Source: Cavenderia fasciculata (taxonomy: Eukaryota; Evosea; Eumycetozoa; Acytosteliales; Cavenderiaceae). From it: a stretch of 64,000 nucleotides of DNA. The position numbers were made by a program, and so were the translations under genes. Below, one piece after another: positions 1-64,000 of the stretch (the first letter of the stretch is position 1; each line of letters starts with the position of its first letter). The stretch lies in NCBI RefSeq assembly GCF_000203815.1, contig NW_004457718.1, positions 124,001 through 188,000 of the forward strand, read 5' to 3'. The notes under the pieces were generated by a model, which saw nothing but the letters and a program-made list of their open reading frames with translations, searched no databases and was not told where the DNA came from.

Positions 1-1373
1 GTCGATATAATAATTATTATATTAATGTTGTTGCAATCCGATTCCAATGATATATAATATATAACACATTCAATTTCACAATCCAATTCAATTTGGAGAA
101 GGAGGGTGGGTGCTTCTCTAGGAGAGTAGTAGTTGTTGTTTCATTATATGGGTGGTATAGATCATATTTTTTTTTTATATAATCTCACACCTCTCTCTCC
201 GTCTGCTGTTGCTAAACAACAAGCAGCAACAGTCAGACCTACACCCCTTTCTATGTCTTGCACCTACCTCTACTTCACCCTCTGACTGTCATTACCGCTA
301 CTATCTGTTTGTGTAGGTAGCTGGTGGTGGTGGTGGTGGTTGAGGGTATGCATACATATATATATAAAAGAGAAAACATATAAATATAAGCTGTTTGCAT
401 ATTTAATTGTGTTCCAACTCTATTTAATTCACAACAACAACACAGTCGCAACAGCAAGCAACATCAGTCTCATTAAAAAAAAAAAAAAGTAGAATAGTAC
501 TCCTAACCTCAATTGTAGTACAGTTGTAAGCAACACAACAACAACAACAACAACAACATCAAACAAAGAACAACGCTAGTCTGGTTTTAAATTAATCTTT
601 GTGACAAAATAATAATAATAATAATAATAATAAATTCACACTCCGCATAAATCAATATATTAGTCATCATCATTGTCAATCATCATCATCATCATCATAT
701 TGTAAATAATAATATTTTAATTAAAGATTAAAAATTAGATCGCCAGACATCATTTCATTATCAATCATATCATCTAACCCTACCAAAAGACACACCAGTT
801 TTTAAAAAAGAAGAAATTAGGCATACCCTTTTAAACAATAACATCACTTTTAAAAACAAAAAAGGGTGGGATATTGTAAGTGTTACCAAGAGATTGTTTT
901 TTAAAAACCATTATTACCTTTTCACCACATCATCAACATGAATCAAATCATAACATGTTGATTGCCTATAAAATCAACTAAATAATAGTTTTTAAAAAAC
1001 AACAAATATTATTATCATTATTTATTTGATAGCAATCGCAATACCATACCCTATCATTTTATTTGTTTTGTTAAACAAATAATAATCTCCATTTTTTTTT
1101 TAATCCAATTCCTTTTTCCACAAAGTTGATCTTTTTATTGAAATTTCAATCGTCGTCGTCGCTGTGTTTTCCTATTACAGATAAAATATTAATAATCAAA
1201 CATACACATATGGAATCATACATCACCTATCACAACTAGCTAAACCAAAAGAAATTCTTTATTTTCTCTATTTATTAACCAATTTAATTTTCTTTTTATT
1301 ATTTTAGAAATCTTTGCTTTTTTTTTTTCAAAATCAAATCCCTTTTTTCCTCCTTTATAAATTATAAATCATC
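1..1373. other. Non-coding upstream region
   Basis: No convincing gene. The stretch is AT-rich with an ACA/CAA run near 534-558, an AAT run near 608-633, a CAT run near 685-697 and several poly(T) tracts. It probably holds the promoter and a long 5' leader of the RNA-binding protein gene that starts at 1374. A 60-codon minus-strand ORF at 275-457 is low-complexity and not believable. Confidence 0.6.
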
Positions 1374-3641
1374 ATGATGACGGATGATCATAAACATCCT
1401 TCGATTGAAGATCTTTCATTTGAAGATCTTACTTTTGGAGATTCATCCAATTCATTGGATTTATTAAATTCCCATCGATTAAATATAACTGGCCATTCGT
1501 TCCAACCCAATTCCTCTTCATTCCAGCCATCAAAACATTTACATTTACACCCAGATATTAAAAAGTCATCTCTTTTGACTGCCAGTTTACAACAACATCA
1601 ACAACAACAACACCATCACAACAACTCATACAACAATAATAATATTATCGTTTCACCACCTACTACCAACAACATTTCAACTTCATTGGGTGGATTTAAT
1701 AGTAGTACACCAAATACACCAAACAATGGAATTTTATACAACAGCAGCCTGTCACTTCTAAGTGCAGCCGTTGCAGGTAGTGCCGGTTCAATGATGTCTC
1801 CCATGTCATCGTCGTTGAAACCACCCAAAGATAAACGTACCAAGAGTGACAAGTCAGACAGACATGCTGTCCTTGTCAGCTCCAAGGGTGACAAGATCAA
1901 TGTTGGTTTGTTATTAAAGCAATTGGAAGAGTGTGGTCCCGTCAGAGCCCACCACTTTCGTGAGCGTCAAACTTTTGGCTTTGTCCAATTCCTAGACTCT
2001 GAAAGTGCCGACAATGCCATTGACAAGCTCAACAATCAAGAGATTGATGGACAAATTATCACCATTGAACGTATCAAGCGTATCACCCCGGGCAAGGACC
2101 CACGTGTTGCCACTGTAGGATCGCCCCAATGCTCTTCATTGCCAACCCAATTGCCATCGATGATTGAAAACAAGCCAGACAGTACATTGGTGCTAAAGAA
2201 TCTTCCATTCAACCTCCGTCAAGTACAACTCCAAGAGATACTCGAAAATATCAACCCATCGGCACCACAAAGCGTTAACTTTCACTATGACTCGATTGGT
2301 GTATTCCGTGGAATGGCTTTTGTAAAGTATCGTCTTGTCGACGATGCCATCAAGGTATTTGATGCACTCAACGGAACAGATGTATATGGACGTAGAGTCC
2401 GTCTCGAATACAAGCGAAAGGTCAGCAAGAGTAGCGAGATTCCACCAGAAGTTTTAGAGGATGAAAAGTTGCGCAAAGTTTGGGACCAATTAAAAGAGTA
2501 CAAGGATGACCCCTTGTCAACAAACGAGCTAAACTTTTCAAACTTTTCAGGTGTTCAGAGAATGTACATTCACAACATGGCCGAGAAGCTCAAGCTGACC
2601 CACACCTCTGTCGGTGAAGAACCCAACCGTTCGATCATTGTCACCAACAAAAAGTCGACTTCAGTTGGTACACCAAGCAAGGACGAGACAGGCAGCTCCT
2701 ATCTCTTGTCATCTTCACCCATCGGATTGTCTTCCGTCTTGAGTGGTGGTACTAGTGCCGCCCCCTCACAAATGTCCATCACCCCTTCCAACAGTTATTC
2801 CTCTACACCCAGCATGTTTATTCATGCCCCTTCTCAAAGTTCGTCAATGACCATCTCTGGAACCAGTAATAGTTATAAACAATCCAATGCATTGGAATCA
2901 AACTTGTCTGGTAGTTTTGGTAATCATTTCCTTAGATCTACACCTCCACTTTCAAATTCTTTTCCAAATAATATCAACCACAACAACAATAACAACATCA
3001 AGGGAATGCCAATTAATAATCTCAACAACAATATGAATAACAATAATAATAATAATGATATGATGGGAACATCTTGGGAACAATCACCAACCAATCATAC
3101 AATATTTACTAGTACACGTGGATTTGGTCCAATCGTGTCTCGAGACAGATCTTTTTCAACACCCGACGTCGATGCATATAATCAACAACAACAACAACAT
3201 CAACAGCAACAACAACCACAACTTTCAACCTCTCCTGTCAATAACCTATGGAGGGGTAATTCTTCATCTTTAAAGGAAAATCATATTAATAGTTTTAATA
3301 ATCATCATAATTTCAATAGTAATCATCCTCCATCGTTGCATGTAGGATTCAATCATCAACAACAACAACAACAACAACAGCCACTCAATACTAATTCGAC
3401 AATGACAAATAATTTTTTAAGTCCTTCACCCAGTTTTATTACCAGCAATAGTATAAATATTTCACCTCAACAACAACAAATTAATAATAATAGCAACAAT
3501 AATAGTGTCAACAATAATAGTAATAATAATAATATAGTTTCATCACCCATTTTATCCAACATTCGTCAACCAAAAGGCCCAGATGGTACAAAGGGTTTCT
3601 CAAGCGATTATCGTATTCGAAGAACAATTGTTCAACCCTAA
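1374..3641 (+). CDS. RRM-R3H RNA-binding protein
   Basis: Single-exon gene of 755 residues. Two RNA-recognition motifs are visible. The first is near residues 164-235, with the RNP1-like stretch QTFGFVQF. The second is near 270-348, with LVLKNLPFN and FRGMAFVKY. A region near 385-425 (NFSNFSGVQRMYIHNMAEKLKL, then NRSIIV) looks like an R3H nucleic-acid-binding domain. Known fungal proteins with an RRM followed by R3H (Pin4/Cip1/Cip2 type) act in mRNA control and stress or cell-cycle responses, so a similar cytoplasmic mRNA-binding role is inferred. The first 160 residues and the last 330 are low-complexity (Asn, Gln, Ser), typical of dictyostelids. The start is the first of two adjacent ATGs. 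An AATAAA-type signal lies near 3751. It converges with the minus-strand gene ending at 3809. Confidence 0.85.
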   Translation: MMTDDHKHPSIEDLSFEDLTFGDSSNSLDLLNSHRLNITGHSFQPNSSSFQPSKHLHLHPDIKKSSLLTASLQQHQQQQHHHNNSYNNNNIIVSPPTTNNISTSLGGFNSSTPNTPNNGILYNSSLSLLSAAVAGSAGSMMSPMSSSLKPPKDKRTKSDKSDRHAVLVSSKGDKINVGLLLKQLEECGPVRAHHFRERQTFGFVQFLDSESADNAIDKLNNQEIDGQIITIERIKRITPGKDPRVATVGSPQCSSLPTQLPSMIENKPDSTLVLKNLPFNLRQVQLQEILENINPSAPQSVNFHYDSIGVFRGMAFVKYRLVDDAIKVFDALNGTDVYGRRVRLEYKRKVSKSSEIPPEVLEDEKLRKVWDQLKEYKDDPLSTNELNFSNFSGVQRMYIHNMAEKLKLTHTSVGEEPNRSIIVTNKKSTSVGTPSKDETGSSYLLSSSPIGLSSVLSGGTSAAPSQMSITPSNSYSSTPSMFIHAPSQSSSMTISGTSNSYKQSNALESNLSGSFGNHFLRSTPPLSNSFPNNINHNNNNNIKGMPINNLNNNMNNNNNNNDMMGTSWEQSPTNHTIFTSTRGFGPIVSRDRSFSTPDVDAYNQQQQQHQQQQQPQLSTSPVNNLWRGNSSSLKENHINSFNNHHNFNSNHPPSLHVGFNHQQQQQQQQPLNTNSTMTNNFLSPSPSFITSNSINISPQQQQINNNSNNNSVNNNSNNNNIVSSPILSNIRQPKGPDGTKGFSSDYRIRRTIVQP

Positions 3642-3808
3642 AAAAAAATAACAATAGAAAAGAAAAAAAAATATTTAGATAATCCTCCTTTCCTTCCCAC
3701 TCCCTTTGTATTAAACATATTTAAATATTGTTTTGTTCTTTTAAAGATTTAATAAAATTATTTATTCAATATATATTTCCAAAAAAAAAAAAAGACTATT
3801 TATCTTTA

Positions 3809-6572
3809 TTATCTTCTAATTGTACTTGTGGTTCTAGGGATTGAAAGTGAAGAATTTGAATGAGGAACAGGACCTCTTGTTTCTCTTGCATATGATTGAT
3901 CCTTTGTTAGGGCTTCAAGAGATAGTTGATGCATGTAGGTGAGATCGATATCGAGTGTTGTAGGTTCTTCTTCACCACGACGAGAGATGACCTGATCTAC
4001 AATACGTAAAACGTCGTTTGGAATTGGTTCACTGTTAATTCGATCGGTTTGAAAAAGTGACAATAAATGTTTGACTTGGTGCATTGAAAGTGAAGAACAA
4101 ACTTGGTCAACAACTTCGATTTCATCCAACAACTTTTTGTCCATGACCAAAACATTGGTTGTTTCAATCATTGGATCCAATTGGCAGAGACTGTCGTGCA
4201 AACCCATCGATGATGACCAATCTGCAATCTTTGACAATTCAATCTTCATTTGGAAACCATTTGCCGTACTGCAAAGACCACGAATATTGTTGAGCGAGTT
4301 GAGGAGGACGGCGTTGGTAAAGTAAAAGATTTGTGAAAAGAATTGTTGAATCAAGTCGCTATGAACAAAGTTGGATTTTAATATATCGTACATCTCTTCA
4401 AGAACATCCAAGAATGAATTGCTATTGAATTGGTTGTGGAATTGTTGGTGATGGTGTTGTTGGTGTTGTTGTTGATGTGGAGGAGATGATATTGGTTCTG
4501 GTGCTGTGAATTTTGGCATTGCAATTTGTGGTGAAGAAATGTCTGGTGCACTCTTTCTCTTTTGCAAACGTCCGCTGTTGAATGCATGAATATCGTGTTG
4601 GAGAATAGATTTTACAAGTACAGGAGATATACGTGCATAGGTGTTTTGCACAAGACGTGAATAGAATTTAAAAATAATGGCTTTGAGTTGGAATTCAAAG
4701 GATTTGATTGGTGATAGACCCGACTTTTCGTCGTAGAGGTGGCCGCCGCCGGCACCATTCACCGAGAGAGATGGAGAGGAAGAGCTGTCGCTTTCGATTT
4801 TGTTTTTGATTTTTGCCAATACCAAGCAAGTGGTGGATAGCCAATAGGCGAGCAAAGAGTTGTCGTTTAAGCTCTTTTTGTAGATATTGTCAAAGGCAGT
4901 GCTGATACTCGAGAATAGTCTGCTGCCAACCTTGAAATCTTTGAGAACTCCCAATGAAATGAGTCCTTCAAAGAGAGCTGCACCAGAAACAGACATGTTT
5001 CCTTTGAATTGTGGTTCAGCCAAATAAATGGTACGTTCAATCAATGTCTTTTCCTCTAGTTCTGTCTTGTATGCCAATGATTGTTTACGTAGATCGTCGA
5101 CTGATCCAGTCGCCTTTGTTACAATTGGTTGTGAAGATGTGGTGGGTGAAGATGTTAGATGATCCTTTTGGTTTTCACCAGAGGAATCGGCTCTCTTTCT
5201 AACCATTGTTACACCAGCATTTAATTTCTCTTCCAAATCTGATTTTTGTTTTTCCAACTGTGCAATGGTACGTTCTAAATTTTCATTTTCAGCTTGTAGT
5301 GCAGTGTATTTGGTACGAATGTCGGTTTGAGTCATCGAACCCAAAGCAGTTTCTGATAGTACGGTTTGTTTTAATTGCTTTTTTAGTTTTGTAATCTCCT
5401 TTTCTTGTGCAGCTATGACAGCCATCTTTTCCAATTTCTCTTGTTTTAAAATCTCTATATCGGATGAACCACCAGAACTACCTGCCATCTCTTCGCTTAG
5501 TCGATGTTCACGTTCTTGTTGTAACATTTCTATATTTCCTTCATGTTCTATTATAGTATCATTCAAAATACGAGTCTGCTTTTTGTAATTTTCAATTTCC
5601 AATTCCAATTCTCTAACCCTTTCCAATCTTTCTCCACTCTCCATCTCTGCAAAATCTCTTTCCTTTGTTATTTGGTCCAATTGAACTCTTAGCTCTTTTT
5701 TTGATTCTCCTAAATCATCATTTGGATCATCATCTCCAAATGAATCATTAAATGACTATGAAAAAAAGAAAAATAAAAAGTTAATAATATAGCAATATAT
5801 TTCTTACAATTGTTATTATATATCTCTTACAATATCAGAAGTCATTGAAGTATCAACAGTATCTGAAGCTTCAGAATCAGTTTTATCTAGGAAATAATCT
5901 TCACCAGCTATTGTTTTAACCAATCTAGGATCTTTTGATGTCTCAGCTCTATTTAAAACTTTAACCAAAGGTTTATTATTATATTTAATTGGTATAATAT
6001 TAAATGTACACTAAAAAAAGTAAAAATAGGAATAGGAAATTAATAAATGACTGATACATATCTTTGATTGATAATCCATTTCATACATGCAAGACAGGTT
6101 CAGGTTTAATTCCTTTTGTAAATGATAATGTAACAGTTTGTGAAGACTTTGAATTTAAATAACTTGTAACATCAAATTCAATCTTGCCTAGTATTTTACC
6201 ACTTGATGATTTCTTCTTTTCCTAAAAAAAACAACGATAATGACGATTAATGTATTAATTAAACTTGTTCTTCTTGTTCTTCTAATTTGATTAACATACT
6301 TCTTTTAAAGAGAATGCAACCTTTTTACCATCAGGTTTCTGTGTTTTTGGATCAATAAAGAATTTACTTTCAAATGATATCTTTTCATCAAATATAGATT
6401 CACCATTCTTTACCATTAGATGACTAGTATCACCTGATGACTTTGAAGATGATCCTCTTTTCCATTGTATAAATACACTACTACCATTCAACTCTTTTAA
6501 ATTGGTTACTTTTTTAATGACAACTTCTACCTTTACTTTAAACTTGTCTTTTCCTTTATGTGATTTCATCAT
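3809..6572 (-). CDS. NT-C2 / coiled-coil / DIL domain protein
   Basis: Four exons on the minus strand: 6572-6300, 6221-6087, 6010-5831 and 5755-3809, all joined in phase 0, giving 844 residues. Exons 1-3 (residues 1 to about 150) form an N-terminal C2-type domain of the EEIG1/EHBP1 class. Residues 222 to about 390 are a Glu/Lys/Gln-rich coiled coil. Residues from about 437 to 811 match the dilute (DIL) cargo-binding domain of class V myosins, with stretches such as LAYWLSTTCLVLAKIK and QQFFSQIFYFTNAVLLNSL. No motor or IQ motifs are present, so this is a motorless DIL protein, perhaps an adaptor linking membranes to transport or to actin. A His/Gln run interrupts the DIL region near residues 560-575. 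The start is the first ATG of an ATGATG pair. Confidence 0.85.
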
Positions 6573-6672
6573 TTTCGAACGAGACTAGTTATTCTTTATA
6601 ATGATAAAGAAGAAGAAGAAGAAGGAGAAGAAGGAGAAGAATTAAAAGGTAAATGTAACTGTTGTAGTTGTA

Positions 6673-6675
<3 letters not shown>

Positions 6676-6722
<47 letters not shown>
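6676..6722. repeat. ATT/TTA trinucleotide microsatellite
   Basis: About 15 uninterrupted copies of a TTA/ATT unit in a non-coding region upstream of the DIL-domain gene. This is ordinary for dictyostelid intergenic DNA and likely length-polymorphic. Confidence 0.9.
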
Positions 6723-7438
6723 TCTTGTCTTGTGCGAGTGTCTATGATTATAATAATGTTGTTGTTGTTGTTTTACAACACTAATCTAAATAGTTGGTAT
6801 AGGAAGTGTTGTTTATTTATTAGTTTATCTCTATAATAATAATAATAATAATCATTGATGTCGCAATGAAGAATAAGAATAGTATTCGTTTCTGTCTGTA
6901 TATATCTATCTATCTATGAAATAAACTAACTTTAGTTTATCTTGAGGTGAGGTGGATTGTTGTTATTGTTTCTCTCTCCGCTCCATACCCCGATCGATCC
7001 TCTTGTTTTTTTTTTAAGCTGAGGGGTGGTGAGATATTAATAGGGAAAACACACTACTCGTTACCACTCTTTTCCCCCCTACCCTCTCTCTCTTTGTGTA
7101 TGAGCTGACCTTACTCATAATCTTAATAATATTACTATTAAATCGTTGTTGTTGTTTAAGCTATGCAAGTATGTATATTATATCTTTCTTACCTTTCGAA
7201 AAGTGATAAAGAATAAAACTGGTATTCTGTCTATCGATAGGACAAGAAAGATAGAGAAGAGAAGATGGTTTTAGTGCTTCGTAGTAACTAATTTTGATGA
7301 AAGTGCGTGTTATGATAATAATCTGACAAGTTTGGAGGGGTAAAGAAAAACTATTTTTTTTTTTTTTTAATTTATTTATTTTATAACAAAACAACCCTGC
7401 AAAGGAAATTATAGTATTAGGTGGTGTGGTTCATTCTA

Positions 7439-7530
7439 AACGTGTTGACAATCAGATGGATGGACAATAACTTCTTCCTCTTTAAAGAAAATTACTTTTG
7501 TCAATCCGTCTATCTGATTGTCAACTTGTT
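7439..7530. repeat. Imperfect inverted repeat, hairpin-forming
   Basis: The left arm starts at 7444 with GTTGACAATCAGAT and continues to about 7464. The right arm (7505-7525) is its reverse complement: 14 consecutive pairs plus a further stretch with two mismatches. A few more pairs extend outwards on each side. The spacer is about 40 bases. It lies roughly 160 bases before the start codon of the secreted-protein gene at 7687. It could be a transcribed hairpin, a protein-binding site or the remnant of a fold-back element. Confidence 0.6.
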
Positions 7531-7686
7531 TGCAAGACAACAACAACTCATCATAATATGAACAACAACAACAACAATGATAAACTATAAATAAGACCTA
7601 TTTTTTGGTAGTTTAAATCATCATCATCATCTTATTTATTTATTTATTTATTTAATTCAAAACTATTAATCAATTAATTAATAATA

Positions 7687-8914
7687 ATGTTATCATTATA
7701 CATTTACATTTTATTTATTTTAATTTCGGGAATTGAATGCCAATATCTCCAAATTGGTTATTATCCAGGTGCTGGATGTCAAGCACAAGAAGTATCAAAA
7801 GAATGGTTTCTTGTTAATTTTTGTCAACGTGGCAATGTATTCCGTGTTGGTGGAGCTCCTGCCAGTTCGTCGTTATCCTCTTTATCTGGTCTTGGTGGAT
7901 TGACCAGTTTATTGACTACTGCACCTGTCTCTGGCTCTCCATTGACCAGTCTTGTCACTGGCACTACAACTTCACCACTTAGTAGTCTTGTCACTGGAAC
8001 TACAACTTTGCCATCCTCTAGTGGACTAGTTACAGGTTCGACTACATCTTCATCTGGTGGACAATTAACATTACAAAGTCAACGTGTTCTCTTGGCTGGT
8101 AGTGAGGATCCAACTTCTACCACCACATCGACTACTACTACTGGTACTGGTTCGACTACTACCTCATCTCCAACCACTACCACCACTACCGACGCTGTCA
8201 CATCAGTTTCAACAACTACATCACCATTGGTATCAGCCATTACAAGATACTATTGTCTCGATACAACCAATTGTGCACAAAATTGTTATGCAGTTGAAAC
8301 CTTTCAAATTAATGGTGCATGTGCATTGTCATCTGAAAATGAACATGTCAGATACTCTGTTGTAGATAGTATTAGTGCCACCTATGATAGAACTAATGGT
8401 AATTGTTGGGCAATGAACTTTACAATGTATGTTATTAGAAAGTATATATCACTCACTCTCTCTACTTGACTAACCATTTATTTTCAATCTACCAATCTAT
8501 CTATCTATCTATTTAAAATTTAGTGATTGTACAACACAACCACAAGGTATGACAGAGTATAGAAACAACTTGGTATCAAGAGGATACAAAGTTAATTGTA
8601 CCGATGACCAATACAACTATTACAATTGTGTAGATTTTGAGTGCGATCAAGTAGCACTAGTCAATAGTTATCCACTCAAGAAATGTTTGACCAATGCCAA
8701 AGACAAAACCTACAACTCTTACTTGTCATTCATTCCAGCTCCACCAACCAATCCACCAACAACACCACCAGCTACCGATGCTCCAACTGAAGAGCCAACC
8801 ACTCCTCCTACTCCCAACCCAACCTCTGATGCAACCACTAATGTCAGATCATTCCTTTCTACTATTGCAAACATTATTTATTATTATTCTTTACTCTTTT
8901 GTATTCTTTTTTGA
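7687..8914 (+). CDS. Ser/Thr-rich secreted, probably GPI-anchored protein
   Basis: Two exons, 7687-8426 and 8524-8914, with an AT|GTATG donor and a TTTAG acceptor, giving 376 residues. The N-terminus is a hydrophobic signal peptide (about residues 1-18, ending near IECQ). The mature protein has two cysteine-bearing blocks flanking a long Ser/Thr linker that contains three near-copies of an LVTGTTT/LVTGSTT motif and a pure Thr/Ser run. A Pro/Thr-rich stalk (PPTNPPTTPP) leads to a hydrophobic C-terminus without a basic tail, as expected for a GPI signal. The WFLVNFCQ start and the spaced cysteines are reminiscent of the dictyostelid counting-factor-associated (CfaA/B/C-like) secreted family, but I am not sure of that. 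Role unknown; a heavily O-glycosylated surface or extracellular protein is inferred. Confidence 0.75.
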
Positions 8915-9409
8915 TTGATTAAATCAAATAACTATAATATTATTATATATATATATTTACAGAGAGAGATATATAAATAAATAATTAATTATTACTATAT
9001 TATTATTATACCTGTATTTATAAATCATATGAACTTATGATGACCCCCAAAGTGTTCTTTTAATTTAATTTTTTTTGGTTTTTTGAACCAACCAAACCAA
9101 GCAGCATAAACACACCATCTTTTTATAGTGCCATTATGCTGGTGGGTTTGATTTATTATTATTATTTATTGTTTTATATATATTTACATTAACAACAGTT
9201 TAGAAATAAAGAAAGAAAGAATAAACTAATCACCACATAGCAATTGTAATAGTAGTAGTAATAGTAATATAAACCAATCACATCACAGATAGACATATTC
9301 ATAAAAGCAATATATATATAGATAGAATCATCATATATCATACTACTTGCTTACTTACTTTTACTTACTACCAAGTTAGTAGTAAAACAAAAAAGGAAAG
9401 ATATCTTGA
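8915..9409. other. Non-coding intergenic region
   Basis: AT-rich spacer with TA runs (about 8938-8960). It carries the 3' end of the secreted-protein gene and the promoter/leader of the Pianissimo gene. No ORF, RNA gene or mobile element was seen. Confidence 0.6.
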
Positions 9410-12400
9410 ATGATGGAGTCGAATAATGTTGACGCCGAAACAACCAAGAAGTTGGTTTTGGCAAGTCTATCAAGTCTAGATGACAAGTCACAGAGTTTTA
9501 AAGTAAAGCTTGATCATCTTAATAAACTAGTCGATCTTAAAAAGAGTATTCAAGATCTTACTACCATTGTACCATATACACAATTTCTAAAAAGGTATGA
9601 TGATGATGGAATAAATCTAAATCTAAATCTAAATCAATCAATCAATTAATTAATTTTCTTTTCTTTTTTTTCTTTTTTCTATTTCTATTTTACAGTGTAA
9701 GAATATTTTTAGCTACACCACCAAAGACAATGAGAACATCAGCATTAAGGGTGATTAGATATTACACAACCAACTCCAAGTTTATTCAAGAGATTGTATC
9801 ATTAAAAATTCATTATTTTATAACAAGATGTCTCGAAAGAGATAAACATAGCGAAACAGAGAGAATACAAGCATTGAAATTGGTGAGAACCATAATGGAG
9901 ATTGATTGTTCTCTGATGCCACCTTGCATCGTCAAATCATTGGTGGCTATTGCCGAGAATCAAGAAGACAACTTTTGTCGTGTCTGTCTTGAAACACTCT
10001 GTGAAATATCAATCCGTAACCCACAAGTCTCTTCTCATTCAAATGGAATTAGAACATTATTTGATAGTGTACTAGATCCCTTTTATCAAGGTATCCAAGA
10101 ATCACTGTTAATTTCCATTCTTTATATTTTAAATGAAGAAAAAACAAGAGTTTATGTTAGAAATAGTGATTTAGAAGTAATTATAAAAAAAAAAAAAAAA
10201 AGATATCAAACATCATTTAAAATCAATTGATAAACTAACTTTTATTTATTTATTTATTTTGCTTTGTTTTAGATTATTTTATCACCATTAACCAATTCTT
10301 TAACATTGGGTGTAAAAATTAAAGGAATGAGTAAAGAAAAAGAAAAAGAAAAAGAAAAGGATGATGAAATTAACATGAAAAAGTAATATTTAAAACATAT
10401 ATATATATATATGTATATTCATACTTTTTAATCATTATTAACCTTTTTTTTATTTATTTATTTATTTATCTTTAGATGGGTAGGATCAAACAAAGCTGTT
10501 GTAACATTATTAAAAAGTTGGATTGGTATAATATCATTGGCATCAGATGAACATGGATTAAAATCAATTGTTGATGCTTTAAAAATGCCCCAACTTGAAT
10601 TACATGTATTTATCTCTCAATCAAATATTAGAAAAAAAATGGATCAGATGATTAATCATTATACTATATATTTTGTTATTCTATAGGATAAATTATTAGA
10701 ATCGTTATTTGAAATATTTAGATTGGTTTTACCAAAAAATACAGGTGATCCATTTAGACCACAAAAACAATCACAAGCGATCAATATGGGACCTGATGCA
10801 TTGTCAGACTTGCCATCGAGAACTCGGTCACTTCGACACAACCTGTTGAATAATTATATAGCTGTATTATTAATTGCATTTATCGAGTGTGGATTGATTG
10901 AAGGTTTGGTTCATTTGGGCAACACTACACAAGGTGCAATCATGGGATTGTCACATGACAATGACAAGGAAAAGGAGATGCACCGATTGGTGGGAACTAA
11001 AGCAACCGTCTTGCTTGGTGAGTTGTTGCATTTGTCCAACTCGTTGCTTCCACCTTCTCAGTGTGCACGACTACAGACACTACCAGCATTGGTCAATTCG
11101 GCCATCTCATTCCGTTTGGATCCTCGTCAGAGATCGCGTTCTTCGACCATGGTCACCAACTTGCACAGCTTTTCGCATGTTAAATCGTCAACGACATCGT
11201 TTGACAATACACTTGCCATCACGCTAACCGGTGCCAACAAGTGGCGTCGTATCAAGGGACAAGACCGTCGTTTGGACAAGATCGACGATGTCAAGATGAA
11301 GATGGACTATCTGATGGACGATCAACAGTTTCAACAGCGTCTCAAAGACACTCAGGTACTCGTTACCAAAGACGCTGGCAAGTGGAACTGGGAGATTATC
11401 TTTGAAATCCTTGAAGGTCCTCTGTCCAACGTCAACCACCTTGCAAGCGCTTTGAGAACCAAGTTTATCAAGCGTATGCTCTCCTTTTTGCGTCCATCCA
11501 ACAAGATGTTCTCGACGATGGCATGGACACCCGAGAACCTCAAGTTTGTACGTGTTGCATGCGTCACCCTCGAGGTTCTCATCTCATACGACATTGGCTT
11601 TGAGTATCTCAAGGACAACAAGACCATCGTGCAGATATCAGAGATGCTCAAGCTCGAGTTGGAGATTCACCAAAATGCCGCCAAGGCTGGTACGCCCGTA
11701 CCTCAAGGCTCCCACGATACCAAGGGTGGTCGTTTACTCTCGCCTGAAAAGGTCCTCAAGACCATGGCTAGAGAATACTTTACCATGTTGGGTACACTCA
11801 GCAGCAATCTCTTGGGTCTCGAGATTATGAGTCGTAATCATATCTTTGACTATATCAAACCACTGGCCGAACTCCCAGGAAGAGATGATTTGTCGCATCT
11901 CATCATGACATCGCTCGACTATAACGTGCCAGGTGCCAGTCGACACATCCTCCAAAAGATTCTCACCTCCAACTCGAGAGTCGTACGTTATCTTGCCACC
12001 AAGTACATGCGTTACTTGTTGCGTTCGGGTGCACACGACTTTTCAAACTGGGGTGTCGAGTTGCTTGTTGCACAACTCAACGATCCCGATACCAAAGTGT
12101 CACAGTTGGCGTTGAATGTATTGGACGAGGCGTGTGACGATCCAAACGGGCTTGACTCGTTGATCCACCTCCAACCACCTCTTCTCAAGCTCGGAAAGAA
12201 TGGAAAGAGTTTAATGTTACGTTTCCTCTCGCGAAAGAGTGGACTAGACTATTTGTTGGGCACCAGCTTTGTCGAGCAAGAGGAAAAGCTCTGGTTGTCT
12301 GGTGAAAATGCCAACTATGTCATTCAAGTCGAGGGTGCCATCTCAGAGGCATTGACTCCACTGATTTGGCGTCAACGTGAAGCACCAGACCAAGGCAACA

Positions 12401-13149
12401 ACGGTGTCTACCTCCCACCACATTTCTACGGTGAATTGGCCAAGACCGAGGAAGGATGTGATATTTTAAAGCGTAGCAATAGTTTCCCAACCTTTGTCAA
12501 GATTGCTACCGATCAACGTGCCAATCCACTTGAGCGTCGTGCTGCCATCTTTGCAATTGGTCAAATTGGATCGTCGCAAGCTGGTTTCCGTTTTCTCGAA
12601 GACCATAATGTCGTCCCATTGATTGTAGAGATGGCTGAAAAGGCAACTTGTCTCTCGCTTCGTGGCACTTGTTTCTACGCACTCGGTATGATCAGTTGTA
12701 TCGAACGTGCCAACGAAATTCTATCCAAATGCGGATGGGAGTCTCCATCAGACTTGACATCTCGTATCTCTGTACCAAAAGACTTGCAAAAGAGTACATT
12801 CCTCAAAATCACACCCTATGACTTTAAGGGATCTTGGGCTGGCAATGCAGTAGATCCCCTTCAATCACTATTGGACAATGCCATCAAACAAGAGATTGTC
12901 ACCTTTGTCGGTAACTTGGCATCACACATCACTGCCGAGACTGCTTCAAAGAACCTCAAACGTCTCAAGTTGAAACACCCAGATTTGTTTGCCTCTGGAG
13001 ACATGTTGTTTATGGCATTCTCGCTATTGGATCATTACAAGTATCGTCTTATCACTCGTCGGTTTATCTATGATTGTTTCGATACTGCCATCTTTTCTTC
13101 TGATCCTTTTGAAAGTATTACCAATTTTGAAAATTTAGTAAAAAAATAA
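9410..13149 (+). CDS. piaA: Pianissimo/Rictor, TORC2 subunit
   Basis: Five exons, 9410-9594, 9696-10176, 10273-10382, 10476-10605 and 10687-13149, closing in frame to 1122 residues. Helical-repeat protein of the Rictor/Pianissimo family. The conserved Rictor block lies near residues 914-980, with ERRAAIFAIGQIGSSQAGF and LSLRGTCFYALGMIS. Upstream armadillo-like segments include SNWGVELLVAQLNDPDTKVS. In D. discoideum Pianissimo is a cytosolic TORC2 subunit needed for chemoattractant activation of adenylyl cyclase and for chemotaxis; length and domain order fit that orthologue. A Lys/Glu run in exon 3 is a small low-complexity insert. The long last exon is GC-richer than the short 5' exons, consistent with stronger codon bias. 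The start is the first ATG of a tandem ATGATG. Confidence 0.93.
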
Positions 13150-13441
13150 ATCAACTACGAATAAGATCTTTGATTTATTTAAGACACTAGTAATTATCCT
13201 CTTTATTCTTATTATTTGTTAAATTAAAATTATTACAATTAGATACAAACGTGACGTATGATGAATGTTTATCAATGAGTTCTTCGAATGATGCATTTTA
13301 ATTAAAGAATAATTATAAAAAAAATTAAATTAAAAAAGATACAGAATGATGAGCTCACTTCATTGGCAATGAATGAAACTCATTGAAGAAAAACAAAGAA
13401 TATACAGATATCTGTTTCAATATTAAATAATAGATAGAAAA

Positions 13442-14652
13442 ATGGGCAATAATCAACAACAACAACAACAAGATGATATATTCAACAAAGTGATAGAATC
13501 AAATAAATGGTTATCAGAAAACTCAAAATATGTAAAGATCAATAATGAAGAGATTGATAACTTTATTAAAACTTTATCAAAAGGTATGTAGAGATGAATT
13601 GAATGAATTGCTTTGCTTTGCTTCTTTATTCACATCAATCAATATAACTAATCAATATCTTTTTCTCTCTCTCTCTCTATTTAGAACAATATAACAAGCA
13701 TTCATCATTGGTAACATTTCCATTAAACTTTTCATCGATTCAACAAGAAGTATGCTTTTGGTTTATATTGGATTTGATCAATATTGGTAGTGGATTTAGA
13801 AAAGAGTTGCATGAGGTATCGGATAGAGGTGCCTATGAGACTATTTGCTATGGATTGCTTGGTATGTTTTTGTCACAGTCTGGCAAGTTGGATAGCAACT
13901 TTTTAATGAATCTATCGTTGCACGAAATATCAAGCTTCTTTAACATACCAGTGTCAACCGAAGTACAACAACCAGATCTGCCGGGTATCTACACGTATCG
14001 TGACTCTGTCGTCAAACCATTGATTGTCAACATTCACAAAATCTTAAAAGAGTCGGCAGAGATTATCTATCGATTGGGTCACTCTGACTTTGGTGCCTAC
14101 GTACTATCATTGTACAATGTCTATGATGCAGAACAAGGCCCATTGGCATCTACATTGGTACAAGCACTTGTAGATACATTCCCAGCTTTCAAAGATGAAG
14201 CTAAATATACCGACGGCGAAACAACAAAGACAATCTACTTGGAAAAGAAGGCACAATTGTTGGCAGCTGATTTGTATCGTCGTTTCAAAGATACTGATGC
14301 ACGTTTTAATTTCATTGATGTAGATCGTATGTCTATCTTTACCGATAATGTCGTACCTGCCGTACTCAGAAAACTCAATATCCTCCAAGTCACCGACGAT
14401 ACCTTGGTCCAACAAATCAACCAAGGCAGAGAGTTACCCGCCCAATCACCCCAAGAAGTAGAACTCCGTGGTCTTGCCATCTATGCATCCCGTCTCATTG
14501 TACAACGCGCAGCACAAATCTTTTCATCAACACCAGAAGAAAACTTTATTGGCAACGATGTTAAATTGGATTATTATCTTTGGAGTGTTGGTAAACAACC
14601 AGAATATAGATCTTTTGAAAGACATTCAACAAAACAAACTTTATTTTATTAA
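13442..14652 (+). CDS. Queuosine salvage protein (DUF2419/Qng1 family)
   Basis: Two exons, 13442-13583 and 13685-14652 (AAAG|GTATG donor, TTTAG acceptor), giving 369 residues. Family features include VCFWFILDLINIG near the front, EKKAQLLAADLYRRF and MSIFTDNVVPAVLRKLNIL in the middle, EVELRGLAIYA, and the near C-terminal DYYLWSVGK followed by an H-x-T-x-x-x-F-Y end. These match the DUF2419 queuosine-salvage family (human C9orf64/QNG1), which releases queuine from queuosine 5'-monophosphate so it can be reinserted into tRNA. Eukaryotes cannot make queuine, and a bacteria-eating amoeba would gain it from food. A short Gln run follows the initiator Met. It sits 292 bases downstream of piaA in the same direction. 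Confidence 0.8.
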
Positions 14653-14863
14653 ATCAACTACCAGACCTTCTTATTTTTTGATCAAATCGACATCGACACC
14701 AAGATATTATCGATGATTTTTTTTGTCTTTAAAGATATTATATTCATTATAATTATTAAGATATATTCGTCTTTTTTTTATTAATCATGGTAGTTGGTTA
14801 ATCACAGATGATCATAAAGCGACACCTCATGTACTCATTCATTCATTCATTCAAAGTTAAAAG

Positions 14864-17800
14864 ATGAAGAGATTAATCATAGTAATATTAATACTAGTAT
14901 TTAATATTTGTATGTTTGTGTTTAAACAAAACAATAATCAAATAAGAGTGTATTCTGCTGCTAATCTATTTTTCTTTTATTCCTTCTTTTAAGACTACGT
15001 AAACTCATATTTAAATGAATATGTTCAAGGAAAAGTTAGTGACCTATTCTATGACTGTTCATCAGGTGAGTCGTGTAGATGTCAAGCTACGTTCTTTATG
15101 ACATTGAATAGTACATCTTTATTGGTTCAACCAGTCTCTACAGGTTCAACAGACTATGACTATATCAATCAAGAGTATAAATCTATCGTTTCTCAAGGTA
15201 CACTCACAACAATCTATGTAGAGATGTGGAATAGACCTGGATACAACACCTATCCAATATTATCAGTTTCCAACATGGAATCGGATGCCATCGATGTTAC
15301 TGTACCGTGGATTTGTCAAGAGCAACACTTTCAATTCAAGTTGACCCCTATTCAACGCTTAGGATTCCTTTATGTTGTGGGTGTGTCTACTATCAACTCG
15401 ACGATGGACATCTCACCAGCATATGGGAGTTCTCCTGGATTTGCCCTTGTTGCTTACATTGCCCGTACATATTTAAATGAAGTTAACCTATGTGTCCTCC
15501 CATTAAAAAATCAAACATCAGTATTATCCTACAATGATCCTCTCACCTTGCCAATAACAACACCTTTAGTTTCGACAAATTATACCATCCCCAATATCAC
15601 TCCATTTGGTAAGTATAAACAAAAACAACAACAACAACAACAATAATATTATTAAAAAAAAAATGATAGGATTATTATTAATTTTCTCATTTCTTTTTCT
15701 TTCAAGTCAATTTAACATTCATTTCAGCAATTCATTATCCTACAGTACAAGTATATGTAGAGTATGGACAAAGTGGACAGATTAATTCATTTATCAATGT
15801 TCAAGGATACAACAAACCAGCTATTGTTTTTAGTGAGTTTGGATCTGTTTTCCCAATGCTTGGTAACAGTCAAGACATGCAATTAGTGAGTGCAGATAAA
15901 TTTAACTATCAAGGGATTACAAATCCAATAGTCTCTCAAACGTTTTATAATATTCGTGGTCCTACCCTAACTCCCATTCTTCCATCTCCAAAATCATTTG
16001 ATTTGTATTTTCAAGGTAAAAAAAATCAAAGACTAATACTACTACTACTATTACGACGACGAATATAATATAATTAATTCATTATTTATTTTTAATTATA
16101 TATATATAGATCCTCAAACTTTTTTTACCAATTCTACACCAATAGATTTGGGACCAACACTTGGAACATTGAATTTAGTAATGGGTGATTACTTTAATCC
16201 AGTTAAACTATACTATCAATCAAATGTTGAATACACCATTCCATATCCATATGGATACAAACACAATTACGATGAACAACTCAACCTTATTCGTTACAGC
16301 TTTTCATTCTTGACAGGTGTTTTCAATTTTAAAGCAACAATCTTGTTTCGTCAAACTACTCAACTATTTGATGAGACAATTAATTTTTATTTACAAGGTA
16401 CCATAGAAGAAGAAGAAGCAGGGAAGAAGAATAATCAACTTTTCCTAACCAAACTTTTTTTTATTTTTGTCTAGATACTTTGGTCCCAATATTAGTTTCA
16501 GTTGATTTCCAACCATTCTCTTCTGATAGTTTTATCGTTACTATGAGAATTACCGACAACTTTAGTGGAGTGTACAAGATTGAATTTGGCACCAGTCCAG
16601 TCAGGAGATTCTATGCATCGGATACTCTAATCTCTGGAAATGAATTGGACGGAATCTATGTATTTGAATACTCATATTCTTCAATAGACACTTCACCGCA
16701 TTTAATCAATATTTACGATAACAATCAAAATGTTTTACAAATTGAAAAGGATATTTATGATATCAATTTAACTAAAATCCCACCAAGACCTTTTAATCCA
16801 ATTTGTATGTATAAAAAAAAAATAATAATAATAATTAATATATTTATTTTATTTTATTTTATTTAGTACAAATAACATCAGATGATTTTACACATTTTGA
16901 ATTTTATCCAAATATTGTAAATACTAGTTTAGGTCCAAGTATGGTCACTATGTTGTTTAATTTGACCGAAAATTTTCCAAGAGATACTTTGGTTAAATTC
17001 TCTTTTGGATGGAATTCTCATATGCTTTATTACACAGATTTGATGATGCCAGTCATTGCCGAGTATCATCCACCCGACAATATGTTTAGAGCTGATTTCT
17101 TGATCCCTGCCAACACTGAAAACTATACATTGACATTTGCTAAAACTTCTTTCTCTCCTATTGATGCCATTCAAGCTTCTTTAATTGAAAAGTTTGGTTC
17201 TCAAGCAAAAGTTGATTTAGTTTCAAATTGTAAGTAAAAACAAAAATGAATAATATTAATTAATTATTAATGTTTAATTCTTTTTAATTTTTAGATTTAG
17301 ATATTAAACCACCAATGGTAACTCGTTTAGTACCAATACCAGGCAATAATATAATGAATAGTGGTGCAGATTTCTTGGTGGGATTTAATATAACTATTGT
17401 AGATCGACCAAATGGATTCAGAGAAGGAACTTGGAATATTAAATCTAGTATTGATGGAAAGCTTTATTCTTTTAAATTGGATAATAGTACAAGAGTTTCT
17501 GGTGACCAATTTGAAGGAACCTACCAAGTGAATTGGACTATGGACGGATCGTACTGCCAAAACCAAACATTTTCAACATACAATATTTCGTTGGTCGATC
17601 AATCAGGTGCTACTTCTGAATACCCAAGTTTAATGAATTTCGAACCAGCCGTCCACTTGGATCCATTTATTCAATTAATCACTTCACCACTCAATTTATT
17701 TATCAACTATAACTGTTCGGTCCCTACAACAAGTGACTCTGTACCACCAACCATTCTTGCATTCAGTTTTACCCAAGACAACGATGCAAGAGTCGTCAAC

Positions 17801-19453
17801 TTTGACCTAACCATTCAAGATGCACTCGTTGGCATATCACTTCGTCACAACCCAGTAGTTTATATTTGGGACAAGAATGGAAGATATGTGTCGATTGAAT
17901 CAAACAACAGAATCATTCACAACGTTTCAACAGTTTCGTATCAATATTCAACACAACTAACCTATTCTGTGGCCAGTACACCTAGTCTAGTGTCTGTTTA
18001 TGGATTGGTTGATAAGAATTTGAATACCGATGGTTATTCAAGCGCTGATTTGAAATCAAATGGGTTCCAGTACGATATTACAGTCCCTCAATCACCAGAT
18101 GTACCTGTATTGTTTGAATCTACATCAGTTTATAGAATTGGAGGTATATTAACGGTACGAGGTGCTAAACTAGGTGACTCTACACTGCCCAATCTAGTCG
18201 CATTTATCGACTATGGAAATGGAGAAGAGATGGCACCCATCGACATGGTATACAATGTTGGATTACATGTCAAGGTTGGAACCATACCCTCTACAACCAC
18301 AAAACTAATTCTTCGAGTTAGATCCAACGTACCATCCCAACAGTACTCTAATAAATTGGTTATTCAAGTCAAAGAGTACAAACCTACAAGAGTCATTCCA
18401 CCCAACCCAGAACCAATTCCGTGCCCAGGATCACCGTTGGTGTGTAGTGGAAGAGGACAATGTACCAATGATGGATGTGTTTGTGTAGCACCATGGTTTG
18501 GTCCAGCTTGTACAAGTCAGGTCGTTCCTGTAAATCCTCCTATTCGAAATGAAACTGATCCAACTGTCATTATAGGTGGAGGTAATGGAACAAGTGGTGG
18601 GAATGGTACTGGAGGAAACCAACCAATTAAAGTTAGAACAATCATCTCTATAGTTGCCATTAGAGAATTGTCCTATGACGGAGTAGAAGTTGCAATGCAC
18701 AAGTTTTCAAACTGGACGCTCACCGATCAATCCAATTCCACCCAAGACAATATTCACAACAGCACTCAATTGTACAACTATCAAACATTGATGAACCAAA
18801 ACTCAACCCTTGTCAATGTTAATATTGAATGGTTCAATCAATCCACTACCATTCAATTTGCACAGTCCAACATTACATTGCCACCCTTTTCAACCAAGAT
18901 TTCAATGTCATTGTCTAGATATGATTTTGCAAGTATTTTAAATACCCTCCAAGTTATATTTAAAGTAACCTTTCAAGATGATGAAGGAATAGATAGATGT
19001 GTTGAAAAGGGGTATGGATTGGGTAACGATGACAACCAAGATGATGTGCAATGGCTAAAGATCCAAATAGAGGATCAAATGTTGTATGGTCAATTTATTA
19101 GAAGAGCATTGGTTGATGGTCGTCCAAATAATGTCCGTAATGTCGTATTGGATGGTTTGTTTGGTGACACTCTATCTACCGACTCTTTTATTGGTATCAA
19201 CATACCTCACTACTCTTTCAGTGCAACTATTGATCCCAACTTTTCAAATCTAATCAATTTCGATGGTGAAACACCTAGTTGTGGTGACACCAACAAACTA
19301 TCAAATGGTGCTATTGCCGGTATTGTAGTAGGTTGTGTCATTGCACTAGCCATTGTAATTGGTACTATCATCCTCATTAAAAAGAAACATACTCAAAAAG
19401 GTTACGAAATACAAATGAAAAAGAAATTAGATTCTTTTAATAAAAGTCAATAA
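14864..19453 (+). CDS. ComC-like surface protein with repeated ectodomain modules
   Basis: Seven exons: 14864-14909, 14994-15608, 15707-16015, 16110-16397, 16475-16804, 16867-17229 and 17295-19453. They total 4110 bases, in frame, giving 1369 residues. Exon 1 encodes a signal peptide. Exons 3-6 all begin and end in phase 1, and each encodes one module of about 96-121 residues, likely the DUF7034/DUF7035-type domains of dictyostelid surface proteins. The last exon holds a further repeat, an IPT/E-set-like segment, an EGF-like module near residues 1026-1060 (CSGRGQCTNDGCVCVAPWFG), the ComC-type domain and a membrane helix near 1321-1345. A 24-residue Lys-rich cytoplasmic tail follows. Many N-x-S/T sites support an extracellular location. 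Role inferred: cell-cell recognition or adhesion. Its ectodomain differs from the three LRR-type genes downstream, but the C-terminal half is homologous. Confidence 0.85.
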
Positions 19454-19561
19454 ATAAGAATAGAATAGTTTGTATTGAATTTAAATACAATTATATTATA
19501 TATTATATATGAATAGTCTGTTTCTGTACAAGTTTATTCATTTTTGTTTTGTTTTGTTTGT

Positions 19562-20143
19562 TTAATAAGTTGATTCAAAGAAGGTTTTTGATTGCTTGGA
19601 ATCTGGGATCATGGTCTTACCACCCTTGGTCCAGTTGGCTGGGCAAACTTCACCGTGGACATCAGTGTATTGGTAGGCTTCAACAAGACGGAGAGCTTCA
19701 TCAACGGATCTACCGACTGGGTTATCGTTGAGGGTGATTTGCTTGACGAGACCGTCAGCACCAATGATAAAGGAACCACGGATGGTGTGTCCGTCTTCTT
19801 CGATAAAGACACCATAGTCCTTGGCAATTTGGTGAGTAAGATCAGAGACGATTGGGAAGTTGATACCACCCAAACCACCTTGCTTACGTGGGGTGTTGAC
19901 CCAAGCCAAGTGAGAGAATTGAGAGTCTACTGAACAGGCAATGATTTCACAACCAATCTTCTTGAATTCCTCAGCACGTTCGCTAGCGAAATAAATAAAA
20001 GATATTAATATAAAGATTTGAAACATCAATGCTTTTTCTTTTTTTTTTTCTTTTGTTTAAACAACACTTACGAGAAGGAGATGATTTCAGTTGGACATAC
20101 AAAGGTAAAGTCGAGTGGGTAGAAGAACAAGTATACGTATTTA

Positions 20144-20177
<34 letters not shown>

Positions 20178-20365
20178 GTGTATAGAATTATGATGATATT
20201 AGTATATTGAAATACAAACTATTACTACTATTGATTGTTGTTTATAAACATACCCTTGAAGTCGTCCAAAGAGACGGTCTTGAATTCACCATTGACAACA
20301 GCTTGAGCGGTGAACTTTGGAGCTGGCTTTCTGATACGGATTTGTTGCTTGTGTGGGCAGGACAT
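19562..20365 (-). CDS. Typical 2-Cys peroxiredoxin
   Basis: Three exons on the minus strand, 20365-20254, 20144-20072 and 19982-19562, giving 201 residues, the usual length. The peroxidatic cysteine is Cys54 in [10 protein letters not shown] and the resolving cysteine is Cys175 in HGEVCPANW. Also present are the ACSVDS block and the GGLGG loop. The enzyme reduces hydrogen peroxide and alkyl hydroperoxides using thioredoxin; no signal peptide is seen, so it is likely cytosolic. The GGLG motif associated with over-oxidation sensitivity is kept, but the C-terminal Tyr-Phe motif is replaced by Phe-Phe in TFFESTY. Intron 1 contains a pure AT dinucleotide run. The start MSCPHK is the ATG at 20365. 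The longer upstream ORF reading is AT-rich and unlike a peroxiredoxin, so I rejected it. It is convergent with the neighbouring ComC-like gene. Confidence 0.95.
20146..20174. repeat. AT dinucleotide run inside an intron
   Basis: About 14 copies of AT directly before the acceptor of intron 1 of the peroxiredoxin gene (minus strand). Replication slippage here could change intron length but not the protein. Confidence 0.85.
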
Positions 20366-20874
20366 GTCTAATTCTTCAAAACAGTGATGATGACTGAATA
20401 TAAATTTAATATTAATATATATTACATTAAAAACTGTGTGCGAGTACAGAGGTGTTTGCGCATAGTCTCTTGCGAGGATGAAGATCAAAAAAATAAATAA
20501 AAAAATAAAAAAAAATGTTGGTGTGTTTTCTTTCGAATGAACCCCCCTCATTCCATGCGTCTATAGGGTCATATGACACTAAAAAAAGTCACAACGAGAG
20601 AGAGAATGAAATTCCATCCATCCGTGGAAGTAAAACTCGTAATTACTACTACGAGTAAATAACAAGTATATATTATTGAATATACCTATAGAAGTATCTA
20701 AGATCTAATTAGATCTATTGTAATCTTCTCTTCTGATTGAAATAGGTTGGTTGTTGGTTGGTTGGTTGGTTCATTCTTCTTCTTCTCCAATCAAATTCTA
20801 GAAGAGATGAAAAAGAAGACTGGACTAATGGTAATGTATGGATGGGATGATGAGAAATGGATGGGATGAGAAAC
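20366..20874. other. Upstream region of the peroxiredoxin gene
   Basis: Mostly non-coding, with a poly(A)-rich stretch (about 20490-20520) and a TTGG tetranucleotide run near 20748-20770. On the minus strand, 20701-20780 could hold a short second exon of the small gene at 20875-21087. That idea is speculative and is described there. Confidence 0.45.
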
Positions 20875-21087
20875 CTACTGACTACAATCATCGTTAGAGG
20901 ATGATGAGAATTTAGAGATGAATGATGAAGAAGAAGAGATCGATGGAGTAGTGAAAAGAGTTGTTGATTTGGTCATCGAGAAGGTTGGTGCAGTCGATGT
21001 CGATGATGACAAGGAAGCAAAGTTACTCTTGTTGACTGATGCAACAACTCTAGATGTGACTGATCTGATACACTTTAAACTATTCAT
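20875..21087 (-). CDS. Small hypothetical protein, mitochondrial-type N-terminus
   Basis: A 70-codon ORF in a GC-richer island, which argues that it is coding. The first 30 residues (MNSLKCIRSVTSRVVASVNK and on) lack acidic residues and have spaced Arg/Lys and Ser, as in a mitochondrial targeting peptide. The rest is Ser/Thr-rich. No family recognised. It may be a first exon: a donor-like GTCAGT lies just before the stop, and a TCTTCTAG acceptor about 80 bases further along the minus strand would add a short Arg/Gln/Asn-rich end. The opposite strand has a 69-codon ORF at 20918-21127 that is acidic and less convincing. Confidence 0.35.
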   Translation of the reverse strand: MNSLKCIRSVTSRVVASVNKSNFASLSSSTSTAPTFSMTKSTTLFTTPSISSSSSFISKFSSSSNDDCSQ

Positions 21088-21497
21088 TTCTATGTTCTCT
21101 CTTTTACAAAATATGAAAATCGATTAAAGATTAGGTAGGTTCTGTCCTCCCTTTGTTTTGTTGATCATCACATTTTTAATTAAATTAATTTATTTATTTT
21201 TCATTAGTTTTAAAGAACCCACAGCACTTTTAACTCAATGACCATCACCGTCAGTCTTTTTGCAACATATATAAATTAAATTAATATAAATAAGATATTA
21301 TACTACTACCAGATAAAGAACAAGATAGATAGATATCATATGATCAAGGAAAATAATTAAAAAAACAATTATCCATTTCAAAGAAAGAATCTTTTCATCT
21401 TTGTTTTTGTAGAGCTCTAACAACAAAGAGAGAGAGAAAGGACAGTTCATTCATTTACTTTATTTTCTATACAACAAAGAAGACTTTTTAAAAGAAG
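21088..21497. other. Non-coding intergenic region
   Basis: AT-rich spacer with no accepted ORF. It separates the small minus-strand ORF from the plus-strand hypothetical gene at 21498 and probably holds both promoters. Short purine runs (GAGAGAGAAAGG near 21427-21440) lie just before the next gene. Confidence 0.5.
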
Positions 21498-22037
21498 ATG
21501 ACGTGGTTACCATCACCAAGCAAATCACTTAAAGGTGTTTTCCTATTTTGGTCACCTCTCAATATGAACAGATACTTTGTGTTGGAGAGAAATGTTATTT
21601 ATACAATACATCCAGCTGTTATGTTACACCAACAACAACAACAATCACATTATCAACAACTAAAGTTACAACAACAATCACATCATCATCATCATGGTCA
21701 AAGCCAATCATCATCATCAGCGCCTCCACCTCCACCACCACCATCAATGCCTAAAATAATAGAATTACTGTCATTATTTTCACATGTAGATAAAAAAGAA
21801 ACCTATAGAATCAAATCAAGATTGAATGTATTTGTACCTGAACAAATTGCAACATCAAACAATCTACAAGACATTGAAAATAATTGGGATCACTTGGAAT
21901 CCGAATTATATCCAGCATTGAAAAAAATGGAATCGAGCACCGATAAACAACAGGCACTTGTAGCATACCTAAAACGTAAACAACATTTTAAAAACTTTAT
22001 ACCTCAACCTTCTTCCACTTCCACTTCATCTAGTTAA
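21498..22037 (+). CDS. Hypothetical protein with Gln/His/Pro-rich linker
   Basis: Single exon, 179 residues, starting at ATGACGTGG. The N-terminal 40 residues (GVFLFWSPLNMNRYFVLERN) resemble the opening strands of a PH-like fold. This is followed by a linker rich in Gln, His, Ser and Pro (about residues 45-92). A C-terminal helical part runs from about 93 to 170 (LSLFSHVDKKETYRIKSRLN; LYPALKKMESSTDKQQALVAYL). I do not recognise the family and the PH suggestion is weak. The balanced composition of both ends and the ordered C-terminal half argue for a real protein. It lies alone between the peroxiredoxin gene and a ComC-like gene. Confidence 0.6.
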   Translation: MTWLPSPSKSLKGVFLFWSPLNMNRYFVLERNVIYTIHPAVMLHQQQQQSHYQQLKLQQQSHHHHHGQSQSSSSAPPPPPPPSMPKIIELLSLFSHVDKKETYRIKSRLNVFVPEQIATSNNLQDIENNWDHLESELYPALKKMESSTDKQQALVAYLKRKQHFKNFIPQPSSTSTSSS

Positions 22038-22086
22038 AAGGAAGGGATTCCCTCCTTATTGGACAACAATTGTATAATAAATGTAA

Positions 22087-22117
<31 letters not shown>

Positions 22118-22390
22118 TGGATATATATATATATATATATATTTATTCCAATAATACTTAACAACCTGTGCAGTCCTGACTCGACCTGAAATAAAAAAAG
22201 AAGAAAGATCAGTGTTCGTTGAAAAGGTTGTATATCTCAAGATATTTAGGTTGACTTTTAATCAGAAGAATAATAGTTGTTGGAACCATTCCTATTCGAA
22301 TGGTTATGCTCGAGTATTGGAAGCAATGACAGACATGTGGATGTTAGTTATAATGTAATCTTTTTAATATAAATACTGTGTATTACAATA
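22038..22390. other. Non-coding intergenic region with microsatellites
   Basis: Contains a TAA/ATA run (about 22088-22116) followed by an AT run (about 22120-22142). A short inverted repeat lies near 22285-22305 (AACCATTC...GAATGGTT). It probably includes the promoter of the ComC-like gene at 22391. Confidence 0.55.
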
Positions 22391-25300
22391 ATGATGAAAA
22401 GGTATTTACTTTATTTATTATTGTTGATCATCGCACCACTTTTCTTTGGTGGTTATGATCGTCATCATCATTTTGCTTTTGCACAAACAATACCTGCTGA
22501 AGAATGTAAGTACGATCATCATCATTATGATCATTATGATCACATGTCATTTATTCATCTATCCTCTATCGTGGCGATCACAACTAATATTAAATCTATA
22601 ACTTTATTATACTCTCACCCACACTGCAGTAAATAGTGCAATATGGATCATCAAACAATATCGACTCGATGTACCAATGGATCAGACAATGTGTAGTAGT
22701 ATAAATTTCGCTGTTTGCAAGATATCTATTGATGGTTTATATCATTTAACTTCAATGTATGTCTATTCATATCTAGAGAATGATAATTCTTTGTATCTAA
22801 CCATTTTTATTTTCATTTGTTCAGTCGTTATACTGGAGATACCTATTTAATGACCAATGGAATGCCAGATACAAATCTACTAGCATTTACCTTTCCATTT
22901 TTGGAGAATCTGATCATTCCTACTCCATCTGTCATTGCCGACCCTTCATTAAACATGCTCAACTTGATCAAAAATTTAACTCAACTTTATTCATTTGTGT
23001 ATGTAATACAAACAAGTATACTATAGCGCTATAGAGTACTCTTTGTTGGTTTTACTTAATTTAATTATTAATACATATATTTATTTATTTATTTATTTAT
23101 TTAGGATACAAGGGGTTGGTGATCCATCAATCACAACCATTCCAATTGGATTTATGCAACAAGTACCAAATATCCTATCGTTTGTATGTCTGTGCAGCAT
23201 TACAGACATTCCACAATTAGGTTCAAATAGCAAATTGCAACAATTGTCCATCGAATCCAAAACTAATATTAATTTTGTGATTGATGAATCTGTTTCATTG
23301 CCAGCACTCCTGGAGCTCTCTATCAACTATTCTCCTTCGTCTCCCCAGTCACATCGCATCACTCAAGCTTCATTCCCAAAAATTACTCGACTTTCCTTTA
23401 TCTCTGATACATCTTACAAGATATCAATTCATCATTCAACAACTAAACCAAATTTAGAAATGTATGTATCCTAATATAAATGATAGTATTATTTTTTCAC
23501 AAACTCACCGACCACCATTCATTCACAAAATAGCTTTTTAGGAACATTAATATTTCAACCAGCTGTTTGGTTTGAGTTTACTACTACTAATCCCTCATCA
23601 ATCAAAAGTCTTGCTATTCATGGGAAATATTCAACCTATTCCCCTTCCGATTTAGAGAATGATTATCCCAACCTCGAATATTTAGTATTAAGTCATATTC
23701 AATTCCTAAATCAATACCCTTTTTCAAACTTTCCTCCAAAATTAAATAGTTTGTAAGTTTGCTTGTTTAAATTAATCATATCTTTTAAAAAGTCTCTCTC
23801 TCATGATTTACTAAAAAAAACAAAAAAAAACATCTAGGAATATATTAAATGCAGGTTTAAAGATAATTCCATCCATTCCTATACCATCTCGTATGAATGC
23901 ACTGTAAGTATTTTTGAACAGTCAGTGAAATCATAAATCATAATAATTATTAGTTAATTAATTAATTTATCTATCTATTATTTTTTATTTAGTGGATTTT
24001 ATAACAACTCTTTAGAAACAGTACCATGGGGAATATTTTCAGACCTAACATCATTTAATATGAGAGTTCATTTTGACCTTAATTTAAATCTGGGTGGATC
24101 AGTTCCACCAATGTTGTGCAACAAGATCAACTACTTGTCAATCACTAATACTGCTTTGGTATGGGTGCCAGACTGCTTTTGGTGCTACCAAAGTGGTCAC
24201 ATGTCGACTCAGTTACCCAAACCAGCAGGGTTTACATGTCCGATATCATTGACAACGCCAGCAACCATCAAAACCATTGTTGGAAAGACCAAGATAGAGG
24301 GTCAAAACATTGGGTGGGGTCTAGTCACTCCGGAATATTCACTTGTACATGTCATTCCAAACTCTAATCTATTACTCCAAATATCTCAATATGCCAATTA
24401 CCTTGTCGAGAAACCTCTGGCGGTCTCATTTTTAGCCGGTGGCTCTGCAGAGTATAACTACACATTTAATGTTCAAGAAGTTGGAATATTATTTAATTCA
24501 GCGATATTTACTTTTATTCAGCAACCTGGTGCAGTTACATTTATAGTAGGATTTAGATTGTATAATCCCAACATTCCTCACACTGCCACTATTGATGACA
24601 CTATCGATTGTGTACAAGATCTTGGTGAAGACACCAAACAATTTTTCACTTGTTATTCAGTTCTTGTTACCAAAGCCTACACTATGACTATTTCAAATGC
24701 TTATACAATGTCAAGTTTCCAATTTAATTATATTCAAAGTATATATACATAGTAAACAAAAAAAAAATAAGAGTAATAATATTTTTACTAATTTTATTAT
24801 ATTTTTAGAATATCCTGTAGTTTCATCTGGATCAGTTAATAATGGAACGACAGGAGATTCAAAATTAATTAGTTTGACAGGTGATTTTGGAAACAATGGT
24901 CAGAATAATGCATCTGTATTTATCAATGGTACCATACCATGTATTGTAAGCTTTGCAAGTCGCGATATTATCAATTGTACCATTTCATCATTAAATAGTT
25001 TTGGTAGTGCATCTTTAATGGTTTCAGTTGACGGTGCTCTATTTAATAGACCTAATATGCTTTATTTTGCACAACCACCAAATAATAATAATAATGGAGG
25101 AGGGGGATCACTAAAAGAAAAGTGTGAAAAAGATACTCATAATTGTTATGGTAATGGTCAATGTCAAGACAATGGTCAATGTTTATGTAATACTAATTAT
25201 AATCCAACTGATAATTGTTTAACTCAATGTATGTTGTAAAAAAAGAAAAAAAGAAAAAAAAAGAATATTAATATTTATTTAATATTTATAGTTTTCAATG

Positions 25301-26166
25301 AAACAATACCAATTGAAGCAAATCAAACTGCACCAACTACAAGATTTGAAATTGATGGTGTTGAATTTTTATTTGAATTATATTCAATTCAAGAATTGGA
25401 TGTTGACGGAGAGACTGTTATACACGAAGTGATTGTTGATAATTGGAATTCGACTATAACAACATCTACCAATACAACAACAGCCAATTATGTATTACTA
25501 TCAAATGAGACTACTGCACAAGTGGAAGCAGACATTTCATTCTCTGCCACTGCAAGACAAGCCACTTTTGGAGAAACCAATTTCACAATCAATCCAAACT
25601 CTATCAAAGTGTCGGTATCTATCAACAATTGGGAGTATTCAAGTAATATAGCAACACTACGAGTTTTATTTAAAACAGTATTGAGTAACAACCAAGCAGT
25701 TGGAGTATGTGGAGAACAACAATCAATCGATTCTTTGTCATACGACTTTTCAGGTAGTACTATACAATACCTAAGAGTTGCCAAACAAGGTATACAATTT
25801 ACAGGTAGATTCTTGGATTATGTCGTATCGGATGGTCGTACCACTTACTCCAAGACAGAATTGGTATCTTTGAAATCACTCAACGGTAGCAGCAGCGATC
25901 AATCAGTTGCTATGATTGGTATCAACTTTCCTCAATGTCAGTCATGTTTACTTGACCCCGACTTTACACCATTGATCATTGACAATAGTCGTATTACTGG
26001 GTGTCCAAGTGATTCCTCCAACACTTGGAAAATCATCGTCGGTGCTTGTGTTGGTGGAGTAGTCTTTATAGCATTGCTAGTAGCTATCATATTTTATTTA
26101 AAAGATAGTAATACTTTTAGATTAAGAATAAGAAATGCAAAAAGTATTATATTAAAGAAAATATAA
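22391..26166 (+). CDS. ComC-like LRR surface protein, copy A
   Basis: Nine exons: 22391-22505, 22630-22756, 22825-22998, 23105-23461, 23534-23752, 23838-23903, 23993-24738, 24809-25228 and 25292-26166. The sum is 3099 bases, in frame, giving 1032 residues. A signal peptide (about 1-30) is followed by a module with SAIWIIKQY, then leucine-rich-repeat-like segments (PSIPIPSRMNAL; LETVPWGIFSDL; GGSVPPMLCNKI) ending in a Cys-containing cap (VPDCFWCY). An E-set/IPT-like domain (about 602-690), an EGF-like module (about 706-741, HNCYGNGQCQDNGQCLCN) and the ComC-type domain follow. The membrane helix is near 987-1011 and a 21-residue basic tail closes the protein. D. discoideum ComC is needed for cell communication in development, so a cell-surface recognition or signalling role is inferred. 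It is tandem with copy B, 310 bases away. Confidence 0.87.
23015..23040. repeat. 26-base near-palindrome inside an intron
   Basis: CTATAGCGCTATAG forms a perfect 14-base dyad, and flanking AGTA/TACT extends it to 26 bases with two mismatched positions. It lies early in intron 3 of ComC-like copy A and contains a CG-rich centre unlike the surrounding AT-rich intron. Confidence 0.7.
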
Positions 26167-26476
26167 AATATAAATAAATAAATAAATAGAAATACAAAAA
26201 AATAAATAAATTAATGGGTGAGACTATTCGGGTTTGATGAGGTTTTAATCGAAAATATCTAGATCCGTTCCGTATCTATTAACAACCCATGGATGATGAC
26301 ATGATCTCCAATTCATTGAATCTATATCGCTATCTAAGCTGTTTACCTACGTCCTAGGTAGGCGCTACTAGCCTAGTATTGTTATTAGTTAGATATCAGT
26401 CTATAATTCATTATAATAGTACAGTACAGTACAGATAGATAGATAGATACCTACACAGATAGAGAGAGAGAGAGAG
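26167..26476. other. Non-coding spacer between two ComC-like genes
   Basis: Between copies A and B. It starts with an AAAT run, then a more mixed-composition stretch (26215-26400) holding partly palindromic CTACGTCCTAGGTAG-like sequence near 26350, then GATA and GA repeats (26433-26477) abutting the start codon. No ORF or tRNA fold was found. Confidence 0.5.
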
Positions 26477-27564
26477 ATGAACCATTCTCTTTTGTTTATC
26501 ACAGTTAGTCTATTGTTGATAGTATTCAATACTAGTAGTAGTAGTGTAAAAGCAGGTGATCTACCAACAGATGAACGTATGTAGAATAATTGTCAAGATC
26601 AACCAAATCAGTCCTCACAACCAACTAACTAACTAACTTTTACCGTTGTTATCTTTTTTTTAAAGTAAATAGTGCAATGTAAGATTACAAAGAAATTAAG
26701 ATATAAAAGGAAAATGATGGTGTTTATATATATATTGACATTTGTTACTTATTTACTTTTTAGTTGGATTATAAGACAATATGGATTGTTTTCAGTACCT
26801 CAAAACCAAACACTATGTTCGTATGGTGTGTTTGGTTGTATGACTGATCCAGAAACAAACCTAAATCATATTCAATCAATGTATGTATATACATCTTAAT
26901 AATGCAACCTATTATTTACTAACTAACTAAACGTATGATCAAAGTAATATACCTCAATCTGCATATATGGGAGGTTCACCACCCTTTATAGAAAAGTTTG
27001 ACTTTCCAGAACTAAAATCAATTAATATTTTTGCTTCTATTCCATTGGGTGACATTAGTCTAAACTTTCTTTCTTTTATTAGAAATATGCCGAAACTTTT
27101 GTCTATAAAGTAAATATTAATATTGTTAATATATATTTGTTAATATTAACCTCTCCTCTCTCTCATTTCTCTCTTATTTATTTTAAAATTTAATAGAATT
27201 CAATGTCCAACAGTAAAATTTATACCAAATGATTTTCCAACTGGTTTACCTTTATTGAAATCGTTTGACTCTCTCGAAAGTCCTGTTACAATGGCTCCAA
27301 CCTTTTTTAATAATTCCAATTTAGAGATAATTAATATTGGATCATCGGTATTTGGATCTTTTAGAATAGATGAATCTCTAAATCTACCTCTACTCTACCA
27401 ATTAAAGTTCAATGTCAATTCAACGATAAGCCCTAGTGTTACTTTTACATCAAAGACTTTCCCAAAGTTACTCAATCTTATCATTCAGAGTGATACTACT
27501 AAAAAAATAACCGTTTTTATTAATACCTCTCCACCTCAATTATTAGATGTGTATGTATAAATTA

Positions 27565-27595
<31 letters not shown>

Positions 27596-30346
27596 ATATG
27601 TATATATTTATATTTATATATTTATATTTATACATTTCATTTTATTTAGAGCATTAATTAGAAAATCAAACGGTACTATCTCTCAACGTCAAGTAAATTT
27701 CGATTTAAGGGTGTTGAACCCTTTATCACTAGCTAGGGTGGCATTGGTAGGTGAAAGTTCAACAATTACACCATTCCCTTTGGATTCCTATAAAAATCTA
27801 GATTCATTGTCGATTTCATACTCAACATTAACAACCTATCCATTTACAATACCTTCCCCAAATTTATTGTCATTGTAATGTATTATTTAAAAAAAATCAA
27901 AGTTTAGGTTTACAATCAACTAATGTTTTTTTTACTCTCTCTCTCTCTAGACTATTGACCGAATCAATGTTTGCCTCTATTCCAAATGTTCGACTTCCTT
28001 CTTCACTGCTCTATTTGTATGTATCAACTATTATTATTATTTTTAAGATCAAATCTATTAAACTGTATATTTTTAAAATAGAAATTTTGCAGGTAACAAT
28101 CTAAATGGAGGTATACCTTGGGATTACTTTGAAAACATTAATTCTCCTTCAATGTAAGAGTTTTTGTTGGTGAACATACTATAGAGTGTTTCTATCGAAT
28201 ATTATATTTACATTTACCATATTTGTTTTTTTAGTAACATTGAAAATAATCCCTATGTAATTGGATCAGTTTCAGAAGATGTATGTCATTCTAAATTGAA
28301 TATCAAGGGAACAAATCTTACAAGTGCTCCAAATTGCCTGTGGTGCTATTTTGATGAAGGTGTTCTCTTGACCAATCTGAACCCACCATCCACAATGGTT
28401 TGCTCTCCATCGGTTGATAATGCCGAGGTGTTTACAATATTCGGCAGTGCCATCATAACAGGTTCGCTTCTTGGGTATGGTAATCCTTCACAACCACTTT
28501 ATACACTCAATGCAATCATACCCAACAAGATGTTAAAGATTCAAATGAAACCTCCATTTTCAAACTACTATACCAAAACAAATATGGCTATTCTCACATC
28601 CAACATGTATTCATACTCTGTGCCATTGGCCATCCTTGAGGTTGGATTCAACGCCACTACCATCGATGCAGTGCAAGTGGCTCATTCCGTCATTTTTTCA
28701 TTCGCATTTTCAGCAATCAATCCCACCATTGAATATTCTGCCGATATTGGTCCCACAGTGATCTGTCAAAATCCACAAATCGACTCAGTCACAGGTTTAT
28801 TAACTTGCTCTACTCGAGGTGCCCTACCCACAGGATCATATAATATATCCATTTTCAATGAATTCTATTCATCTTCTATCATTTATCAATATAATCAAAG
28901 TATGTTAAAATATAAAAAAATAATTAATAATAATAATAATATTAATTAATTATATTTACCTATTTATTTTAATTTTAGAGTACCCAGTTGTAAATTCAGC
29001 AGAAATTAACGATTTTAATAGTACAAAAAAGGTTATTAGTTTATTTGGAAATTTTGGTTCTCAAGTCGATGTTACTATCATCTTTAACAACACTGTACCA
29101 TGTATTCCTAATCACCTTTTCATGTCAAATATAAATTGTACAATTGATGCCTCTAGCTTGGGGTATGGGTCTGCATCTATTTTTGTTTCTTCTGACGGAG
29201 CAAACTTTACACGTTCCAATATGTTCTATGTTCAACCTCCACCATCTTCAAACAACGGCTCGACAACAACTAGTTCCACCTCTGGAGGAAACTCACCTAC
29301 TCCAAAAGAAAAATGTCAACAAACAACACATAATTGTTATGGTAATGGTCAATGTCAAGACGATGGTTCATGTCTATGTAATACAGGTTATAATCAATTT
29401 GATAATTGTTTAACAAAACGTATGTAGTGAAATTTAAAATACAAAATACTATTTTATAATTATTAATATTTACAATTTTATTTAATTTTTAGCTATAAAT
29501 AATACAGTACCAATTGAATTTAATACAACTGCACCAGTAACAAGATTTGAAATTGATAATATTGAATTTATGTTTGAAATGTATTCAGTCCAGGAATTAA
29601 CATTTGATGCAGTCTCTCAGGAAGTTTTAACAGAGAGTTGGAATTCAAACATTACAAAACAAGGGGATCTGACTGTTGCCAACTACACTTTAATCAGTAA
29701 TGATACAAGTGCAAATATAACAGCCACCATTTCCTTTTCATCACAACAAAGAATTATATCTTTTGGTGGTAAAAATCTAACCATTCCACCAAACGCTATC
29801 AAGGTGGCAGTTTCCATTAACAATTGGCAATTCCAAAGCAATATTGGTACTCTTCGTGTTATCTTTAAAACAATTGTCAACAATCAACAAGGAATCAGCG
29901 TTGGTTGTGATGAGCAAGAAAATGTAGATCTATTTGCCTACGATTTCTCAGGCAATACCATTCAATACTTAAGAGTTTTAAAGGAAGGTATTCAGTTTAC
30001 AGGAAGATTCTTGGATTATGTTGTATCAGACGGTAGATCAACCTATTCTACCACAGAACTAGTATCATTTCAACCAAGAAACAACAGTGCAGATGAATCA
30101 ATTGCCATGATTGGTATCAATATGCCTCAATGCCAGTCATGTTTGCTTGACCCAGACTTTACACCATTGATCGTCGATACAAGTCGCGCGGTTGGGTGCC
30201 AAGACGTTGATTCAAATGTATGGAAATTGGCAGTTGGTATCAGTGTTGGAGGTGTTGCATTTATAGCTTTGGTAGTCGGGATATCTATTTATCTGAAACG
30301 TCATACCAAATTAAGATATACAATATTTAAAATGTCTAGATTATAA
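26477..30346 (+). CDS. ComC-like LRR surface protein, copy B
   Basis: Eleven exons: 26477-26576, 26666-26678, 26764-26880, 26945-27109, 27197-27550, 27650-27874, 27951-28016, 28082-28153, 28235-28899, 28979-29419 and 29493-30346. The sum is 3072 bases, in frame, giving 1023 residues. The order matches copy A: signal peptide, SAIWIIRQY module, LRR-like exons (two short ones of 66 and 72 bases), Cys cap (APNCLWCY), E-set/IPT-like domain, EGF-like module (about 707-739), ComC-type domain, membrane helix (about 982-1005) and basic tail. Exon 2 is only 13 bases, supported because copy A encodes the same residues in one exon. The 3' end lies 41 bases from the end of inverted copy C. Confidence 0.87.
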
Positions 30347-30387
30347 TAAATAAAAAGAAAAATATATTTTATTTATTATATTTATTT

Positions 30388-31759
30388 TTATCTCTTTTTC
30401 ATTGTAATACGATTTGAGTTTCTAAATCTCATTCTAAATAGATTAGAGTCTTTTAAATAAATTACAGCACCAACAACCAATGCTATAAAGACTGCACCAC
30501 CAACACAAGCACCAACTATGATTTTCCAAGTGTTGGAGTTGCTTTGATTAGAGCATTCGTCGGCTTGATTGTTATCAATGATCAATGGTGTGAAATCAGG
30601 GTCCAGTATACACGACTGGCATTGTGGCATACCCACTCCAATCAGTGCAATCGATTCATCTGGATTAGAGGTTGATTTGTTGAGTGAGACGAGTTGGGTT
30701 CTTGAATAAGTTGAACGGCCATCTGATAATACATAGTCTACGAATCTACCAGTAAACTGTATACCATTTTTAACAACCCTAAGGTATTTAATGGTATTAG
30801 AATATGAATCGTATGAAAAAGAATCAATTGATTGCTTTTCCTCACAACCAACATCAAAATCTTGTTGGTTGTTGACCCATGTTTTAAAGATTACTCGAAG
30901 TGTAGCAATGTTGTTGTTAAACTTCCAGTTTGCAACTCCAACAGTTACCTTTATCGAATTGGGATCGATCGATATGTTTTGGTTGCCAAATGCTACTGTA
31001 CGTGGTTGTGACGAGAATGAAACCGTTGCAGTAACATTTGCCAAAGTATCATTACTCGATAATGTATAATTGGCAACAGTCAAATCACCAATGGTTGTAA
31101 TATTAGAATCCCACTTGTCAGTCATCACTTGTTTGATGACAGTCTCACCATCAACATCCAATTCTTGAATAGAATACATTTCAAATCTAAACTCTACACC
31201 ATCAATATTAAATCTTGTAACTGGTGCAGTTTGATTTGCTTCAATTGGTATTGTTGTATTTAAATCTAAAAAATTAAATAAAATAAATAAAATAATTAAT
31301 AATGAGCGATAATTTTAAAATTGTGTCGACTTACATTTAGTTAAACAATTATCCAATTGACTGTAGCCTTGATTACATAAACATTGTCCATTGTCTTGAC
31401 ATTGACCGTTACCATAACAACTATGAGTTTGTTGTTGACATTGTTCTTTTAATGATGTTCCATTGTTTGTATTGTTTGGAGTGGGTGGTGGTGGAAAGTA
31501 TATCATATTTGGTCTTGTAAAGTTCAAGCCATCGACTGAAACCAATACCGATGCTAATCCAAAATTATTATTAATTGAAGGTATGTTACATGTAATTAAA
31601 GTTGGCGTTGCATTTAATAATGCACATTCGGTGCTATTGATTGTTACAGAGAGATTCGATAATGCAGTTCCAAAATCTCCATACAATTCAATTTCAACAG
31701 ATTTATTTTGTTGTACCACAAATGACGCAGATGAAACCGTTGGATAATTTGGTTCTATT

Positions 31760-31800
<41 letters not shown>

Positions 31801-34075
31801 ATTTCCTAATTAATTTAAATATTTACCAGGAGTAAAACGAAGGATTCTTGCAGCATTGGTAAACTCATTAGAGACACTAATTTCCAATGGACTGGGGCCA
31901 ATGATACCGGTCAAGATACATGATACAACAGCATTACTACTGTAAAATTCAAAAATACATGGAATGGTCGTGTTGACCTTGATGGTGTGTTGGATATTGG
32001 GATTATAAACTTTAAATGGGATGTATAGTCTAATATTGTTATTACCAATCTCCATACGACGATATGAATCTGAAAGTTGTATACCGACTTCGGTAAAAGT
32101 GATAGTGTTTTCATAGTAGGGATAGGCATCTGACAATGTGAAAGTGAATGGAGTTGGAGTATAGAAATCACTGAATGGTCGGTTTAAAACAGAAAGTCGG
32201 AGTTTACTGTTTGGAATGATTGCTGCTATTTGAACTTTTGAATCAGTTCTTCCATAACCAATGTTGGTGCCCAACAATAAAGTCGACCCAAGAATGAGAT
32301 TGGCAGTTGTATTTCCATTATTCAAATAAATGCTACAATGAAAATCCTGTGGTGGTGTAATTGATGAAGTAAAAGCACTTACATCTTGTACAAAACACCA
32401 AAAACAATCTAAAAAATAATTAAATAATTAATTAATTAATAAATAATAATTAAAAAATAATACACTTTACATACCAGGAATTTGAGTATTTATAAAACCG
32501 GTAGACTTGATAAAGAGTCTAGCTTTGCACATACTACTGGGGATAACTCCAGATAGATTTTGATTAGATGATAAATCAATATATGGACTATCAACATTAT
32601 CCCAAATGTTCCATGGTATTGTTTGTAATTGATTCCCTGAAAATGAAACGCTACCCAATTGTGGTGGAAATGTAATATTTGAAATACTTGAAAGATTATT
32701 TCCTACAATATACCTTTTTAATGATGATGATGATGAATTTGGTCAGTATAATAATTTAATAATGAAAATGAAGAATGAGATACATCTTTAACATACATGG
32801 TATTTAACTTTTCAGGGTAGGTTGTGTTGTATGGAATTTCAGTAACATTGGCATTCAACAAATTTAAAAGAGCAATTTGGGTAAATGACAAAAAAGGTGG
32901 TGAGATGGTTGACAAATAACCAGAAAAGGTAAACACTTGAACAGAGAGAGGATTTGCTACAGTTAGAGCAAATCTCGTTGTTGATGATAGATATGGTTTT
33001 AATTCACTAAAAAGAGAGAGAGAGAGATATTAATTAATTAGTTTTTGCCAATTGATCAATATTCATAATCTATAACATGCATACATGACTTGTACATTGG
33101 CTTGAATATCTACAGTAATCTGGGTAGAAGAGTATGACTCGATATAGACTGATTTGAGAGATGGACATGAACTGATAGTGAATACTATGGTTTGTGGTTG
33201 GGTAGCATTGATGGCAATCGAAAATGATTTGAGAAAAGGTAGACTGAGTATAGATGGTACATTGGTTAACGGATACCACATCTCTATGCTTGTGACACTA
33301 GAACCGTCAAAAAAGTTATTCGTGATTGTAATTGGTGAGTATCCAGATGAGAACTTTGTAAGATTGGGTATATCAGATGGAAAATCAATTGGTATCTCTG
33401 TTAATGCTGCATCATTTACACTACAAGAATAATTAGGTTAGATTATATTATGATAATAATAATGATGATGATGGATGATTGTTAATACATACGAAATGGT
33501 AGATAGAGATGGAAGATTCTTTAACTTTGAAAGAATATTGTTAGATGTTTTGTTTAGATCCATGTTTGTTCGTATTGATATGGATTGTAGTTTTGGAAAG
33601 TACAAGGAATCTAATAATGGATCGGGATCACCATTATCAATCGGTGATGATACATCAATGACACTATATATCAATGAAATAAATGTATTTGTTAGGAATT
33701 GTTGTTTCTTTTTTGTGGTGGTGCTGGATTGCAACAAACGTTCATACTTACATGTTGATTACATGAGCAACAGAATTAGGAGGATCATCAGCACATTTAA
33801 AGGTAGGATAGGAATTACTACATAATGTTTGATCTTTTGGGACTGGTACACCATAGTTTTTGATCAACCAAACTGCGCTTGCAACTATAGTTATAGTATT
33901 GTATGATAATAAATCAACATCGTTGATTAGTTTGTGCACACGTACACGTGATAGAGTGATTGATGCATTCTGATAAGTTTTACTTACGCTCATCTGCAGG
34001 TAAATCAAAAGAGATGGTGCTTGTTGTGAATAACAACAACAACACAATCAAACAATAATAGTATTGTCTTTTCAT
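30388..34075 (-). CDS. ComC-like LRR surface protein, copy C (inverted)
   Basis: Nine exons on the minus strand: 34075-33988, 33884-33752, 33663-33493, 33420-33085, 33006-32797, 32713-32475, 32408-31827, 31754-31335 and 31265-30388. The sum is 3057 bases, in frame, giving 1018 residues. Signal peptide, SAVWLIKNYG module, LRR-like segments (LQTIPWNIWDNV; LSGVIPSSMCKA), Cys cap (PDCFWCF), E-set-like domain, EGF-like module (about 693-726), ComC-type domain, membrane helix (about 972-996) and basic tail. One intron present in A and B between the short LRR exons is absent here, while an extra one splits the exon before the Cys cap. It is tail to tail with copy B. A perfect 12-base-arm palindrome lies 48 bases before the start codon. 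Confidence 0.86.
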
Positions 34076-34729
34076 TATTTGTATGTGTATGTTTGTAAAG
34101 TAAGTAGGTATTATGATATTGACACAAAGATGGTGACCATCTTTGTGGCTTGACACTTTCTCTCAAGCTTGCGACAAAAAAGAAGATATCTTACTTTGCG
34201 ATAATATCTCGTTTCTCATCTTTACTAAAAAGGAAACACCTTCGTTCCTTTTATGGTGTATGCGAACACATGCTTTAGATGATTGTACCACAACAACAAC
34301 AACAACAACAACAGCATCATGTTTTTGACTATTCTCTGTTCTCTATTATTGCCGTTCGGTTCGTGGTTGTACCATCGTCTGTGCGACCTGATGACGATCT
34401 TGCATTTTAGGTACCTCCATCACCGATTATCTATCCTACTGAATATCAATCGACTATTCTTCTTCTTCTTTAAAGTAAGGGTTAAAAAGTACACCTCCCT
34501 TGCTTGATCATAGTTATAATTACAATGAACTTTGAAAGATCGATCCATTTTCTATCTTCAAAAATTAAAAAAATTAAAAAAAAAAAAAAAAAAAGGAAAT
34601 CATCCTTTTTATTTATTTATTATTATTTTTTTTGATATTAGTATCAGTATACTAATACTATTAATACTATACTAATTTGATCTATACTAAATTGAAAGTA
34701 CAACATAATTCATCTTAATTTTTTATCAC
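34076..34729. other. Intergenic region upstream of copy C
   Basis: Holds the palindrome at 34123-34147, a CAA run (about 34290-34312), a poly(A) tract near 34577-34594 and poly(T)-rich sequence. Plus-strand ORFs at 34143-34328 and 34283-34507 are low-complexity (Thr/Asn runs) with no domain and I do not accept them. Confidence 0.55.
34123..34147. repeat. Perfect 12-base-arm palindrome near copy C start
   Basis: CACAAAGATGGT, one central G at 34135, then the exact reverse complement ACCATCTTTGTG. It lies 48 bases upstream of the start codon of ComC-like copy C, in its promoter or 5' leader. A 12-base perfect dyad in random AT-rich DNA is unlikely. A dimeric transcription-factor site or an RNA hairpin is possible. 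Confidence 0.75.
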
Positions 34730-36967
34730 TCAATTACAAATATTACAAATACATTTTAATTTTCTTAATCGTTTTGTTTTTCTAGTTGGTTTTGGTATGA
34801 GGAGGTTGTGTTGCTTTTTAATGTCAAAGATCATTTCATACATTTTGTGATACGAGTTGGAGTTGATTATTTTATCGGTCAATGTGAAAACCTGATTGTT
34901 TTCAATAAGGTAGAACATAAATTCACTTGTCTTTGGAGATTCACTGATCATTCTGTATAAACTTGACCATTTCAATTCTTTGAAAAGGTTTGGAACCTCT
35001 TTACAAAGATGGTAAAATATATCTTTTGATCTATGTTCTATCACCCTGGAAATGATTTTAGTGAATTTTATGCATGTGTACACTGAAGGAAATATCTCTT
35101 GCAATCTTTTCAAAGGATTTAGTTGGTCGTTTTGTAAAATATAGTAGATCCAGGGAATGTAACAATTTGAATTATCACATTTTTCCAAAAAGCTGGTTGC
35201 CAATGACTTGAAGATGGTGCTGCTGACCAGTTGATCGATGCCTCGCAAATAATTCTTGGATGGTGGAAAGAGGTAGTTGGTGACAAAAAAATTATTATCT
35301 CGAGTGTAACCAAAGTATTCCCCAAAAACGATGATATCCTTGAATTGGGTGGACTGTGAAATATTGACCAACACGACAAACTTTTCCAATGATTCATGGA
35401 ATGCGTTAAAGAGTAGTGGCTTTTTCAAGTCGATTGCATATTTTGGGTACATGTCAAACAACTCTAAAATGACTTGTTGATCCCTTGCATTGGTACTGAT
35501 GACGGCTTTGGTTATCAATTCATCTTGTATGATCTTGTCAAATGAATCGATATTGTCTTTGAGAATTTGTAATTGTTCTTTGGTATTAAAGCCATAATCT
35601 CCTTTGACACCAAAATAAGTCCAAAATACCTTAAATTCGTCGTGTGAGCCAACCAAACCCAAAATTCTTTTGAGTTGTGGCAACTCTGTTAAATTGCACC
35701 AACTAGTCTTGTGGAGGTGGGGTATATAAGAAGATATGATATCATTCTTTAATTTCGGGTATTTTATCAATAATGCCTCCATCGTTGATGGTATTATATT
35801 AAACCACATAGATCTAAACAACAATTTACAATCCAGTCCATTCTCGTCCAATGCTTCCAAAACAATCTCCACCTCCCAATCTTGGTTGACCGAGATTCTT
35901 AGATACTCCTCCTCCGACGACGACGACAAATTTGACGTTTCTATTTGTTGCAACAATAACTTGTCAACGTAGTGACGATACATGTACTTTGATCTTTTGG
36001 CCCTCCCAAGAGTCAGTCTTTGAGCCATTTGGGGATAGTCTAGGTAGAACTGTTTCACTTGTTGCACCGATGACGCATGCACTATGATATGATCAAAGTA
36101 AGTCGGTATAAAATAGTCTAGTACCGATGCTATGTTCCATTGAACGACTTGTTGCCACACCTCTGCGTTACTGTTGATCCCGTAACATTCTCCAACAGAG
36201 AACCCGTGGATGCAAAGTAATAGTTGCATAATTGTTATGATCTTGTGGTTGTCGTTTTGCAAATGTGGTCCAAGAATACCAATAGCCTTTGTCTTTAATT
36301 TCTTTACTTGTTCAATATCATCCTGCAGTTCTAGCAGAGCAATAACAACTTGTTTGATTCTCTCCGCTCTATTGCCACCATTCCACAACAGTTTTGATAA
36401 AGGGAGATCTTGATCTGGGTACTTTTTGAAATAGGTACGAATAATATCCACGTTGAGACACATCAACACAGCAGATTGACCAACACGTTTGTAAAACTCA
36501 TGAGTTGTTTGTTGAGAATGTTTATATAAATACAAAGTTGCATTATTATCATCACTTTTAATATTAAAAGAAGAAGAGGATGAGGAGGAGGAGGAGGAGG
36601 ATGAATCATCATCATTATTATTGTTATTATTAACATTGTATATAATTTGTTGTGTTTTTTTGTCAGTGAATACAATCTTGAGGATATCAATATCATTTTC
36701 GTCTAGTATATTTGCAAGTAATACCTGATCCAAATCGATGTTATTGGGAGTGTATTTGTATGCATATCTTAAAATGTTAAGTTTGTTTTGTCTTTTGTTA
36801 TTGTCTTGTTCGGAAACAGCATTAGAACACATCACAATGAAAGATCCATTACTAAACCGAGCTAGTTCTTGTTGCTTGGCACATAAAGTATAACTGAATA
36901 TATGTTTTAATAGATATCTATTTCTAAATACTGATATGATACTACTAGTATCATTATTATTATTCAT
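34730..36967 (-). CDS. Hypothetical dictyostelid family protein
   Basis: Single exon of 745 residues. The N-terminus (FRNRYLLKHIFSYT, then ARFSNGSFIVMCSNAV) and a series of alpha-helical segments resemble the large dictyostelid group of proteins with an F-box-like start followed by degenerate ankyrin-type repeats, but no single repeat is clear enough to prove it. An Asn/Asp/Ser run lies near residues 112-136. No signal peptide or membrane helix is seen; the C-terminus is basic (RKTKRLRKLK) with a final CICNICN. Function unknown. Composition is even along its length and there are no breaks, so it is likely functional. A short inverted TTCAAG...CTTGAA lies just upstream, near 37020. Confidence 0.7.
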   Translation of the reverse strand: MNNNNDTSSIISVFRNRYLLKHIFSYTLCAKQQELARFSNGSFIVMCSNAVSEQDNNKRQNKLNILRYAYKYTPNNIDLDQVLLANILDENDIDILKIVFTDKKTQQIIYNVNNNNNNDDDSSSSSSSSSSSSFNIKSDDNNATLYLYKHSQQTTHEFYKRVGQSAVLMCLNVDIIRTYFKKYPDQDLPLSKLLWNGGNRAERIKQVVIALLELQDDIEQVKKLKTKAIGILGPHLQNDNHKIITIMQLLLCIHGFSVGECYGINSNAEVWQQVVQWNIASVLDYFIPTYFDHIIVHASSVQQVKQFYLDYPQMAQRLTLGRAKRSKYMYRHYVDKLLLQQIETSNLSSSSEEEYLRISVNQDWEVEIVLEALDENGLDCKLLFRSMWFNIIPSTMEALLIKYPKLKNDIISSYIPHLHKTSWCNLTELPQLKRILGLVGSHDEFKVFWTYFGVKGDYGFNTKEQLQILKDNIDSFDKIIQDELITKAVISTNARDQQVILELFDMYPKYAIDLKKPLLFNAFHESLEKFVVLVNISQSTQFKDIIVFGEYFGYTRDNNFFVTNYLFPPSKNYLRGIDQLVSSTIFKSLATSFLEKCDNSNCYIPWIYYILQNDQLNPLKRLQEIFPSVYTCIKFTKIISRVIEHRSKDIFYHLCKEVPNLFKELKWSSLYRMISESPKTSEFMFYLIENNQVFTLTDKIINSNSYHKMYEMIFDIKKQHNLLIPKPTRKTKRLRKLKCICNICN

Positions 36968-37127
36968 TATTTTCGAAAAAAGAGAATACTAAATTTTAAT
37001 TTATATTGACCTTTTTAAACTTTCAAGTAACTTGAAGAATAACATTTTGAGCTAAGGAATTTCAAGATTGTTGTTGGTGTTTTTTTTATTTATCGACACT
37101 TGGAAGTTTGAGGATTTACCCACAAAT

Positions 37128-38895
37128 TTAGCTGGCTAAGAGAGTTAGAATGGCAACATGTATACAGATGACACCAACAACAAAATGAGAGAAGGATGAA
37201 GCGTTGAGAATATAAGCAGAGGAGGAAGGATCGGATATTGATTGGCTGTCAGTGGGAATATCATAGCTTGTGCCATTGGATTGAACTACTAATCCATTAA
37301 CAAAAATAGAGAGATATTTGTCATAGTCTGCCTTGTTAAAGTCTGAACTATTTGAATTACTATACATTTAAAAGAATAAACATAAATATTGAGTAAATAA
37401 ATAAATGATTTGGTTCTATTTATAAATATTAACTTACAATTCGCGAAGTGAACTTACCAAACCAGGGAGATAATCATAAACATTATGTTTGGAAAGAGAT
37501 GGATAAACTCTTATACGGTTAAGATGAAAATGTTTGATTTACAAAATTACTATATATATATATATACGTCGTATTGATAATGAGGATATTACTGTACTGC
37601 ACCGTGGTGAGGTACCTTTGAGTGATAACGACGAAAACATACACGTCTACGGAATGATCCATCATGAATTGGTATAGAATAAAGATTATCAGAAAAAATA
37701 TCAAATAATCCGTCAACAAAATAGTTACTACAAGAGACTGTAACATTGACCATCATTGCTTGAGAAATTTCAAATTGGCTATTACCTATTAATAAATAAA
37801 TAAATAAATAAATATTCTCATGTGTATGTTTTGTTTTGTTTCAACTTACTACAATTTAGAGTCATGGAATCTACTACCGATCTGATATACACACTTATAA
37901 TCTACCATTTCTGTTGGGACTAATGAACGCATGCATGTTAGTTTTGTTGGGTTGTAGAGACATAATAATATTATTCTTTTTTCTTTCTTTCTTATACATA
38001 CGAACAAGGTTAATGTTAAATAGTATATCTTGATAGCCAGATGTAGCATTTGGTGGCGTTGCTGTTGTACCGGTTACGAATCGAACTATGTTACGGAATT
38101 GTGGTTTGGTGTAGATGGTAGAGAGGTCAAGTCAAAGTTGAATATGGCATCGACAATGTCATAGTACAATGTACCTTGTGTTTGGAATTGAATACAATCA
38201 GTTTCATATGGAGGATAACCTTCATCCATTTGAGTCTTGCTATTCAAACGAAGATCTACACTTTGTTCAATCACAACATCACCATCGAATTGGAGTTTAA
38301 CACCCGCTGCTAAATTCAACAGAGTGTTGTTGAATCCTACGATATAGTCATTGTTATTGAATTAAAATATTAATATATATTTATATTAATATATATTTAT
38401 ATATATATATTAAAATATTAATACTAATTAGAATTCTACATCTACTTTTGTGATACAATCATTCTTTAATTCCAACAGTAGTAGTAGCCTCCCTTCAAAT
38501 ACAAGATTGATCGAGAATGGTTAAAAATAAAGGATCCTTTACAAATGTTTGGGCGTGGTTGGAAATTATTGCGCAAGCACCAGGGTTTTGGATTGTAGGA
38601 TAAAGGGATTAATGGTTGTATTTTTGGTGATTATGCCGAATGATTGATAAATATATGATAGATCATCCATATCGAGTTGAAAATTTTTAATCAAGAGGAT
38701 GGTCGAGAAATGTATACATTTTATTTTACCAAGAAACAAAATAATCCATATTATAATAGATAAATATATTTTATTTTTATAAATAAAAAAATCATAAAAT
38801 ATAATGTATTGAAGTTCATTAAAGTTGAGTAGATCGTTAGAATTTTTATCATTTATTGATTCAACAAATAATATTATGCTATGATTAAATCTCAA
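37128..38895 (-). pseudogene. Decayed gene for a GPI-anchored, beta-helix-like secreted protein
   Basis: Exon-like pieces read on the minus strand: about 38895-38566 and 38520-38430 (frames not continuous), about 38339-38002, 37919-37853, 37778-37616, about 37516-37440, and 37364-37128. The last ends in a Ser-rich stretch and a hydrophobic tail typical of a GPI signal (FVVGVICIHVAILTLLAS). Repeated short hydrophobic/polar patterns with Asn, such as GSFIFN, SILYL and DVVIEQSVDLRLNS, suggest a beta-helix. Within the 38339-38002 piece the frame shifts near 38115-38130: sensible coding on both sides (DAIFNFD; YTKPQFRNIVRFVTG) is in different frames. No signal peptide exon was found. Several junctions do match in phase, so decay looks recent. 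It could instead be an intact gene with sequencing errors. Confidence 0.5.
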
Positions 38896-39114
38896 ACGTT
38901 ACAAAGAGAGAATGACGCTTTAAAAAAAGAGAGAGGCCGTTTGAAGAAGGAGCTGCAACAAATAAAAGGGCGTAGGGGACTCAATCAGATAGATGGACGA
39001 GAATGGGAAATTGAGGAGCTGAAGAATTCCAATGCATCTTAATGAACGTTGCCAGGAATTAGAAGATTCCAATACATCCCTTAATGAACGTTTCCAACAA
39101 TTAGAAAAAGTATA
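38881..39114 (+). pseudogene. Broken coiled-coil gene fragment
   Basis: A plus-strand ORF at 38881-39042 (53 residues, MIKSQTLQRENDALKKERGR and on) is strongly heptad-like and ends at a stop after KNSNAS. The next 70 bases continue the same pattern in another frame. The two copies of a repeat (AATTCCAATGCATC-TTAATGAACG and GATTCCAATACATCCCTTAATGAACG) differ by two missing bases at the break. Restoring those bases would carry the coiled coil through to the stop at 39112-39114. It is probably a fragment of a larger coiled-coil gene; parent unknown. Confidence 0.5.
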
Positions 39115-39267
39115 GTATTCTATTATGTCCACAGTAAGTAGTGAACATTCAATGTTGGTCGCGCATTTTTACAAGAAAAAAAGACAACAACCAAAATAAC
39201 TCTGGTTTCATTGAGGTAGTTTGTTTCATTAGTTAGTTTATTGCTTTAATTAATGAGATAGAGATAG

Positions 39268-39298
<31 letters not shown>

Positions 39299-39306
39299 TA
39301 GAGAGA
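39115..39306. other. Non-coding spacer upstream of rad50
   Basis: Short AT-rich spacer with a TA/GA purine-rich run (about 39265-39305) leading directly into the rad50 start codon. Nothing else seen. Confidence 0.5.
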
Positions 39307-42300
39307 ATGACATCAGTCGAGAAAATACTTATTCAAGGGATACGTAGTTTCGATTATAAAGAACCAAGTGTCATTGACTTTTATAAACCATTGACTTTGA
39401 TCGTCGGTGTCAATGGTGCTGGCAAGACAGTATGTACATACTATCAAACATACAGTTGATGGAGTTGATCATTAACAATATTATATTATATTTGTTTGTT
39501 TGTTTGTTTGTTTTAGACGATTATAGAATGTTTAAAATATGCAAGTACAGGTGAAATGCCACCAAACTGTTCGAATGGTCAAGCATTTATTCATGACCCA
39601 AAGATTGCAGGAGAGGCAGAAGTAAAAGCACAGATCAAACTTAGATTCAAGACACCTAATGGTAAGCCTATCGTAGCTGCTCGGTCAATGTCGCTGATAC
39701 AAAAACCACACAACAAACAAGAGTTTAGACAGATTGATTCGTCGCTACAGAGTTTCAACAATGATGGGCAAAAAGTGAGCAAGAGTTATCGATGCAGTGA
39801 TCTCGACAAGGAAATACCAGAGTTGATGGGTGCTGCCAAACCAGTTCTCAAAAACGTTATCTTTTGTCATCAAGAAGAGTCCAATTGGCCACTCTCTGAA
39901 AGTGCAAAGCTAAAGGTCAAGTTTGATGAAATCTTTAGTGCCGTTCGTTACACCAAAGCTCTCAAATCAATCAAAGATAAAAAGAAAGAATTAAATACTC
40001 AACTTAAAGAATTTAAATTGAAATTGGAAGTTGTTGATACAAATAGAGAACATGCTCATCGAGTAAGTTAAACAATCCCTGTCACAATTAATTGTTCAAT
40101 TTCTAATTATATTTTTTTTTAAACTATTAGTTAACAAAAGAAGTAAAACAAATGGAGAATCAAGTTGTTTCATTAAAAGATTCAATTCAAAGAATGAATG
40201 AACAGTTGGGACAGAAAAGAGAGATTGTTGAAAAGATTGCAAGAGCAATGAAGAATGTTGATTCGGTGATTTCAGAGGTACAGGTAATGGAAGCAAGAAA
40301 GAATGAAATGGAAAGAAACAAAAATCAAATCTACAATTCATTGGTAGAGGTGTTTGAGGAGCCAGATGAAGAGTTGGTGTTTATGATCAAGGGATTCGAT
40401 GAAGAGGTTAATAGAATGCATTCAGCCTATCAAGAACTATCAGAGAATCAAGCAAGACTTGTACAGGAAAAGGAACAAGCTGCAAGAGAGATGAATAGAT
40501 TGGCTGTTGAAAGTGGTCAAGCCAAAGCATCTTTGACTACAAAAAAGAAAAATGAACAAGAACGTGATGCTCATATTAGTGACCTAGTCAAACGATATCA
40601 TATCATCAATGGTGAAGATGATACAAATCCATCGATTGACCAATTACTTGGGTTACTCGCAACCAAATTTCAAGAAATCAACAGTATGATTGAAGAAGAT
40701 AGAAAGAGTAATCAAGAGAGTCTCTCATCGATACAAGAAGATTTAAACAATCAAACTGGTAAAAGACAAACACTTCGTGAGAGAATACATCAATTCTCTA
40801 CTCAAATCGATGACAATAACCAAAAACTAAACAACTATGACAAAGAACGTACAAGTGTAATCAACCTAAACAAAAATCTAGAAGCATTTGCTCAACAATC
40901 AAATGTTTTACAAGATGAAATAGAACAACTAGAACAAACAACTGCCAATAGTAATAATCAATCATTGATCACTGCAAAGACAGAAGAAAAGAAATCAATT
41001 GAACAACAAATGGAAATATCAAATGACGAAATTAGAAAAATGTCATCTCATGCAACCATCATTTCAAGAATCAATCAACTTAAAAAAGATATCCTCTCCA
41101 AACAACAATTAATCGATTCAAAACTACAAGAGAATCAAGTGCAATTAAAACAGATTCTAGGTTCAAATAACCAACCAAAAGTCAATGGATTATTTCAACA
41201 ATTGATCAAATCAAAAAAGGAATTGGATGAATCCTTGTCGATCAAACAAGAGGAATTTGATGATATCAATGATCAATTAAATCGTTCAGAAAATGAACTT
41301 CGACTCTATCGTGATGAATTGTCAAAGAAAAATCAACAATTATCAACTATTAAACCAAAACTTTCAATTTTGGATCAAGATGAATTAAAAGATTTATCAA
41401 AATCAATTTCAATTTTAAATTTAAAATTACATAAATTAGAAAAGTAAGAAAATAGAAAAAAAAGAAAAAGAAAAATATTAATACTTTTAATTTACAAGAA
41501 ATTATGCAATTTTAGAATCAGAAGATATATTATATAAAGAATATATAGAAAAAGCTCATGATGAAAAAGAATGTGCATTGTGTGAAAAAGAATTAAATGA
41601 AGAATTACCACAATTTGTAGAGAAACTACAACAACATACACATGATATCCCACTTAAATTGGAAGATATCAAAAAAGAAATGAACCAGACTAGAAAACGT
41701 TATGAACAATTGGAAGCAATCAAACCTCAATACGACATTTATATTCAATTGTCAGAGACTGAAATACCACAACACAATAAGAGACAAGAAGAGATTTTAA
41801 AAAGTATTTCAAGTTTGGAACCAACTCGTCAACTCGTTACCACTGAACTCAATGAAATTAAATCAAAAAGAGAAAATTGTAACAAAATGCTATTGATTGC
41901 CGAAAGATTGGATCAGGTACAAAAGGAATCACTCGAATTAGAGGCAGATTTAAAATCAACTTCTAGTCAAATACAAAATGATAGTTTGATCGATCAAAAT
42001 GAAACTCTAGAGTCGAAAATGTCAAGATATGATCAACTTCAAAAAGAAATAGCAGTCTTGTCACGTTCTATTGACGATCTATCAAATCAATCAAAGAAAT
42101 TGGCAGAAACTTTAATGTACAAAAAACAACAACTCTTATCCTTAAAAGAAAAATTATCAAATCAAAAAGGTTCAGAACAAATTTTAGAAAGAATTAAACA
42201 ATCTGAAATTGAAACAAATAATATTATTTCACAATTGACAAAAAATTTACAGGCAAGTAAAAAAAACAAAACAAAAAAAAGAAAATAATAATATATATTT

Positions 42301-43512
42301 TATTAACTACTTATTTTTATTTTTTAGTCAACAAAACAAGAAATGAAAGAATTGGGATCATTAATTGAAATTAAACAAAAAGAAATGCAAGAAAAAACAT
42401 TAGAGAATGAAACTAGAAATAGAGAGTTGGTACAAGAAAAGACGATATTTGAACGTAAATTGCATCAATTAAGATCGGTGATTAATCAAATTGCGAGTGC
42501 AGGAGATGTTGAATTAAAGCATAAAACTATTGTGGAAGCAATCGAAACGATTGGTGTACAAATTTCAACGGTTGACCAAGACATGGCTACTGGTAGTGGA
42601 CACTTGGAAGCAATTAAAAGTCAATTGAGCGAACGTGACAAGGCCAAGCGAGCCATCACAGACAACTTGCAATACCGTCAACTCAAGCTAAACATTGAAA
42701 CAATGTTGAACCAAATCCAGAGAAAAAAGGATGTCATTGGCTCAATGATCACTGCCGAAGATGCTGCCAATCATAAAAGTCTATCTGCCGATATTAGCGT
42801 TTTAAAGAGTCGTGTTGATCAATCGACAGGTTCCGTTGAAGCACTCGAACAACAAAAGAGAAATCTTACACAAGAACTCAACAAACCTGTCTACAAGACT
42901 GTCGATGAAGTGTATCGTGACTTGTTGGTTCAAATTGAAACATTGGATTTTGTCAACAAGGATATGGATAAATATTACAAGGCGTTGGACAAGGCGTTGA
43001 TGAAATACCATACACTCAAGATGGAAGAGATCAACAAGACCATAAGAGAGTTGTGGCAATCGACCTACAAGGGCAATGATATCGACACGATCGAGATTCG
43101 CTCAGAAGAGGCAACTGGTGCCAAAAAGACACTCAACTACCGTGTGGTCATGGTCAAGGGTGAGGTTGAACTCGATATGCGTGGTCGTTGTAGTGCCGGT
43201 CAAAAGGTGCTTGCCTGTCTTATTATTCGTTTGGCATTGGCCGAAAACTTTTGTTCAAGTTGTGGTATCTTGGCACTCGACGAGCCAACCTCGCATTTGG
43301 ATCGTGCCAACATTGAAAGTTTTGCTACCGGTCTTCTCAACATTATCGAAGCACGAAAGAATCAACGTGGATTCCAACTCATTATCATTACTCACGATGA
43401 AGAGTTTGTTCAATACTTGTCTCGTGGCAATTTTGCAGATTATTATTGGCGTGTCACCAAAGATTCAAATCAACATACCTCTATTGAAAAGAAAGAAATT
43501 TCTAAAATCTAA
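39307..43512 (+). CDS. rad50: DNA double-strand break repair ATPase Rad50
   Basis: Five exons: 39307-39429, 39517-40062, 40131-41443, 41499-42252 and 42328-43512. The sum is 3921 bases, in frame, giving 1306 residues, the size of other eukaryotic Rad50 proteins. The N-terminal ATPase half has the Walker A motif (VNGAGKT|T, interrupted by intron 1) and the Q-loop region (VIFCHQEESNWPL). Two long coiled-coil arms flank the zinc hook CALC at residues 686-689. The C-terminal half has the ABC signature (CSAGQKVLACLIIRLALAE) and Walker B (ILALDEPTSHLD). It acts with Mre11 and Nbs1 in the nucleus at DNA ends and telomeres. Intron 4 appears to use a GC donor (CAG|GCAAGT), since no GT site keeps the frame. 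Confidence 0.96.
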
Positions 43513-43839
43513 AAAAATAAAGGAAAAGGAAAAGAAGAAAAAGAATCCAAGTTCTTCTTGTGTTTGTATAGATATAAATATAAATATATTCTCGATCTTG
43601 AGACGATCTTTCGAAAGGTTCGTTTTCCAATGGGAAGAAGAAGGAAGGAAGGAAGGATGCGGAAGTTATTTTTGTAATGTGTTGAGAAAAAAAAATCCAA
43701 AACAAGAAAGGAAAAGATTGGAAAGGAAAATAAGAAACGGTTTTTTGGTCCTCTGCTGAGGACGAATCTGCCTCTCTTTTTTAATCCGCCAAAGTCGAAA
43801 AAGATTGCAAAACCGTGTCTTTGAGAAAAAAATTAATTT

Positions 43840-43870
<31 letters not shown>

Positions 43871-44535
43871 GTTCGATCATCCCCCGACAACCCTCAACCC
43901 AATTTTGATAGACAGGCGTCTAAAGAGATAACATAACTACATAACTTATTCTATTAGCAAACACAAACAAACAAAACTATCATCTTCATCTATCTATATA
44001 TATATACTTTTTTTTTCGAGGCATTGTTCATTGTATTATTTATTTATCTATATTTTTTTTTTTTAGAGGCGTTCTTTTCACAGGATTTAATACTTTGTAA
44101 TAACAAACAAACAAAACAAACAAACACGAGGATTTAACAACAAGCAACACAAGAATAAGTTATATCTATATTTATCTATCTTTCTATCTATCTATTCAAA
44201 TCACATTATACAAAGTCTGAAACTTTAGTAAACAGTTTATAAATAGAACAAACAAACAAATTAATTAATTGACTACAAGACCCAACCAACAACAGCAAAA
44301 AAGACTAGTTTTATCTGTATCTATCTTTTATTTATTTTTTTAATTTTTTAATTGTATCATCTCTCTCTTTCTCTGCTGCCTTCACAAACAAATACTACAG
44401 CTATTCAATTATAATCGTTACACCAACCAACAACATATCTTTTTTTTTTTTTTTTTTTTAATCTTAGTATATACTCCTTTTCTTCTTATTCAATTTCTTC
44501 TCAAGAGATATCTTTTGATCGATTTATAAAAAGGA
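43513..44535. other. Non-coding region upstream of G-alpha gene
   Basis: About 1 kb without a gene. It contains poly(T) runs of 29 (about 43842-43870) and 20 bases (about 44440-44459), ACAAA repeats and CTAT repeats. It probably carries the rad50 terminator and a long promoter/leader for the G-alpha gene. Overlapping ORFs around 43500-43890 on both strands are Lys- or Phe-rich low-complexity and are not accepted. Confidence 0.6.
43842..43870. repeat. Poly(T) tract of 29 bases
   Basis: Uninterrupted T run between rad50 and the G-alpha gene. Such tracts are frequent in dictyostelid promoters and exclude nucleosomes; no further role can be shown. Confidence 0.9.
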
Positions 44536-45983
44536 ATGATGACAAACCATGTAGGTTGTTTTACTTCCTCGAGTGAGGCAAAACAAAAGAGTAAAGAAAT
44601 CGATAAGAATATCAAAAAGGAAAGCACAAGCAATGTTTTAAAACTTTTATTGTTGGGTAAGTCATAACATGATATTCAGCTTTTAAAAGTATCTTCTTAT
44701 ATTAATTAATTATAAATTGTTTCATTTAGGTGCAAGTGATTCAGGTAAATCTACATTATTCAAACAAATGAAAATTATTCAAGAAGATAATGGTGGATTT
44801 ACAAAGGATGAATTGGTTGCCTGTCGTGGCTTTGTCTATGAGAACATTATCAGTCAGATGAATGTATTGTTGGAAGAGATGTATTGTGATAGAAACAAAT
44901 TGTCTACTACCACTGTCAGTGTAGAATCTGGAACAAGTGGCATAAACAATCAACCAAATACAAACGACAACCTCAACAACACTAATAATTTTGACTATAA
45001 TGGTGAATCATCAAGCCATGATTCAACTGTCAACATGAAGTTATATATTAATGAACAACCACAACAACAACAACAACATCAACAACCAGAAAACACCACC
45101 GATAAAAAGGAAATTTTATATTTCCAAGACCCTTCCAACTTTGAAAGAGCTGCCAGAGTCATGCAGGCATACCAATTGCTTTTGGTCAACGAATTCACTT
45201 CCACTTGGACTCCCATTATCCAAGATATAAAAGAATTATGGAAATCAAAGGAAATCCAATATCAATTCAATACTCGTGAAGATGGAACAAAATATTTTCA
45301 TTTACATGATTCAACTCCATAGTATGTAATAATATTCATATTTATATATTTATTTAATTTATTAATTTATTTTGATTTATTTTTTTAGTTTTTTAAATAA
45401 TATAGATTATTATTTAAATGAAGATTTTTTACCAACTGAACAAGATGTATTGAGAATTAGAACCAAAACAACAGGAGTCACCGAGGCAGATTATCTATTT
45501 AGAGGATTGAGATTCAAGATGGTAGATGTAGGAGGACAAAAGAGTTATCGTCGAAAATGGATCCACTGCTTTGATAATGTCTCTGCCGTCTTGTTTGTAG
45601 CATCACTCAATTCCTACGACCAGGTTCTCGAAGAAGATGGTACTACCAATCGTCTCCAAGATTCTTTGTCTTTGTTTGGTGAGACTTCCAATTCAACATG
45701 GTTCACCAATAGCACCATCGTTCTCTTCCTCAACAAATCTGATTTGTTCCGCGAGAAGATCAAGAGAATCCCCCTCTCAAAGTACTTCCCCGGGTATACC
45801 GGCCCCAACAAGGCAAAGGATGCCGCCACCTATATTTTCAACCTTTTTAATTCGCAATTCAAACAACGTCGACAACTTTACTTCCATATCACCTGTGCTA
45901 TCAATACCAAAGATATCAAATTTGTTTTTCAATCAGTTGTTGATGATTTATTAAAGAAATCTTTACAAATGTTTGTATATTAG
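44536..45983 (+). CDS. Divergent heterotrimeric G-protein alpha subunit
   Basis: Three exons, 44536-44656, 44730-45321 and 45389-45983 (1308 bases, in frame), giving 435 residues. The GTP-binding motifs are present: P-loop GASDSGKST (residues 41-49), switch I RTKTTG, DVGGQ with SYRRKWIHCF, NKSD, and TCAINTKDI. The protein is longer than usual (about 350-360) because of an Asn/Gln/Ser-rich insert of about 70 residues in the helical domain (roughly residues 110-180). The P-loop differs from the usual GAGESGKST, and the N-terminus MMTNHVGCF lacks the Gly2 myristoylation site, though Cys8 could be palmitoylated. The arginine and glutamine needed for GTP hydrolysis are kept. It acts at the plasma membrane downstream of a receptor. 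Its class cannot be assigned from sequence alone. Confidence 0.92.
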
Positions 45984-46532
45984 AGAGAAAACTCAAATCA
46001 GTTTTTTTTTTTATTCACACAAAAGTTATATACATATATTAATTATTTTTTATTTTAACAAATAATAACAATAATAACAAATAATAACAAATAATATTTA
46101 TTTATTTATTTATATTTATTTATATATTTATTTATATATTTATGTCAAATTTATAATCAATCACCACCAAAAACAAAAGGTTTTAAACTAGTTACCTTTC
46201 CCATATCAAGTTGTCTCTTTTCCAAATTTTTTGAATTCTTTAAAAAAGATATTAAACCTTGTAAGTAATAAATTATATTATATTTATTGATAATTAACTA
46301 ACCCCCTTATTCTCACAATAGATAAAAGGTAAACTTGTACAACCATTTGGTATTTCTTTTGAACATCAAGATAACTTATTTCTACTCGATTGGAATAAAG
46401 CAATTGAATTATATCTTTTTATTATCGTTCAACAATGTAATGTCTCTTTTTTTTTTATTAATTCTAATTTAAAAGTTTTTCTTTAAAGTTTTTAAACTTT
46501 AAAAAAGACTCTTCATTGGTTTAAGGATTTAT
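45984..46532. other. Intergenic region with a possible exon remnant
   Basis: Between the convergent G-alpha gene and the giant minus-strand gene. On the plus strand, 46143-46260 and about 46327-46440 give two short open stretches (SPPKTKGFKLVTFPISS; QPFGISFEHQDNLFLLDWNK) separated by an intron-like GTAAG...ATAG segment. There is no ATG and the junction does not keep the frame. It is probably a fragment of a lost gene. The rest is AT-rich, with ATTT and AAATAAT repeats. Confidence 0.3.
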
Positions 46533-49500
46533 TTAATGTTTAAGAATTAATTCTAGATCAGAATAATTTGTAGAATAGATTCTGTGCAATTGAAGATTCT
46601 TGATCAAGAATTCAATTGGACATACTTGGAACTTGGTGGATTGTTTGGTTTTTACAACTTGAGACCATTGTTCATCTGTAATATTGGCTGGCTTGGTGGC
46701 AAGGAGTGATTGTTTGGTCTTTCCAATAAAACCGAGTTGGTCGACGATGGAATGATCAATAAGCTTTGACATGGCCTCCTTTGTATCTAGTCTAACAATA
46801 CCAAGGAATTTACGAACAGCTGATTGGTCAGCAAAGTAACGTGATCCATTGAGTAAGTTGAGTTGGACGAGTAGAGGGTTCAAGAGTTCTAATCTTGCTG
46901 TGGTGGGAAGAGGAGTGTGTAGGGTAGTAAAATATTCTTCATTCTTTCTCATCAATGAACCATGTGGAATGGTTTGATGGAGTGATCCATAAATAATCTC
47001 TTGATCTACATTTCTATGATGTTGGTCATTTGTTTGATGTACATTTACCAATTTATTGATTTCTCCCATCAAACAATTTGCTAAAAAAAAATAAATAAAA
47101 TTAATATTATAATAAATAATTTGTTTTTTTTAAATTTACCTTCGGCCATTGAAACTAAAACAATAAATGGTTCTTTATCTCTATCATCTGAAACATTCCA
47201 TAAAACTAGACAATAATTGAGTGGTCTTTGGAATTCATCATCATATTGAATCTTATCAAAGTTGAAAGAGGTTGATTTTTCGACGGCATTGATAAAATCT
47301 TTGGTCACCTTGATGTTTAAACTAAATGGTGTAGTTGCACTGGTGAGCGAGTGGCTAGAGGATCCGTCGAGAGATTCGACCAGGTTGAAAAGACTAGTAT
47401 TTCTGTACATCTCTTTGACTTCAAAGATAAAATCTTTATAGAATCTCGAGTGAACATCCAATGTCTTTTTACCAGTGACAAGATCCATAAGTAATTGAGT
47501 TTGAATGTTGGCTGGACATGCCTTTCTTACACCTGGTGGTTGTTGAACCGATTCGAGTTCAATTTCAATTTCAAACTCTCGTTCTTGTTCCTCGTCGACT
47601 GGTGAGCTGTAGATCTTGACATCGTTGACCAGTTGCTTTGAACGTTGTGCAATTTCTTTGAGGAATTGGTAGTATTGACCCTTTTCATACTCTTTAGTTT
47701 CATGAGGGATGGTTCCATCAGAGTTGATGTCTTGTACGAATCGATAGGTCATTGACGAAGCTTGGTTTTCAATCACCTTGGATGCCAAGTACTCTTTGTG
47801 TTGGCCACAGTACATAGACTCGAGACGAGTGACCTCTGGAAGTGACGATAAACGAGTAAATGCCTTTCCATGTTTGACCAATTGCATGGCCGATTGTAAA
47901 CGGGCGTGTAACATTCCTTGGTGACCCCAGTGTCCAAATGCAGCGACATTGGTCTCAATGGTGTTGTTGATGGTCCAATGAAGAATGTCAACGACTCTTG
48001 GTGAAACATTGAGTTGTTCTGGGATGACAAACGAGACAGTATGACCCTTGCCAAGCTTTCTCATTCTCATACAAGCCTGAAGGAGTTTCTCTTTGGTCAT
48101 CTTTGCACCAATAGTTACAAGACCATGAGAGTGTGTGGGAAGTTTAATATCAACACCACGAGTGTGATAATCGTCTAAATAGACAATAACACGATCCAAT
48201 CTTTCGGAAAATGGTGATTGACTAAAAAGGAATTTCTTTCCATCACGATCGATTGATGTCAATTTATCATTTTCGAAAAAGAGTGCTCCATCAATCTTTG
48301 ATTGTGGTGTCTTGGCTAACCAATTTCTTGCTACTTGTTCATTTGTTTGTCCAATCATTAATGCACCAGCATCAATTAATACATTTGTAAATGAATTATT
48401 GTTGTTGTTGTTTGGTTTTGTTGTCATCTTTTGAGTAATATCTTCACCAAGTTTTAAAATGGAAACCTGATTTTGTTGATCATTTTGACCAAGAATATAA
48501 TTCAATACTTGAACATTGGTATATTTGAGTTGATTCATTTCACTCTGTTGAATGGTAAGAGGATAGAGACATTTAGTATCATTGGTACCACTAAATCCAC
48601 AAGAGATGTATTGTTTTCTTTCATCTTTTGGATTAACCAAATCCCATGGGTTGGCAAATAGTTTGGATGGATATTGTTTGGTTTCAAATGGGAATACCAA
48701 TTCATTCAACCAGAAATTGATGACTCTACAATTGTAACGGAAGAGGGTATGGAGATGACGAATCAAGGAAATGTCAGAACGAACAACACACTTGATATCA
48801 CGGTATTTTGGTTCGATGGTTTGATCGTAATCGGTCCAAGTACGATAGATATCCGATGCTTGAGTCTTGTGGAAGGTGAGTAAACGATAAAGAGCCTTTT
48901 TAAATTGTTTAAAGGTGAGGCCTTGATTATAGTAGGAGATGTGTGTGAGAATCATGGCAAACTCTGGATGTCCAAATTCACTAGTTTCAGAGGGTGTGTC
49001 CTTGGCACGGTAGGGGACAGCAAGAAGAGTGGAACTGTCACCATTTTGTTGTGATGACATGGACGAGGAGGCACTTGATCTAATACCATAATGATTGGAC
49101 CAAATCTTTTGAAGGGCATGCAACAAGACATCGTTGGAGAACAAACCACGATAGATATAGATTCTATTGAGGATCGATTCGTCATTCGTCATATCCTTGA
49201 TAATTCTTTGGTGACGAACATGTACCTCTTCTTTAATGTCTGCATCGATCCAACAGAATGCTTCCAAAACACCCAACTTTTCCTTCGATGCGTTGAATGG
49301 TAGAGTACGCATCATTCTCTTCATTAACTGGTGCATCAACTTTCTACCTTCATCAAAGTCATAGACAACAATGGTTGGGTATTGTTGAGAGTTGTTTGAT
49401 CTAAATTCAATCTTTTTCTTGTCGATTGCTCTAAAGTCTAGATTCTTGAGTTCAGATAGTACCTCTTGGATAACCTTCCAACGGTCTGATCCACCATCCA

Positions 49501-52500
49501 AAGGTATTTTCGATCCAGTTGGATAGAGTAGTTGGTAGCGATGCGAGAGAATCTCATCGCACTCATCCATAATGTCAAAGATGTGTTCGTCCCAATATCT
49601 AAGTACACCTTCCATCGATGTCAAACGGTCAAAGTTGAGTTTCCAATAGAGTGCAAACGAGAGACGATGCTCTGGCGTACACAAGATGATACCTTGGCGT
49701 TTGTGGCATTGTTCAAGATTGGACATGATCTTTTCAATGTGCTCATTGGTGATGAGTGACCCCATCTCACGCTTGAATGGATAGAGATAGATTGGACGAT
49801 TAAGAATAGCAGATCCTAAACGCATTTGGAGATCGTGAACCGATGTTTGGAGCAGCGATGGAAGAACATTGACACGAGCAATACTCTTTTTGTTGGACAT
49901 GGCCAAACACATGATTGGGAGAATGACCGATGTCTTTCCTTCACCCATTTGCAATTGAATACATTCATTTTGGTCTGCACTCATCAATTTGATTGCAATA
50001 TCGGCTTGGATGTCTCTAATCCAAATGGACTGTTCCAATTCAAATACCAACCATGACGGGTATTCTTCCAATGACCAAGTTCTAGTGGTACGGTTATGAG
50101 ATAATTCTTGAACGAGGTCTTCGTCAGTACTAGCCTCTCTACATCTTGCAATCTTTTGTAGATAGGTTTGAAGGAGGATGTGGACACCAATCAACTTGTA
50201 TATTTCCTCTGGGATGGTCTTTTCCTTGGAGTTTTTAGATTGATTTAAAAATGAATTCATACCAGCTGCATATTGATCGTTTTGAGAGAGGTGGTGGACA
50301 GTGTAATGGTTGATAAAATCTCCATACACAATCTTTGGAACACACTTTCTCCAACAACCAGCTGCAAGATACATCTTATCAGCAGTATCAGTCGATCCAA
50401 GATAATATTCTTCAATCAACTTCCAAATTTCCTTTGATTGATCCTCAACACGTTTTTGAATCTTGGCAAGTTTCTTTTCCAATGACTCTTGTCCAAGTGG
50501 TTTCTTGAGTGGAACATTGAATTTCTCGATCAAAGATTCCTTGCTTTCATTTAAATCTTGATAAAACAATCTCTTCATTTCAATCATTGAATTTTCTTTT
50601 TGATTAAAGAATTGATCCAAATAAATAGAGTTGGTCTTGTTTTTATCTTGATAATCTTTCAGACATTCAGAGAAATAGGTTTCTATCACCTTGTCATAAC
50701 CATTACTCCAAATTTTAAACCATTTTCTAACTTTTAAATCTCTTACATCCAATATATCTGAATCCCAATTCATTCTATGTTGTAATTCTTCACATTCAAT
50801 TGATTCAAATTCAATTACTAAAATAAATAAAAAAGAGAGAAAGAAAGAAAGTTAATATAAATATTATTATTATTATTATTATTTTCTATTTTTTTACCAT
50901 TTGGTTTATCTTGATCTTTATAAAAGATTGGAATTTGATTTGATTTTTGATTTGGTTGATTTGGATTTAAATTTAATATACGAGAAACTAGAGCAAGAAA
51001 TTTCTTTAGTTTAGAATTTGAAGCCCAAATCTTGATAGTTTCACTCAACCAATTATTGAATCTTAGAGTGTCTGGTAGATAAAGACTATGGATATTGGGA
51101 GGATTAAAACCAACAACTTCAACTGGAGCAACGATAATATCGGGACTAGATGGATCATTCTCCCAACTGTGTTGTACGAGGATGGCATCATAGATTCTTT
51201 GTGCTTCATTTTGGGGAACTGAACTATGGTGAGTCTTTAATTGTTCGGTGATATATTCAGTGAGCTTGAATCTTGAAAAGGTTTCTTTGGGGTTTGTCCA
51301 TATCAATTGAGGGATGATAGCAGACGACCCCATTTCTTGACGTGGTGGTGAGTAGGTTGGAGAGGGTGGTTCGACAAGTTGAACCCTTTGTTGTAGCACT
51401 AAATAAAAGAATTGATCCAAAAACAAGTTCTCCATGTGGAAATAGATTTGAAGATAGGTCAATGTATATTTGAACTTTTCTCTTAGCATCTTGTCCTTGT
51501 TTGCTTGTGTGGCCATGTAATACAATGATGTCCAGTACTTGCTAAATACTGTATCTTTTTTCTCTTGGTCGAGTGACCCCGTAAACGATATAATGTCATC
51601 AAACTCTTTGACAAACTCTGGTCCGTGCATATTGAGGAAATCGCTCTTTTCAAGTGTCGCAAGTGGTGACAAGGAATGATCCAACGAGTCAATATGGAGG
51701 TTTGGATGATCGACAATTCTAGTGACCCTCGCAGAGTAGTTGGCATACTGAGATGGCATGGTCAGAGCAATCGTTTCAAAACTAACCTTGATACGATCCA
51801 ATACATCTTGACTTGGAAGTATATGAGGTGAGAATAAATGTCTATTACGATAATATGAAGCTTGGTTCAATTCCAATGATTCAATCAATTCGAATTTCCA
51901 TTCTTTTTCTTCTTCTTCAAATGATAATGGTTTTTCTTCAGTTTCATCTTTGTTATCTCCTTCTTCTTGTTGTTCATCTTCACTCAATCTTGTATCTGGA
52001 ACAATTGGATTGATTGAAGTAGGTTTTGAAGGCCAAAGGAACTTTATAGAGTCATTACCCTTGACAATATCATCTACGACCAAAGCAATGACATCTTGTG
52101 TGACTGGATGAGATAGTTGGGGGTGCTTGAAATCGACGTGTTGGAGAACTGTATGACCGGGACCCGAGTGATTGGGAATGGCATAGCGACGAGGGGCAAC
52201 ATCCTTGATTCTCTTGAGAATCGATAATTGTTGGTCAGTGTATTGAACATTGTTTCTAAAGCTTTGAAGTTGAAGAATGGCACATTCAAGACCTGTCAAC
52301 CCAGTGAATGGATCAGGGAATGCCGAAGAGGTCATGAGATGAGCATAGGCTAAATGTAAATGAGCAGTACTATCTGATGCCTTGACCAATCTAGTTTGTT
52401 TATCCAAATCATAGATAAAGTAACTTGGATATTGAAGTGCACCAACATCAGTATCTGATATATTAAAATATCTACTACGTTCAACTGAGTTGGAAGAGGA

Positions 52501-55500
52501 GGATGAAGAAGAAGAGGAAAAGGAAGTAGATGATTGTGCATCTTCATCATCATCGTTTTCATTGTCATTGTCAATGTCATCCTCATTTTCAGATGAAGAA
52601 GGATCAATTTCTTCAAATTCATCTTCATCTAGTTCTTTTACAATTTCATCGTCTAGATTATTAATTCTTTTTCTTCTTCTTTCACTAACCTCTAATGTAA
52701 AAGGTTGAGTAAGAAGTTGTTGTGACAATCCATTAATGTATGAGAAATCTTCAATTGAATCTCTTTCTCTTTGAGGTGGGAATGATTCATCTTGTTCATT
52801 GTATTGGTCATCGTCATCTTCCTCTTCGACACAACCAAAACGTTCAAATTCAGATTTAATACCAATCTTTGCATTTGGAATGATTACTTTTGTCTTGTCG
52901 GCTGTCGAGTGTTGCAATATTAATTGAGTCTCCAAACCAATGAGTGTTCCAATATTTTGGTTCTCTGATATTCTATATCCACTGTATTGTACCGATTCAA
53001 TGACACCCAATTTACAATTGACCTTGAAATCCAAACGATATTGGTACAAATGAACATTGTATGACTTTTCACTATCCTCTTGACTGATTTCATAAACATG
53101 AATGTGATCCTCATTTTCCAATTTAAACAGTTGTTCAATATCTTCCTTTAAATCACCATCTACTTTGACTAGTAGTTTGTTATTATCGGTTCTCTTGATG
53201 GTTCCACGACCCAAATCACCAATATATTTAATGGGTTGTTGATTAAACATAGAGAATTTGGTTGTTCTAAATTCGATCATTTGTTTCTTGGCATCCAACC
53301 AATGAGAATATTCATCCTCCAAAACCAAAGGTAGGAAATCAAAATGTTGATGATCAATCAAATAAAATTGATCTCCATTTTCATGAATTTCACATACTCC
53401 TATAGAATGTTGATCATCATCTCCAAATAATTGTTGTCCTTCTCTAATAAAAAATTCATAACTTTTTCCTGAATATTTTCTAATTGTTCTCCTATAAAAA
53501 ATAAAAAAAAATAAATGATTATTATTATATATTTTTTTGTTTTGTTTTTTATATCTTTCTTACCATCTATTTTTTGAAATATTAATAACTTCAAAAATAC
53601 TAGTATCAAATAATCTTTTAAAAAGATAATGAGATTCAATTTCAATTGGTAATCTTTTAATAGATTCACCATTGATTAATAGCGAACCAGTGGCAATATT
53701 GATTTTAATTTTGGTTAAACCATTATTATAATCACATTCCCATTCATCACTAGTCATAAATCTCTTCCAAACATTAAACAATTGTAATGATGTCTGATCA
53801 TTGTTACCTCCTTCATACCAATATTGCAAGATGATTTTCGATAGCAATATAGAATTTGAATCGACTGTTTTATGAACCTGTTTACTACGATGATGGGCGA
53901 TAATATCAACCTTGGTCATGAGATAATCAAACTGTTCTTGTTCTTCCAACTCGTTTGATAGTTTTTTACCCAATCGTTCATTGTAAAATGTGTTGTTGTG
54001 GATGGTGATGAGAGCACCTACAAGATCGACAATACCAGTGAATTGGTTGTCTTGTTGGTTGACAAGCGGGTCGATTCTAGAATCGGGCAAGTTGTACAAT
54101 TGAAAATCATAGGTGAGTACGATGGCTGTACAAGCATAAACCAGCTTTCTTCGGTACATTTCCAAAACCTCTGAGCTGTGGTTGGCACTACGAAGCGATT
54201 GATCGGTGAGTTGCTTCAATGTCTCTACCCACTCTTTTGCAATCATTCTACACTGGAGTAGCAAGAGGATGAGCGTTGATTGGTTGGTCTGTGACTGTTT
54301 GCTGTTATTTAGAATATAGGATACCAATTGGATGATGGCCAACAAAAGGTTATGACCATCCCAATTCATTCTACTTTCCTCGAGCAAACGAGAGATGGTG
54401 ACACCAAGCAGTTGGATCACTTGGTCGTCACCCCAACTCTCCTTCCACGGACGTATGGGTGTCGAAGGAATCGAGTTGTGAGACATGGTCGACGTTTGGG
54501 CCGGACCAGCCTTGAAAAGAGTCTGTTGCACGAGTACGAGGAATGCAAGACTATTGAGATCGTTTCCATCCTCTGACAGATAACGAAGAAGATTTCTAAC
54601 ATGCAAGAATCCACCTCCACTACGAAGTTGACCAAATTTGATATAATCGTATGGTCTCATACCAAGAGGTGCCTTGCACTGTGTTGCCAATACTTGATTT
54701 TCATCAATAATATCATTATCAATAATCCATTGTAATGGATTAATCTCTGCACTAACCAAACCATTCACCATTTGTTTGTTTAATTTCTCTTTTTGATCCT
54801 TTTCAATTTTCTTTTTTAATTCATTCTTGTTTCGGTGGTGGTTTGGTTTGTTTGAAGAGGATGAAGAAGAAGGAGGGATTGGTAATTTGAAAATAAATTT
54901 CTTTTTAATATGTAACCAATTTGATATTTCTGGTACACCTTCATCAGCACCAAAAGTGATCTTGGATGGATGTCTCTTACTATCTGCAACAATCTCCTTT
55001 TCAGTTGTATTTAATACAACCAATTGTTTATCATTTCTATATTTACGTGCATATTGACTACGCAACAATACCAATGGTAATTCATTATTCCATCCTTGTT
55101 TTGATATCCAAAAATCAACCATCTTTTTTGGTAATTTTGTATCTTTACCTCCTGAACAAAATTCTGCCAATATCTAAATAAATTAAAAGTAAATAAAATA
55201 AATTAATAAATAAATAAATAATATTTGTTTGTTTTTTTTTTTTCTATTACATACAGCAAAACAATCTCTAATAATTCTAAAATCAGAATAACGAGTAAGG
55301 AAATTTTCAAAAATAACAATATTTGCTTGATCATCATTCTTTGGTAAATATCTTTCAAAGGGAGTAATTTTTTGATCACGAGCCTTTTTAATCTTGTCTT
55401 GAAGTGATTTTTGTGGATCTAGTTTGTGTTTGGCTTCGAGACCTTGGATTTCGTGACGAAGTTGCTTTTGAAGGTTTCTAAAATCCTCTTCCTTTTCGAG

Positions 55501-57849
55501 AGCACGACGATTGTCGTCTTGTCGTCTCTTTAGCAAGTCATTGGTGAGATGTTTCTTGGCCCATGGAAGTGCAAGACCATACTCGCCAACACCAAAGATA
55601 GAGTGGTCGCCATTACTCTGCTTGCATTTACGAAGAAGAAAGTACTTTTCCAAATCGTGCAATTGGTTTGTCTCCCATTCATAGGCGACCATAACATGAC
55701 TGAGTACATCGACATTGATAAAGATGGGGATACTAGTGTACAATTGTGGGTCTTGACAACGATACCCAACAACAAAGTCCAATGTAGCAACCAGCGTAAA
55801 TGAAAAGAGTGCTATTCTGCTGTACAAAGCTGGGTCACGTTCATAGTGTTGACTGGCGACCTTGATGTAGTTTTTGAGTAATCCATAGATATCCGAGGAG
55901 GACGAACTGACACTGATCAATTCTGGTCGCTTTAGCCAAAGGGTATTGATCAAAAATTCGAGGTCGTTTAAAACGACCGTTCGAAGTAGCCAGTCTTGAC
56001 AATCGCACAAATCGGCCATTCTGTCATACACCTCCCTCAGAATACGGTCTGCTCGTTGGTCGGCCATATTACTCGGTACTTTGGTTGGTACTGAGCTATA
56101 CGACGCACCACTGCTACTTTCATTTTGTTGTTTTCTCTGTCTAGGTTTTCTTCGTTGGTTTGCCGATGAAGATGTCGAAGCAGCAGCAGGTTTCTGTGTG
56201 GATGGAGCAGCGGCTGGTTGCTTGGGAGTGACTGGCTTGGTTAAAAGTTGTTGGATTTGTTCACGAGCAGAGTCTTTGATTTCAGTGAAATCAAACACGG
56301 TTGTAAAGTCTTGAGAGTCGTTGAACCCCTGGCAAATGCTGTCAACGTTGCCATACCAATTACAACGCTCGACAAATTGATTCCAGTCCTTGTTGAACCG
56401 ACTCGACAAGCTCTCAGAGACACGACTGGCATAGTTGATAGCATGTTCGTACAACTCTTCATTGGAATCGTTCATTAACTTTTCGGACCGTTTTGCAAGC
56501 TTGGCAGTGACTTGGAAAAAGTTGGGATCCAATGAAACTACATGTTCGGCCACAAAACTCATAAAGCATAACATCATTGATTTATAAACAATATTGTTTG
56601 GATTTGACTGAGAACACGACCCTTCTTCTTTTTCTACTTCTTCCTCTGATTCAAATGAACCATTCTCTAAGAATAAAAGATGAATAATTGATTTGATACC
56701 AATCCAAAGAGGTGATCTTCTCCATGGTACTGAATCTTTGGATATTCTGTCATCATCATCATTTCCTCCAAGATCTTCGCCACATGCAGATTCTTCGAGT
56801 TCGACTTGGTGGGGAAGTGGGGATATAATCTCTGGTCTGACACTTTTGACAAGTGTGACTGCATGGCTGTCGAGTTGCACGCCACCATTGGACATGGAAG
56901 GAATCAACCATTCACTGAGTGCAGAGGTGACCAATCCAATCTTGGCTTCATTCTCTCCATACTTGTTGTAGTGTGTGATGGTAGTATCATTCTTTTGTGG
57001 TGGTTGTTGTCTATGGTGATGGTGTCTTCCATGATTCTTTCTATTCTTATCTCTCAAGATTTGAATATGCTTTTTCAATTCAAAAGAGATGGGGATGGGT
57101 TCTGGAACATCACGGAGTTGTACCAGATAGCTGAGGAATGCAAGAGTCAATTGGGAAGCATCCTGGGAGATGTAACTTGGATCGGGTACAGTGTGGCGGA
57201 GCTTGGTGGTAATGTTGGAGAATGACTCGATGCTTGGATACAGTGGAATGACAGACAAACGAGCACGGACAATATGCGATTGTCTATTCTTTACAAACTG
57301 GATCAACAACATACAATTTGAGTTTTTAAAGTAGATGATCAGTGGTTGAGCAGGTCCATTCTGGTGTAGATTCTCAATCTGCAATCTAATACGATCAGAC
57401 AACTCCAATGCAGAAGGTGGTCTGGCAAGATCATTCTCTAATTGATCCAATACATCCAACAATGTAACACCACCAATCAATAGATTATTCTTTGGATTAT
57501 CAGTACTTATTTTAGTATTGATTGAAATGTTGTAATTATTTTGATTATTATTATTATTTTGATTAGGGGAAGAAAAATCTTTTAGAAAACATTGAAATAG
57601 TTGTAATAATAATAGTTGGGCAGTATCATCATTGTCAGTCCACATAAAAGGTAGTCTTGATGCCATATATAAATGTACAAGTGCTCGGTCAATAACTACC
57701 TTGGTGTGTTGTTGAATGATTGATTGGATATTGGTTGAAGATGGTGATGATGAAGGTGATGATAATGATGGTTGTTGTTGTTCATTATGACCTCCTGTCA
57801 TTGTTGAAGACCTGTTGTTACCGGCCTGCAGTGGCTGATTTGTCGTCAT
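46533..57849 (-). CDS. Giant DUF6606/DUF3638/DUF3645 protein
   Basis: Five exons on the minus strand: 57849-55255, 55173-53564, 53491-50898, 50817-47140 and 47080-46533. They total 11025 bases, in frame, giving 3674 residues. The N-terminal region (PLIIYFKNSNCMLLIQF, then GRL-type regions) fits DUF6606. From about residue 2500 the DUF3638 core has a P-loop QMGEGKTSVILP (GEGKT near 2558-2562), then ILCTPEHRLSF and the DEAD-like IMDECDEIL (near 2684). The DUF3645 and C-terminal helicase-like part follows (VTIGAKMTKEKLLQACMRMRKLGKGH). The arrangement resembles a SecA-type ATPase motor, but family function is unknown; databases sometimes label members as ubiquitin hydrolases without proof. There is a Ser/Asp/Glu-rich insert near 52480-52640 and a Ser/Ala/Lys insert near 56080-56230. 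No membrane segment is seen. The ATG at 57849 was chosen; an upstream in-frame GTG is not a start. Confidence 0.88.
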
Positions 57850-58209
57850 TATAAGCACACTGCCTTTGTTTTTGTTGTTCTTTTTATATTATGTGTTTGT
57901 TGTCTATATATATTTATTATCTCCAAACTCTCTCTCTCTCTTTGATATCTCTATATATATATATATATATATTATAACTATAAGTAAAGTAAAAGTAAAA
58001 GAAGAGATAAAAAAGAGTGGTGTGGTGTAAGGGAATGAAATTTAATTTAAAATTTAAATTGAGTTTGAAGATCAAGCAGACAACACTTTGCAAAGACAAC
58101 ATTTTTTATCTATCTATTTTTATTATTATTATTATTATTATCTGTTAGGTAAGCATATAATAACAATCAAAATGTTATATTTCCTATTGTATTGTATTGT
58201 ATTGTATTA
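57850..58209. other. Non-coding spacer with simple repeats
   Basis: Between two minus-strand genes. It holds an AT run (about 57953-57971), a TTA run (about 58118-58141) and an ATTGT pentanucleotide repeat of four units (58186-58205) just after the SUMO ligase stop codon. It likely includes the promoter of the giant gene. Confidence 0.6.
58186..58205. repeat. ATTGT pentanucleotide repeat
   Basis: Four exact tandem copies in the 3' flank of the PIAS-like gene. A simple repeat with no evident role. Confidence 0.85.
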
Positions 58210-60568
58210 TTAATCACTATCACTAATTACAATACAATCATCACTTGCATTACCATGGTCCCGATTTAATATATGATTATTATTATTATTATTTCCATTA
58301 TTATTATTATGATTTGTATGATTTGTATGATGATTATGATTTCCATTATGATTATTATTATTATTATTATGATTATTATTATTATTATTTACATTGTTAT
58401 TTTGATGATGATGATGAGTATAATTATTATAAAATTCACTTTCTCCATCATCATCGTCTTCTTCTTCTTCATCCTCGTATTCTCCATCATCATGGTCGTC
58501 GTGATCATCATCTTCTCCACCTCGATCAAATTCAAAATCAAAAGAGCTGTCACTTGAAAGTCCACTTTGCAAAGGTGGTGTTGGTGATAACATTGCATCT
58601 ACATCAAATACATCTACACTACTACTATTATTATTATTATTCGTACTGGTTGTTGTTGTTGAAGTTGAAGTTGATAAACTATTAGTATTATTATTATGAT
58701 TATTTTGATTATTATGATTATTTTGAATTGGACTTGAAAGATCAATACCATCAACTGAAAAGGATGAAGAAGATTTTGATAAACTATTATTATTACTATT
58801 ATTACTATTATGATTATGATTATTACTATTATGATTATTATTATGATTACTACTACTATCAAAAGATTTTTCTTTTTTAACTTGACTAATTGGAAGTTGA
58901 TATGATCCGTCGGGATTGATTGTTAGGTTGGAACAATCGTGTGGAGCCTCTTTGAGGAGTTTTGAAAAATAAGTGTCATGAATGATGAGTGAGGGGTAGG
59001 CGGGGACATGGCACACTGGACAATTCCAAAGTTGTTGTTGTGTCGCATAGTCTAAAAATAACTTGATTTCAAAGCATTGAATGTGGTTGCAGTTGACTGT
59101 CTTGCCAGGCTGGTTGATTCTCATAAAGGAGAGCGGACATTTAAACGAAATATCATAGGACAGCTCTTCAATGTCATCGTTGTTTTGTGACTTTGCCGGA
59201 TTACAATATCGTTCACGTTTCATAATATCCGCTACAATCGTCTCTGGTGCCACTGGTTTCACCAGTTGAATAACCATGTATCCAATGACACCAGTATGTT
59301 CGAAATTAATGTTGAATGTAATTTTGTTCTTTCTCGTCTTTAAATGTTGCGTAATATCAACTGGTTTTTGAATAATAAATGGTTGATTATATCCTTTATA
59401 TCTTATTTTCTTATGAAACTAAAATAATCAATCAAAAAGTAAATAAACAAGTAAATAAATCAAATCTATTCGGGTTGTTTAATATTGTGTATACATACAA
59501 GAGGAATACTTTTACCATTGATTGCAAGATACATTTCTTGTTGATAGATGATATCTTGAGTTCTTGAAACCAAACGGATATGAATGGCACGTTGTTCGTG
59601 AAGTGGGAGTTGTTTGAGATGGATGACGTCGAGAATGCTTTGGTCAATATCAAAGTTGACAGTTGAAAGGGATCCCGATTTAAACATGGATGTATTGAGT
59701 ATTTGTACCTGTTCAAAGTATGGTGATTGATGTCTTGAAAAGTTTGCCCAGTCTACACTGTTTGTTAGAGCGGGTGGTGGTGGCGTCACCATACCTTGAC
59801 TCTTTTTCGCGTATTGAATCGGTGGTGTAATAATGGTTGGTGGCGTCGTAAATACTCTTGACATTTGTGTATGTGTTTGATTCAAAGTTTGTTGTGATCT
59901 CATTAATTCTTGTAATTGGTGTTGTTGGTGTTGTTGTTGTTGTTGTGTTGCAGCTATAGAAGAAGGTGTTGATGGGTATGGTGAATATCTGTTGTTTGTA
60001 TTTGCCATTGATCCCATTGTCAATCCTCCTCCTCCTCCTCCTGCAGCTGCTGGTTTATAAGTACCAGGTGGTATAACTGACATTAAAGATGAAGGTACTG
60101 ATGAAGTAGATGTTGTAGTAGAGCTAGTTGTAGTTGTATTTGAATTATATGAATTTTGAAGTGCTGCACGTTGTTGTTGAATAAGCATGGTTTGTGATGG
60201 TCGAGTATGTGGTACGCTAGTATCTAATCCTCCTCCTCCTCCTCCTTCGTCGTCAAACAATACACCAGATATCCTCTTTATAATATCGTTCTTGTTGCCG
60301 CTAATCGACAAGAACGATGCTTCTTTATGATCTCTTAAATATCGTAGAATCGGTTTCAATTGATCTAACTTTGCGTTTGCTAAATGTATTGGACTATATT
60401 ATATAATGCATATTATAATATATTAATAATAAATTATTCATTCTCTCTCTCTCTATCTCCTTTTCTATATACAAACCTGCTTAATATGAGTTTGGTTTGT
60501 TCTTCAGACTTCAATATTGTCTCTGCTATTCTCTTAATGTCGAAACTACTGAGTATGATTCTTGCCAT
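58210..60568 (-). CDS. PIAS-family SUMO E3 ligase (SAP, PINIT, SP-RING)
   Basis: Three exons on the minus strand, 60568-60477, 60393-59499 and 59418-58210 (2196 bases, in frame), giving 731 residues. The N-terminal SAP-like DNA-binding segment spans exons 1-2 (ANAKLDQLKPILRYLRDHKEAS, then ISGNKNDIIKRIS). A Ser/Gln/Gly-rich linker leads to a PINIT-type domain (about residues 225-370). The SP-RING follows, with CPLSFMRINQPGKTVNC, HIQCFE and WNCPVC giving the Cys/His zinc ligands. The C-terminal third is Asn/His/Ser-rich with an acidic Asp/Glu run and ends in a DDCIVISDSD-like SUMO-interacting motif, as in PIAS/Siz proteins. It acts in the nucleus with Ubc9 to attach SUMO to chromatin and transcription factors. 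The start MARIIL lies at 60568. The C-terminal Asn/His repeats are probably length-variable. Confidence 0.9.
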
Positions 60569-60948
60569 TCCTGGTCACCAATCACAACCAACCTCTTCTT
60601 GTTTTGGTTGTATCTATGTATAAATATATAATGTATATACTATATATTTATGATGTATGAAATCTGTGTGCTTGTTGTTGTATGTACAATTTTTGTTTTG
60701 GTCGTCCCACTCCTCTCTCTTTCCTTCTTTATTTATCTTTATCTTCTTCTTTATTTTATAAAATATATATTGATCTATGTTACTGTAGTATAGTAGAGAG
60801 CAGTTCTTTATTCATAGCTCAATATATATAGAGATTATCTAGAATGGGGCGTCCGATAATATAATAAAAAAGAGCTTGAAAACTATTTTTCCCTCTTTTT
60901 TTTTTTGCAAGACGTCTAAAAGATCAGTTTATTTTTTTACTTGGTTTA
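60569..60948. other. Non-coding intergenic region
   Basis: AT-rich spacer between the start of the SUMO ligase gene and the 3' end of the ComC-like copy D, which lie on the same strand. It contains TATA runs near 60624-60650 and a poly(T) stretch near 60896-60906. No gene seen. Confidence 0.55.
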
Positions 60949-63900
60949 TTAATTGTTTCTTTTTAATTTTTTTAATTTTAAACTTAATTGAGCGACTTTG
61001 AGTTTAATATGATTACTTTTTTTTAGATAATAAGCTAAAGCGCAGACAAGAGATAGGAAAATGGCACCTCCAACACAAGACCCAACAATGATCTTCCAAG
61101 TGTTTGATTGTGATTCGCTGTCACATCCATTGAGTGAATTCTTATTGTCAACGAGTAAAGGTGTAAAGTCTGGATCAATCACACATGATTGGCATTGAGG
61201 CATATTAATACCAATAAATGCAATCGATTCATCTGTAGTACTGTTATTATTATTACTATTACTAGTGACAATTTGAGTTTTAGAATAGGATTGTCTACCA
61301 TCTGACAATACATAATCGATGAATCTACCAGTAAATTGAATACCATCTTTAATTACCTTTAGATATTGAATAGTGTTGCCAAGTGAATCGTAGAGGAATG
61401 AATCGACAGTCTCTAATTGACAATCACGACCAACGATTTCATTCTTGTTGATGGTTGTTTTTAAATAATACTCTAAGTGTTGCAATATTACTTTGGAATG
61501 CCCAATTATCAATACCAACAGTCACTTTGATAGTGTTGGGTGCCAATGTAAATGATTGATTACCAAATGTAAAATCTCTTTGTTTTGAAGAGAATGATAT
61601 AGTTGCAGTTACATTTGGTTGTGGTGTTGTTATGTTGTCATCACTAATCTGTAATGTATAATTGGCAGTTGTCAATTCACCATTCTTTTCAATACTAGAT
61701 ATCCAATCTTTTGTAAATAGTTCAGTCACTACCGTCTCGCCATCAACTCCCAATTCTTGAATAGAATACATTTCAAACATAAATTGTACTCCTTCAATAT
61801 CAAATTTAGTAACTGGTGAAGTTTGATTTGTTTCAATTGGTATAGTATCATTAATATCTAAAATAAAAATAAATTAAAAGTCATATTAATATTTAATTTA
61901 AATTTACTTCTTTGTTTTTATATATTACATACACTTTGTTAAACAATTATCATTTTGATTAAAACCAATATTACATTGACATGAACCTAGATCATTACAA
62001 ACTCCATTACTATTACAATTGTGAGTTTGTTGTTCACATTGTTTTTTAAAGTCTGGTGATGGTTCTATGGGAGGTGGAGTGAAAAAGAGTGAATTGGTAT
62101 TTGTATAATAAGCACCATCCACCAATATAGTCAATGTAGCAGGTCCATAACGATTGCCAATCGATGTAATATTACATTGAATTAAAGTTTCTGAAATCGA
62201 TTCAATGTTGCATGGTGTCGTAGAGTTGATTGATACCGATGGATTGGCTTGCCCTAAACTTCCAAAATTACCATAAATTAAAACTCTATATGATTTATCA
62301 ATTTGATTGGTACTGATTGAAACTGATGATACAGATGGATACCCTAGAGAGAAAAAGAGAGATCGAGAGAGAAATAAAAACAAAAATTAATTAATTAATT
62401 ATTTTCATTTTCATTTTCTTTTTCTATTTCATACTTTGAGAATAAAATATAGTCTTTTGATTTGAACCATAAACATTTGATATGGTTAAATTATAAGACC
62501 CAGTTGAAAGTGAATAATTTGTTTGACAAGTAATCTTTTGGGAAAGTTGGGTGACGTTTAAACATGGGATATTTGAATTGATTGTAACACTGTGAACTAG
62601 CATGGGACTTAGGACATGGAAGAAGAGTGTAAACGAGGTTGAATTGGTGGCTTGTAAAATTGTTTCGTTTGCCCACACCACACCAACTTCAGTAAAAGTA
62701 AAGGTATAGGTGTATCGTGGTATAATGGATGAAAGTGAAACGTTTACCTGTTTGCCATAATAAAAAGCAGTTGGATTTTGAAGATATATTGCAATATTTG
62801 AATTTGGAACCAAAGGTTCAAGACGATAGACTTGATTTGAAACGCCTCCAAATCCAATACTATCACCTGTAATATTGGCAGTCCCTCCAAATGTGCTTAA
62901 ACTATATTGATCAATTGTTATATTGCAAATAAAGCCTGCGGGGGTTGGGAAAGTTTTACTAAAATGAAAACTATCACCATCATAACAAAGGAAACAATTG
63001 GGTGCACCTGTGATTCCAGTATTAAGTATTTGCAATGAATTGATTTTACACATTGTCGATGGTACAACACCAGTCAACAATGGATTTTGATTTAAATTAA
63101 GTGAAAATGTACCAAGATTATCAAAAATATTCCATGGTATTTCTCCTTTAATTCCACATTGTGTAAATACTCTTGAAAAAATAAAAATAAAATAAAAATT
63201 AGTAAATTTAAAATATATAAAATATATAATAACTATATAATATTTAAACATACACTGATTCTATAGTTGATGGTAATGTAATATTAGGAATTGATGAAAA
63301 ATTTGATCTTGAGAAATCACTATATTTATATTCAACAAAAAAAAAAAAAAAAAAGAATGATTAAGTATTTTGAGAACTAATCATAAACTTTGGGATAATA
63401 CTCACAAACCAAATAGTTTAGGTGGGAATGTGGTCCAAGGATACTGAGATAGATTTGATTTGACAATAGCTATTCTTTCGATATTTGGATACACGTCCAA
63501 TGAAGAAGGTGAAAATGTAGATCTTGTTTCATAAATGGTTAATCCAATTACAGATGATGGATCTACAACAGTTAAATCATAAAGTGCATTACTTGATGGT
63601 GATAATAAATTACTATAATAATAAATAAATAAATAAATAAATAAATAGATTCATCAGGTAAACAAAGATGAAACAAATATTATATATATATATATATTAT
63701 ATATTAAATAAACTACATACATATATGGCATCGATTCAACTCTAACTCGAATCAATGAATTGGTGGTAGAAGCAACAATTAAATTGGACATTTTAGGGAA
63801 TGATCGTTTTGTCATTGTCATTGAATAGGTTGATTGTACCATCAAAGTCAATCCAAAATAATTGAGTGATGGCATATTGATAGTTTCACCAATATTTAAT

Positions 63901-64000
63901 GATCCATTGGCAACCAATGTCATTGTACGAATTGATGCAGAGTTGTTGAAAAAGGTTGGTGCCGATTCAATTGGTGATCCAATTCTCAGTATTTCCAATT
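60949..64000 (-). pseudogene. ComC-like LRR surface protein, copy D: 5' partial and frameshifted
   Basis: Minus-strand exons within the window: beyond 64000-63721, 63612-63406, 63319-63254, 63171-62435, 62343-61933 and 61857-60949. The start lies outside. LRR-like exons, including a 66-base one as in copies A and B, lead to the Cys cap (APNCFLCY), the E-set-like domain, the EGF-like module (HNCNSNGVCNDLGSCQCN), the ComC-type domain, a membrane helix (IIVGSCVGGAIFLSLVCALAYYL) and a Lys-rich tail. In the last exon a run of five A on the coding strand (T at 61458-61462) puts the reading out of frame: upstream it ends soon after ATLRVLFK, and downstream the paralogous sequence resumes in the next frame. 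Four A, as the alignment to copies A-C implies, would keep one frame. It is either a young pseudogene or a homopolymer sequencing error. Confidence 0.75.

Follow-up and report, generated by a model that had tools for sequence, protein, structure and literature searches.

Genes of the locus

The window, i.e., the whole analysed stretch of 64,000 nucleotides of the Cavenderia fasciculata genome, contains several genes for large single-pass proteins. Gene A (22391-26166, plus strand) was modelled with nine exons (22391-22505, 22630-22756, 22825-22998, 23105-23461, 23534-23752, 23838-23903, 23993-24738, 24809-25228 and 25292-26166, the last one set by hand) encoding 1032 aa. According to the gene model and Pfam, a signal-peptide-like start is followed by LRR-like, IPT/TIG-like and EGF-like parts, a ComC_SSD domain, a transmembrane (TM) segment and a short basic tail. 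An intron placed by the gene finder at 26080-26157 was rejected, because the frame stays open to 26166. Gene B (26477-30346, plus strand, 11 exons, 1018 aa) and gene C (34075-30388, minus strand, nine exons, 1018 aa) have the architecture of A, judging by their gene models and Pfam. Thus, A and B are arranged in tandem, and B and C are convergent. The ComC_SSD domains were located by a genome profile match and Pfam at 25351-25968 in A (C8:149351-149968 in contig numbering, plus strand), 29555-30163 in B (C8:153555-154163, plus strand) and 30589-31209 in C (C8:154589-155209, minus strand). Exon boundaries are computed predictions, some of them set by hand, and signal peptides and membrane helices were assigned by eye.

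Gene D occupies positions 60949-64000 of the window on the minus strand, and its modelled start lies at about 64828, beyond the edge. The description of D in an earlier note on this DNA as a further LRR-type copy was confirmed, but its strand, its start outside the window and a frameshift near 61460 in its SSD exon had been overlooked. D is either a pseudogene or the product of a sequence error. The first gene-finder model of D was discarded, as it ran into the next gene and laid an intron over the frameshift. Stop codons remain in exons 1-3 with the 5' end set by hand, so the first exons of D are approximate. An intact fifth LRR-type copy, gene E (gene model at 65195-69194 in window numbering), was found just beyond the window, so that the previous count of four LRR-type genes was incomplete.

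A fourth ComC-type protein is encoded at 14864-19453 on the plus strand (the 19453 gene; gene model reliable from 14994). It contains DUF7035, DUF7034, DUF7949/EGF and ComC_SSD domains (Pfam; DUF7949 was above its cut-off) and a TM segment, and ComC_SSD is located in the last exon (E-value 7.1e-14). A one-base exon in this model is an artefact. The presence of DUF7035/DUF7034 in place of LRRs sets this gene apart from the LRR-type set. The 19453 gene and A are separated by a peroxiredoxin gene (19565-20560, minus strand; 19565-20056 assigned by Pfam and 20231-20560 by eye), which does not belong to the family.

Pfam analysis bore out that the four proteins have a ComC-type domain in common: ComC_SSD (PF22933, cut-off 24 bits) scored 89.6 bits in A, 86.6 in B, 85.1 in C and 52.4 in the 19453 gene, with E-values of 3.1e-25, 2.6e-24 and 7.2e-24 for A, B and C, respectively. 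LRR models remained below the Pfam cut-off of 27 (LRR_8 gave 16.2 bits in C, the best value in the window, 16.1 in E and 23.6 in the paralogue L014), and single-sequence fold prediction for two exons of A led to mean pLDDT values of 36.3 and 38.1, i.e., to no usable fold. The ectodomain is therefore called LRR-like; the architecture that the earlier note assigned to A, B and C does recur, but its LRR character is weaker than was implied. The EGF-like module of A-C scored below cut-off with the Pfam EGF models, but visual inspection shows six cysteines spaced as in EGF. With regard to Tgr-type features, a single TM segment was recognised by eye, and among A, B, C and E the TIG model exceeded its Pfam cut-off of 20.9 only in C (23.2, second TIG-like stretch); it scored 17.1 in E and was not reported for A and B. 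A search of the PDB gave a single match, to a membrane helix (E-value 0.86).

Family size and divergence

A profile search revealed at least 150 ComC_SSD matches in the genome, all listed ones being above the cut-off; the list comprises 150 of the 282 candidates scored, and D and the 19453 gene are absent from it. An A-like LRR/TIG exon was found within 4 kb upstream of 97 of the 150 listed matches. Within this one genome, some members are clustered and others scattered: among the listed matches, 92 of 150 fall into 26 clusters (mean of 20 under uniform placement) and 58 have no listed neighbour within 15 kb. Inside the clusters, neighbouring pairs of listed matches are on the same strand in 58 of 66 cases and divergent in three. 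Stop codons interrupt six of the 150 listed matches, the other 144 being stop-free, and D is a further broken copy. The locus had been regarded as distinct; since the identical architecture recurs across the genome, this reading was rejected, and the locus is one of many sites of the family.

The median amino acid identity in the six pairwise comparisons among A, B, C and E was 0.31 for the LRR part, 0.25 for the first TIG-like stretch (TIG1), 0.54 for the second TIG-like stretch with EGF and 0.65 for SSD, which upholds the earlier statement that the ectodomain diverges more than the C-terminal domain. The divergence of this cluster at 4-fold degenerate sites was 0.52 for SSD, 0.54 for LRR and 0.64 for TIG1, so that homogenisation of SSD at these sites was not found in the window genes (0.52 vs. 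0.54). As both ends of A, B, C and E are near synonymous saturation, the amino acid gradient is explained by unequal constraint. A-D form, with E just beyond the window edge, a small and old cluster within a large family.

The ratio dN/dS, proposed earlier as a check, was estimated for five younger pairs elsewhere in the genome and amounted to 0.35-0.49 for LRR, 0.40-0.72 for TIG1 and 0-0.21 for SSD. The upper limits for LRR were below 1 in all five pairs; the TIG1 intervals reached above 1 in two of them, where dS was below 0.09. Diversifying selection was thus not demonstrated by domain averages in these pairs, all of which were below 1, and positive selection over whole domains was not seen. 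The receptor-like single-pass design that had been suggested agrees with the divergent ectodomain, the conserved membrane-proximal module and the IPT/TIG-like stretches.

The C-terminal module in paralogous arrays

The paralogues were a hand-chosen rather than a random sample, taken mostly from two arrays, C17 and C14, and their computed gene models were in part inspected by eye. SSDs of 25 paralogues were modelled; L032 and L033, having no stop codon in the piece, were analysed apart. Amino acid identity was calculated for 15 of the remaining 23, excluding L015a (interrupted), L024, which was kept for trees and dN/dS, and L019-L023 and L031, in which one or both anchor patterns are missing. 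The 5' ends of several array models extend into the adjacent gene; only the parts that could be anchored at the end of the LRR part and at the last EGF were compared.

In the C17 array, located on another contig (13 genes listed, nine compared), differences at 4-fold sites of identical residues were 0.58 for LRR, 0.54 for TIG1, 0.26 for TIG/EGF and 0.14 for SSD, with saturation at 0.62. SSD was lower than the ectodomain at these sites in 36 of 36 pairs of this array and in 10 of 10 pairs of the C14 array. BLASTN matches among 12 C17-type segments mostly started 1.1-1.7 kb before the stop codon, and the 300 bases past the stop codon showed no likeness beyond chance (0.38 vs. 0.37 after shuffling). 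The introns ahead of the SSD exon show weak similarity (median 0.65 vs. 0.54 after shuffling); the majority of tracts are therefore short or old.

Phylogenetic analysis revealed five ectodomain sister pairs with a bootstrap of 100. Four of the five were rejected in SSD by the AU test (p = 0.0008, 0.0032, 0.0105 and 0.046, of which the last two fail correction for five tests), and no rejection was obtained for the pair L016/L018 (p = 0.10). L024 and L025, which lie on other contigs, group together in SSD apart from the nine array members with a support of 94/95, just under the star of the tool; in the ectodomain, by contrast, L024 is sister to L012b and L025 to L012a. Identity within the pair L032/L033 was mostly 0.69-0.87 over the LRR part and introns and 0.975-1.00 over the last exon. 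A mosaic profile was observed in L012a; in L013a, compared with its sister L013b, the SSD profile was mixed and a clear switch was not found.

From the low divergence of SSD at 4-fold sites, the rejection of ectodomain sisters in SSD and the identity step within L032/L033, we conclude that recombination homogenises the C-terminal module of C17 and C14 array members and of this pair. This recombination is probably gene conversion; replacement of the ectodomain and conversion of the C-terminal module are not fully separable. No account of such homogenisation was found in the literature passages searched.

Possible functions of the family

The sequence itself establishes how the proteins are built, how large the family is, that tandem arrays coexist with scattered and with broken copies, and that recombination has acted in two arrays and one young pair. 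We consider it rather probable that these genes form a large family of single-pass, surface-type proteins with a divergent outer part on a shared, recombining base. Its members would be exposed on the cell surface, where the outer LRR/TIG part could bind varied ligands, candidates being other amoebae or bacteria as food, while SSD and the membrane helix may connect all members to one common partner or assembly. Duplicated copies could then diverge into new specificities, with a base that stays interchangeable. In the two arrays and one young pair, recombination maintains the similarity of the membrane-side TIG/EGF/SSD part between paralogues, whereas their outer parts drift apart, and such an outer-varied, inner-alike pattern fits recognition proteins. 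Given its size, recombining base and diverging outer part, the family is a concrete candidate set for recognising cells or prey.

The polymorphic ectodomains of TgrB1 and TgrC1 on touching D. discoideum cells bind each other and license joint development. That this family is, wholly or partly, a kin-recognition system acting in the same way seems unlikely. The TIG-like stretches and the variable outer and conserved inner ends speak for it, as does the tgrBC locus in D. discoideum and its kin, where duplication and recombination likewise generate diversity (PMC12324515). For the genomes compared there, Table 3 of PMC4931340 lists tgrB1 for group 4 only and tgrC1 for D. discoideum only, which also speaks for it, although a tgrC1 orthologue was reported in D. 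purpureum (PMC3188802). However, full-length tgrB and tgrC are diverging pairs (PMC12324515), and divergent pairs are rare here (3/66 in clusters among the matches listed). At least 150 SSD matches per genome exceed the needs of a two-protein lock, and mean dN/dS was nowhere above 1 in the five pairs. In addition, according to section 9 of PMC4931340, the families to which the Tgr proteins belong occur throughout the Dictyostelia, and a further system may therefore be unneeded. It is very improbable that, in particular, a repertoire whose docking module (EGF, ComC_SSD and membrane helix) is kept alike within arrays by conversion, each new outer part thereby remaining linked to common cell machinery, would constitute the self/non-self system outside group 4.

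Receptors for bacteria, serving in the sensing of prey or pathogens, phagocytosis or adhesion, are a tentative possibility: a large varied set would track the prey, and LRR-like ectodomains, large size, scatter and broken copies fit a sensor repertoire, but no signalling motif was recognised by eye in the short tails. Developmental adhesion or signal proteins like D. discoideum ComC, largely redundant and drifting in copy number, are a doubtful alternative. ComC_SSD is common to the gene that gave the domain its name, and Table 3 of PMC4931340 includes comC with the EGF-domain genes that are essential for development; the copy number, the 144 of 150 listed SSD matches free of stops and dN/dS below 1 oppose plain drift. 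Stronger purifying selection on SSD, acting without recombination, would suffice for the window, where SSD and LRR are close at 4-fold sites and amino acid constraint is unequal. This explanation does not hold for L032/L033 or for the C17 and C14 arrays, in which the contrast extends to synonymous sites, and as an account of the more variable outer part it is quite unlikely.

A, B, C and the 19453 gene share the membrane-proximal ComC_SSD with ComC-type proteins (PF22933, including D. discoideum ComC), and an EGF-like module before SSD and a single TM segment also occur in the window genes. The ectodomains differ, being LRR-like and TIG-like in A-E and DUF7035/DUF7034 in the 19453 gene. Tgr (Tiger) proteins take their name from the IPT/TIG domain type. 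By description, A-E resemble them as single-pass proteins with IPT/TIG-like stretches outside, belonging to a large varied family shaped by duplication and recombination, and differ in the LRR-like outer part, the EGF-like module and ComC_SSD. Neighbours here are mostly tandem and rarely divergent, and a divergently transcribed matched pair like TgrB1/TgrC1 was not found in the window.

The OrthoMCL group OG5_153020 (IPT/TIG, EGF-like and C-type lectin; 9 Ddis, 43 Asub, 35 Ppal and 50 Dfas members in Table 2 of PMC4334915) is similar in its domain description and its expansion outside D. discoideum, and we infer that it may hold part of the ComC_SSD family. The passages of PMC4334915 on this group describe neither an LRR part nor homogenisation. 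The group contains 50 members in D. fasciculatum, whereas the SSD matches in the present genome number at least 150.

Gene cluster in the window and architecture of its proteins

Genes A (22391-26166) and B (26477-30346) are arranged in tandem on the plus strand, and gene C (34075-30388) is convergent with B. The clustering of LRR-type copies described in the earlier note stands for these three genes. Gene D, of the same type, starts beyond the window edge (at about 64828) and ends at 60949; the exon for its membrane-proximal supersandwich domain (ComC_SSD, PF22933; SSD) contains a change of frame near 61460 (within 61400-61500), indicating either a pseudogene or a sequence error. D is directly adjoined by an intact fifth LRR-type copy, E, located outside the window (65195-69194 in window numbering). 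The fourth protein of the earlier note (14864-19453, plus strand) shares ComC_SSD but represents another branch of the ComC-type proteins, carrying the Pfam domains DUF7035 and DUF7034; DUF7035 has 29 matches genome-wide. A peroxiredoxin gene lies between this gene and A, and a Rictor (TORC2) gene is located upstream of it (10687-13146). Also observed were a MIZ/SP-RING zinc-finger protein downstream of D (58213-59418) and a large protein combining DUF3638 and DUF3645 (47084-50773).

By eye, the A, B, C and E proteins have a signal-peptide-like N-terminal start. The following part, ending near residue 390-412, can be called LRR-like from sub-threshold Pfam matches and by-eye reading. Next come two IPT/TIG-like stretches and a six-cysteine EGF-like module, followed by ComC_SSD; a single hydrophobic helix then precedes the short basic tail. 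The presence of ComC_SSD is beyond doubt, while among these four proteins the TIG Pfam cut-off was reached in C only (second stretch).

Family size and arrangement

A profile search of the genome (31.0 Mb, 21 contigs) revealed at least 150 ComC_SSD matches, each above the cut-off (150 of 282 candidates were scored); D and the gene at 14864-19453 are absent from those listed, and the true family number is therefore higher. Among the 150 matches listed, 97 are preceded on the same strand, at no more than 4 kb, by an A-like LRR/TIG exon; DUF7035 is upstream of 6, and 47 lack both. Stops inside the SSD were found in 6 of the 150. With gaps of up to 15 kb allowed, 92 of these matches form 26 clusters and 58 are solitary. 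Uniform placement, a control that takes no account of gene density or general tandem duplication, gave a mean of 20 clustered matches and a maximum of 39 in 1000 draws. The 66 neighbouring pairs inside clusters comprise 58 same-strand, 5 convergent and 3 divergent pairs. Contig C17 carries two large clusters, at 384-461 kb (13 matches listed) and 196-243 kb (10 listed); several models from the former have one more TIG-like stretch as well as a second EGF-like module. One SSD copy was located at an extreme contig end (C2, 502-1203), perhaps near a chromosome end.

Outer-part divergence and C-terminal homogenisation

The earlier claim that the ectodomains diverge more than the C-terminal domain was confirmed: median amino-acid identity among A, B, C and E is 0.31 for the LRR part and 0.25 for the first TIG-like stretch (TIG1), against 0.65 for the SSD. 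Median dN/dS was 0.58, 0.55 and 0.16, respectively, but at dS of 1.5-1.7 these ratios are unreliable. Divergence at 4-fold sites of identical residues was 0.54, 0.64 and 0.52 (saturation 0.62), and was higher in the ectodomain than in the SSD in five of six pairs. DNA likeness among A-E is found mainly in the final 1.0-1.2 kb ahead of the stop (67-73% identity), with 390 further bases between A and E, 251 between D and E and some short pieces.

Per-domain dN/dS was taken on five younger pairs elsewhere in the genome. The LRR averages (0.35-0.49, upper limits 0.49-0.69) and TIG1 averages (0.40-0.72; two of five intervals extend above 1, with dS there below 0.09) lend no support to whole-domain positive selection, and thus none, at the level of domain averages rather than single sites, to the diversification envisaged earlier. 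SSD values were 0.18-0.21 in four pairs, and the L032/L033 SSD has zero amino-acid changes; the outer part is under weaker constraint.

In tandem arrays of paralogues, 4-fold divergence decreases towards the C-terminus: LRR 0.58, TIG1 0.54, TIG/EGF 0.26 and SSD 0.14 on C17 (nine genes of the 13 listed; SSD lower in 36/36 pairs), and 0.56, 0.51, 0.42 and 0.27 on C14 (five genes; 10/10 pairs). Such low synonymous divergence is beyond what protein-level purifying selection alone yields. When 12 segments (ten of the C17 array plus its dispersed relatives L024 and L025) were compared by blastn, the matches start mostly 1.1-1.7 kb and often end 45-105 bases ahead of the stop; ectodomain sisters such as L016/L018 match across most of their length. 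The 300 bases 3' of the stop are no more alike than shuffled sequence (0.38 vs 0.37). Introns preceding the SSD exon are weakly alike overall (0.65 vs 0.54 shuffled), and by eye a long intron stretch is common to L014 and L017, although these two do not form a sister pair in the ectodomain.

The ectodomain tree contains five sister pairs (bootstrap 100 each). Imposed on the SSD, this pairing was rejected at 0.05 for four (p = 0.0008, 0.0032, 0.0105 and 0.046), two remaining after correction for five tests; for L016/L018 it was not rejected (p = 0.10). In the ectodomain, L024 (contig C3) is sister to array gene L012b and L025 (C11) to L012a, while in the SSD tree L024 and L025 group together (94/95, just below the tool's star), apart from the nine array members. 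This fits array-local homogenisation after both had moved away. L012a tracks L025 throughout the ectodomain; in its last seven windows, from the SSD to the stop, L016 and L018 lie nearer to it than L025 does in all seven and L017 in five, and by eye its tail is again like that of L025. L013a is mixed in the SSD relative to its sister L013b. In L032/L033, identity is mostly 0.69-0.87 in the LRR part including introns. It rises to mostly 0.87-0.97 in the TIG part, with a single intron window at 0.74, and to 0.975-1.00 in the last exon. Gene conversion is favoured as the homogenising process; a possible alternative is that ectodomains were swapped onto C-terminal modules already in place.

Possible roles and related families

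Anatomy and evolution are shown from the sequences, and function is inferred: the proteins would lie at the surface, the outer part may bind ligands, and the SSD and membrane end may share one common partner. Kin recognition is a possible role, suggested by the TIG-like stretches and by a parallel with the tgrBC locus, which likewise duplicates and recombines according to PMC12324515. Table 3 of PMC4931340 confines tgrB1 to group 4 and tgrC1 to D. discoideum, which would leave room for another system, but a D. purpureum tgrC1 orthologue reported in PMC3188802 is at odds with the latter. The rarity of divergent pairs (3/66 among the matches listed) and the copy number (at least 150 SSD matches) speak against this role. 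Prey recognition and a ComC-like developmental role are possible as well.

In the accessible portions of the literature searched, neither the LRR-like ComC_SSD architecture nor its C-terminal homogenisation was found described, which tentatively suggests that both are new. PMC4931340 assigns the Tgr proteins to families that occur throughout the Dictyostelia, and its Table 4 tallies 55 to 110 of them in the three dictyostelids listed; this count rests on the IPT/TIG domain, so some LRR-like ComC_SSD members may be within it. Table 2 of PMC4334915 gives an IPT/TIG and EGF family of 50 members in D. fasciculatum, and according to PMC3188802 D. discoideum has 37 Tiger proteins and D. purpureum 26.
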